A DNA stretch of 43,055 nucleotides. It comes from Xanthomonas bonasiae (lineage in GTDB: Bacteria; Pseudomonadota; Gammaproteobacteria; Xanthomonadales; Xanthomonadaceae). Of this stretch, positions 1-43,055 are shown piece by piece. The DNA is taken from positions 1-43,055 of the forward strand of contig NZ_JAFIWB010000034.1 in the NCBI RefSeq assembly GCF_017163705.1, given 5' to 3'. The translations under genes and the position numbers were made by a program. Each line of letters opens with the position of its first letter. Position 1 is the first letter of the stretch. The notes under the pieces are model-generated. The model ran no database searches, had not been told where the DNA came from, and saw only the letters and a list, made by a program, of their open reading frames with translations.

Positions 1-948
1 TGCACCCAGCCGGCTCGCCGCAAGTCCCTGTAGGAGCGGCTTCAGCCGCGACAGGCAGCTTGGAGTGCCGACAAATCCTGGTCGGGGCTGAAGCCCCTCC
101 TGCAGTGCATCCAGCCGGCTCGCCGCAAGTCCCTGTAGGAGCGGCTTCAGCCGCGACAGGCCGCATGAAGTGCCGACAAATCCCGGTCGAGGCTGAGGCC
201 CCTCCCACAGTGCACCCAGCCGGCTCGTCGCAAGTCCCTGTAGGAGCGGCTTCAGCCGCGACAGGCAGCATGGGTGCCGACAATCCCGGTCCGGGCTGAA
301 GCCCCTCCTACAGTGCACCCAGCCGGCTCGCCGCAAGTCCCTGTAGGAGCGGCTTCAGCCGCGACAGGCAGCTTGGAGTGCCGACAAATCTTGGTCGGGG
401 CTGAAGCCCCTCCTACAGTGCATCCAGCCGGCTCGCCGCAAGTCCCTGTAGGAGCGGCTTCAGCCGCGACAGGCCGCATGAAGTGCCGACAAATCCCGGT
501 CGAGGCTGAGGCCCCTCCCACAGTGCACCCAGCCGGCTCGTCGCAAGTCCCTGTAGGAGCGGCTTCAGCCGCGACAGGCAGCATGGGTGCCGACAATCCC
601 GGTCCGGGCTGAAGCCCCTCCTACAGTGCACCCAGCCGGCTCGCCGCAAGTCCCTGTAGGAGCGGCTTCAGCCGCGACAGGCAGCTTGGAGTGCCGACAA
701 ATCTTGGTCGGGGCTGAAGCCCCTCCTACAGTGCATCCAGCCGGCTCGCCGCAAGTCCCTGTAGGAGCGGCTTCAGCCGCGACAGGCCGCATGAAGTGCC
801 GACAAATCCCGGTCGAGGCTGAAGCCCCTCCTACAGTGCACCCAGCCGAATTACCGCAAGTCCCTGTGGGAGCGACTTCAGTCGCGACGAGCGAAGCGGT
901 GCATTTGACGGCTGCCGATAGTGTCGGGGGCCGAAGCCCCTCCTACAG
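1..948. repeat. Higher-order tandem array of extragenic palindromes (313-bp unit)
   Basis: Copies of a 313-bp unit begin at 1, 314 and 627. The third is partial and degenerates after about 818-850. Each unit has three related sub-units (about 105, 105 and 103 bp), and each sub-unit carries the palindrome GTAGGAGCGGCTTCAGCCGC plus a second arm of the form GGGCTGAAGCCCCTCC. Copies 1 and 2 differ at only a few positions (for example near 79 and 102), so the amplification is recent. The array touches the left edge and probably continues beyond it. A last degenerate palindrome lies at about 866-948. Open frames through the array are repeat artefacts and are not annotated as genes. Confidence 0.93.
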
Positions 949-1076
949 CGGTGTCTCGATTGGCTGGTGGGCATCATGTTGGATGCGATGCCGCATGCAC
1001 CGCGCCGGCCCATACACGGCACAGCCAACCGACCCGCTAAGCTTGTCCGCGTTCTCGCCGATGTGTCTTCCAGCCA

Positions 1077-3593
1077 ATGCCAAAACCGCCTGTTTCCACC
1101 GCCTCCGGTTTCGTCCGCGTCCGCGGCGCCCGCGAACACAACCTCAAGGATGTGGACGTGGAGTTGCCGCGCGATGCGCTGGTGGTGTTCACCGGCGTGT
1201 CCGGCTCCGGCAAGTCCTCGCTGGCGTTCGGCACGCTGTTCGCCGAGGCGCAGCGGCGCTATCTGGATTCGATCTCGCCCTACGCACGGCGCCTGATCGA
1301 CCAGGCCGGCGTGCCGGACGTGGATGCCATCGAAGGTCTGCCGCCTGCGGTGGCGCTGCAGCAGCATCGCGGCGCGCCGAGCACGCGCTCGTCGGTCGGC
1401 AGCGTCACCACCATCTCCAATTCGCTGCGCATGCTGTATTCGCGCGCCGGCGACTATCCGCCGGGACAGGCCATCATCTATGCCGACGGCTTCTCGCCGA
1501 ACACGCCGGCCGGCGCCTGTCCCACCTGCCACGGCCTGGGCCGCATCTACGACGCCACCGAGGCGTCGATGGTGCCGGACCGCTCGCTGAGCATCCGCGA
1601 GCGCGCCGTCGCCGCGTGGCCGCCGGCCTGGCACGGGCAGAACCTGCGCGACATCCTCACCACGCTCGGCCACGACGTCGACGTGCCGTGGGCGAAGCTG
1701 CCGAAGAAGACCCGCGACTGGATCCTGTACACCGACGAGCAGCCGACGGTGCCGGTGTATCCGGGCTTCACCCTCGCCGAGACCCAGCGCGCACTGCGGC
1801 GCAAGCAGGAACCGGCCTACATGGGCACCTTCAGCAGCGCGCGCCGCTACGTGCTGCACACCTTCGCCAGCACCCAGAGCGCGCTGATCAAGAAGCGCGT
1901 GTCGCAGTATCTGCTGAGCACGCCATGCCCGACCTGCGACGGCAAGCGCTTGCGCCGCGAGGCGCTGTCGGTGACCTTCGCCGGACTCGACATCGGCGCG
2001 CTGTCGCAGCGTCCGCTCACGCAGGTGGCCGAACTGCTGCGTCCTGCTGCAGAAGGCCGCACCCGCGACGCCAAGCGCCATCCCGAGCAGGCCATCGCCG
2101 CGCAGCGCATCGCCCAGGATCTGCTGGCGCGGATCCAGATCCTGCAGGAGCTGGGCCTGGGCTATCTCACGCTGGAACGCAGCACGCCGACGCTGTCGCC
2201 GGGCGAACTGCAGCGGCTGCGCCTGGCCACGCAGATCCGCTCGCAGCTGTTCGGCGTGGTCTACGTGATGGACGAGCCGTCCGCCGGCCTGCATCCGGCC
2301 GATGCGCAGGCGCTGCTGGCGGCGCTGGACCAGCTCAAGGCTGCGGGCAATTCGCTGTTCGTGGTCGAGCACGAGATCGATGTGATCCGCCATGCCGACT
2401 GGATCGTCGATGTCGGTCCCGGCGCCGGCGAGCAGGGCGGGCAGGTGCTGTACAGCGGGCCGCCGGCGGGACTGGCGCAGGTCGCCGCCTCGTCCACGCG
2501 CCGCTACCTGTTCGCCGAGCAGGCGCCGATCGCGCATGCGCCGCGCGCACCGGGCGCGTGGCTGCAGCTGCGCGGCATCACCCGCAACAACGTCGCCGCG
2601 CTGGACGTGGACATTCCGCTGGGCGTGTTCACCACGGTCACCGGCGTGTCCGGTTCGGGCAAGTCGTCGCTGGTCAGCCAGGCGCTGGTGGAATTGCTCG
2701 GCGCGCATCTTGGCCAGGAGCGCGTCGATCCGGAAGAAGGCGTGGATCCGTTGGAACGCAGTATGCAGGCGGCGACCGACGGACGCATCGCCGACGGCCT
2801 GCAGCACGTGCGGCGGCTGGTGCAGGTGGACCAGAAACCGATCGGCCGCACGCCGCGCTCGAACCTGGCCACCTATACCGGCTTGTTCGACCACGTGCGC
2901 AAGCGGTTCGCCGCGACGCCCGCGGCGCGCAAGCGCAAGTACGACGCCGGCCGCTTCTCGTTCAACGTTGCCAAGGGCCGTTGCGAGACCTGCGAAGGCG
3001 AGGGCGCGGTGTTCGTGGAATTGCTGTTCATGCCCAGCGTGTACGCGCCGTGCCCCACCTGCCATGGCGCGCGCTACAACGCCAAGACGCTGGAGATCGA
3101 ATTGCGTGGGCACAACATCGCGCAAGTCTTGCGCATGACCGTGGCGCAGGCGGCGGACTTCTTCGCCGACGATGCGGCGATCGCGCGGCCGTTACAGGTG
3201 CTGGGCGAGGTGGGGCTCGGCTATCTGCGCCTGGGCCAGCCGGCCACCGAGCTGTCCGGCGGCGAGGCGCAGCGCATCAAGCTGGCCACCGAGCTGCAGC
3301 GCGCGCAACGCCGCGACACCGTCTACGTGCTCGACGAGCCGACCACGGGCCTGCATCCGGCCGACGTGGACACGTTGCTGCGTCAGCTGCATGGTCTGGT
3401 GGAGGCGGGCAATACGGTGGTGGCGGTCGAGCACGACATGCGCGTGGCCGCGGCCAGCGACTGGATCATCGACATGGGGCCTGGCGCTGGCGATGAAGGC
3501 GGCAAGGTGGTCGTCGCCGGCGAGCCGCAGGCGGTGGCGCGGCATGCGGGCAGCCGGACTGCGCCATTTCTCGCCGAGGCGATGCAAGGCTAG
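1077..3593 (+). CDS. uvrA2: UvrA-like ABC ATPase, class II (UvrA2 type)
   Basis: This 838-aa protein has the tandem ABC-ATPase layout of UvrA, the DNA-damage sensor of nucleotide excision repair. Walker A motifs GVSGSGKSS lie near residues 40 and 523. Signature motifs are LSPGELQR (near 372, with Pro in place of the usual Gly) and LSGGEAQR (near 727). A Walker B stretch, VYVLDEPTTGLHPAD, follows the second. The C-terminal zinc module is intact (CETC near 637, CPTC near 659). N-terminal CPTC pairs are seen near 148 and 284. The protein is about 100 residues shorter than UvrA1, and the N-terminal half looks compact, as in class II UvrA proteins that lack the UvrB-binding insert. Roles in damage tolerance or drug resistance are known for some members; the role here is inferred. 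The ATG at 1077 has no strong Shine-Dalgarno sequence but agrees with the family N-terminus. The gene stands alone and converges on bglX. Confidence 0.9.
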   Translation: MPKPPVSTASGFVRVRGAREHNLKDVDVELPRDALVVFTGVSGSGKSSLAFGTLFAEAQRRYLDSISPYARRLIDQAGVPDVDAIEGLPPAVALQQHRGAPSTRSSVGSVTTISNSLRMLYSRAGDYPPGQAIIYADGFSPNTPAGACPTCHGLGRIYDATEASMVPDRSLSIRERAVAAWPPAWHGQNLRDILTTLGHDVDVPWAKLPKKTRDWILYTDEQPTVPVYPGFTLAETQRALRRKQEPAYMGTFSSARRYVLHTFASTQSALIKKRVSQYLLSTPCPTCDGKRLRREALSVTFAGLDIGALSQRPLTQVAELLRPAAEGRTRDAKRHPEQAIAAQRIAQDLLARIQILQELGLGYLTLERSTPTLSPGELQRLRLATQIRSQLFGVVYVMDEPSAGLHPADAQALLAALDQLKAAGNSLFVVEHEIDVIRHADWIVDVGPGAGEQGGQVLYSGPPAGLAQVAASSTRRYLFAEQAPIAHAPRAPGAWLQLRGITRNNVAALDVDIPLGVFTTVTGVSGSGKSSLVSQALVELLGAHLGQERVDPEEGVDPLERSMQAATDGRIADGLQHVRRLVQVDQKPIGRTPRSNLATYTGLFDHVRKRFAATPAARKRKYDAGRFSFNVAKGRCETCEGEGAVFVELLFMPSVYAPCPTCHGARYNAKTLEIELRGHNIAQVLRMTVAQAADFFADDAAIARPLQVLGEVGLGYLRLGQPATELSGGEAQRIKLATELQRAQRRDTVYVLDEPTTGLHPADVDTLLRQLHGLVEAGNTVVAVEHDMRVAAASDWIIDMGPGAGDEGGKVVVAGEPQAVARHAGSRTAPFLAEAMQG

Positions 3594-3630
3594 CGCGCCT
3601 TCTCTCCCACCTGTTGCAGGCAGTGAATCC

Positions 3631-3698
3631 TGTGGGAGCGACTTCAGGCGCGACGGGCTCTACCGGTGACGCCCGTCGCGACTGAAGTCGCTCCCACA
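3631..3698. repeat. Paired extragenic palindrome (GTGGGAGCGACTTCAG type)
   Basis: Two inverted copies, TGTGGGAGCGACTTCAGGCG and its near complement ending GTCGCTCCCACA, are separated by about 10 bp and form a long hairpin. It sits 38 bp after the uvrA-like stop and between convergent genes, so it may also act as a transcription terminator. That role is inferred. Confidence 0.9.
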
Positions 3699-3847
3699 AT
3701 GATCTGTCTGCCGCGGATCGCTCCCGCAAGCGCATCGCATCGCCAATGGCGCCGCCTACATGCACAACCGATGCGGTTCGGGTCGCTGCCGGCAGCCGCA
3801 CTGCGCGGTTCCTGACGCAGGTGCTGCGGGGCTGACACGTTGCACCC

Positions 3848-3915
3848 TGTAGGAGCGGCTTCAGCCGCGACGGGCTTTACGGATGGTGTCTGTCGCGGCT
3901 GAAGCCGCTCCTACA
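3848..3915. repeat. Paired extragenic palindrome (GTAGGAGCGGCTTCAG type)
   Basis: Inverted copies of TGTAGGAGCGGCTTCAGCCG face each other across a short loop. The element ends 28 bp from the bglX stop. With the pair at 3631-3698 it fills the 349-bp gap between two convergent genes, where nothing else was seen. Confidence 0.9.
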
Positions 3916-3942
3916 GGATTCGCTGTCGCGGAACGCTCCCGC

Positions 3943-6225
3943 TCAGCCCACCAAGTCGAAGCTCGCAGATAGGCCGGCCGCTTCGGCCGATGGCGCCACC
4001 CACACATCGAACACGCCCGGCTCCACCGTCGGTTTCAACGCCTGCCCGACGAACAGCAGATCCTCGCGGCGCAGCACGAACTCCACGCCGACGCTGCCGC
4101 CGGCCGCTACCGCAACTTTGCGGAAATCCTTCAGTTCGCGCACCGGGCGGGTGACGCTGGCGCTGCGGTCGCGCACGTACAGCTGCACCACTTCCTCCGC
4201 ATCGCGGGTGCCGCGGTTGTGGATGCGCGCGCTGATCCGCAAGGTGCCGCCGGCGGCGAGCCGCGCATCGCTCAGCGCCAGTTCGCCGTATTCGATGCGG
4301 CCGTAGGTCAGGCCGTGGCCGAACGGGAACAGCGCGGCGTTGGGCACGGTGCGGTAGTGGGTCTTGTACGGCTGCAGCGCGTCCGGACGCGGGTCGGGGC
4401 GGCCGCTGGGCTTGTGCGCGTAGCTGTACGGCACTTGCCCGGCTTCGTGCGGGAAACTCACCGGCAGGCGCCCGGACGGACCGTGCGTGCCGAACAGGAT
4501 GTCGGCCAGCGCCGCGCCGGAGGCCGAGCCCAGGAACCAGCTCACCAGGATCGCCGGCGCTTCCAGCACCGCGCCATCGAGCACCAGCGCGCGGCCGTTG
4601 CTGAGCACCACCACCACCGGCGTGCCGGTCGCCGCCACTGCGGCCAGCAGCGATTGCTGCGCCGGCGGAATGACGATCTCGGTGCGCGACTGCGCTTCGC
4701 CGGAATAGCGCAGCGGCTCGCCGATCGCCAGCACCGCCACGTCGGCGGCGACCGCGGCGGCGACCGCGGCCTGCACGCCGCCGGGCAGGCTGTGTTCGAA
4801 CGCGCAGCCTTCCACCACCTGCAGCGTAGTGCGGTCGGCCAGTTGCGCGCGCATCGCCGTAGCCAGGTCGTTGCCGCTGTCGTCGCCGCCGAACAGCGTC
4901 CACGGGCCGGCGCTGTCCACCCAGTTGGCGGCCATCGGCCCGATCAGCGCGATGCGCTGGCCGCGGCGCTTGAGCGGCAGCAGCTCGCCGTCGTTCTTCA
5001 GCAGCACCACCGACTTGCGCGCCGCCTCGCGCGCCAGCGCCAGCGTTTCCGGGCGCCGCTGCCGCGCCTGCGCGCGCTCGGGCACGATGCGCAGGAACGG
5101 ATTGTCGAACAGGCCCAGTTCGGCCTTGAACCGCAGCACGCGGCGCACCGCGGCATCGAGTTGCGCCATCGTCACCGCGCCGTCGGCGACCAGGCCGGGC
5201 AGGTGCTGCAGGTACAGCCCGCTCTGCATGCTGATGTCCACCCCGGCCAGGAACGCCAGCCGTGCCGCATCGCGCGCATCGGTGGCGAAACCGTGCGCGA
5301 TCAGTTCCTGGTCGCCGGTGTAGTCGGACACCACCAGCCCGCGGTAATCCCACTCGCCGCGCAGCACCTCGCTCAACAGCCAGGTGTTGGCGGTGGCGGG
5401 AATGCCGGCGATCTCGTTGAACGCGGCCATCGTGGTCACCGCGCCGGCGTCGAACGCGGCCTGGAACGGCGGGAAATACACCTCGCGCAGCGTGCGCTCG
5501 GAAATGTCGACGGTGTTGTAGTCCAGCCCGGCCTCGGCTGCGCCGTAGGCGGCGAAATGCTTGGGGCAGGCGGCCAGCGCATCGGCGTGGCCGATGCCCT
5601 CGCCCTGGAAGCCGCGCACTCGCGCCTGGGCGAAGCGGCGGCCGAGCAGCACGTCCTCGCCGCTGCCTTCCACCCCGCGGCCCCAGCGTGCGTCGCGGGC
5701 GATGTCGACCATCGGCGCGAAGGTCCAGTCGATGCCGACCGCGCTGGCCTCCAGCGCCGCGGCGCGCGCGGTGCGCTGCGCCAGCTCGGGCTCGAAGCTG
5801 GCGGCCTCGGCCAGCGGCACCGGGAACACGGTGGTGAAGCCATGGATCACGTCGGCGGCGAACAGCAGCGGGATCCGCAGCCGGCTTTGCAGTGCCGCCT
5901 GTTGCAGCTGCTGGTGCCAGCGCACGTTGGAGCCGTTGAAGATGCCGGTCAGGCGCCCGGCGCGCGCCGCGGCCAACTGGCCCTCGGCGGTGGGCCGCAC
6001 GTTGACCGGATTGGCCGCGGCGGCGGCGTCGGTCTGCTGCGCCGAGCCGGACAGGGTCAGCTGCCCGGCCTTCTCCTCGACCGTCATGCGTGCGATCAGC
6101 GCATCGATGAAGGCCGGGGTCTTCGCCGCGCCGCGCGGCAGGGCGAAGCCCACCGGCACCTGCGACAGCAACGCCAACGAACCGGCGCCGAGCAATAGCC
6201 CGCGCCGCGTGGTGCGAAACGCCAT
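3943..6225 (-). CDS. bglX: Periplasmic beta-glucosidase, glycoside hydrolase family 3
   Basis: This 760-aa protein matches the length and layout of BglX, which releases glucose from the non-reducing ends of beta-glucosides in the periplasm. An N-terminal export signal contains a twin-arginine-like TRRGLLLG followed by a hydrophobic run. The GH3 barrel follows, with the LLFAADVIHG stretch and the presumed nucleophile Asp in VVSDYTGD (near residue 298; many homologues have SDW here). The second alpha/beta domain contains RKSVVLLKNDG. A fibronectin-III-like domain ends the protein. The start at 6225 is supported by GGGGAG six bases upstream. The gene is monocistronic: a 188-bp gap separates it from the upstream gene on the same strand. 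The exact substrate (cellobiose, gentiobiose or other beta-glucosides) cannot be read from sequence. Confidence 0.92.
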   Translation of the reverse strand: MAFRTTRRGLLLGAGSLALLSQVPVGFALPRGAAKTPAFIDALIARMTVEEKAGQLTLSGSAQQTDAAAAANPVNVRPTAEGQLAAARAGRLTGIFNGSNVRWHQQLQQAALQSRLRIPLLFAADVIHGFTTVFPVPLAEAASFEPELAQRTARAAALEASAVGIDWTFAPMVDIARDARWGRGVEGSGEDVLLGRRFAQARVRGFQGEGIGHADALAACPKHFAAYGAAEAGLDYNTVDISERTLREVYFPPFQAAFDAGAVTTMAAFNEIAGIPATANTWLLSEVLRGEWDYRGLVVSDYTGDQELIAHGFATDARDAARLAFLAGVDISMQSGLYLQHLPGLVADGAVTMAQLDAAVRRVLRFKAELGLFDNPFLRIVPERAQARQRRPETLALAREAARKSVVLLKNDGELLPLKRRGQRIALIGPMAANWVDSAGPWTLFGGDDSGNDLATAMRAQLADRTTLQVVEGCAFEHSLPGGVQAAVAAAVAADVAVLAIGEPLRYSGEAQSRTEIVIPPAQQSLLAAVAATGTPVVVVLSNGRALVLDGAVLEAPAILVSWFLGSASGAALADILFGTHGPSGRLPVSFPHEAGQVPYSYAHKPSGRPDPRPDALQPYKTHYRTVPNAALFPFGHGLTYGRIEYGELALSDARLAAGGTLRISARIHNRGTRDAEEVVQLYVRDRSASVTRPVRELKDFRKVAVAAGGSVGVEFVLRREDLLFVGQALKPTVEPGVFDVWVAPSAEAAGLSASFDLVG

Positions 6226-6413
6226 GTGCGACTCCCCGTCAGCCCAGACGTAACGCTAACGGATCGGCCAGGAAAAGTTGTGATGCGCTGCACGATCGGC
6301 TGCGGCGTCAGGCGGTCCCCAGGATGCTGCGCGATTGGCCCGGAAACGCCACGAGGATGCTGTCGTCACCGGCATGTGCGGCTCGGTCTTGCAGCAGCCC
6401 GCGTCGGGCGGGT

Positions 6414-7013
6414 TCAAGCCTGGTACCACTCCAACGCATCCAGAAACTGCGCGGCCTGCGCGGCGCTGCCCAGGTACGACGCCAGGGACGAGGCGACCGC
6501 CGCGCGCGCCGTTGAGCGCAACTCGTCGGTCTCGTCGAATGCGTCGTCGCCCAGTTCCGCCATGGCGTTGGCGATGGTGGCCAGGCCGCCGAATGCGCTG
6601 TCCAGGCTGGCCGCCAGCCGCTTCGGTTGCCACGCACCGGCACCGTGAAACGCGAAAAGCACCTCGCCGCTGGCGACGTCGAGAATGATGGGGTCCGCAC
6701 CCTGGTCGGCGACCACCAGCCACTGCTCGCTCCAGTCCGCAAGGCGTTCGCCGCTGACGGCATTCCACCGGTATCCGGCTTGCAGTTGCCAGAGCTTGTG
6801 CAGCGGCGGAATGTCGACCGGGTTGCCGCCGATGTCGAGCGACACGCCGGTCGGGCCCACGTGCGCGTGGTAGGTCTCGCCCCACGGCCCCACCTGCGCG
6901 TAGAAATCGGCGAGCGTCGCCGGCAGCGGGATCGGCCCCTGCCAGTCGGACGCCGGTTGCGGGCGTAGCTCGCCCCAGGGAGCGAGCAGGGTGCGAAGTG
7001 CGGCGTAGGACAT
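6414..7013 (-). CDS. SMI1/KNR4 (SUKH) family protein
   Basis: The 199-aa protein resembles the SMI1/KNR4 or SUKH superfamily. Features are LPATLADFYAQVGPWG near the N-terminus (the usual helix and turn at which the fold begins), a PPLHKLWQLQ stretch, and a strand-rich centre with WLVVADQGADPIILDVASGEV. In bacteria, SUKH proteins are often immunity proteins against polymorphic or contact-dependent toxins, though some have other roles. The ATG at 7013 is preferred over the longer frame (to 7070) because AGGAAA lies just upstream. No toxin gene lies on either side, so it is an orphan here. The SUKH assignment comes from pattern recognition. Confidence 0.75.
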   Translation of the reverse strand: MSYAALRTLLAPWGELRPQPASDWQGPIPLPATLADFYAQVGPWGETYHAHVGPTGVSLDIGGNPVDIPPLHKLWQLQAGYRWNAVSGERLADWSEQWLVVADQGADPIILDVASGEVLFAFHGAGAWQPKRLAASLDSAFGGLATIANAMAELGDDAFDETDELRSTARAAVASSLASYLGSAAQAAQFLDALEWYQA

Positions 7014-7157
7014 CGGTTTCCTGCGGCAGTCGGAATGGCCGACAGTATGCCCGCGCACGCCGGGTCCCACGTGCCGTGCGTGGTGCGCGGTCGTGCACCG
7101 CCACGCTGGCGTGCACGCGCGCCGCGCAGGGCGTGCGCCGTCGCTATCGGCGCCGCC

Positions 7158-7784
7158 TCAGAGGTCGAGGCCGACAGCGTGCGCGGCGGTCGCTTCGGGC
7201 AGGTAGACCTGTTCGTGCGGCACGCACAGCGACGCCTCGCCGTGGCGCAAACTGGCGGCCTGTGCGTGCACGAAGTCGGTGACGTCGGTGATCGCCATGG
7301 CCTGCTGCGCGCCGTAGCGGCGCAGCGCCTCGCCGCGCAGGCCCAGTTGCAACGCGCGACGTTCCAGGGCGGTGCCGTCGGGCGCATGGTCGGGATCCCA
7401 TTGCAGGCGCACGTCGGAATGGCGGATCGCGGCCTGCCACTCGGCGTGGCTGGAAAAGCGCGACGGGTCGAACGCGGAAGGAACCGCCGCGCGCAACAGC
7501 GCGTCGAAGAACGCACGCGGCAGACGCACCGCCAGGATCCGTTCCTGTCCTTCCTTTTGCGCCCATCCCGAGCGATACATCATCCACAGGAAATTCGGCT
7601 TGATCCAGCTCATCCGCTCGTAGCTGAATTCTCCCCCGAAGCGTTGCTGCGCGACCGCGAACTGCGCGATCGACGGGCGGTACGCCTGGTAGACGATGAT
7701 CGATTCGGCGTCGAAGTGCGCCAGGATGTGGCGGCCCTGCCGTGGCCAGGTGGCTTGCAGTGCCACGTACGATGCTTGTTTCAT
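7158..7784 (-). CDS. DUF4291 family protein
   Basis: The 208-aa protein has the hallmarks of DUF4291: an early VYQAYRPSIA, the segment RMSWIKPNFLWMMYRSGWA, the SDVRLQWDPDH block, and a C-terminal tail mentioning ITDVTDFVHAQ. The molecular function of the family is not established. The gene is separated by 144 bp from the SUKH-type gene downstream on the same strand. No strong ribosome-binding site precedes the ATG at 7784, but homologues start at about the same place. It is cytoplasmic, with no signal peptide or membrane segment. Confidence 0.8.
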   Translation of the reverse strand: MKQASYVALQATWPRQGRHILAHFDAESIIVYQAYRPSIAQFAVAQQRFGGEFSYERMSWIKPNFLWMMYRSGWAQKEGQERILAVRLPRAFFDALLRAAVPSAFDPSRFSSHAEWQAAIRHSDVRLQWDPDHAPDGTALERRALQLGLRGEALRRYGAQQAMAITDVTDFVHAQAASLRHGEASLCVPHEQVYLPEATAAHAVGLDL

Positions 7785-7949
7785 TACCGCGGAAGTGTAC
7801 GCAGATGCGCTGCCGGGGTCGATTCCGCTGGTCGCGGGTGCGCGAACTCAGGGCGCGATCGCGTGCCACCGCGCAGGTGCCTCGCGCGACGACCGGGCGC
7901 GCTTGCGTGCACCACTGCCGGTGGTTTGCGGCAACTTGTGGATCGTGCG

Positions 7950-8007
7950 CAAGGAGGCGATCCTCGCGGCGATGCTGCTGCGCCAGCGCGACCAGTGCCT
8001 GGCCGAA
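7950..8007 (+). pseudogene. 58-bp remnant of a TetR-family regulator gene
   Basis: These 58 bases match 11385-11442, inside the tetR gene at 11212-11883, at 56 positions when aligned by eye. The matching reading frame would encode KEAILAAMLLRQRDQCLAE against KEAIFAAMVLRQRDQCLAE in the intact gene. Similarity stops abruptly on both sides. The remnant ends 9 bp from the stop of the HEAT-like gene. It is too short to be functional and marks a past duplication, deletion or insertion event. The interval 7785-7949 shows nothing else recognisable. Confidence 0.75.
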
Positions 8008-8016
8008 GCTGCGCCA

Positions 8017-9474
8017 TCAACTCGAGTTCAATGCGAACTCCATGCGGCTCCAATGAATCCCAGTGTCACCGCTGCGCTGTCGTTTCAGGGCCTGGTGAAT
8101 TTCATGGCGCAAGGCATCGCCCAATGGCGTAAATCGCTTCGCCTCGTCGCGGACCCATCGATTCAGCTCCAGCTCCAGGACCTCGGCCATGGCATCGTCG
8201 CGCTGGTGATGCCATAGCAACAGCAGGGCCAGCCCGTTCCATTTGTCCAGCTCGTGCGTCGCGCGTATCAGCGCGTATTTGATCGGAGGGGTGGTGACCT
8301 GCGAATAGGCGTTCTGCAGCATTTCCCTGCTTAACCCGATGTCGCGTTTGGCAATGGTCACGGCTTGCCGGACGACCTTGGGCGAGCTGTCCATCAACGC
8401 CGAACTGACCAGCGACCGCAGATCCTCGGGTTTGGCGCGAGCCAAACCATTGAGCGCCGAGATCCGCAGCATAGCCCTGCGTGCCCGCATCCATGTACGC
8501 AGCCGGTCTGCGTCTTCTGCCGTCGCCAGGTCGGCGAGTGCAATCACTGCGACCTCGGCATTCACCGGCTCTTCGGTATCGATCGCTGCACGGTAGCGAG
8601 GCAGTGGCGCTTCGCCATAGCATGTCTTGGAGAGATGGATGGCGGCGTTGCGAAGCGAATGCGTTGCCGAGAACAGCGCCGCCTCGACCGCGGCATGGGC
8701 ATCGGCCGCATCGTGTTCGACATGCAGTCGCAGCGCCTGGGCACGGATGGACGCAAGCGGATGCTGCGATGCGCGCTGGATGACGGCTAGCGCCGTGTCG
8801 GCTGAAGGCAGATGAGCCGCCATGGACAGGCCCCATGCGGCCACCGAAGGTGCCAGGTCGTCTACGGCTTGCAAGCTGGCCGCTTCGGTCGTGGCAGGTG
8901 CGGTGCGAACGAGTAAATGGTAGGCAAACAAGCGCGCGCGTGAGCTGCCTCTGACGGTGGCGGTCCAGCAGTGATCCAGGTTGGATGGCTGCTGCATGAG
9001 CGGAGCGATCAGCGGCTTCCACGCCTGTTCGGAAAAACGTTCGCGCTCGCGCAAAATCAACAAGAGGTCGATGAAATCGAACAGGCTTCCGCTGTTTTCG
9101 GCGACCATGGATCGCAGTAGCGCGATGGCCCGAGCCTGGACCTGCGGAACCCAGTCGTCGCAACGCAGCAGTGCCGCTGCGACTGCCAGGCGGCCGGGCC
9201 TGGCCGCGAAGTCGCGCAACGCCTGTTCGCGCCGGAATCCACTGCGGTCGCATGCCGCCATGAACAGGGCTGTGTCGCTTGAGGACGAGATGCTGTCGGA
9301 TTCGCCGTTGTAAGCGTCGTGCCACCAGCAATGACGCAACTGTTGATCCAATAGGGGGAAATGCACGCTTTCCAATTCAAGCAGGACTTTTGTGCACGCG
9401 TCCTGCGTGATTGCGCGGTTGAGCGTCCTCGAAAGCGCAAGGCATAACGTGTGGCAGGAATAGCGGTGCGTCAT
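8017..9474 (-). CDS. Unknown protein with HEAT-like helical repeats
   Basis: This 485-aa protein was not recognised by family. From about residue 95 on it is built of repeated amphipathic helix pairs rich in Ala and Leu. Examples are VQARAIALLRSMVAE, LASIRAQALRLHVEH, LRNAAIHLSK, MLRISALNGLARAKPEDL and SPKVVRQAVTIAKRD, which look like HEAT or PBS-lyase-type repeats used as protein-binding scaffolds. The N-terminus (about 1-85) is not repetitive and has several Cys and Trp residues. There is no signal peptide. By eye the gene is less G+C-biased at third codon positions than its neighbours, which suggests acquisition by transfer. A TetR-gene remnant lies directly past its stop. The ATG at 9474 has no clear Shine-Dalgarno sequence, so the start is uncertain. 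Confidence 0.75.
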   Translation of the reverse strand: MTHRYSCHTLCLALSRTLNRAITQDACTKVLLELESVHFPLLDQQLRHCWWHDAYNGESDSISSSSDTALFMAACDRSGFRREQALRDFAARPGRLAVAAALLRCDDWVPQVQARAIALLRSMVAENSGSLFDFIDLLLILRERERFSEQAWKPLIAPLMQQPSNLDHCWTATVRGSSRARLFAYHLLVRTAPATTEAASLQAVDDLAPSVAAWGLSMAAHLPSADTALAVIQRASQHPLASIRAQALRLHVEHDAADAHAAVEAALFSATHSLRNAAIHLSKTCYGEAPLPRYRAAIDTEEPVNAEVAVIALADLATAEDADRLRTWMRARRAMLRISALNGLARAKPEDLRSLVSSALMDSSPKVVRQAVTIAKRDIGLSREMLQNAYSQVTTPPIKYALIRATHELDKWNGLALLLLWHHQRDDAMAEVLELELNRWVRDEAKRFTPLGDALRHEIHQALKRQRSGDTGIHWSRMEFALNSS

Positions 9475-9576
9475 TGTGGTGGCGGGTCGTTGCGCGCTTT
9501 GCCTGGTCGCTGCCAGCTTAGCTTCTCCAGCGATGCAAGGGCGTCGGCTCCTGCCGGATTGCCGCGATCGCGATCG

Positions 9577-9852
9577 CTACTGTTGTTCGGTGCTGGCGAC
9601 AGTCTGCGTGTCACGCAAGTTGTCGCGTTGCGCCAGGTCCTTGCCGATGCCGTAGCCGAAGGCGACGAGCAGGAACACGAGCGCGAGCCCGGCGTACAGC
9701 AGCCCCTGGCGGGTGTCGTTGCGCATGGCCAGGATGGCGAGGCAGACCAGGGCCGCGCTGAAGTACAGCGGGCCGACGCATAGGCCTAGCACCACGAACA
9801 GGCTGATGGCGCCGGACAGCAGAGCGGGGGCGATGGTTCTGTTGGCGGACAT
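9577..9852 (-). CDS. Small inner-membrane protein, unknown function
   Basis: The product is about 91 aa with two or three closely spaced hydrophobic segments: ALLSGAISLFVVLGLCVGPLYF, overlapping ALVCLAILAM, and LLYAGLALVFLLVAFGYGIG. A short polar tail (KDLAQRDNLRD and on) follows. The second of two nearby ATGs (9852 rather than 9858) is chosen because AAGGAA is about 7 bases upstream of it, whereas the first ATG touches that sequence. No family was recognised. Neighbours give no hint: the HEAT-like gene lies about 100 bp downstream, and the alcohol dehydrogenase is upstream across a 232-bp gap that shows nothing notable. Confidence 0.7.
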   Translation of the reverse strand: MSANRTIAPALLSGAISLFVVLGLCVGPLYFSAALVCLAILAMRNDTRQGLLYAGLALVFLLVAFGYGIGKDLAQRDNLRDTQTVASTEQQ

Positions 9853-10084
9853 CGGCATCTTCCTTGCTGGCGTGGTCCAGGGCGGTCTCGCAGCGTGGCC
9901 GACTGCGCGGGTGCGGTGCGGCGGTATCGGTCGCCGCGTCTAGCATCGCCTGCGTGGCGGGGGCGGTCAAGTCGGGCGTTGGCGTCCTGATTCCCCCGCG
10001 TTGGAGGGCCGTGCGGACCTTGTGGGTGCGCCGGGCCGCGACGATGTTTTGTCGTGCAACGTCGCCGCCGTAAGCCACCGCCGG

Positions 10085-11152
10085 TTACAGCGCCGAGCGC
10101 GCCATGTCGATCACGAAGCGATAGTGCACGTCGCCTTTCTGCAGGCGCGCGAAGGCCTCGTTGATCTGCTCCATCGCGATCACTTCCACGTCGGCGACGA
10201 TGCCGTGCTGCTGGCAGAACGCCAGCATTTCGTGGGTGTCGGCGGTGCCGCCGGTGCCGGAACTGGCGATGCGGCGGCGGCCCATGGCCAGGGTCATCGG
10301 AGCGAAATCCAGCGTGTCGGGCAGGCCCAGCGAGCACAGGGTGCCGTCGAGTTTCAGCGCCTGCAGCATCGGGTCCAGCGGGTAGGTCGAGGACACCGTG
10401 TCGAGAATGAAGTCGAAGCGGTAGGCCTGCGCCTGCATCTGCTCGGGATCGGTGGACAGCACCACCTCGTGCGCGCCCAGGCGCTGCGCTTCGGCGGCTT
10501 TCTTCGGCGAGGTGGTGAAGGCCACCACGTGCGCACCGAGCGCGCGTGCGAACTTCACCGCCAGGTGGCCCAGGCCGCCGATGCCGACGATGCCCACGAT
10601 CGTGCCCGGGCCGACCTTCCAGTGCCGCAGCGGCGAGTAGGTGGTGACGCCGGCGCACAGCAGCGGCGCCGCCGCGGCCGGATCCAGGCCGTCGGGCAGC
10701 GGATAGACGAAATGCGCGTCGGCCACGTAGTACTCGGCATAGCCGCCGCGGGTGCGGCTGCCGTCGATGCGATCGATGCCGTCGAAGGTGGTGGTCGGGA
10801 ATTCGCGGCAGTACACCTCCATCTGCGCGCGGCAAGGTTCGCACACGCGGCAGGAATCGACGATGGTGCCGATCATCACCCGCTGGCCGACCGCGAACCC
10901 GGACACCGCCGCGCCCACTTCCACCACTTCGCCGACGATTTCGTGCCCGGGCACCAGCGGGAATTCGCCGCCCCAGCGGTTCACCGAGTGGATGTCGGAA
11001 TGGCAGACGCCGGCGTACAGCACCTTCACCGCCACGTCGCGTTCGCGCACGGCGCGGCGCTCGAAATGCCAGGGCACCATCGCCCCGCCTTTTTCCAGGG
11101 CGGCGTAGGCGCGGGTCGGGCGGGGCTGGGCCGGCGGGGCGATGGCGTTCAT
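10085..11152 (-). CDS. Zinc-dependent NAD(P) alcohol dehydrogenase (YahK / cinnamyl-alcohol type)
   Basis: The 355-aa medium-chain dehydrogenase has catalytic-zinc ligands in GVCHSDIH and PGHEIVGE, and a structural-zinc Cys cluster, CRVCEPC plus a later Cys (QMEVYC). The Rossmann motif GIVGIGGLGHLAVKFA follows. The pattern is that of NADP-dependent aldehyde reductases such as YahK, which reduce assorted aldehydes. The ATG at 11152 (MNAIAPP) is chosen over the longer frame to 11200: GGAG lies 8 bases upstream, and the longer form would run through the regulatory palindrome. It diverges from a tetR gene with 59 bp between starts, so control by that regulator is likely, perhaps in response to toxic aldehydes or electrophiles. 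That last point is inference. Confidence 0.9.
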   Translation of the reverse strand: MNAIAPPAQPRPTRAYAALEKGGAMVPWHFERRAVRERDVAVKVLYAGVCHSDIHSVNRWGGEFPLVPGHEIVGEVVEVGAAVSGFAVGQRVMIGTIVDSCRVCEPCRAQMEVYCREFPTTTFDGIDRIDGSRTRGGYAEYYVADAHFVYPLPDGLDPAAAAPLLCAGVTTYSPLRHWKVGPGTIVGIVGIGGLGHLAVKFARALGAHVVAFTTSPKKAAEAQRLGAHEVVLSTDPEQMQAQAYRFDFILDTVSSTYPLDPMLQALKLDGTLCSLGLPDTLDFAPMTLAMGRRRIASSGTGGTADTHEMLAFCQQHGIVADVEVIAMEQINEAFARLQKGDVHYRFVIDMARSAL

Positions 11153-11186
11153 GCGGGGCTCCGGTGCTTTACAATTTGGCTGGAAA

Positions 11187-11207
11187 TGTAATGTTGACAA
11201 CTTTACA
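11187..11207. promoter_or_regulatory. Probable TetR operator (21-bp palindrome) between adh and tetR
   Basis: The site has arms TGTAAnGTTG and CAACnTTACA around a central A. All 18 arm bases other than the two n positions pair. It lies 35 bp upstream of the adh start and 5 bp upstream of the tetR start, in an A+T-rich pocket. The sequence TTGACA (11194-11199) is embedded in it, so binding would probably block a promoter. Such size and placement are typical of TetR operators controlling divergent gene pairs. Confidence 0.75.
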
Positions 11208-11211
11208 AATT

Positions 11212-11883
11212 ATGTCAAGTGTAAAATCCGCTGCACCTGTTGCGGCGTTGCCGAGCAAGGAGACGCGCATCATGGATGCCGCCTTCCAGCTGTTCCTGCG
11301 CCACGGCTACCGCAAGGTCGGCATCGGCGACATCGCCGCGGCGGCGCAGATGTCGCGGCCGTCGCTGTACGCGTCGTTCCCGAACAAGGAGGCGATCTTC
11401 GCGGCGATGGTGCTGCGCCAGCGCGACCAGTGCCTGGCCGAATCCGGCGTGCGGTTGCGTCCGGGGCAGGACCTGGCGACGCGGCTGCGGCATCTGTTCG
11501 ACATCTGGGTGCTGGAACCGGTCGCCGCGGTGATCGATTCGGAAAACGCCACCGAGCTGCTGGCCAAGTGCGGCGACTACGCGCCGGAAGCGCTGGCTGC
11601 GCTGTACGCGCAGTTCGAGGCGCAACTGGTGGCGACGCTGCAGCCGGAAGTGCAAGCGCAGGCGCCGCTGTCGGCGGCCGATCTCGGCTACATCCTGCGC
11701 CTGGCCACCACCAGCCTGAAGGCCTCGGCCGACAACGAGGCCGACCTGCGGCGCCTGATCGGCGGACTGATCGCGATGACGCTGGCGACGGTGCGCGCGG
11801 GTGAGGGGGAAGGCAAGGCTGTGGTTGCGACGACGGCTGCGGCGTCGGCGGCGTCGGCGAAGCGGAAGCGCGGCAGCGGCTGA
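11212..11883 (+). CDS. TetR-family transcriptional regulator
   Basis: The product is 223 aa. The N-terminal helix-turn-helix reads ETRIMDAAFQLFLRHGY, then VGIGDIAAAAQMSRPSLYASFPNKEAIF, a standard TetR DNA-binding domain. The rest is a helical ligand-binding domain with an Ala/Lys-rich tail. The start is uncertain. ATG 11212 keeps a short leader and clears the palindrome at 11187-11207. ATG 11272 has AAGGAGA upstream but would cut off helix 1. GTG 11164 or ATG 11191 would make the palindrome part of the coding region. Probable role: repression of the divergent alcohol dehydrogenase and of itself. A 58-bp near-identical fragment of this gene occurs at 7950-8007. Confidence 0.88.
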   Translation: MSSVKSAAPVAALPSKETRIMDAAFQLFLRHGYRKVGIGDIAAAAQMSRPSLYASFPNKEAIFAAMVLRQRDQCLAESGVRLRPGQDLATRLRHLFDIWVLEPVAAVIDSENATELLAKCGDYAPEALAALYAQFEAQLVATLQPEVQAQAPLSAADLGYILRLATTSLKASADNEADLRRLIGGLIAMTLATVRAGEGEGKAVVATTAAASAASAKRKRGSG

Positions 11884-11975
11884 GTCGGTGGATCATCGTG
11901 ATTCGCGCTGCGGATCTTTCCTCAAGCAAGGGCTTCGGCGCTGATCGAGTCCGACGCCGTGAAGTGCACCGCTTC

Positions 11976-12450
11976 GTTCGTCGCGACTGAAGTCGCTCCT
12001 ACAGGGGGCATGCGGCGAACTGGCTGGGTGCATTGTGGGAGGGGCTTCAGCCCCGACTGCATGAGGCTGGAAGTCGCGCGGCTTCCTGCCTTTTGTGCTG
12101 TGGCGGAGGTTTGTGGTGGACTCGCGGTCGGTCGCTCAGCCATCACAGGCTGATAGGCGCATCGTTTGGCGTGTCGCGGCTGAAGCCGCTCCTACAGGGG
12201 CTTGCGGTGAGTTGGCTGGGTGCATTGTGGGAGGGGCTTCAGCCGCGACTGCATGAGGCTGGAAGTCGCGCGGCTTTTTGGCTTTTGTGTTGTGGCGAAG
12301 GTTTGTGGTGGACTTGCGGTCGGTCGCTCAGCCATCACAGGCTGATGGGCGCGTCGTTTGGCGTGTCGCGGCTGAAGCCGCTCCTACAGGGGCTTACGGT
12401 GGGCTGGCGGTGTGCATTGTGGGAGGGGCTTCAGCCGCGGCTGCATGGGG
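11976..12450. repeat. 192-bp tandem repeat array carrying extragenic palindromes
   Basis: Unit starts (TGCATTGTGGGAGGGGCTTC) fall at 12029, 12221 and 12413, a period of 192 bp. There are two full copies, the beginning of a third, and the tail of an earlier one from about 11976. Each unit contains GTGGGAGGGGCTTCAGCC and GTCGCGGCTGAAGCCGCTCC arms in inverted orientation, with a unique spacer between them. The second copy has drifted slightly. The array fills most of the 682-bp gap before the DUF763 gene. Confidence 0.9.
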
Positions 12451-12565
12451 GTGGAAGTCGCATGGCTTCCTCGCTGAATCGCTCAGTCTCGCCACGGTCG
12501 CCGAATCGCGCGATGCGACGCGGGCTGGCTACGCTGGCGATCCGTTTTTCTCCGGAGTTCCGCGC

Positions 12566-14011
12566 ATGAGCCGACGTTCCGGCAGCGCCGATCTGCCCCT
12601 GCACGGCGGCCGCGTGCCGCATTGGCTGGGTGAGCGCATGACCCGGCTCGGCGCGGTGATGTGCCAGGCCATCGTGCACAGCTATGGCCGCGACGAACTG
12701 CTGCGGCGCCTGGCGCATCCGTTCTGGTTCCAGTCGCTGGGCGCGGTGATGGGCATGGACTGGCATTCCTCGGGCATCACCACCAGCGTGCTGGGCGCGC
12801 TGAAGCGCGGGTTGACGCCGCTGTCCGCCGAATTGGGCATCCATGTCTGCGGTGGCCGCGGGCGGCATTCGCGCGCCACGCCCGACGAATTGTGTGCGGT
12901 GGGCGAGCGCACCGGGCTGGACGGCGCCGGCCTGGCGCGCGCCAGCCGGCTGGTGGCGAAGGTGGACAGCGCCGCGGTGCAGGACGGGTTCGATCTGTAT
13001 CTGCACGGCTTCATCGTCAGCGACGACGGACAGTGGGTCGTGGTGCAGCAGGGCATGAACGGGGCCAGCAAGCAGGCGCGGCGCTATCACTGGCTGTCCG
13101 AGGGGCTGAACAGCTTCGTCGATGCGCCGCATGCGGCGATCGACGGGCCGGGGCAGGGCCGCATCGTCAATCTCGCCGACCATCGCGCGGCCGCCTCGCG
13201 GGCGGCGCAGGTGGAACTGCTGCAGGCGCTGGGGCCGGACCGGATCGCGCAGGAATACGGCGCGTTGCAAGCGTCTTCGGCGAACGCGGCGGCGTCCGCG
13301 CCGCGTGCGGCGACAGTCGCCGGCGCGAACTCGGTGCACGGCGCGATGGTCGCCGCGCACGCGGCGCCGGGCGCGCGCAACGTGGCGGCCGACGCGCTGT
13401 TCGCGCCGAGCGGCGACCTGTTCGCCGCCACGCCCGAGGCGATGCCGGCGCGCAGGCCGCCCGGTCTGCCGCACCTGTCGCTGCCCGACCACCACGACGT
13501 GCGTGGCAGCGACATCGTGACCCGGCGCCTGCACGGCAACCTGGCCGCGGCGGCCGAATGCGGGCCGCAGGATTTCACCGAACTGCTGCAGGTCCCGGGC
13601 GTCGGCGCGCGCACCGTGCGCGCACTGGCGCTGGTGGCCGAGGTGCTGCACGGCGCGCCGTGCCGGTTCACCGATCCGGCACGGTTCTCGATGGCGCATG
13701 GCGGCAAGGATGGGCATCCGTTCCCGGTGCCGACCCGCGTCTACGACCACACCATCGGTGTGCTCAAGACCGCGGTGGCGCAGGCCAAGCTGGGCCGCGA
13801 GGAAAAGCTGGAGGCGATCCGCCGGCTGGATGCGCAGGCGCGCCTGCTCGAGCCGCACGCGCGCGGGCCGTCGGTGGAGGCGTTGATCGCCGAGGAGCGG
13901 CGCGCGTCGCACGGGTACGGCGGGCGCAGCGTGTTCGGCTGGGAGCCTGCTCCGGCCGACGCGGCGAGTGCCGCCGGCGATGCGCCAACCCGACGCATGC
14001 GTCGCCAGTAG
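12566..14011 (+). CDS. DUF763 family protein (COG1415 type)
   Basis: The 481-aa product matches the DUF763 pattern: an early DLPLHGGRVPHWLGERM, then HPFWFQSLGAVMGMDWHSSGITTSVLGALK, then FDLYLHGFIVSDDGQWVVVQQGMN and the RRYHWLSEG segment. The function of the family is not known. In the C-terminal third, LLQVPGVGARTVRALALVAEVLHG reads as a helix-hairpin-helix DNA-binding motif, which suggests a nucleic-acid role. A variable, Ala-rich linker lies between the two parts. The ATG at 12566 (MSRRSG) is chosen because CGGAG sits 8 bases upstream and family similarity begins just after it. Longer frames read back into the tandem repeat. The gene appears to be monocistronic. Confidence 0.85.
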   Translation: MSRRSGSADLPLHGGRVPHWLGERMTRLGAVMCQAIVHSYGRDELLRRLAHPFWFQSLGAVMGMDWHSSGITTSVLGALKRGLTPLSAELGIHVCGGRGRHSRATPDELCAVGERTGLDGAGLARASRLVAKVDSAAVQDGFDLYLHGFIVSDDGQWVVVQQGMNGASKQARRYHWLSEGLNSFVDAPHAAIDGPGQGRIVNLADHRAAASRAAQVELLQALGPDRIAQEYGALQASSANAAASAPRAATVAGANSVHGAMVAAHAAPGARNVAADALFAPSGDLFAATPEAMPARRPPGLPHLSLPDHHDVRGSDIVTRRLHGNLAAAAECGPQDFTELLQVPGVGARTVRALALVAEVLHGAPCRFTDPARFSMAHGGKDGHPFPVPTRVYDHTIGVLKTAVAQAKLGREEKLEAIRRLDAQARLLEPHARGPSVEALIAEERRASHGYGGRSVFGWEPAPADAASAAGDAPTRRMRRQ

Positions 14012-14510
14012 CTCGCTGCACCAGGAGCGGTGCGCGCGCCGGCAGCGGCGCGCGGGAGTCCGATCGTCAGGCAATGCCAGGCGCTTGGTGCGCTGGCCGA
14101 CGTCCGGCGCGGACGAAGCGCGAGATCTGCCGGCAGCCAGGGATGACGACTTCGGGAACATCGCCCAGGAAACGTCGCGCGGCACCGGCAATGCGATGCG
14201 CGCGCAGCGTGGCCGCCGGATCTGACGAACCGCGCTGCGGTGGCGACATGGCGGCGTGTATCGCGTCTTGCCAGGGCGGGTGAGCGGCACGTTCGAACGC
14301 AAGTGCGGTCTGTCTTGCGTATCGTCCGGGCATGTCGAGCCGCGCGCGCACGTGTCGGCCGGCGTGTGCTCGCGGCATCGCACCGCTGCGCACCCGCAAA
14401 GCGCACCACGCGCAGTGCACATCGGCTTCGCATGGTTTATGCCGGTTCTTTACTTTTTGCTTGTTACACCTGTGGCGATGGCCAGTTCCGGCCGCATGCA
14501 GGAGAACGAC
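14012..14510. other. 499-bp gap, no gene supported
   Basis: Open frames here are shadows of high G+C. The only local structure is an A+T-richer pocket at about 14428-14475 (with TTTACTTTTTGC and TTGTTACACC) just before the DUF6496 gene, which probably holds its promoter. Confidence 0.5.
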
Positions 14511-15113
14511 ATGCCGACGCAATCCACCACCGCCCGCGCCAAGCGCGCCAAGCGCGAAGGCAAGGCGGGCAGCACCCAGGCCGGCGAATTCGTCCGCGAG
14601 GAGATCGACCGGGTGCGCGAGGGCAAGACCACGGTGAAATCGACCAAGCAGGCGATCGCCATCGGCCTGTCCAAGGCGCGCCGCGCCGGGGTCAAGACCG
14701 GTGCGTCCAAGACCGCTTCCAAGTCCACCAAGAAGAAGGTCGCGCAGGAAGAGGCGAAGGGCGGCAAGGCCGGCGCGCCGTCGCCGACGCGTTCGCGCGG
14801 TGCCAAGAAAGCCCTGAAGACCGCCAGCAAGGGCAAGACCGCCACGCGGACCGTGGGCAAGAAGGCTTTGTCCACGCAGGCCAAGACGGCGGCCAAGAAG
14901 CGCACCGCCAGCAGCCGTTCGGCCGCGGCGAAGAAAGCCGCACAGACCAAGGGCGCCAGCGTGCGCAAGAGCGCGGCGAAGAAGGCGGCGCGGACGCGGG
15001 CGAAGAAGGCCGCGAGCGGTGCCTCCACTGCAAGGAAACCTGCGGCGAAGAAGACGGCGGCCACGAAGCGCGCGCCGCGCAAGCGTGCTGCGAAGAAGGC
15101 CGCTGCGCGGTAG
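14511..15113 (+). CDS. DUF6496 protein with histone-H1-like Lys/Ala-rich tail
   Basis: The product is 200 aa. The N-terminal part contains the short DUF6496-type module: REEIDRVREGK, then VKSTKQAIAIGLSKARRAG. From about residue 65 to the end the protein is almost entirely Lys, Ala, Arg, Ser and Thr, with KKAA, AAKK and KRAAKK repeats, like the C-terminal tail of histone H1 and bacterial H1-like proteins such as AlgP and Hc1. Nonspecific DNA binding or compaction is the likely consequence, by inference. The ATG at 14511 is preferred because AGGAGA lies 6 bases upstream. The tail is low in complexity and probably varies in length between strains. The gene ends at a paired palindrome that may terminate it. 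Confidence 0.85.
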   Translation: MPTQSTTARAKRAKREGKAGSTQAGEFVREEIDRVREGKTTVKSTKQAIAIGLSKARRAGVKTGASKTASKSTKKKVAQEEAKGGKAGAPSPTRSRGAKKALKTASKGKTATRTVGKKALSTQAKTAAKKRTASSRSAAAKKAAQTKGASVRKSAAKKAARTRAKKAASGASTARKPAAKKTAATKRAPRKRAAKKAAAR

Positions 15114-15158
15114 GGGGCAAAGGCCTTGGCGGAGGCTTCTTTCAATTCCTCACTCTCT

Positions 15159-15226
15159 TGTAGGAGCGGCTTCAGCCGCGACAGACTCTACGGACAGAGC
15201 CTGTCGCGGCTGAAGCCGCTCCTACA
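15159..15226. repeat. Paired extragenic palindrome between convergent genes
   Basis: TGTAGGAGCGGCTTCAGCCG and its inverted copy form a near-perfect stem across a loop of about 18 bp. It lies between the stops of the DUF6496 gene (15113, +) and the MazG-like gene (15248, -), and could serve as a bidirectional terminator. That role is inferred. Confidence 0.9.
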
Positions 15227-15247
15227 ACGGCGGGCGTGAGGCGGCGC

Positions 15248-15598
15248 CTACAATTCGGTGTATTTGGTGATGCGGCCCCTGGCGCGGTCCACCGGGTACT
15301 TGGCGGCATTGACCTGCATCTTCTGCCGCGCCGCTTCGATCGGGTCGATGCCCAGCTTGTCGCACAGCTGCAGCAGGTACAGCAGCACGTCGGCGACTTC
15401 GCTGCCGACCTGGGCCTTCTTGTCGTCCGACAGTTGCCGGCTCTGCTCGTCGGTGAGCCACTGGAAATGCTCGAGCAGTTCCGACGCCTCGACCGACAGC
15501 GCCGCGGCCAGATTGCGCGGGGTGTGGAACTGGCCCCAGTCGCGTGCGTCGGCGAACGCGCGCTGGGCGGCTTGCAGGTCGTGGAGGCTGTCGGGCAT
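15248..15598 (-). CDS. MazG-like nucleotide pyrophosphohydrolase
   Basis: The 116-aa protein belongs to the MazG-like or dCTPase/RS21-C6 group, which hydrolyses (d)NTPs to monophosphates. Metal-binding acidic motifs are visible: EASELLEHFQW (ExxE) and SEVADVLLYLLQLCDKLGID (ExxD). They are followed by a conserved NAAKYPVDRARGRITKYTEL ending. The length matches single-domain family members. Start MPDSLHDLQ at 15598 is chosen because the longer frame, to 15742, adds residues unlike the family. A role in cleaning the nucleotide pool is known for the family; the exact substrate is not visible. The small unknown gene at 15672-15974 lies just upstream on the same strand and may share its transcript. 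Confidence 0.88.
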   Translation of the reverse strand: MPDSLHDLQAAQRAFADARDWGQFHTPRNLAAALSVEASELLEHFQWLTDEQSRQLSDDKKAQVGSEVADVLLYLLQLCDKLGIDPIEAARQKMQVNAAKYPVDRARGRITKYTEL

Positions 15599-15671
15599 GG
15601 GCTGGATCCGCGGGCGGGAACGCGCATGGTAATGCACCGCCGGATCCGCTCGCGGCGGCCGCGGCGCGGCC

Positions 15672-15974
15672 TCAGTGGCCGCTTTCCTCGCGCCAGCGGG
15701 CGATGGCATCGGATACCGCTTCGCCGTGATCGCGCGACACATCGCGCGGGTGCCGCGGCGACGCGGTGTCGCGGATGCGCGTGGCCAGGGCGTCGCAGGC
15801 GGCGTGTCCGCCCTGCTGCACCTGTGCGCATTCGTCGGGGTCGAGCCGGATCAACAGCGAGTAGCCGAACGCGGACGCGCTGCAGTTCACGTCCAGAAAG
15901 CGGTCCGTGCCGGATTGCAGCAGGAACCAGGCATGCGCGGCGTGGTCCAGTACGCGGAAGTGCGCGGCGCTCAT
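15672..15974 (-). CDS. Hypothetical protein, 100 aa
   Basis: No family was recognised. The sequence has a compact, globular-looking composition: HFRVLDHAAHAWFLLQSG, then RFLDVNCSASAFGYSLLIRLDPDE, then an acidic and helical C-terminus (GEAVSDAIARWREE). There is no signal peptide or membrane segment. It lies 73 bp upstream of the MazG-like gene in the same orientation. The upstream sequence has only a weak ribosome-binding site (CAGGCAG). It is judged a real gene because its composition is not the Arg/Pro-rich pattern of shadow frames here. Confidence 0.55.
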   Translation of the reverse strand: MSAAHFRVLDHAAHAWFLLQSGTDRFLDVNCSASAFGYSLLIRLDPDECAQVQQGGHAACDALATRIRDTASPRHPRDVSRDHGEAVSDAIARWREESGH

Positions 15975-16302
15975 GACGCGGCTGCCTGGTGGCGCGTTCC
16001 GTTCGCGCAGGGGCCGTGACGACGCGGGAGGGGCGGGAGCGCGACGTGAGTGCGGCCGAGCGGGCAGGGCTGGGTGTGCATTGTCATGCGCATAGCCTAT
16101 CCCGATCGCGTCGACGGGCCTCAGCGCTTGCTCGATCCAGATCGATGTCGTCTGTGCGGGCGTCTGCCGGTGATTTCGGGTCTTCGCTCGCGAAGGGCTT
16201 GGTCGGTCATGCCCGTCGCGACTGAAGTCGCTCCCACAGTGTCGGGGATCTCTGTAAAAAAACGCTTGCCGACAGGCCCCGGTCGCGGAAGCGGCGCCGC
16301 CG
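15975..16302. other. 328-bp gap with one half palindrome
   Basis: A single unpaired arm, GTCGCGACTGAAGTCGCTCC, lies at about 16215-16234, with flanking similarity from about 16211 to 16239. The candidate terminator of the operon at 16303-24076 lies at its right side. Nothing else was seen. Confidence 0.6.
16256..16293 (-). terminator. Candidate terminator after the SGNH esterase gene
   Basis: Read on the minus strand, CGCTT and AAGCG enclose a small inner hairpin (GCC/GGC) and are followed by seven T residues. It begins 10 bp after the stop at 16303, where the alginate operon ends. The outer stem is only 5 bp, so strength is uncertain. Confidence 0.45.
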
Positions 16303-17511
16303 TCAGCGCACCTTGCAGCCGAACAGCGACAGGTCGATGGCGTTGGCCATGCGCGCGTAGCCGGCGTCGTTGGGATGCAGGTGGTCGCGGGTGATGGCGG
16401 CCGGCAGCGATTCGGGGTTGTCGGGCATGCGCAGGATCGCGTCGAAGTCGATCACCGCATCGAACGTCTTGCCGTCGCGGATGAAGGCGTTCAAGGCCTG
16501 GCGCGTGGCGGCGGACACGGGTTCGTAGCGTTCCGATGCGCCGAACGGGGTCAGCGTCGCCCCGATCGTGGCGATGCCGTGCTGGCGCAGGCGTTCGACC
16601 ACTTGCCGGTAGCCCAGTTGCATGTCCGCCGCGGTGCGTCCGGGCGCGAACGCCGGCGGCCCGCTGTGGCGGATGTCGTTGATGCCTTCGAACAGCAGCA
16701 CCTGGTCGACGCCGGGCAGCGCCAGCACGTCGCGGTCCAGGCGCGCGAGGGCGCTGGGGCTGCGGCCGGCGTCGAGCAGCTTGTTGCCGCTGATGCCGGC
16801 GTTGAGCACCACCACCTGGCCCGCGCAGGCCTGCTCCAGGCGCTTGCCCAGCAGCGCCGGCCAGTCGCTGTTGCTGCCGCGCGCAGCGGTGGCGCCTTCG
16901 GTGATCGAATCGCCCAGCGCCACCACCACCCGCGGCGCTGCGGTGGTCTGCGCATACACCGCCGACACCACGCTCTGCCGGTAGCTCAGCGCGGTGGCGT
17001 CGCTCACGTCGACATCGCCCTCGGCCACGCGCACCGCCGTGCGGCGCACCGCCGGCCGTGTGGCCTCCGGGAAATACAGGGTCAGCGCGATCTCGGCCAA
17101 GGCCGGCGCGCGCAGCGCCACCGGATCGCTGAGCAGGACGCCGCCGGGCGGCAGCACGATCTCGCGGCGGCCGTCGAACAGGACCGGCTGCGCCGGCCGG
17201 GCGGCACCGGCCAGGCGCACCGATGCCGCGCCGATCTTCAGCGGCGCGGTGCCCAGTTCGTTGCTGATGCGAAAGCGCAAGGCCTGCGCGGCGGTGCCCA
17301 GGCGCATGTCCTGGCGCACGCTCTGCCGCTCGAACTGCAAGGAACTGCCGGCCGGACCGTCGAGCCGGTCCGGCGTGGGCGAGGCGATCCACGCCGGCAG
17401 CCAATGCGCGGCCTGCTGCGCCGCCGCCGGCAGCGCCATGCACAGCGCGAGCGCGGCGGCGACCGTGCCCCTCCACAACAACGGCCGCAAGGGCGGGAAT
17501 CGCAACGACAT
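16303..17511 (-). CDS. Secreted SGNH/GDSL-family esterase
   Basis: The 402-aa protein has a clear signal peptide (hydrophobic run, then ALPAAAQQ). An N-terminal beta-rich domain of about 150 residues precedes the SGNH hydrolase domain. Catalytic blocks are GDSITEG (nucleophile Ser near 200), AGISGN, EGINDI and DHLHPND (catalytic Asp and His near 375). Enzymes of this type often remove acyl groups from polysaccharides. It is the last gene of the alginate operon, 24 bp after the SDR gene, with TAGGAG upstream of the ATG. Because bacterial alginates are O-acetylated on mannuronate, an alginate or oligo-alginate acetylesterase is the best guess from context. A general carbohydrate esterase is the alternative. 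Confidence 0.88.
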   Translation of the reverse strand: MSLRFPPLRPLLWRGTVAAALALCMALPAAAQQAAHWLPAWIASPTPDRLDGPAGSSLQFERQSVRQDMRLGTAAQALRFRISNELGTAPLKIGAASVRLAGAARPAQPVLFDGRREIVLPPGGVLLSDPVALRAPALAEIALTLYFPEATRPAVRRTAVRVAEGDVDVSDATALSYRQSVVSAVYAQTTAAPRVVVALGDSITEGATAARGSNSDWPALLGKRLEQACAGQVVVLNAGISGNKLLDAGRSPSALARLDRDVLALPGVDQVLLFEGINDIRHSGPPAFAPGRTAADMQLGYRQVVERLRQHGIATIGATLTPFGASERYEPVSAATRQALNAFIRDGKTFDAVIDFDAILRMPDNPESLPAAITRDHLHPNDAGYARMANAIDLSLFGCKVR

Positions 17512-17535
17512 GAGCGTGGCTCCTACGCGTTCGGG

Positions 17536-18288
17536 TCAGGAAAAATACACGCCGCCGTTGACGTCGAGATTGGCGCCATTGATGAAGCTCGCGGCATCGG
17601 AGGCCAGGTACAGCGCCGCGTCGGCGGCTTCCTCGGCACGGCCTTCGCGGCGCAGCGGGGTGGCGTTGGCGACGAAGGCGCGCACTTCCGGCTTGGTGAA
17701 GTCGTCGTGGAAGCGGGTGGCGATCATGCCGCAGCACAGCGCATTGACGCGGATGCCGCGCGGGCCCAGTTCCTTGGCCATCGCCCGCGAGAAGGTCATC
17801 ACCGCGGCCTTGGCGGTGGCGTAGATCGCCGCGCCGGGACCGCCGCCGTCGCGGCCGGCGAGCGAGGCGAAATTGACGATTGCCGCGCCGGCCTGCATGT
17901 GCGGCGCCACCGCCTGCGTGGTCAGGTACACCGACTTCAAGTTGAGGTCCATGACCTGATGGAAGAAGGCTTCGTCGATGTCGGCCAGCGGCTTGCGCGC
18001 GAGCATGCCGCCGGCGACGTTGACCAGCACGTCGATGCGCGGGCCGAACGCCTGCTGCGTCGCCGCGACCAGCCCGGCCACGGCCTGCGCGTCGGCGGCG
18101 TCGGCGCGGTGCACGATGGCCTGGCCGCCGGCGGCCTGGATCTGGCGCAGGGTTTCCTCGGCGCTGGCCGCGTCGTTGGCGTAGTTGATGCACACCTTGG
18201 CGCCGGCCGCGGCCAGCTTCAGCGAAACCTCGCGGCCGATGTCGCGGCCGCCGCCGGTGACGATGGCCACCTTGTCTTTGAATTGCAT
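17536..18288 (-). CDS. SDR-family reductase, probable DEH (4-deoxy-L-erythro-5-hexoseulose uronate) reductase
   Basis: The 250-aa short-chain dehydrogenase has the cofactor motif TGGGRDIG (residues 11-18; Asp stands where Gly is usual). The catalytic set is Asn116 (DLNLKSV), Ser142 (FASLAG), and Tyr156 and Lys160 (YATAK). CCGMIAT replaces the usual PG-x-I-x-T, and NGGVYF lies near the end. In alginate-degrading Sphingomonas, SDR enzymes reduce DEH, the open form of the unsaturated monouronate, to KDG. The position here, between a hexuronate-type transporter and the lyases, supports that role. AAGGAC lies 9 bases before the ATG at 18288. Cofactor preference (NADH or NADPH) cannot be settled by eye. 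No KDG kinase or KDPG aldolase is present in the window. Confidence 0.85.
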   Translation of the reverse strand: MQFKDKVAIVTGGGRDIGREVSLKLAAAGAKVCINYANDAASAEETLRQIQAAGGQAIVHRADAADAQAVAGLVAATQQAFGPRIDVLVNVAGGMLARKPLADIDEAFFHQVMDLNLKSVYLTTQAVAPHMQAGAAIVNFASLAGRDGGGPGAAIYATAKAAVMTFSRAMAKELGPRGIRVNALCCGMIATRFHDDFTKPEVRAFVANATPLRREGRAEEAADAALYLASDAASFINGANLDVNGGVYFS

Positions 18289-18327
18289 GCGCGATGAGTC
18301 CTTGCGTTGTGGGGAAAGGGGATGCGA

Positions 18328-19644
18328 TCAGCCGCCGGTGGCGGGATCGTCGAGTTTTTCGATGCGGCCGGTCACCAGCCACAGCGCGGCCAGCGAGGCC
18401 GGCACCAGCGCGGCGACGAGAATGAACATCGGCGCATAGGAGTGGGCGGTCATCACCGGCACCAGCCAGGTGGTGATCAGGGTGCCGGCGACCGCGGCCA
18501 TGCCGCCGATGCCGGCCAGCGAGCCGACCGACTTGCCGTCGAACAGGTCGCCGGGCAGGGTCTGGATGTTGCCGATCGCGATCTGGAAACCGAACAGCAC
18601 CGCGGCGATGGTCAGCACCGCGATGGTCGGGTCGGCGGCGAGGACCGCGCCGAGCAGGGCCGGGGCCATGATCGCGCCGCCCAGGGTGATGGTCCATTTG
18701 CGCGCGCGGTCCACGCTCCAGCCGGCCGCGATCAGGCGCCCGGACAGCCAGCCGCCGGACAGGCTGCCGAGCATCGCGCCGACGAACGGCACCCAGGCGA
18801 ACGCGCCGATCTGCTTGATGTCGAAATGGAAGGTCTCGGCCAGGTAGATCGGCAGCCACGACACGAACAGCCACCAGATCGGGTCGATGAAGAAGCGCGA
18901 CAGCACGATGCCCCAGCTCTGCCGGTGCGACATGATCTGGCGCAGGCTCGGCAGGTAGGCCGGCTTGTCCGCTGCGCTGCCGTCGGCCGGCGCGTCCAGG
19001 ATCAGCGCGCGTTCGGCGGCATCCACCCAGGGGTGTTTGTCGGGGCCGGCGCGGTAGATCACCAGCCACGGCAGCAGCCACACGAAGCCGAGCGCGCCGA
19101 CCAGCACGAAGGTGCCTTTCCAGCCCAGCCACAGGAACAGCAGCGCGATCAGCGGCGCCGACACGATCGCGCCGATCGAGGCGCCGGCGTTGAAGATGCC
19201 CTGCGCCAGCGCGCGCTCGCGCGCCGGGAACCACTCGGCGTTGGCCTTCACCGCGCCCGGCCAGGCGCCGGCCTCGCTGATGCCGAGCATCGCCCGCACG
19301 ATGCTGAAGGAGACGATCGAATGGGTCAGCGCATGCAGCGCGATCGAGATCGACCACACCGCGATCGACAGCGCGAAGCCCATGCGCGTGCCGATGATGT
19401 CGAACAGGCGCCCGAACACGAACTGGCCGGCGGCGTAGAACAGCATGAAGATGGTCACCAGCAGCGCGTAGTCTTCCTTGGTCGCGCCGATGTCCTGCGA
19501 GATCGCCGGCCACATCACCGCCAGCGCGTTGCGGTCGATGTAGTTGATCACCGTGGCCACCGCGATCAGGCCCACGATCATCCAGCGCACCGCGCTGCGC
19601 TTGGTCGGTCTTGCCGCGCCTGCACCGGACATGGGCGTGCTCAT
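18328..19644 (-). CDS. MFS transporter, anion:cation symporter family (hexuronate type)
   Basis: The 438-aa inner-membrane protein has about 12 hydrophobic segments and looks like an ExuT/ACS-family hexuronate symporter. TM1 ends in INYIDRNALAVMWP, the family landmark. The GRLFDIIGTRMGF loop follows TM2, and GISEAGAWPGAVKANAEWFP is the typical TM4-5 region. The start ATG at 19644 overlaps the stop of the PL17 lyase gene by 4 bp (ATGA), which implies translational coupling. The likely substrate is unsaturated monouronate (DEH) or small oligouronates produced in the periplasm by the two lyases. This is inferred from context. Confidence 0.9.
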   Translation of the reverse strand: MSTPMSGAGAARPTKRSAVRWMIVGLIAVATVINYIDRNALAVMWPAISQDIGATKEDYALLVTIFMLFYAAGQFVFGRLFDIIGTRMGFALSIAVWSISIALHALTHSIVSFSIVRAMLGISEAGAWPGAVKANAEWFPARERALAQGIFNAGASIGAIVSAPLIALLFLWLGWKGTFVLVGALGFVWLLPWLVIYRAGPDKHPWVDAAERALILDAPADGSAADKPAYLPSLRQIMSHRQSWGIVLSRFFIDPIWWLFVSWLPIYLAETFHFDIKQIGAFAWVPFVGAMLGSLSGGWLSGRLIAAGWSVDRARKWTITLGGAIMAPALLGAVLAADPTIAVLTIAAVLFGFQIAIGNIQTLPGDLFDGKSVGSLAGIGGMAAVAGTLITTWLVPVMTAHSYAPMFILVAALVPASLAALWLVTGRIEKLDDPATGG

Positions 19645-21884
19645 TTGCCGCCCGCCGCGCGGTCGAAGCGCGCATAGCCGCCGCGCCACGTGTAGCGCTG
19701 GCCCTGCGCCTGCACGCTGTGTTCGCGCTCGGCGGCGGCATCGTCGGCCACCGCCAGCGCCAGGGTCTTGCCCGAGGCCAGGGTCAGCACGATCACCTCG
19801 GCATCGTCGCCGCGCATGCGGGCGATGGCGCGGATGCGGCTGTCGGCGCCGTGCACGTATTCGGCAGTGCCGTTGTATTCGCCGTGCGGTTCCAGCACGC
19901 CGAAGAAGCTCACGTCGGCCTGGCCGTCCACACGCTGCAGCAGCATCGGTTCGCGGCGCAGGTTGAAGTCCGGGTCGTTGGCGCCGCTCTCGGCCAGGAT
20001 CGCGCGCGACGGCGCGCTGCTGCCGAAGCGATACGTGTAGAAGCGCCCGTCCAGCAGCCAGCTCAGGCTGCGCGGCGCCGGCGACGCGTCGCTGCTCGCG
20101 TCCACCCACAGGTGCTGGTAGCCGTTGGCCTTGCCCAGCACCGCGCGTTCGGCCAGCGCACGCTTGGCATCGAAGCCGACCTGCATGATGTGGCCGTTGA
20201 AGTGCAGCGGCAGGTCGTAGCGCGCCGGCTTGGCGCCGTGCACGCGCAGCAGGTCGATCACGATCGGCAGGCCGAGATCCGGATGCGTCAGCAGCGCCTG
20301 GGTGCGGGTGAAGCTGACCCCGTCGTAGGCATGGTCCATGCGCGCGGACACGATCTGGGTGTCGGTGTCGCGGGCGAACAGCAGCGGCGTCGGCGCGTAG
20401 TCCTCGCCCACCCGCCAGTCGCCATCGAAGTGGCTGCGCTCGTTCACCACCAGCGTGTTGTGCGCCACCGTGGTCTTGGCCCAGCTGGTGTTCTCCGGCA
20501 GGTAGATGCCGCCGGACTTGGCTTCCACGTTGAGGAAGCGTGCCGCGCCGTAGTCGGTGACCACGCGCTGGCCGTTGTCGTAGAACAGCCAGTTCAACTT
20601 GTCGAAGTGGCCGTGGCCCATGCCCTGCGAGGTGTTCTTCATCACCAGGGTCTGGCCGTCCTCGCCGCCGGCGCGCAGGATCGCCAGCGCGCCGTGATCG
20701 CCGTCGGCGCCGTCGCGCAGCAGCGCGGAGCGGAACGCGAACGGCTTGGCCTTGTCCTGCGCCAGCGCCGCGGCCACGCCCAGGCCCTCGGGCGTCAGCA
20801 GCACGCGCTGCTGGCGTTGCGCGATCGACAGCAGCCGCGCGTCGTGGGTCTGCGCGTAGGCGATGCCGAGGCCGGCGACCAGTTCCTCGGTGTCCAGGCC
20901 CTTGTCCAGGATCGCGTCGTTGATCGGGAAGAAGTAGCCGGCGTAGCTACTCTGCACCAGCGTATCGACCGCCTTCAGCAGTACGCCGTCGCGGCGCTGG
21001 AAGATCTTCTGCTGCGGCTGGTTGCGTTCGATCGCGTTGGCGAACAGCACGAACGGCGCCAACGCGTAGCGCTGGTAGTAGGGGCCTTCGGCGTAGTAGC
21101 CGTCCGGCGAGAACAGTTGATCGATCTGCTTGAGGAAGCCGGCGTTGCCGTCCTGCCTGCTGCCGCGCAAGGCCTTGTCGACCAGCGTCCGGTCGCGCAG
21201 CACGTAGCCGGTCATGCCGACCGCGGCCACCGCCCAGGTGGCGTGGTTATGGATCTTGTCGAAGTTGTCCGCGCTCTCGTCGCACAGGAAGTGCGCCATG
21301 CGCCGGAACACCTGCTGGTCGATGGTGTCGCGATCGGCAGGGGTGAGGCTGTCGCGGATCGCGTCGTAGCCCTGCGCGGCGTAGACCAGCCACACCGAGT
21401 CGTTGAGCGATTGCCAGAACAGCCGGCCCGGCACCTGGCCGCGCCCGGCCGGATGCGCGCCCAGGGTCGGGTACAGCTTGGCGTAGGCCAGCAGCAGGTC
21501 GCGCGCGTAGTCGGCGTAGGCGCGCTCGCCGGTGAGCCGGTACAGCGCGCCGGCGGCCTGGATCGCCTGGTAGTTGCGCTTGTGCTGCTCGTGGCTGGCG
21601 CCGCCGCCGGGGTCCTTCGGCAGCGGCACGTCGATGCCGTCCTGCATCGCCTTGCGCAGGCTGGCTTCGGCGCGCGCCTGCTCGCGCGCGAACAGCGGAT
21701 AGCGCGCGCCATCGCTGGCCATCTGCCGCCATTGCGCGGCGGTGACCAGCACCGGGGCGGCGTCGCTGGCGGCAGTGTCGCTCGCGGCCGGGGCCGCGGG
21801 CGTCGCGGCGGGCGCGGCCCAGGCGGCGGGCGCGCTGGCGGCGACGGCCAGCACCAGCAGCATCAGGCGAGTGGATCGGGTCAT
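19641..21884 (-). CDS. PL17 oligoalginate lyase (heparinase II/III family)
   Basis: The 747-aa protein has a signal peptide (LMLLVLAVAASAPAAWA), an all-alpha toroid domain and a C-terminal beta-sheet domain, as in the exolytic alginate lyase Alg17C. Residues matching its catalytic and metal sites are in place: Asn-His in KIHNHATW (near 211), Tyr in EGPYYQRYA (near 268), and zinc-site His and Asp in HGHFDKLNW (near 423) and VVTDYG (near 440) plus His in TTVAHNTLVV (near 474). The offset from Alg17C numbering is nearly constant. It should cut unsaturated oligo-alginate to monouronate in the periplasm. The ATG at 21884 overlaps the PL6 stop, and the stop overlaps the transporter start (ATGA both times). 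Confidence 0.92.
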   Translation of the reverse strand: MTRSTRLMLLVLAVAASAPAAWAAPAATPAAPAASDTAASDAAPVLVTAAQWRQMASDGARYPLFAREQARAEASLRKAMQDGIDVPLPKDPGGGASHEQHKRNYQAIQAAGALYRLTGERAYADYARDLLLAYAKLYPTLGAHPAGRGQVPGRLFWQSLNDSVWLVYAAQGYDAIRDSLTPADRDTIDQQVFRRMAHFLCDESADNFDKIHNHATWAVAAVGMTGYVLRDRTLVDKALRGSRQDGNAGFLKQIDQLFSPDGYYAEGPYYQRYALAPFVLFANAIERNQPQQKIFQRRDGVLLKAVDTLVQSSYAGYFFPINDAILDKGLDTEELVAGLGIAYAQTHDARLLSIAQRQQRVLLTPEGLGVAAALAQDKAKPFAFRSALLRDGADGDHGALAILRAGGEDGQTLVMKNTSQGMGHGHFDKLNWLFYDNGQRVVTDYGAARFLNVEAKSGGIYLPENTSWAKTTVAHNTLVVNERSHFDGDWRVGEDYAPTPLLFARDTDTQIVSARMDHAYDGVSFTRTQALLTHPDLGLPIVIDLLRVHGAKPARYDLPLHFNGHIMQVGFDAKRALAERAVLGKANGYQHLWVDASSDASPAPRSLSWLLDGRFYTYRFGSSAPSRAILAESGANDPDFNLRREPMLLQRVDGQADVSFFGVLEPHGEYNGTAEYVHGADSRIRAIARMRGDDAEVIVLTLASGKTLALAVADDAAAEREHSVQAQGQRYTWRGGYARFDRAAGGK

Positions 21885-24076
21885 AGCAAGGGCTCCGCGC
21901 CGGCATCGGCCGGCAGGGCCGGGGTGCCGAGGAATTGGTTGCGGGTGGCGATCAGGTGCGGCGTGCCGGTGGTGCGCACGTCGCTGATCGCGGCGCTGTC
22001 GATGAAGCGGTTGTCGTGCAGGAAGGTGCGCTGCACGCCGTGCAGGCGCAGCGACGGCGCATCGGCGCCGCCGACGCGCTCGAAGCGCGAGCGGTCGATC
22101 GTCAATACCGGGCCGAAGGTGCTCTCGTCGCGGCCGCCGCGGTACAGATCGACCGCCGGCCCGCCGATGCGGCGGAACTGCGCATCGGCGATCTCCACGC
22201 GCTCGGCGTTGTAGGTGCCGCGGTCGTCGGTTTCCGCATGCGCCGACAGCACCGCGCCGGAGACGTCTTCCACCACCACCCGGCGCAGTGCGATGCGCTC
22301 GGCCAGGGTGCCCTTGCCCAGCGCGATCACGTCGAAGCCGCGGTTGACGGTGAGGCCGTGGATGCGGCTGTCCTCGACGATCAGGTCGTAGTTGGCGGCA
22401 TTGGAACCGGGCGCGGTGCGGATCACCGCATTGCCCACTTCGTCCGGCGCGGCGCTGCCGTCGATCTGCAGTCGCGCCAGCTTCAGCGCGCCGCCGGCTT
22501 CGATCTGGAACAGGGTGGAGCGGGAGAACGCGATCTGCGCCCGGCCGCGGGCCGGGCCTTCGACGCTGAGCGGATGGCGCAGCGCCAGCACCTGATCGAC
22601 CTGGTAACGGCCGGCGTCCAGTTGCAGGCGATCGCCGGCACCGGCGGCGGCCACCGCGTGCGCCAGCGTGTCGTTGCCGGGCCGCACGCGCTGGCGGCGG
22701 CCGCTGTCCAGCGCCACCGGCACCGTTTCCTTCGCATACCAGGCCACGCCGACGTCGTCGCGCGGCACATAGGTCAACGCCGGATCGGCACCGATGCCGC
22801 CGGCATCGGCGGCGACCAGCAGGCCGGTCGCGGCGCGCGTCATGTTCAGCGTGCGGCCGGTCACCCCGCCGGGCAGGCGCGGCGAGGCCGCCGGGCTTTG
22901 CAGGTTGCCGGCGAAGGCGATGCCGGACAGGTCGCCGAGCACGCGCACCGGGTCGTGCTCGGCGACGATCAGGTTGTCGGCGAAATCGCTGTCGATCGGC
23001 GCGGCGGTGCGTTCGTCGTCCTTGCCGGCGCCGAAGAACAGCTGCTTGCCGGCGACGAAGGTGTTGTGCTCGATCAGCGCTTGCTGCACCTGCACGTAGC
23101 GGTTGGCCGGCGAATCGGGCACGCCGTACATGATGCTCAGCGCCGCCGAATAGCCATCGCCGGCCAGCCCTTCCAGGTAGTTGTTGCGCACGGTCTGCCT
23201 GCGGTTGATGACACGGATGCCGCCGGTGTCGTCCTTGCCGTCGCCGAAGAACACGTTGTTCTCGACCAGGTTGCCGTCGCCGTGGCGCAGCACCAGCGCG
23301 CCGCGCGAGCGCTTGAACACGTTGCCGCGGTAGGTGTTGCCGCCGGACTTGTTGGAGACGATCTCCACTTCGCCGTCGCAGCCTTCGAACCAGTTGTTCT
23401 CGACCAGCGAGTTGGAAGCGGAGCTGGCGTCGTTGCTGGTGCCGATGCGCAGGGTCTCGCCGCCGTTGGCGCCCAGGTTCGGGCGCGGGCCGAACCAGTT
23501 GTGGTCGATGCGGTGGCGGTTGTCCAGGCCCTGCACCGTATCGCGGACCACGACCATGGTCGGGCCGGCGTTGTTCTTGCCGACCAGCTGGTTGTGGTCG
23601 AAGCGGTTGTGGCTGTCGTACATCGCCACCCAGTTGTCCGAGCGGCTGCGCTCGGGCTGGTTGAAGCGGTCGACCACGACCCGGGTGATACGGCTGTGGC
23701 GCGCCCGCTCCTTGCTGGAGACGCGGTAGGACAGCACCGCCTCGGTCGGGCTGTAGCCGTCGCGGAACACCAGGTCGCTGACCACCAGATAGGCGCCGGC
23801 CATGCGCAGATTGGACTGGCCAGTGATGATGACCTGGCCCGGGGTCTGCGCGCTCAGGCGGATCGGTTGCGCGGCGGTGCCGGTGCCGGCGAACACGATC
23901 TGGAAGTCGCGCCACTCGCCGTTGGCCAGGATCACGTGGTCGCCGGGCTGCAGGGCGCCGGTGGCGGCGCGGTACTCGGCCGGGGTGGCGACGAGGATGT
24001 CGGCGGCATCGGCCTGGCCGGCGGCCAGGGCGAGGAACAGCAGGGCGAAGCGGTTGCGCGCGGCGTTCGATGCCAT
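21881..24076 (-). CDS. PL6 alginate lyase (chondroitinase-B-like)
   Basis: The 731-aa protein has a signal peptide ending near AGQADA and a long right-handed parallel beta-helix, visible as recurring VENNWF, VRNNYLEG and IEHNTFV rungs. The catalytic Lys243 (SNKSGGN) and Arg264 (LRHGDGN) are 21 residues apart, as in characterised PL6 enzymes. Acidic residues in GEVEI (236, 238) match the calcium site. A second beta-helix of about 250 residues follows, as in two-domain PL6 enzymes of the AlyGC type. GAGGAGG lies 6 bases before the ATG at 24076. It is the first gene of the five-gene operon and diverges from the TonB receptor gene. Preference for G, M or mixed blocks cannot be predicted from this reading. 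Confidence 0.93.
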   Translation of the reverse strand: MASNAARNRFALLFLALAAGQADAADILVATPAEYRAATGALQPGDHVILANGEWRDFQIVFAGTGTAAQPIRLSAQTPGQVIITGQSNLRMAGAYLVVSDLVFRDGYSPTEAVLSYRVSSKERARHSRITRVVVDRFNQPERSRSDNWVAMYDSHNRFDHNQLVGKNNAGPTMVVVRDTVQGLDNRHRIDHNWFGPRPNLGANGGETLRIGTSNDASSASNSLVENNWFEGCDGEVEIVSNKSGGNTYRGNVFKRSRGALVLRHGDGNLVENNVFFGDGKDDTGGIRVINRRQTVRNNYLEGLAGDGYSAALSIMYGVPDSPANRYVQVQQALIEHNTFVAGKQLFFGAGKDDERTAAPIDSDFADNLIVAEHDPVRVLGDLSGIAFAGNLQSPAASPRLPGGVTGRTLNMTRAATGLLVAADAGGIGADPALTYVPRDDVGVAWYAKETVPVALDSGRRQRVRPGNDTLAHAVAAAGAGDRLQLDAGRYQVDQVLALRHPLSVEGPARGRAQIAFSRSTLFQIEAGGALKLARLQIDGSAAPDEVGNAVIRTAPGSNAANYDLIVEDSRIHGLTVNRGFDVIALGKGTLAERIALRRVVVEDVSGAVLSAHAETDDRGTYNAERVEIADAQFRRIGGPAVDLYRGGRDESTFGPVLTIDRSRFERVGGADAPSLRLHGVQRTFLHDNRFIDSAAISDVRTTGTPHLIATRNQFLGTPALPADAGAEPLL

Positions 24077-24357
24077 GGTCTGCCTCCTCTCGATGCGTGC
24101 CGTGGCGGCGCCGCCGTGGGCCGGATGGTAGCAGAGGTCGAACGCTCGTCAACCAGATCTGCATACCAAAAATCATTTATCTGGAAAGGTAATTTGGCGC
24201 GGAATTCGTGCTGCAAGCGCACATAAAATAAGATCAATCGCACGTACCAATTGGCCTGGACGGATATTTCTACCAATTTGTTGACATTGGTCGGGGACCG
24301 GTGAAGGCTCCGCTCCCAAGTCGTAGCCCTTACGGCGTTCACTCGGGAGGAGAGACC
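24077..24357. promoter_or_regulatory. Divergent promoter region of the alginate locus with TACCAA half-sites
   Basis: The 281-bp gap between the PL6 and receptor genes is markedly A+T-rich at 24140-24290. TACCAA occurs three times in the same orientation (24164-24169, 24245-24250, 24271-24276). The second is part of the palindrome CCAATTGG (24247-24254). The third forms an inverted pair ACCAAT-8 bp-ATTGGT (24272-24291). E. coli UxuR/ExuR operators are built from TTGGT and ACCAA half-sites, so these are probable sites for the GntR regulator at 27385. Exact -35 and -10 boxes could not be chosen with confidence. Confidence 0.6.
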
Positions 24358-27279
24358 ATGCGGCACCCCTATGCGGCCCCGTCCGCCAAGCGCGCCGGCG
24401 CGCGTTCGTTGCGCAGCGTCCTGGCGTGCGCCATCGCGGCCTCGTTGACCAGCGGCGCGGCCTGGGCGCAGGAGCCGCCCGCCGCTGCGGCCACGACCGC
24501 CACGGCGCCGGCGAGCGGAGCGACGACGCTGGACCAGGTCCAGGTCACCGGCATCCGCGGCTCGATCCAGTCCTCGATCAACAAGAAGCGCGACGACACG
24601 GTGATCTCCGACGTACTCTCGGCCGAGGACATCGGCGACCTGCCGGCGCCGTCGCTGGCCGACGCGATCGAGACCCTGACCGGCGCGGCCTCCACCCGCG
24701 ACAAGACCGGCGCCTCTGAGATCTCCATCCGCGGCCTTGGCGCGTTCCTCAGCAGCACCCAGTTCAACGGCCGCGAGATCACCAACGGCAGCGGCGACCG
24801 CTCGGTGAACTTCAACATGTTCCCGGCCGAGCTGATCAACACCGTGGCCATCTACAAGACCCAGCGCGCCGACCTGATCGAAGGCGGCGTCGCCGGCACC
24901 ATCGGTCTGGAGACGGTCAAGCCGCTGGACTACGGCAAGCGCGCGATCCAGTTCGACGGGCGCGGCAGCTGGGCCGAGTACGACAGCAAGTACCGCGACA
25001 AGGACGGCATCGGCTGGCGCGGCACCGCCAGCTACATCGACCAGTTCGAATTCGCCAACGGCGGCAAGCTCGGCGTGTCGATCGGCCTGCAGGCGCTGGA
25101 CGGCACCGATCCGGAGGAGAGCATGACCAGCGGCTCCACCTGGTACGCCTGCGACGGCACCCAGAACGTGCGCAACGCCAATTGCGCCGAGGTCGGCGCC
25201 AACGCCATCGCCAACGGCGCGCCGTACTACCTGGTGCCGAGCAGCCGCATCTACCGGCTCAAGCAGGAGCGCAACGACCGCCAGTCCGAGTTCGCCGCGG
25301 TGCAGTGGAAACCCAACGAGGTGCTCGAGGTCAACGTCGACTACGAACACACCGACCGCAACTGGCACGAGAAGCGCTCCGACCTGAGCCTGTCCAACAC
25401 CCGCCGCGGCATCGTCGATCGGCAGGTCGACGACAACGGCGTGCTGCGCAGCTATTCGGGCAACACTTCGATCGATTCCACCTCGACCCTGTACGACCGC
25501 AACGAGGAATACACCGGCGGCGGCCTCAACATCGTGCTGCGCCCGAGCGTGGCCTGGGAGATCGCTACCGACCTGTCCTACTCGCACACCGTGCGCGAGG
25601 ACACCCAGCGCATGACCCGCCTGCGCGCCAACGCCCGCGACGTCAACAACGCGGTGGTGTCGGGCATCAGCAGCGGCGCCACCGGCTACGTCAACTACGA
25701 CTGGGACAACCGCGGCGACGTGCCGAGCATCGCGCTCGATCCGGCGTTCGACGTCAACGACTGGGACGCCTATACCGGCGCGGCACGGGTCACCTCCGAA
25801 GAGGAGAAGAACGACCACCGCATCCGTGCCGGGCGGTTCGACGTCAGCTACCTGCCCGAGGACGGTCTGCTGACCAAGCTCAGCTTCGGCCTGCGCGCCA
25901 GCCAGGCCGACTACCGCTACTTCGACAACACCATCACCACCGACATCGCCTCCAGCGGCGCCGGGCGCGCGCAGATCGTCGCCGCCAACCAGGCCTGCCG
26001 CGCGGCGTTCCCGCAGGACGATTTCCTGGACGCGGCCAGTGGCAACACCATCTCCAGCTGGGCCTACTTCGATCCGCGCTGCCTGTACGAAGCGTTCCGC
26101 GGCAGCAGCGCCACCGGCGTGGACCCGGACTACATGGATCCGAACAACGTCGACGTGGTGGAGAAGACCAAGGCGCTGTTCCTGATGGCCGACTTCCGCA
26201 GCACGCTGTTCGGGCTGCCGGTGTCGGGCAACATGGGCCTGCGCTGGGTCAAGACCGACGTGCGTTCGCAAGGCGTGCGCGCCGACCTGGACCTGATCGA
26301 CAACGGCGCCGGCACCTTGCGCCTGCAGCCGACCGGCCGCTACCAGACCCTGGTCGCCAAGGCCGGCAACGACAAGCTGCTGCCCAGCGCCAATGCCTCC
26401 TTCGAACTGCGCGACAACCTGCTGCTGCGCCTGGCCGGCTACCGGGCGATGTCGCGTCCGGACATCGCCGCGCTGGGCTCGGGCCGCAACGTCAACCTCA
26501 CCGGCACCGAGAACTTCACCAGCCTGGAAGAGGCGCTGGCCGGCATCACCGCCACCGGCAACCCGGAGGCGAAGCCGTTGATGTCGTGGAACGGCGACGT
26601 GTCGCTGGAGTGGTATCCGAACGAGGACAGCATGCTGGCCGGCGCGGTGTACTGGAAGCAGTTCAACGGCGGCACCGAGACCGCGCTGTTCGACGAGACC
26701 TTCGTGGTCGATGGACAGAGCGTTACCGTGCCGGTGCCGCGCCAGGTGACCACCGACAAGAAGAGCACGCTGACCGGCTTCGAGCTCAGCGCCGCGCACC
26801 GCTTCTCCTACCTGCCCAAGCCGCTGGACGGGCTCGGCTTCAAGCTCAGCTACAACTACGCCGACACCGACTACGAGACCCAGGATCCGCGCCTGGGCGA
26901 GCAGGTGGATGCGGTCACCGGCACGGTGATCCCGGCGATCGTGGCCCCGGCCGGGCTCAGCGGCTTCTCGCGGCATGTGCTGTCCGGCTCCCTGTACTGG
27001 GAACTGGGCCGCTTCGACATGCAGGCGATCGGCAAGTACCGCTCCAAGTACTACCAGGACTTCACCGGCAACACCGCGCAGCAGAACCGCTACTACGACG
27101 ACAACACCAGCGTGGATTTCCGCGCGCGCTACCGGGTCACCAAGCAGCTGTCGCTGTCGCTGGAACTGATGAACCTGACCAACGAACCGCGCGTCGCATC
27201 CCAGCCTGTCTACGGCAACTTCCGTGAGTACGTGAGCTACGGGCGGCGCGCATATTTCGGTGTACGATACAAGTTCTGA
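24358..27279 (+). CDS. TonB-dependent outer-membrane receptor (alginate oligosaccharide uptake, by context)
   Basis: The 973-aa protein has a signal peptide cleaved near AAWA-QEP (residue 37), a TonB box at LDQVQVTGIRGS, a plug domain (DVLSAEDIGDLPAPSLADAIETL and ISIRGLG) and a long beta-barrel. It ends in VRYKF with the terminal Phe of outer-membrane proteins. It is of the large type common in xanthomonads and Caulobacter, where many such receptors import plant or algal oligosaccharides. GGGAGGAGAG precedes the ATG at 24358. Divergence from the PL6 operon and the shared promoter region with TACCAA sites argue for alginate oligomers as substrate. This is context, not sequence proof. A terminator follows directly. 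Confidence 0.93.
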   Translation: MRHPYAAPSAKRAGARSLRSVLACAIAASLTSGAAWAQEPPAAAATTATAPASGATTLDQVQVTGIRGSIQSSINKKRDDTVISDVLSAEDIGDLPAPSLADAIETLTGAASTRDKTGASEISIRGLGAFLSSTQFNGREITNGSGDRSVNFNMFPAELINTVAIYKTQRADLIEGGVAGTIGLETVKPLDYGKRAIQFDGRGSWAEYDSKYRDKDGIGWRGTASYIDQFEFANGGKLGVSIGLQALDGTDPEESMTSGSTWYACDGTQNVRNANCAEVGANAIANGAPYYLVPSSRIYRLKQERNDRQSEFAAVQWKPNEVLEVNVDYEHTDRNWHEKRSDLSLSNTRRGIVDRQVDDNGVLRSYSGNTSIDSTSTLYDRNEEYTGGGLNIVLRPSVAWEIATDLSYSHTVREDTQRMTRLRANARDVNNAVVSGISSGATGYVNYDWDNRGDVPSIALDPAFDVNDWDAYTGAARVTSEEEKNDHRIRAGRFDVSYLPEDGLLTKLSFGLRASQADYRYFDNTITTDIASSGAGRAQIVAANQACRAAFPQDDFLDAASGNTISSWAYFDPRCLYEAFRGSSATGVDPDYMDPNNVDVVEKTKALFLMADFRSTLFGLPVSGNMGLRWVKTDVRSQGVRADLDLIDNGAGTLRLQPTGRYQTLVAKAGNDKLLPSANASFELRDNLLLRLAGYRAMSRPDIAALGSGRNVNLTGTENFTSLEEALAGITATGNPEAKPLMSWNGDVSLEWYPNEDSMLAGAVYWKQFNGGTETALFDETFVVDGQSVTVPVPRQVTTDKKSTLTGFELSAAHRFSYLPKPLDGLGFKLSYNYADTDYETQDPRLGEQVDAVTGTVIPAIVAPAGLSGFSRHVLSGSLYWELGRFDMQAIGKYRSKYYQDFTGNTAQQNRYYDDNTSVDFRARYRVTKQLSLSLELMNLTNEPRVASQPVYGNFREYVSYGRRAYFGVRYKF

Positions 27280-27285
27280 ACGCAG

Positions 27286-27314
27286 CGGCGCGGCTCCCGG
27301 GTCGCGCCGTTTTT
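27286..27314 (+). terminator. Rho-independent terminator after the TonB receptor gene
   Basis: A 7-bp perfect stem, CGGCGCG with CGCGCCG, encloses a 10-base loop and is followed by five T residues. It begins 7 bp after the receptor stop and separates that gene from the GntR regulator. Confidence 0.85.
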
Positions 27315-27384
27315 CGAGCCGCAGCAGGCGCCGGCGCGTCGTCCCGGCACCGCTGTGGAATTCACCGACGGGTCCTTAGCGCGA

Positions 27385-28128
27385 ATGTCCGAAAGCCGCC
27401 TCTACCAATCCATCGCCGCAAAGATCCTGTCGCTGATCGAATCGGGAGAATTCCCGACCGGTTCGCGGCTGCCGGGCGAGCGCGATCTGGCCGAGCGGTT
27501 CGGGGTGAGCCGGGTGACCATCCGCGAGGCGGAGATCGCGCTGGAAGCGCAGGGCTGGATCGCGATCAAGACCGGCTCGGGCGTGTACGTGCGGCCGCGT
27601 CCGATCGATGCGCAGGGCGCGCTGCCCGACGTCACCGCCTTCGACCTGACCGCCGCGCGCACGGTGATCGAGGCCGAAGCCGCGGCGCTGGCCGCCGGGC
27701 GCCTGACCGATGCCGACATCGAGGAACTGCAGACCCTGGTGACGGCGATGTCCGATCCGGCCACCACCGAGGAAATGGCCGGCGAATACGACCGCCGCTT
27801 CCACCTGGCGATCGCGCGCCTGTCCGGCAATCCGGTGGTGGAATACTGCATCCACCTGATCTGGCGCATGCGCAACGAACTGCCGCGGGTGCGCCAGGTG
27901 TATGCGCACGTCTGCCACCAGGACGATGCGACCCGCACCGACGAGCATGCCGCGATCCTGGAAGCGCTGAAGACGCGCGATCCGGCAGCCTCGCGCAACG
28001 CGATGCGCAATCACTTCCAGCGCCTGTTCGAGTCGATGCTGGAAGCCACCGAGAGCCAGGCCCTGGCCGAGATCCGCCGCCGCACCCAGCAGGACCGCGA
28101 GCGCTTCCTGGCCACCACGCGGATCTGA
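27385..28128 (+). CDS. GntR-family regulator, FadR/UxuR subfamily (FCD domain)
   Basis: The 247-aa protein has an N-terminal winged helix (LYQSIAAKILSLIESGEFPTG, then RLPGERDLAERFGVSRVTIREAEIALEAQGW) and a helical FCD ligand-binding domain. Candidate metal and ligand residues are Asp and His in YDRRFHLAI and His in DEHAAIL and RNHFQRL. This subgroup contains the hexuronate regulators UxuR and ExuR. Probable effectors are DEH, KDG or other uronate intermediates, and probable targets are the TACCAA sites at 24164-24291. A GTG at 27355 is an alternative start; the ATG at 27385 (MSESRLYQ) fits homologues better. Neither has a strong ribosome-binding site. Confidence 0.9.
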   Translation: MSESRLYQSIAAKILSLIESGEFPTGSRLPGERDLAERFGVSRVTIREAEIALEAQGWIAIKTGSGVYVRPRPIDAQGALPDVTAFDLTAARTVIEAEAAALAAGRLTDADIEELQTLVTAMSDPATTEEMAGEYDRRFHLAIARLSGNPVVEYCIHLIWRMRNELPRVRQVYAHVCHQDDATRTDEHAAILEALKTRDPAASRNAMRNHFQRLFESMLEATESQALAEIRRRTQQDRERFLATTRI

Positions 28129-28514
28129 GCCGGGCGCTGCTGCCGGCGTAGCGCAGCCGGTGTCGGCGCTGTGGCGTGATGCGCTTCCGCGCATGCGTGC
28201 GCGGCGTGTCGTTGCCGCCGCCATCGGCCATCGTCGGGACGTGTTCGCCTCGCCTTGCGGCGTCCGCCTGTTGCGCAATCGCGCCGCAATCGCGGCCCAT
28301 TGCGCCACGCGGCGACGGCGCAGACATCGGCACCTGAACGCCATCGGCGCGCCGTGCGCCGACCGCAGCGTCAACCGCAGCGCGGCTGTGCCTCGCGCAG
28401 CGACGCAAGCACGGCGGGCAATCGCGCGCACCGCGCTGTCCGCATTCACGCCTGGCGCTGCCGGCGCCTGTTAAGCATGAAGCCAAGCGGGCTCTTCGGC
28501 CCCTCTGGATCATC
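28129..28514. other. 386-bp gap, no gene supported
   Basis: The gap lies between the GntR gene and the cyclic glucan synthase gene. It has no open frame of convincing composition, no palindrome of the family seen elsewhere and no clear terminator. It presumably contains the promoter of the synthase gene. Confidence 0.5.
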
Positions 28515-31500
28515 ATGGCGTCCCCCTGGCGTGCGTTGCGTAGACGGCTGCTTCCTTATCGGCGCGGCCTCTCCGGCGTGCGCGCGATGTTCCTGCAGCA
28601 TGGCCGCATGCGGCCGCCGACCGAGGAGCCGCTGCGCGCGCAACTGCTCAGCGCCGAACAGATGGCCGCGCACGGCGAAGCCCTGGCGCGTAGTCACCGG
28701 GTGCGCGGCGGACGCAGCCCCGAGGTGTTGCTGGCGCGGCTGAAACAGAACGAGGACGTGTTGCGCGACGCCTTGGCGATGCTCGCGGCGATGGTCCGCG
28801 ACGACATCCGCGTCACGCCGGCCGGCGAGTGGCTGCTGGACAACTTCTACCTGGTCGAAGAACAGATCCTGATCGCGCGGCGCCATCTGCCCGCCGGCTA
28901 CAGCCGCCAGCTGCCGGCGTTGGCGCAGGGCGCGTCGGCCGGGTTGCCGCGCGTCTATGCGTTGTCGATGGACGCGATCGCCCACGGCGACGGCCGTATC
29001 GATGCCGACATGGCCAGCCGCTTCATCGCCGCCTACCAGACGGTGACGCCGCTGAAGCTGGGCGAGCTGTGGGCGATTCCGATCATGCTGCGCCTGGGCC
29101 TGCTGGAAAACCTGCGCCGGGTCGCGGCGCGGGTGATGCGCGACGGCATCGACCACCGCCTGGCCAGCGACTGGGCCGACCGGCTCAATACCGCCGCCGT
29201 GCAGGACCCCAAGAGCGTGGTGCTGGTGGTCGCGGACATGGCGCGCTCGCAGCCGCCGCTGTCCGGCGCGTTCGTGGCCGAACTGGTGCGCGGGCTGCAC
29301 GGGCGCGGCGGGGTGCTGGCGATGCCGGTGACCTGGGTCGAGCAGTGGCTGGCCGACGGCGGCCAGCGCATCGACCAGATGGTGCATGCGGAGAGCCAGC
29401 AGCAGGCGGCCGACCAGGTCTCGATCAGCAACAGCATCGCCAGCCTGCGTCTGCTGGCGACGCTGGACTGGCGCGAGTTCGTCGAGGAGCTGAGCGCGGT
29501 CGAAGCGCACCTGCGCCGCGATCCGCACGGCACCTACGCGCAGATGGACTTCCAGACCCGCGACAGCTACCGGCACAGCGTCGAACTGCTGGCACGGCGC
29601 AGCGGCGCCAGCGAGGACGCGGTGGCCGAGTGCGTGCTGCAGCTGGCGCAGGCGGCGGCCGTGGACGACCGGCGCCATGTCGGCTACTACCTGGTCGACG
29701 ATGGCCAGCGCGACCTGCCGGCGGCGATCGCCGCGTTGCCGCGCGCACGTCGGCGGCCGCACGTGGCGCGGCGCACGCTGCCGCTGCCGGCGTACCTGCT
29801 GCCGATCGCGGCCATCGCCGCCTTCGGCAGCTGGACATTGCTGGCCCAGCTGCATGCGCTGGCCACCGTGCCGGTATGGCTATGGGCGACGACCGCGCTG
29901 CTGGGCGTGCTGGTGTTCAGCGAACTGGGCGTGGCGTTGGTCAACTGGGCGGCGACGCTGCTGGTGGCGCCGCGCACGCTGCCGCGGATGGACTTTTCCA
30001 AGGGCATTCCGGCGGGCGCGCGCACCCTGGTGGTGGTGCCGAGCATGCTCAGCGACGCGGCCACGATCGACGAACTGGCCGAAGCGCTGGAAGTGCGGTT
30101 CCTGGCCAATCGCGATGTGCAGCTGCATTTCGCGTTGCTGACCGATTTCCTGGACGCCGCGCAGGCGACGCTGCCCGGCGACGCGGCGCTGCTCGACCAT
30201 GCCGCGCAGCACATCGCGCGGCTCAACCAGCGCTATGCGCCGGAACGCGGCGACCGCTTCTTCCTGCTGCACCGCCCGCGCCTGTGGAGCGCCGGCGAGC
30301 GCGCCTGGATCGGCCACGAGCGCAAGCGCGGCAAGCTGGCGGCGCTGAACCGGCTGTTGCGCGGCGGCGCGGCCGATGCCGATTTCAGCGCGGCGATCGG
30401 CGCGACCGCGCTGCTGGCGCAGGTGCGCTACGTGATCACCCTGGACGCGGACACGCGGCTGCCGCGCGACGCGGCGCGCGAGTTCGTCGCGACCCTGGCG
30501 CATCCGCTGAACCGCGCGCGCATCGATCCGGCGCTGGGCCGGGTGACCCGCGGCTACGGCATCCTGCAGCCGAGCGTGGGCAGCAGCATGAGCGGCCATC
30601 GCATCACCCGCTACGCGCGCCTGTTCGGCAGCGAACCGGGCATCGACCCGTATACGCGCACCGTGTCCGACGTGTACCAGGACCTGTTCGGCGAAGGCTC
30701 GTTCGTCGGCAAGGGCATCTACGACGTGGATGCGTTCGAGCAGGCGCTCGACGGCCGCCTGCCCGACAACCGCATCCTCAGCCACGACCTGCTGGAAGGC
30801 TGCTATGCGCGTGCCGGCCTGGTCAGCGATGTACGCCTGTTCGAGGACTACCCGGCGCGCTATGCGGCCGACGTGAAGCGCCGCGCGCGCTGGATCCGCG
30901 GCGACTGGCAGCTGTTGCCGTGGCTGTTGCCGTGGGTGCCCGACGCCGCCGGCCGTTACCGGCGCAATCCGCTCTCGGCGCTGTCGCGCGGCAAGCTGCT
31001 GGACAACCTGCGCCGCAGCCTGGTGCCGATCGCCGCCACCGCGTTGCTGGCGACCGGTTGGCTGTGGCTGCCGCGGCCGGCGGCGTGGACCGCCTGGCTG
31101 CTGGGCCTGTTCGTGCTGCCGATCGTGGTGCCGGCGCTGCATGACATCGTCGCCAAGCCGGTGGACATGGCCTGGCGCATGCACCTGGGCACGCTGGGCA
31201 AGGCCTGGGCGACGCAGCTGCAGCGCGCACTGGTGGCGCTGGCGTGCCTGCCCTACGAGGCCGGCTACGCGGCGTCGGCGATCGTGCGCACGCTGTGGCG
31301 CATGCTGGTCAGCCGGCGCCGCCTGCTGCAATGGCATGCATCCGGCGACGTGGCGCGCAGCCTCGGTCGCGGCAATGCGGCGGAGCTGGGCGGGATGGCG
31401 CCGGCGGCGCTGTGCGCGCTGGCGCTGCTGGCCGTGCTGGCCTGGCGGCAGCCGCATGCGCTGTGGGTCGCCGCGCCGATCGTGGCGCTGTGGATCGTCG

Positions 31501-34500
31501 CGCCGGCCGTGATGGCGTGGATGGGTCATGCCGCCGCGCCGCGCCGCGCGCAGCTGGCGCCGCCGCAGCGCGCCTTCCTCGGCCGGCTGTCGCGCCGCAC
31601 CTGGGCGTTCTTCGAAGTGCACGTGCGCGCGCAGGACCATTGGCTGCCGCCGGACAACGTGCAGGAACATCCGCAACTGGTGGTGGCGCGGCGCACCTCG
31701 CCGACCAATATCGGCCTGGCCCTGCTCGGCAATCTGGCCGCCTACGACCTGGGCTACCTGCAGCCGGGCGGGGTGATCGAGCGCACCCGGCTGACCCTGG
31801 CGACGATGGAGACGCTGCCGCGTCATCGCGGCCATTTCTACAACTGGTACGACACCGAGACCCTGTTGCCGCTGCCGCCGGCCTATCTGTCGACGGTGGA
31901 CAGCGGCAACCTGGCCGGGCATCTGCTGACCCTGCGCCAGGGGCTGCTGGCGCTGTGCGATGCGCCACTGCTGGCCACGGCCACCTTCGACGGGCTGGCC
32001 GACACGTTCGGCGTGCTGCGCGAGGCTGCGCACGACAATCCAGCCGCAGCGGCGGTGCCGCAGGCGGTGCTGCACGACGTCGATCAGCGCCTGCAGGCGC
32101 TGTGCGCGGCCCCGCCGCAGACGCTGCCGCAGACCTGGCACGCACTGGCTGCGCTGGCCGTGCAGGCGGCCGCGATCGCCGAGCGCTGGCCGCCGCCGGC
32201 CGCCGCTACGGAGCAGTCCGCCGACGCGTTGGCGCCGCACTGGCCGCAGGTCCTGCTGGACGCGTGCAACGCGGCGCAGCAGGAACTGCACGAATTCGCG
32301 CCGTGGGCGACGGCGCCGGATCGCGACGACGCGTGCCTGCCGGTGACCGAGGCGGCGTTGCCGTCGCTGCGCGCGCTGGCCGCGCAGACCTGCAACGCCG
32401 AGGCCGCCGAGCGCGCCCGCGCGCGCATCCACCAGCTCGAGCGCCTGGCGCATATCGCCGGGCAACTGTCGCTGATGGAATACGGCTTCCTCTACGATCC
32501 GGCGCGGCGCCTGCTGGCGATCGGCTACAACGTCGACGAGCGGCGCCTGGACCAGGGCTACTACGATCTGCTGGCGTCGGAGGCGCGGCTGTGCAGCTTC
32601 GTCGCCATCGCCCAGGGCCAGCTGCCGCAGGAAAGCTGGTTCGCGCTCGGGCGCCAGCTCACCGAGGTCGACGGCGAAGCGACGCTGCTGTCGTGGAGCG
32701 GCTCGATGTTCGAATACCTGATGCCGCAGCTGGTGATGCCCAGCTATGCCGACACCTTGCTCGACCAGACCGCCGTGCATGCGGTCAACGCGCAGATCGC
32801 GCACGGCGCGCGGAACGCGGTGCCGTGGGGCGTCTCCGAATCCGGCTACAACGCGGTCGATGCGCGGATGAACTACCAGTACCGCGCGTTCGGCGTGCCC
32901 GGGCTGGGCCTCAAACGCGGGCTCGGCGACGATCTGGTGATCGCCCCATACGCCAGCATGATGGCACTGATGGTGGCCCCGGAAGCGGCCTGCGCCAACC
33001 TGCAGCGGCTTTCCGAGTCCGGTTTCGGCGGCCGTTTCGGCCTGCACGAGGCGATCGACTACACCCCCAGCCGGGTGCCGCCCGGGCAGGACCATGCGCT
33101 GATCCGTTCGTACATGGCGCATCACCAGGGCATGGGCCTGCTGGCGCTGGACCATCTGCTGCGCGAGCAGCCGATGCAGAAGCGTTTCGCCGCCGATGCC
33201 GAGTTCCAGGCCACCTTGCTGTTGCTGCAGGAACGGATCCCGCGGGTGGGCGTGTTCCATCCGCAGGAGGCCGACGGCGCCGCACGCAGCCCCCAGGACG
33301 CGCGCGAGGACGAGACCCAGCTGCGCGTGTTCCGCGATCCGAGCGCGCCGCGGCCGGCGGTGCAACTGCTCTCCAACGGCCGCTACCACGGCCTGCTGAC
33401 CAGCGCCGGCGGCGGCTACAGCCGCATGCGCGACATGGCCATCACCCGCTGGCGCGAGGACGCCACCCGCGACCATTGGGGCAGCTTCTGCTACCTGCGC
33501 GACGTGGACAGCGGCGACTACTGGTCGGCCGCCTACCAGCCCACCGCCGTGGCGGTGGACCACTACGAGGCGATCTTCTCCGATGCCAAGGCCGAGTTCC
33601 GCGGCCGCAAGCGCGGCTTCGACACGCACCTGGAAGTGGCGATCTCCGCCGAGGACGACATCGAGCTGCGCCGCCTGCGGGTCAGCAACCGTTCGCGGCA
33701 GCCGCGCACCATCGAGATCACCACCTATGCCGAAGTGGTGCTGGCGCCGGCCATCGCCGACGAACTGCACCCGGCCTTCAGCAACCTGTTCGTGCAGACC
33801 GAGATCGCCCGCGACACGCAGGCGCTGCTGTGCACGCGGCGCACCCGCGCGCACGACGAGGTGGCGCCGTGGATGTTCCATCTGGTGGCGGTACACGATG
33901 CGCACATCGGCGCGATTTCCTACGAGACCGACCGCGCGCGCTTCCTCGGCCGCGGCAATACGGCGCGCACCCCGCGCGCGCTGAGCCGGGATGCGGCGCT
34001 GTCCGACACCGCCGGTTCGGTGCTCGACCCGGTGGTCGCGATCCGCTGCCGGATCGAGCTGGCGCCGGAGCAGACCGCGATGATCGACATGGTCTACGGC
34101 GTCGGTGGCGACCGCGCCGCGTGCATGGCGCTGATCGACAAGTACCGCGACCGGCGCCTGGCCGACCGCGTGTTCGACCTGGCCTGGACCCACAGCCAGG
34201 TGGTGCGCCGCCAGATCAACGCCTCGCAGGCCGACGCGCAGCTGTACGAGCGCCTGGCCGGGCTGATGGTGTACGTGAACCCGGCGCTGCGCGCCGACAG
34301 CGAACTGCTGCTGCAGAACCGGCGCGGCCAGTCCGGGCTGTGGGGCCATGCGATCTCCGGCGACCTGCCGATCGCGCTGCTGCAGATCGGCGATGCCGAC
34401 AACATCGAACTGGTGCGGCAGATGGTGCAGGCGCATGCGTACTGGCGGCTCAAGGGCCTGCATGCGGACCTGGTGATCTGGAACGAGAGCCAGAGCGGCT

Positions 34501-37286
34501 ACCGGCAACAGCTGCAGGAACAGATCCTGGGCATGGTCGCGGCCGATCCGGACGCCAGCGTGCTGGAGCGCCCCGGCGGCATCTTCGTGCGCCCGGTGCA
34601 GAACATCTCGCAGGAGGACCGCATCCTGCTGCAGGTGGTGGCGCGGGTCATCGTCAGCGACCAGCGCGGCACGCTCGCCGCGCAGATCGGCCGGCACCTG
34701 CCGCCGCCGCGCGGCATGCCGGAACTGGTGCCGTTGCCGGCCGCCGCGCTGGCCGAGGCGCAGGAGCACGCACAGGCGCTGGCGCCGTTCGCGGCCGCCA
34801 GCGGCGACCCGCACGAGGATCCGTGGCCGTTCGCGCCGGCGCAGGGCGAGGTGCTGTTCGACAACGGCACCGGCGCCTTCGCCGCCGACGGCCGCGAATA
34901 CCTGGTGGCGCTGCGCGAGGGCGCGCCGACGCCGGCACCGTGGTCCAACGTGCTGGCCAATGCGCAGCTGGGCACGGTGCTCAGCGAAAGCGCCGCCGGC
35001 TACACCTGGTTCGAGAACGCGCACGAGTTCCGCCTGTCGCCCTGGCACAACGACCCGGTCGCCGACACCTGCGGCGAAGCGTTCTACCTGCGCGACGAAG
35101 ACAGCGGCCGGGTGTGGTCGCCGCAAGCGCTGCCGCGCCGCGGCGAGGGCGACTACCGTACCCGCCACGGCTTCGGCTACAGCGTCTACGAGCATGTGCA
35201 GGACGGCATCGCCAGCGAGCTGTGGGTGTACGTGGCGCTGCACGAAGCGGTGAAGTTCTCGGTGCTGAAGCTGCGCAACCTGTCCGGACGCAGCCGGCGC
35301 CTGTCGGCGACCGGCTATGTGGAATGGGTGCTGGGCGACCTGCGGATGAAATCGCAGATGCACGTGGTCAGCGAGCAGGACGGCACGCACGGCGCACTGC
35401 TGGCCTGCAATCCGTACAACGCCGAGTTCGCCGCGCGCACCGCGTTCTTCGACGTGGATGCGGCCGCGCGCAGTTGCACCGGCGACCGCAACGAATTCCT
35501 CGGCCGCAACGGCGACATGGCCCACCCGCAGGCGCTGCGCCGCGAACGCCTGTCCGGGCGCCTCGGCGCCGGGCTGGATCCGTGCGCGGCGATCCAGGTG
35601 CCGCTGACCCTGGCCGCCGGCGCCGAGTGCGAGACCGTGTTCCGGCTCGGGGCCGGCAAGGACCGCGATGCCGCGGTGGACCTGGCGCGGCGCATGCGCG
35701 GCCGCGACGCCGCGCACGACGCGCTGGATGCGGTGCGCATCCATTGGCGCCAGCTGCTCGGCGGGCTGCAGGTGAAGACGCCCGATCCCAGCGTGGACCT
35801 GCTGGTCAACGGCTGGCTGCCGTACCAGACCCTGGCCTGCCGCTACCTGGCGCGCAGCGGCTATTACCAGTCCGGTGGCGCGTTCGGTTTCCGCGACCAG
35901 CTGCAGGACATGATGGCGCTGGTCCACGCCACCCCGGAACTGGCGCGCGAGCACCTGATGGCCAGCGCCGCGCACCAGTTCCCGCAGGGCGACGTGCTGC
36001 ACTGGTGGCATCCGCCGCAGGACCGCGGCGTGCGCACGCGCTGTTCGGACGACTACCTGTGGCTGCCGCTGGCGGCGTGCCGCTACCTGCAGGTCACCGG
36101 CGACCGCGGCGTGCTCGACGAAGAAGTGCGCTACATCGAAGGCCGCGCCGTCGGCGCCGACGAGGAGTCGTACTACGACCTGCCGGCGCCGTCGAGCCAG
36201 CGTGCGCCGCTGTATGCGCACTGCGTGCAGGCGTTGCGCCGCGGCATGGCCCTGCTCGGCGAGCGCGGCCTGCCGCTGATCGGCACCGGCGACTGGAACG
36301 ACGGCATGAACCGGGTGGGCGAGGGCGGCAAGGGCGAGAGCGTGTGGCTGGGCTTCTTCCTGTACCACGTGCTGCAGCAGTTCGCGGCGCTGGCGCGCAG
36401 CCGCGAGGATGCGGCCTTCGCCGACGAGTGCGATGCGGCGGCGCATGCGCTGCGCGGCAATCTCGAGGCGCATGCCTGGGATGGCGGCTGGTACCGGCGC
36501 GCGTGGTTCGACGACGGCACTGCGCTGGGTTCGGCGCAAAACGCCGAATGCCGCATCGATTCGATCTCGCAGAGCTGGTCGGTGCTGTCCGGCGCGGCCG
36601 AACCGGCGCGCGCGCGGCAGGCGATGGCCGCGCTGGACCGGCATCTGGTCAAGCGCGACGCCGGCCTGATCCAGCTGCTGGAGCCGCCGTTCGACCGCAT
36701 CGAGCACGATCCCGGTTACATCCGCGGCTACGTGCCGGGCGTGCGCGAGAACGGCGGGCAGTACACGCATGCGGCGGTGTGGGCGGCGATGGCCTTCGCC
36801 CGGCTCGGCGACGGCGAACGCGCCTGGGAACTGGCGCGGATGATCAACCCGATCCAGCACAGCCTGGATGCGGCGGCCAACGAGCGCTACAAGGTCGAAC
36901 CCTACGTGCTCGCCGCCGACGTCTACGGCGTGGCGCCGCACGTGGGCCGCGGCGGCTGGACCTGGTACACCGGCTCGGCCGGGTGGATGTACCGGCTGCT
37001 GGTCGAATCGCTGCTCGGCCTGCAGCGCGAAGGCGACTGCCTGCAGCTGCGGCCATGCCTGCCGGCCGATTGGGAGCGCTGCGAACTGCAGTATCGCCAT
37101 GGCGGCAGCACGTACCACATCGAACTGCTGCAGCACGCAGCGGAGCAGGCAGGCGATGCCACCGATCCTGCCGACAGCGCCGGCCTGTTCGTGGACGGCG
37201 TGCGCCAGCGCGATGGGCGCATCGCGCTGGCCGACGACGGCAAGGCGCATCGCGTGCAATGGCGGCAGCCGCGCGCGCCGGCATGA
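28515..37286 (+). CDS. ndvB: Cyclic beta-1,2-glucan synthase (GT84-GH94)
   Basis: The 2923-aa protein has the full domain set of NdvB/ChvB/Cgs, which makes cyclic beta-1,2-glucan from UDP-glucose at the inner membrane. An N-terminal region of about 420 residues precedes membrane segments near 425-485. The GT84 domain has LDADTRLP (near 643), HDLLEG and RRARWIRGDWQ. More membrane segments lie near 836-878 and 965-1002. A glucoamylase-like domain (GVSESGYN to YMAHHQGMGLLAL, about 1437-1555) and two beta-sandwich domains follow. The GH94 phosphorylase domain (from about 2430) contains FGFRDQLQDMM and GTGDWNDGMN (general-acid Asp near 2590) and probably sets ring size. The length matches rhizobial and Brucella enzymes (about 2800-2870). 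Cyclic glucans serve osmoadaptation and plant interaction. Confidence 0.95.
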   Translation: MASPWRALRRRLLPYRRGLSGVRAMFLQHGRMRPPTEEPLRAQLLSAEQMAAHGEALARSHRVRGGRSPEVLLARLKQNEDVLRDALAMLAAMVRDDIRVTPAGEWLLDNFYLVEEQILIARRHLPAGYSRQLPALAQGASAGLPRVYALSMDAIAHGDGRIDADMASRFIAAYQTVTPLKLGELWAIPIMLRLGLLENLRRVAARVMRDGIDHRLASDWADRLNTAAVQDPKSVVLVVADMARSQPPLSGAFVAELVRGLHGRGGVLAMPVTWVEQWLADGGQRIDQMVHAESQQQAADQVSISNSIASLRLLATLDWREFVEELSAVEAHLRRDPHGTYAQMDFQTRDSYRHSVELLARRSGASEDAVAECVLQLAQAAAVDDRRHVGYYLVDDGQRDLPAAIAALPRARRRPHVARRTLPLPAYLLPIAAIAAFGSWTLLAQLHALATVPVWLWATTALLGVLVFSELGVALVNWAATLLVAPRTLPRMDFSKGIPAGARTLVVVPSMLSDAATIDELAEALEVRFLANRDVQLHFALLTDFLDAAQATLPGDAALLDHAAQHIARLNQRYAPERGDRFFLLHRPRLWSAGERAWIGHERKRGKLAALNRLLRGGAADADFSAAIGATALLAQVRYVITLDADTRLPRDAAREFVATLAHPLNRARIDPALGRVTRGYGILQPSVGSSMSGHRITRYARLFGSEPGIDPYTRTVSDVYQDLFGEGSFVGKGIYDVDAFEQALDGRLPDNRILSHDLLEGCYARAGLVSDVRLFEDYPARYAADVKRRARWIRGDWQLLPWLLPWVPDAAGRYRRNPLSALSRGKLLDNLRRSLVPIAATALLATGWLWLPRPAAWTAWLLGLFVLPIVVPALHDIVAKPVDMAWRMHLGTLGKAWATQLQRALVALACLPYEAGYAASAIVRTLWRMLVSRRRLLQWHASGDVARSLGRGNAAELGGMAPAALCALALLAVLAWRQPHALWVAAPIVALWIVAPAVMAWMGHAAAPRRAQLAPPQRAFLGRLSRRTWAFFEVHVRAQDHWLPPDNVQEHPQLVVARRTSPTNIGLALLGNLAAYDLGYLQPGGVIERTRLTLATMETLPRHRGHFYNWYDTETLLPLPPAYLSTVDSGNLAGHLLTLRQGLLALCDAPLLATATFDGLADTFGVLREAAHDNPAAAAVPQAVLHDVDQRLQALCAAPPQTLPQTWHALAALAVQAAAIAERWPPPAAATEQSADALAPHWPQVLLDACNAAQQELHEFAPWATAPDRDDACLPVTEAALPSLRALAAQTCNAEAAERARARIHQLERLAHIAGQLSLMEYGFLYDPARRLLAIGYNVDERRLDQGYYDLLASEARLCSFVAIAQGQLPQESWFALGRQLTEVDGEATLLSWSGSMFEYLMPQLVMPSYADTLLDQTAVHAVNAQIAHGARNAVPWGVSESGYNAVDARMNYQYRAFGVPGLGLKRGLGDDLVIAPYASMMALMVAPEAACANLQRLSESGFGGRFGLHEAIDYTPSRVPPGQDHALIRSYMAHHQGMGLLALDHLLREQPMQKRFAADAEFQATLLLLQERIPRVGVFHPQEADGAARSPQDAREDETQLRVFRDPSAPRPAVQLLSNGRYHGLLTSAGGGYSRMRDMAITRWREDATRDHWGSFCYLRDVDSGDYWSAAYQPTAVAVDHYEAIFSDAKAEFRGRKRGFDTHLEVAISAEDDIELRRLRVSNRSRQPRTIEITTYAEVVLAPAIADELHPAFSNLFVQTEIARDTQALLCTRRTRAHDEVAPWMFHLVAVHDAHIGAISYETDRARFLGRGNTARTPRALSRDAALSDTAGSVLDPVVAIRCRIELAPEQTAMIDMVYGVGGDRAACMALIDKYRDRRLADRVFDLAWTHSQVVRRQINASQADAQLYERLAGLMVYVNPALRADSELLLQNRRGQSGLWGHAISGDLPIALLQIGDADNIELVRQMVQAHAYWRLKGLHADLVIWNESQSGYRQQLQEQILGMVAADPDASVLERPGGIFVRPVQNISQEDRILLQVVARVIVSDQRGTLAAQIGRHLPPPRGMPELVPLPAAALAEAQEHAQALAPFAAASGDPHEDPWPFAPAQGEVLFDNGTGAFAADGREYLVALREGAPTPAPWSNVLANAQLGTVLSESAAGYTWFENAHEFRLSPWHNDPVADTCGEAFYLRDEDSGRVWSPQALPRRGEGDYRTRHGFGYSVYEHVQDGIASELWVYVALHEAVKFSVLKLRNLSGRSRRLSATGYVEWVLGDLRMKSQMHVVSEQDGTHGALLACNPYNAEFAARTAFFDVDAAARSCTGDRNEFLGRNGDMAHPQALRRERLSGRLGAGLDPCAAIQVPLTLAAGAECETVFRLGAGKDRDAAVDLARRMRGRDAAHDALDAVRIHWRQLLGGLQVKTPDPSVDLLVNGWLPYQTLACRYLARSGYYQSGGAFGFRDQLQDMMALVHATPELAREHLMASAAHQFPQGDVLHWWHPPQDRGVRTRCSDDYLWLPLAACRYLQVTGDRGVLDEEVRYIEGRAVGADEESYYDLPAPSSQRAPLYAHCVQALRRGMALLGERGLPLIGTGDWNDGMNRVGEGGKGESVWLGFFLYHVLQQFAALARSREDAAFADECDAAAHALRGNLEAHAWDGGWYRRAWFDDGTALGSAQNAECRIDSISQSWSVLSGAAEPARARQAMAALDRHLVKRDAGLIQLLEPPFDRIEHDPGYIRGYVPGVRENGGQYTHAAVWAAMAFARLGDGERAWELARMINPIQHSLDAAANERYKVEPYVLAADVYGVAPHVGRGGWTWYTGSAGWMYRLLVESLLGLQREGDCLQLRPCLPADWERCELQYRHGGSTYHIELLQHAAEQAGDATDPADSAGLFVDGVRQRDGRIALADDGKAHRVQWRQPRAPA

Positions 37287-37507
37287 ACACGCGTGCGCAA
37301 ACGCAGGCGGCGTTGGCGCATATGGCGGCGATGCTGCCCGAATGGACCGCGCATCTGCGCCATCCGGACGAGTTCTGGCCGCAATTCAGCGCGCTCGCGC
37401 AGGAGCTGCTGGATGCGGCGGACCCGGACGATCGCGTGCAGGCACGCCAGGCACTGGCGGCGATGCTCGCCGAACACGCGATCGATACGCGGCTGCTGCC
37501 GCACTGA
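37283..37507 (+). CDS. Small protein (74 aa) translationally coupled to the cyclic glucan synthase
   Basis: The ATG at 37283 overlaps the ndvB stop codon (ATGA). The frame stays open for 74 codons, most of them past the ndvB end. The product (MNTRAQTQAALAHMAAMLPE, then an acidic, helical remainder) has a balanced composition: Trp, Phe, His, Asp and Glu, without the Arg runs of shadow frames. No signal peptide or membrane segment is seen. No family was recognised. The same frame is also open far upstream inside ndvB, so openness there is not evidence. The case rests on the overlap, the open frame beyond ndvB and the composition. A regulatory or accessory role for the synthase would be inference. 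Confidence 0.6.
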   Translation: MNTRAQTQAALAHMAAMLPEWTAHLRHPDEFWPQFSALAQELLDAADPDDRVQARQALAAMLAEHAIDTRLLPH

Positions 37508-37693
37508 GTCGCGTTGTCGCTCGGTGAGCGCACGCCATCGTGCGGATCGCCCGGTAATCGGTGGCAGCCCTCAGCGCCGCGGCGTATGGCGCTGCGCCGA
37601 TCCCGCCACACTGGCCTCACGGCATGGTCACCCTGGTTGCACGTCGCCTGCGGCAACACTGCGCTCCACGCCGTCGCAAGAGGACACCATCCG

Positions 37694-38857
37694 ATGCAAG
37701 CTCTCACCTATCACGGCACCAAGGACGTGCGCGTGGAAACCGTTCCCGATCCGGTCCTGGTCGATGCCGACGACATCGTGCTGCGGGTCACCGCCACCGC
37801 GATCTGCGGCTCGGACCTGCACCTGTACCGCGGCAAGATTCCCGACCTGCACAGCGGCGACGTGCTCGGCCACGAGTTCATGGGCGTGGTCGAAGACGTG
37901 GGCCCCGGGGTGACGCGGGTGAAGAAGGGCGACCGCGTGGTGATCCCGTTCGTGATCGCCTGCGGCGAGTGCTTCCACTGCCGCCTGACCGAATACGCCG
38001 CCTGCGAGACCACCAATACCGGCAAGGGCGCCGCGCTGAACCAGAAAGGCATCCGCCCGCCGGCGGCGCTGTTCGGCTACAGCCATCTGTACGGCGGCGT
38101 CGCCGGCGGCCAGGCCGAATACGTGCGCGTGCCCAAGGCCAACGTCGGCCCGCTGGTGGTGCCGGACGCGCTGCACGACGAGCAGGTGCTGTTCCTGTCC
38201 GACATCCTGCCCACCGGCTACCAGGCTGCGCTCAATGCAGGGGTAGGGCAGGGCAGCACGGTGGCGATCTTCGGTGCCGGTCCTGTCGGGCTGATGACCG
38301 CCGCCTGCTGCCGCATGCTCGGCGCCGAGCGCATCTTCATGGTCGATCGCTATCAGTACCGGCTGGATTTCGCGCAGAAGACCTATGGCGTGATTCCGCT
38401 CAATTTCGAGGAGATCGACGATCCGGCCGACATCATCGTCGGCCAGACCGACGGCCGCGGCGTGGATGCCAGCATCGATGCGGTCGGCTTCGAGGCCAAG
38501 GGCAGCACCGTGGAAACGGTGATGGCCACGCTGAAGCTGGAAGGCAGCAGCGGCACCGCGTTGCGCCAGTGCATCGCCGCCACGCGCCGCGGCGGCACGG
38601 TCAGCGTGCCCGGCGTGTACGCCGGTTTCATCCATGGCTTCCTGTTCGGCGACGCCTTCGACAAGGGCCTGACCTTCAAGATGGGCCAGACCCACGTGCA
38701 GCGTTTCCTGCCGGAGCTGCTGGAGCATATCGGCGAAGGCCGGCTCAAGCCGAACGAGATCATCACCCATCGGATGGGCCTGGCGCAGGCCGCCGACGGC
38801 TATGCGATCTTCGACAAGAAGGAACAGGACTGCCGCAAGGTGATCCTGACGCCGTAA
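37694..38857 (+). CDS. Zinc-dependent alcohol dehydrogenase, glutathione-independent formaldehyde dehydrogenase-like
   Basis: The 387-aa medium-chain dehydrogenase has catalytic-zinc motifs [12 protein letters not shown] and LGHEFMG, and a structural-zinc set (CGECFHC plus Cys in YAACE). The Rossmann motif is [25 protein letters not shown]. The insertions and the [13 protein letters not shown] stretch match the FdhA-like branch, whose members oxidise formaldehyde or other short aldehydes and alcohols. Many members remain uncharacterised. The ATG at 37694 is chosen over an in-frame start further upstream: AAGAGGA lies about 9 bases before it and homology begins with MQALTYHG. The gene appears monocistronic, with a 186-bp gap before it and 223 bp after. 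Confidence 0.9.
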
Positions 38858-39080
38858 CGCGACGCGTCGCTCCGCCGCCGTCGCGCTCCATCGAGTCGGC
38901 GGCGGCGGAGGCCAGCGGCGCCGTGCATGAACTCTTTATCGATGTGCACGCCGCCGCGCGGCGTGCACACGCTGCGTGGGCGCCGCGCCTGTTGTGATCG
39001 CGGCAACGCCTTCACCGCGCCTATCGCGCACCGCGTCGCGGCCATCGCCGTGCCATTGCCGAATTTCCAGAGAGACGTCC

Positions 39081-40061
39081 TTGACCGAACTGCTTTCCCC
39101 TGCCGCCCTGGGCGACGCCTGCGATCTGCGCAGTGCCGCCTTGCGCGTGCTCGAACGCTATCCGCAGCTGCCGCTGCCCGGCGCCGGCGACACCCTGGAC
39201 CGCTGGCGGATCCTGGCCGGGATCGCCGCGACCGACGTGTGCCTGGCCAAGGTGCTGGAGGCGCATTACGACGCGCAGGCGATCCTGGCCGAGCTGGGCG
39301 CCGCACCGCCCGCGCCTGGGCAACTGTTCGCGGTGTGGGCCGCCGAAGCGCCGGATGCGCGTCTGGCCTATCGCATTGATGCCGGGCGTGGCGAAGTGCA
39401 CGGCCGCAAGGCCTGGTGCTCCGGTGCCGGCCTGGTCGATTGCGCGCTGCTCACCGCGCACGACCAGGACCGCCAGCAACTGGCGCAGGTGCAACTGCGC
39501 CAGCCGGGCATCGCCATCGATACGCAGGCCTGGGCCGCGGTCGGCATGGCGCGCGTGGTCAGCGGGCCGGTGACGTTCGATGCGGTGCCGGCCAGCGCGA
39601 TCGGTGCGCCGGGCGAGTATCTGACGCGTCCGGGGTTCTGGCATGGTGGCGCCGGCATCGCCGCTTGCTGGTTCGGCGCGGCGGCCGCGGTGGCCGAGCG
39701 CCTGCGCGCGCATCCCAAGCTGCAGCGCGATGCGCATGCGGCGATGCACCTGGGCGCGATCGACCAGCAGCTCGGCGCGGCGCGCGCGCTGTTGCGCGAA
39801 CTGGCCGCAGAGATCGACGCGGCGCCCGAGCACGATCACCGGCACGCGGTGGTCCGCTTGCGTTCGTTCGTGGAGCGGGCGGCCAGCGACGTGCTCGATC
39901 GCGTCGGCCGCGCGCTGGGCCCGGCGCCGCTGTGCAGCGATCGCGAACACGCCATGCGCTGCGCCGACTTGGCGGTGTTCGTGCGCCAGAGCCATGCCGA
40001 ACACGATTGGGCGGCGCTGGGCCAGGCGCTGGCCGAACAGGTGCAGCCATGGCGGCTGTGA
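39081..40061 (+). CDS. Divergent acyl-CoA dehydrogenase-family protein
   Basis: The 326-aa product is shorter than typical acyl-CoA dehydrogenases (about 380). The recognisable parts are the beta-domain (VHGRKAWCSGAGLVDCALLTA, where family members bind the flavin) and the helical C-terminal domain with GGAGIAACWFGAA and VRLRSFVERAASDVLDRVGRALG. The usual catalytic Glu could not be placed by eye, so the chemistry is uncertain. A TTG at 39081 is the likely start: AGAGAG lies 6 bases upstream and the family-like sequence begins just after, whereas the earlier ATG adds 35 residues of poor composition. It is the first of four overlapping genes and probably modifies an acyl chain or amine on the same product. 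Confidence 0.8.
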   Translation: MTELLSPAALGDACDLRSAALRVLERYPQLPLPGAGDTLDRWRILAGIAATDVCLAKVLEAHYDAQAILAELGAAPPAPGQLFAVWAAEAPDARLAYRIDAGRGEVHGRKAWCSGAGLVDCALLTAHDQDRQQLAQVQLRQPGIAIDTQAWAAVGMARVVSGPVTFDAVPASAIGAPGEYLTRPGFWHGGAGIAACWFGAAAAVAERLRAHPKLQRDAHAAMHLGAIDQQLGAARALLRELAAEIDAAPEHDHRHAVVRLRSFVERAASDVLDRVGRALGPAPLCSDREHAMRCADLAVFVRQSHAEHDWAALGQALAEQVQPWRL

Positions 40062-40810
40062 GCGCGGCGCAGATCCACGGCGACGGCACGCCCGAGTCGG
40101 CGTGGCAGCGCTCGCCGTGGCTGGCGGGCTTGCCGCAGCGCCGGATCGAAGACCTGCTCGCCGGCGCACGCCGGCTGGTGGTGGTGTCGCCGCATCCGGA
40201 CGACGAAGCGCTGGGCTGCGGCGGCGCGGTCGCCTGTGCGCGGCGGCTGCGCATGCCGGTGTGCCTGATCGCGGTGACCGATGGCGAAGCCTGCTATCCG
40301 GACGATCCGTACTGGACGCCGCAGCGCCTGCGCGACGTGCGCCGCGCCGAACTGGCCGCCGCCGCGCAGTGCCTGGGCCTGGACGCCGATGCGATCTGTC
40401 ACCTGCGCATCGCCGACGGCCAGGTCGGCCAGCGCGAATTCGTGGTCGCCGAACAGATCCACGCGCACTTGCACGCCGGCGATCTGGTGCTGACGACGTG
40501 GCGCCACGACGGCCATCCCGACCACGAAGCCGCCGCGCGCGCGGTGCGGCGCGCCGTCGCCGCTTGCGATGCGCGCATGGCCGAATTCCCGGTCTGGGCC
40601 TGGCACTGGATGGACGCCGGCGCGCCGCAGCAGGCGCTGTCTGGCGCGGTCCGCTACGTGCTGGACGATGCCGACTGGCAAGCCAAGCAACAGGCGCTGC
40701 GGTGCTTCGCCTCGCAGCTGGGCACCGCGCAACCGGCGGTGCCGGCGCCGATCCTGCCGCCGCAGGTGCTGGAACGTTTCGCGCGCCGCTTCGAGGTCTT
40801 TGTCGCATGA
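40049..40810 (+). CDS. PIG-L / LmbE-family N-deacetylase
   Basis: The 253-aa protein has the metal-binding signatures of the PIG-L family: SPHPDDEALGCGG near residue 50, and HDGHPDHEAAARAVRRA near 155. Members remove N-acetyl groups from GlcNAc-containing lipids, mycothiol or bacillithiol precursors, or antibiotic intermediates, with zinc. The ATG at 40049 overlaps the end of the upstream gene by 13 bp. A GTG at 40058 (GTGA overlap) is an alternative start. There is no signal peptide, so it acts in the cytoplasm. The context with a GT2 and a methyltransferase suggests a sugar-amine intermediate. Confidence 0.9.
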   Translation: MAAVSAAQIHGDGTPESAWQRSPWLAGLPQRRIEDLLAGARRLVVVSPHPDDEALGCGGAVACARRLRMPVCLIAVTDGEACYPDDPYWTPQRLRDVRRAELAAAAQCLGLDADAICHLRIADGQVGQREFVVAEQIHAHLHAGDLVLTTWRHDGHPDHEAAARAVRRAVAACDARMAEFPVWAWHWMDAGAPQQALSGAVRYVLDDADWQAKQQALRCFASQLGTAQPAVPAPILPPQVLERFARRFEVFVA

Positions 40811-41403
40811 GCGCGGTGCAGCAGTATTTCGGCGACATCTACCGCGACGACGACCCGTTCGGCTATCGCGAACGCTGGTACGAGGCGCGCAAGCGCGCGC
40901 TGTTGCTGGCCAGCCTGCCGCGCGCACGCTTCGCGCGCGCCTGGGAATTGGGCTGCTCCAATGGCGAACTGACCGCGGCGCTGGCGCCGCGCTGCGAGGC
41001 GCTGTTGGCCACCGACCTGTCCGAGCGTGCGGCGGCCCTGGCCGCACAGCGCAATGCGGATTTTGCGCACGTGCGCGTGCAGCAGGCCGAGCATCCGCGC
41101 AGCTGGCCGCCGGGCCGTTTCGACCTGATCGTGTTCAGCGAGGTCGGCTATTACCTGCCGTTGCCGCTGCTGCAGGACTGCATCCAGCGCCTGCGCGCCT
41201 CGTTGACCGAGCAGGGCGTGCTGGTCGCCTGCCATTGGCTGCATCCGTTCGCACAGGCGTGCATGGACGGACGCGCCGTGCACGCCTGCCTGGCGCAGAC
41301 CCTGCAGTTGCCGCGCCTGCTGCATTACGAGGACGACGACGTGCTGCTTGAGGCCTGGAGCGCCACTCCATATTCGGTTGCGGCCGCGGAGCGGCTGCGG
41401 TGA
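40807..41403 (+). CDS. NodS-like SAM-dependent methyltransferase
   Basis: The 198-aa class I methyltransferase opens with YFGDIYRDDDPFGYRERWYE, the N-terminal pattern of the NodS family. The SAM-binding motif AWELGCSNGELTAAL follows, then an acidic loop after LLATDLSERA, and FDLIVFSEVGYYLP. NodS itself N-methylates the free amine of deacetylated chitooligosaccharide in Nod-factor synthesis. Here the gene starts (ATGA, 40807) inside the stop of the deacetylase gene, a matching order of action: deacetylate, then N-methylate. The actual substrate is unknown. Confidence 0.88.
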   Translation: MSAVQQYFGDIYRDDDPFGYRERWYEARKRALLLASLPRARFARAWELGCSNGELTAALAPRCEALLATDLSERAAALAAQRNADFAHVRVQQAEHPRSWPPGRFDLIVFSEVGYYLPLPLLQDCIQRLRASLTEQGVLVACHWLHPFAQACMDGRAVHACLAQTLQLPRLLHYEDDDVLLEAWSATPYSVAAAERLR

Positions 41404-42098
41404 TCGCGGTCCTGATTCCGGCACACGACGAGGAACGGCTGATCGGCGCCTGCCTGCGCTCGGTGGCGACGGCGGCGCAATGCGCCGGCCTGCGCGGCGA
41501 GGCGGTGCAGGTGTTCGTCGCCCTGGACCGTTGCAGCGACGGCACCGCCGGGATCGTCGCCGCGCACGGCGCGCAGGCCATCGTGCTGCAGTCCGGCAAT
41601 GTCGGCAGCGCGCGCGCGGCCGCCGCCGAGGCCGCGCTGGCCGCCGGCGCGCGCTGGCTGGCCTGTACCGACGCCGACTCGGTGGTGCCGGCGAACTGGC
41701 TGTCGGCGCAGCTGGACTGCGCCAGCGACGCGTTCTGCGGCATCGTCACGGTCGGCGACTGGGACGACTACGACAGCGCGATGCGCGACGCCTACCGCGC
41801 CGGCGAATGCCGCCGCGACGACCACCCGCACGTGCATGGCGCCAACCTGGGGCTCAGCGCCGACCTGTACCGGCGCTGCGGTGGCTTCCTGCCGCTGGCC
41901 GCGCACGAGGACGTGGCCCTGGTCGAGGCGATGGTGCGCGCGGATGCGCGGATCGCACGCCGCGCGCAGCCGGTGGTGGTCACCAGCGCCCGACGCGTGG
42001 CGCGCGCGCGCGGCGGCTTCAGCGATTACCTGAAGCAAATGGAGCGCAGCCTGGCCGAATCGCTGCTGCCCACGCCCGGTGGCGACGTGCTGGCTTGA
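41400..42098 (+). CDS. GT2-family glycosyltransferase
   Basis: The 232-aa protein is a family-2 glycosyltransferase: VLIPAHDEERLIGACLRSV at the N-terminus, the metal- and nucleotide-binding DADSVVP near residue 92, then HGANLGLSADLYRRCGGF and HEDVAL for the acceptor site. It has no transmembrane segments, unlike polymerising synthases such as NodC, so a single sugar transfer is more likely. The start is GTG at 41400, overlapping the methyltransferase stop (GTGA). It ends the four-gene operon, and a hairpin-rich repeat follows 12 bp later. Confidence 0.88.
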   Translation: MIAVLIPAHDEERLIGACLRSVATAAQCAGLRGEAVQVFVALDRCSDGTAGIVAAHGAQAIVLQSGNVGSARAAAAEAALAAGARWLACTDADSVVPANWLSAQLDCASDAFCGIVTVGDWDDYDSAMRDAYRAGECRRDDHPHVHGANLGLSADLYRRCGGFLPLAAHEDVALVEAMVRADARIARRAQPVVVTSARRVARARGGFSDYLKQMERSLAESLLPTPGGDVLA

Positions 42099-42109
42099 GC
42101 CGAGGTGCA

Positions 42110-42270
42110 TAGCCCCTCTCCCGTCGGGAGAGGGGTTGGGGTGAGGGTCCGGCGCGAAGCGACTCGCGGAGCTTGGGCGCACGAGGCTGCGCCCGTACTC
42201 TCATCCGCCCCTTCGGGGCACCTTCCCCCGAAAAGGGGGCCATGGTCCCGAGGGGAGAAGGGAGCAGCCT
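42110..42270. repeat. MITE-like repeat, copy 1
   Basis: The element starts TAGCCCCTCTCCC and ends in GGGAGAAGGGA, giving imperfect terminal inverted repeats. Inside are the hairpin CCCTCTCCCGTCGGGAGAGGG and a GGTGAGGGT / ACCCTCATCC-like inverted pair. Copy 1 is about 160 bp because of an extra stretch near 42223-42255 with its own small hairpin. It carries no coding capacity. Confidence 0.85.
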
Positions 42271-42411
42271 TAGCCCCTCTCCCGTCGGGAGAGGGGTTGG
42301 GGTGAGGGTACGGCGCGAAGCGACTCGCTGAGTTTGGGTACACGAGGCTTCGCCCGTACCCTCATCCGCCCCTTCGGGGCACCTTCTCCCGAGGGGAGAA
42401 GGGAGCGGCCG
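42271..42411. repeat. MITE-like repeat, copy 2
   Basis: A 141-bp copy in the same orientation, directly abutting copy 1. It is close in sequence throughout and lacks the extra stretch of copy 1. Confidence 0.85.
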
Positions 42412-42550
42412 TAGCCCCTCTCCCCCCGGGAGAGGGGTTGGGGTGAGGGTCCGGCGCGAAGCGACTCGCGGAGTTTGGGCGCACGAGGCTTCGCGCGAAC
42501 CCTCATCCGCCCCTGCGGGGCACCTTCTCCCGGTGGGAGAAGGGAACAGC
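42412..42550. repeat. MITE-like repeat, copy 3
   Basis: A copy of about 139 bp, same orientation, abutting copy 2. The first hairpin loop has changed (CCCCCCGGGAG in place of CCCGTCGGGAG) and the right-hand hairpin reads CTCCCGGTGGGAG. Confidence 0.85.
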
Positions 42551-43055
42551 GGCGGAGCATAGCCAGATCCGCCCCCATGTCCGTCTCATGACGGGGACCA
42601 CCAACGGCCTGCACAGCGCACCACCACCTCCAGGGCAACGCGCATTCAGCCAGGAACGCGGAACCGCGCCCGCAGCGGACAGGCCTCGGGATAAGTTTTG
42701 TCTCGGGTTTGTTGCGGGACAGCAGCCGGCCCGGGCGTGGTTCCGTGTTTGTCAATAGGCGCCAAGTGGTTTCTTTTGTTTTTCAATCACTTGCTTCATG
42801 GCCTCCGCTGCGCCGGCGAGCGCGAGGTTGTCCACAAGGGGTGTGGATGACTTCTGCATAAGGGTGTGGATAAGCCCATCGCGGCCACGTGCCACAAGAC
42901 TGTCAAGAGACATGGCGAAAAATTAGACAGGCCGATGTGCGGCGCCCGGCGTCGTCCCGATTTCGGATGCCGGCAACGCCGTTCGTCGGCTCCGGAGAGG
43001 ACGGGGCCGGACCGCCGCTACGGCCATGACACCGATGGGGGGGCGGGTGTCGGGG
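42551..43055. other. Gene-free right edge
   Basis: About 500 bp without a supported gene. It contains an A+T-richer stretch near 42755-42800 and the DnaA-box-like cluster at 42828-42873. It then returns to high G+C. The layout resembles a long upstream regulatory region for a gene beyond the window. Confidence 0.5.
42828..42873. promoter_or_regulatory. Cluster of three DnaA-box-like sites
   Basis: TTGTCCACA (42828-42836, one mismatch to the TTATCCACA consensus), TGTGGATGA (42842-42850, one mismatch, opposite strand) and TGTGGATAA (42865-42873, perfect, opposite strand) lie within 46 bp. Such clusters occur at replication origins and upstream of DnaA-controlled genes, for example ribonucleotide reductase. 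Which applies here cannot be told without the sequence beyond 43055. Confidence 0.65.

Follow-up and report, generated by a model that had tools for sequence, protein, structure and literature searches.

A conserved four-gene cassette with predicted amino-sugar-modifying enzymes recurs beside stress genes in bacteria

Introduction

Among the described systems closest to the locus reported here are two pathways. In Nod-factor synthesis, NodB, NodS and NodC bring together an N-deacetylation, a NodS-type N-methylation and a GT2 transferase. In the mycothiol and bacillithiol pathways (MshA-MshB, BshA-BshB), a glycosyltransferase is combined with a PIG-L enzyme that frees the amine of a GlcNAc conjugate, MshA and BshA being members of family GT4. 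A four-gene cassette of Xanthomonas bonasiae shares features with both. It unites the three Nod-type functions, and its methyltransferase resembles NodS (PF05401, structure 3OFJ), yet its deacetylase is a PIG-L protein and not a member of the NodB family, its GT2 enzyme is short and single-domain, and it adds a flavoprotein of the acyl-CoA dehydrogenase (ACAD) fold and a stress-gene context. With the thiol pathways it shares the pairing of glycosyltransferase and PIG-L protein, the latter matching the BshB1, BshB2 and MshB models weakly and far below their equivalog cut-offs, but it has a GT2 enzyme where MshA and BshA are GT4, and a methyltransferase and a flavoprotein in place of a cysteine ligase.

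Organization of the cassette

The analysed window, i.e., the whole stretch of 43,055 nt, is taken from the forward strand of contig NZ_JAFIWB010000034.1 (assembly GCF_017163705.1), and the cassette occupies positions 39081-42098 in the following order:

39081..40061, + strand: ACAD-fold flavoprotein-like enzyme, 326 aa, TTG start
40049..40810, + strand: PIG-L/LmbE N-deacetylase, 253 aa, ATG start, 13-bp overlap with the ACAD-like gene
40807..41403, + strand: NodS-like SAM methyltransferase, 198 aa, ATG within ATGA, 4-bp overlap with the PIG-L gene
41400..42098, + strand: GT2 glycosyltransferase, 232 aa, GTG within GTGA, 4-bp overlap with the methyltransferase gene

These coordinates and the 13-, 4- and 4-bp overlaps, as given in a first-pass annotation made from the sequence, proved exact on re-checking, and a domain search agreed with it that the four genes include neither a ligase nor a carrier gene. 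Its proposal of one operon, probably making one product, is backed by the contiguity, the overlaps and the co-divergence of the genes (see below), which would probably be read as a single transcript. Neither a sigma-70 promoter nor an intrinsic terminator was found at the cassette, where shuffled sequences predict few anyway.

Predicted functions of the four proteins

The PIG-L protein matches PF02585 at 87.6 bits (cut-off 28.2) and carries the PHPDDE and HxDH motifs of zinc N-deacetylases, with residues P48, H49, D51, D52, E53, D154, H156, D158 and H159 unchanged across all 27 aligned sequences. Its profile matches MshB/BshB-type structures, but none of the equivalog cut-offs is reached (BshB1, 57.9 bits versus 182.5; BshB2, 57.8 versus 195.25; MshB, 20.8 versus 224.35), and the match to the Mca model is weak. 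The deacetylase of the window is not of the NodB type (PF01522, which we take to be the family of NodB). A PF01522 polysaccharide deacetylase does replace PIG-L in two distant relatives (L163 and L165), where it adjoins the NodS-like methyltransferase and GT2; in one of them, from Sulfitobacter, GT2, NodS-like and PF01522 domains are fused in one protein, a combination that recalls NodB-NodS-NodC. This replacement supports the logic of deacetylation followed by N-methylation that had been put forward for the operon.

The methyltransferase matches the NodS family PF05401 at 40.8 bits (cut-off 24), the generic Methyltransf_12 family scoring slightly higher (44.2 bits), and reaches 55.7 bits against the NodS equivalog NF041650, whose cut-off is 300. 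By these profile scores it belongs to the wider NodS-like family only. Its own profile matches the NodS structure 3OFJ (E 4.5e-30) and, over 164 residues, 4ISC (E 6.2e-70), a deposited protein of the same family listed under the bare name "Methyltransferase", and presumably a structural-genomics entry from P. syringae. A search with PADLOC gave no match for three of the four cassette proteins and a match of the methyltransferase to the mad2 model (47.8 bits), which we read as a shared methyltransferase domain; as the sole match, it leaves the idea of an anti-phage defence system weakened.

The glycosyltransferase consists of a single GT-A domain (PF00535, 42.5 bits, cut-off 23.3), in which the TDAD, HGAN and ED motifs are invariant in 22 of 22 aligned sequences. 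Its structural model (pLDDT 92.6) has GT-A enzymes as neighbours, in agreement with a GT-A fold bearing DxD and ED motifs. The 50 rows displayed by VIA for this protein include neither a glucosyl- nor a mannosylglycerate synthase, which proves nothing.

The remaining protein, encoded by the first gene, had been called a divergent acyl-CoA dehydrogenase, and the divergence was borne out by a score of 26.7 bits against PF02770, below the curated cut-off of 33.3. The AlphaFold2 model (mean pLDDT 91.8) shows the three-domain ACAD fold. The best profile matches in the PDB are to DszC (E 4.5e-17), TdsC (1.2e-15) and MsuC (1.2e-12); a Foldseek search with the model returned MsuC, TdsC and DszC in the top rows, with KijD3 and DnmZ within the first 21, and in the VIA structure comparison the monooxygenases tie with true ACADs. 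Structural alignments give 16-20% identity to the group D monooxygenases (DszC, TdsC, MsuC) and to the nitrososynthases KijD3, DnmZ and ORF36, which act on amino sugars; at 326 aa the protein is shorter than either group, and the sole reductase-like neighbour of its gene that was noticed is in Rubrobacter. The protein thus resembles characterised group D flavin monooxygenases in both sequence and fold.

For the comparison of catalytic residues we used what we take to be the positions of the catalytic Glu in SCAD/MCAD and, on helix G, in IVD. Of two hhalign runs, one places the SCAD Glu column at S304 and the other has a gap there; over 32 members this column holds S in 22, P in six, and H, T, C and A in one each. 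The helix-G region (columns 186-190) contains no acidic residue. Three residues past the S304 column, position 307 is acidic (E/D307) in 31 of the 32 members, so that a shifted catalytic base is possible. Judged by sequence, this divergent "acyl-CoA dehydrogenase" is a flavoprotein closest to the DszC/TdsC monooxygenases; sequence and fold are each compatible with a dehydrogenase or a monooxygenase, and an O2-dependent reaction of the group D type (like DszC, MsuC or the nitrososynthases) seems more likely than fatty-acyl dehydrogenation. The label "acyl-CoA dehydrogenase" on these genes may misstate the reaction. These data also bear on a Nod-factor-like lipo-amino-sugar, for which the protein would be a true acyl dehydrogenase desaturating a chain later joined to the deacetylated sugar: the classical catalytic column lacks Glu in all 32 members, the best sequence match is DszC/TdsC, and neither the four genes nor the scanned neighbour clusters hold an acyltransferase, acyl carrier or ligase, which makes such a product improbable.

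Conservation and co-divergence

All four genes are contiguous and on one strand in 91 of 114 loci selected by their ACAD match (a set without L062 and the loci from other classes of the phylum, and including near-duplicates such as L068 and L079, which are the same contig), and the cassette is therefore more than a chance assembly. This gene order is kept in 88 of the 91, and 47 of those 88 have the same 13-bp overlap. In a less biased sample of the phylum, 33 of 398 genomes (the one studied here included) gave an ACAD match at E <= 0.001. The class of X. bonasiae contributed 22 further genomes, of which 20 were fetched whole (all but G365 and the weakly matching G120); the four genes were found in 15 of these 20, the ACAD-like and methyltransferase genes in 20 of 20. 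The co-occurrence of the four families across genomes, which the first-pass annotation had proposed to check, was thus found. As for a published pathway with this exact gene set, no paper on the set or its product turned up in the open-access literature, judged by titles, abstract starts and term counts, most subscription journals lying outside that search.

The genes also diverge together (r 0.61-0.86 on aligned segments, 23 loci). A first mirror test, by global alignment of full ORFs from the same 23 loci, had given an r of 0.14-0.38 for PIG-L, a low value that we attribute to miscalled starts; on aligned segments it rose to 0.61-0.76, which weakens the idea that PIG-L is an unrelated passenger.

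The wide conservation of the cassette rules out a lineage-specific oddity. The whole set, or most of it, also occurs in Sulfitobacter, Kitasatospora, Legionella and Cupriavidus, as well as on plasmids of Acinetobacter obtained from human samples. The other-class carriers G083 to G327 are presumably Alphaproteobacteria, Sulfitobacter being the one named.

A recurring stress-gene context

The cassette recurs among stress genes, a result that is new here: depending on the lineage, it is preceded by glgX or by ligD, is flanked by otsA and otsB, or adjoins katE. A gene for catalase, OtsA, Ku or TreY lies within 10 kb of it in 13 of the 32 genomes tested, which represent 11 of 23 genera, against 0.77 genera expected (P 2e-11), for families picked after plasmid annotations (catalase, OtsA) and de novo neighbour clusters (Ku, TreY) that include some of the genomes tested, so that the choice came partly from overlapping data. 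An ACAD match had been found in 44 genomes; the test used these 32, with numbers of genes and their distances collated manually, and omitted eight from the same genus as the window (G001, G003, G006, G008, G011, G015, G017 and G018), G365 (genus already sampled) and the weak matches G120, G183 and G340. At 89 of 124 loci, mostly Pseudomonas, at least one stress gene of the panel lies no more than 6 kb away. On a quick ACAD tree the context label (72 of the 124 loci) needs 13 changes.

The junction between the ACAD gene and the preceding stress gene is close in 7 of 12 cases inspected: it is a 4-bp overlap with otsA on two Comamonas plasmids, and the ACAD start lies about 5 bp or less from the stop of a glgX-type gene in L045, L046, L142 and L148 and of ligD in L134. 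Wider junctions are seen in L107, L123 and L044 (ligD) and in L055 and L059 (otsA). LigD is upstream on the same strand in 23 of 124 loci, with Ku within 6 kb in 20 of these 23. A GlgX-type gene (our name for CBM48/alpha-amylase proteins adjoining TreY) takes that position at 33 of the 124 loci, and 30 of these 33 are named Pseudomonas. In the neighbour clusters unnamed loci carry group codes as genus labels, apart from L068 and from L045, L046 and L048 (code g50), the latter three being Pseudomonas by guess; since a code may duplicate a named genus, the genus counts may be slightly off.

The trehalose operon of P. syringae presumably runs on to PSPTO_3131-3134. In a reading that we consider unlikely, the module decorates trehalose or maltooligosyl-trehalose with an amino sugar that is added, deacetylated and methylated, so that its linkage to otsA/otsB and treY/glgX would be metabolic and not regulatory alone. 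Such tailoring would account for the closely spaced run otsA-ACAD-PIGL-MT-GT2-otsB on the two Comamonas plasmids, for OtsB-OtsA-ACAD in L055 and L059, for the otsB and GH65 genes ahead of PIGL-MT-GT2-ACAD in Legionella lytica and for the upstream GlgX-type genes; against it, LigD or KatE is found within 6 kb at 39 of 124 loci that show no match to OtsA, TreY, GlgX or GlgE over that distance, and in the genome of the window the OtsA and TreY matches are on contigs other than that of the cassette. On the trehalose loci of P. syringae, PMC8982409 cites Freeman et al. (2010).

The first-pass annotation had suggested a signal molecule in a plant-associated bacterium. The window does come from a xanthomonad, many carriers are Pseudomonas, Caballeronia and Paraburkholderia (among the best 80 of 563 relatives, which leans to near kin), and export of a product could be served by transporters encoded near the cassette, which form an SBF-like cluster at 7 of 106 loci (4 genera) and two MFS clusters, each present in 3 genera. 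Yet each of these three clusters is limited to at most 4 genera, and the reading is left unsupported because carriers also come from human, marine and other non-plant sources and the neighbouring genes speak for a link with desiccation, DNA breakage, and osmotic and oxidative stress; we regard a molecule for signalling or interaction in plant-associated bacteria as quite improbable.

A promoter of the EcfG general-stress type is likewise unsupported, since nine loci contain the motif, in the form we take to be that of EcfG, 3 times in all, where base composition alone would predict about 3.7 occurrences; one of the 3 lies 225 bp upstream in L071.

Proposed pathway and product

On balance, we favour the view that the cassette is a stress-response module, compact and re-locatable, for the biosynthesis of what would be a small protectant. 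GT2 would transfer an N-acetylated amino sugar, probably GlcNAc, onto a small acceptor, PIG-L would remove the acetyl group from the transferred sugar, the NodS-like enzyme would N-methylate the freed amine, and the ACAD-fold flavoprotein would carry out an oxidation. The protectant might be made alongside trehalose, catalase or end-joining repair enzymes in drying or non-growing cells. The same enzymes could in principle run in the breakdown direction and strip stress-damaged or foreign amino-sugar conjugates, as the catalase neighbours, a GST gene adjoining the Sulfitobacter copy and the conjugate amidases of the PIG-L family (Mca, the weak match above) might suggest, but GT2 and NodS-like enzymes are usually biosynthetic and are retained in most copies, and we find this role very improbable.

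More tentatively, and with somewhat less than even confidence, the protectant could be an undescribed and widespread stress metabolite, an amino-sugar conjugate that is N-methylated and possibly N-hydroxylated, the product of a mobile module joining whichever stress operon is available (trehalose, catalase or Ku/LigD end-joining). In its boldest form, this would add a new class of amino-sugar protectants or redox buffers beside mycothiol and bacillithiol. The carriers are bacteria common in the environment and in association with humans (Pseudomonas, Acinetobacter, Xanthomonadaceae, Burkholderiales, Sulfitobacter and some Actinobacteria), and with the cassette tied to genes for survival of drying and oxidative damage, the identity of its product would close a gap in bacterial stress chemistry.

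Surroundings of the cassette in the window

Three further features flank the cassette in X. bonasiae:

28515..37286, + strand: giant GH94-type protein, 2923 aa (PF06165, PF17167, PF10091), upstream
37694..38857, + strand: Zn-dependent alcohol dehydrogenase (PF08240/PF00107), conserved upstream neighbour
42074..42550, no strand: direct-repeat array of ~141-nt units with palindromic cores, at and beyond the cassette end

The contig ends 957 bp past the GT2 gene, and the repeat array is a possible cause of the break. The alcohol dehydrogenase gene is upstream on the same strand in all five same-genus loci fetched whole (L063-L067) and also adjoins the cassette in some other genera, for a total of 13 of 124 loci. 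The giant GH94-type protein, probably a cyclic beta-glucan synthase that we presume to be NdvB-like, belongs to the context outside the cassette, and its gene is found upstream in the relatives L063, L064 and L068 too.

A conserved cassette of four overlapping genes

The four reading frames lie where the first-pass annotation had placed them, as a reading of the sequence bears out:

39081-40061, + strand: ACAD-like gene (divergent acyl-CoA dehydrogenase-fold flavoprotein), TTG start, TGA stop
from 40049, + strand: PIG-L N-deacetylase gene, ATG start within the ACAD-like frame (13-bp overlap)
from 40807, + strand: NodS-like SAM methyltransferase (MT) gene, initiation codon in ATGA
from 41400, + strand: GT2 glycosyltransferase gene, GTG start in GTGA

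The earlier naming of the first product as an acyl-CoA dehydrogenase is weak, because a family profile search recognised just its middle domain, with a score under the curated cut-off. A search around the cassette found neither a sigma-70 promoter nor an intrinsic terminator, and a tRNA search across the window found none.

The ACAD-like protein is present in 12 of 60 relatives (the window's genome, a 5.38-Mb draft in 89 contigs, being counted), ten of which belong to its genus, represented by 20 genomes. An even sample of 398 genomes across the phylum has it in 33, or in 23 of 213 genera. The nearest named homologues among the matches listed (best 80 of 563), which may omit records very close to the window, belong to Xanthomonas massiliensis, Stenotrophomonas and Luteimonas; a contig of Stenotrophomonas sp. 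MMGLT7 gave a 67% match. Within the same class or family, 22 other genomes had an ACAD match, and the 20 loci fetched whole all carry ACAD and MT, the full set being found in 15. Outside this class, ten genomes of the phylum, which are probably Alphaproteobacteria, had a match; among the eight loci fetched, MT is present in all and PIG-L in six, and in one (L076) ACAD was not recovered by tblastn. As for the named loci (best 80 of 563 relatives), some of whose stretches end at contig ends, all four genes lie within the fetched stretch in 64/80, GT2 was undetected in 11, PIG-L is absent in four, and one has ACAD and PIG-L alone.

The proposed check, a search for co-occurrence of the four families across genomes, gave a positive answer: the set is contiguous on one strand in 91 of 114 loci, 88 of them with the window's gene order. 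In these 88, overlaps occur at 83 first junctions (47 of 13 bp and 35 of 4 bp), 70 second junctions (66 of 4 bp) and 82 third junctions (81 of 4 bp); start codons were chosen by script, so individual values can be wrong. The four proteins also co-diverge (r 0.61-0.86, aligned segments of 23 hand-picked loci). Conservation, overlaps and co-divergence together argue for a single product, probably an N-methylated amino-sugar compound. We found no paper describing the four-gene set in our searches of the openly accessible literature, which omits most subscription papers.

In one same-genus genome (G001, L067:8526-9508) the ACAD gene is broken across two reading frames, the remaining three genes being present. 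Many Pseudomonas loci with an upstream GlgX-type gene (L045, L046, L098, L104, L112, L117 and similar) carry a second, more divergent PIG-L gene after the cassette (~31-38% identity to the window's PIG-L), and GT2 was undetected in several of them.

Association with stress genes

The first-pass annotation had seen a compact pathway for a modified amino-sugar conjugate or signal molecule; its four-gene set is real and conserved, but the neighbours point in a different direction, that of stress linkage, and make the finding more interesting than stated there. The cassette is a conserved stress-linked module. A gene for catalase, OtsA, Ku or TreY is found no more than 10 kb from it in 13 of 32 whole genomes and 11 of 23 genera, versus 0.77 genera expected (P 2e-11), Ku and TreY having been chosen non-independently of the data. 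Reading frames clustered over 106 loci, with no family preselected, gave the following families, ranked behind the cassette's own genes.

Neighbour clusters around the cassette (106 loci; genera, loci)
KatE catalase: 6, 11
Hybrid histidine kinase: 6, 10
Antisense shadow of cassette: 6, 8
Zn-alcohol dehydrogenase: 6, 8
LysR regulator: 5, 7
OtsA: 5, 5
TreY-type: 4, 35
SBF-like (DUF4137) transporter: 4, 7
OtsB: 4, 4
LigD: 3, 23
Ku: 3, 20
Iron permease: 3, 12
GlgX-type (CBM48/alpha-amylase, adjoining TreY; lower-ranked): 2, 33

The SBF-like gene, a possible product transporter, lies a short way before or after the cassette (L097:8537-9589, also L047, L107, L123).

The arrangement varies with lineage. 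ACAD starts a few bases after the GlgX-type gene in several Pseudomonas loci, including P. avellanae (L142); ligD precedes the cassette, with ku on the opposite side, in P. putida HAI-2, P. monteilii, P. soli and like loci, and P. oryzihabitans has the order ku-ligD-cassette. Two Comamonas plasmids carry otsA-ACAD-PIGL-MT-GT2-otsB, two further loci (L055, L059) otsB-otsA-ACAD, and Sulfitobacter GST-ACAD-PIGL-MT-GT-katE; an Acinetobacter plasmid copy is surrounded by catalase, DUF421, otsA and otsB, and a Cupriavidus copy has catalase and glgE nearby. Plasmid copies or partial copies of Pandoraea, Paraburkholderia, Deinococcus and Kitasatospora have little or no such context. A quick ACAD tree covering 72 loci, where changes may be gains or losses and several branches are long, requires 13 changes of the context label (shuffled mean 41), the LigD context accounting for at least two by the starred branches. 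From these varied contexts, linkage counts and tree changes, the cassette looks like a module re-attached to differing stress operons. Plasmids bear it, or most of it (L158-L160, L170, L171), and one carrier, Pandoraea vervacti pPV15, was typed as conjugative; the cassette can thus probably move between bacteria.

Two papers (PMC6181384, PMC10325922) describe A. baumannii KatE as BfmR-dependent and helping long-term survival of drying, BfmR as reportedly raising trehalose genes, and a dksA mutant as lowered in katE and otsA/otsB. In A. baumannii, dtpC-katE is an operon important in desiccation tolerance, the passages found leaving the cassette unnamed (PMC13232832). A STRING neighbourhood analysis of BlsA partners in the same species, as excerpted, lists LmbE, a glycosyl transferase and a SAM methyltransferase with no function assigned, a candidate relation to the cassette only (PMC9948694). 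Work on P. syringae (PMC8982409) reports deletion of the treY/Z genes PSPTO3125-3130.

Surroundings in the window's genome

Nine other genomes of the genus had a match, and in all five loci fetched whole (L063-L067) the cassette is preceded on its own strand by a Zn-alcohol dehydrogenase gene and followed by a convergent katE, 647-974 bp from the GT2 stop. The window's contig stops 957 bp past GT2, and a katE-type gene of the same genome terminates 134 bp from the end of another contig (C38), which is consistent with an assembly break near a repeat array at 42074-42550. This katE-type gene would be adjacent to the cassette in the window's genome too, as we infer. The array, at the cassette end, consists of direct repeats of ~141 nt, in three copies, with palindromic CCCCTCTCCC..GGGAGAGGGG cores. 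This genome has its OtsA, TreY and Ku genes elsewhere. Other frames of the window are:

1077-3593: ORF with UvrA-type DNA-binding and ABC domains
3943-6225: GH3 glycosidase
19641-24176: ORF with alginate lyase and heparinase II/III-like domains

Exchange of the deacetylase in distant relatives

A plasmid gene of Sulfitobacter indolifex (L163:8393-11473) encodes a 1026-aa fusion of GT2, NodS-like MT and PF01522 polysaccharide deacetylase, whose MT region matches the cassette MT profile (E 2.6e-30, 33% identity). On a Rubrobacter indicoceani plasmid (L165:7954-14247), genes for a PF01522 deacetylase, an ACAD-like protein, a NodS-like MT, a pyridine-nucleotide oxidoreductase and GT2 are adjacent. 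Two unrelated N-deacetylases, PIG-L and PF01522, thus occur next to a NodS-like MT, the best evidence that the MT uses an amine freed from an N-acetyl sugar; these two loci support such a predicted activity, and with it the deacetylate-then-methylate logic first proposed for the cassette. The Sulfitobacter fusion would represent Nod-like chemistry in a marine bacterium. The Rubrobacter locus also encodes a 546-aa protein that matches no Pfam family, and its oxidoreductase might be the electron donor for the ACAD-like enzyme.
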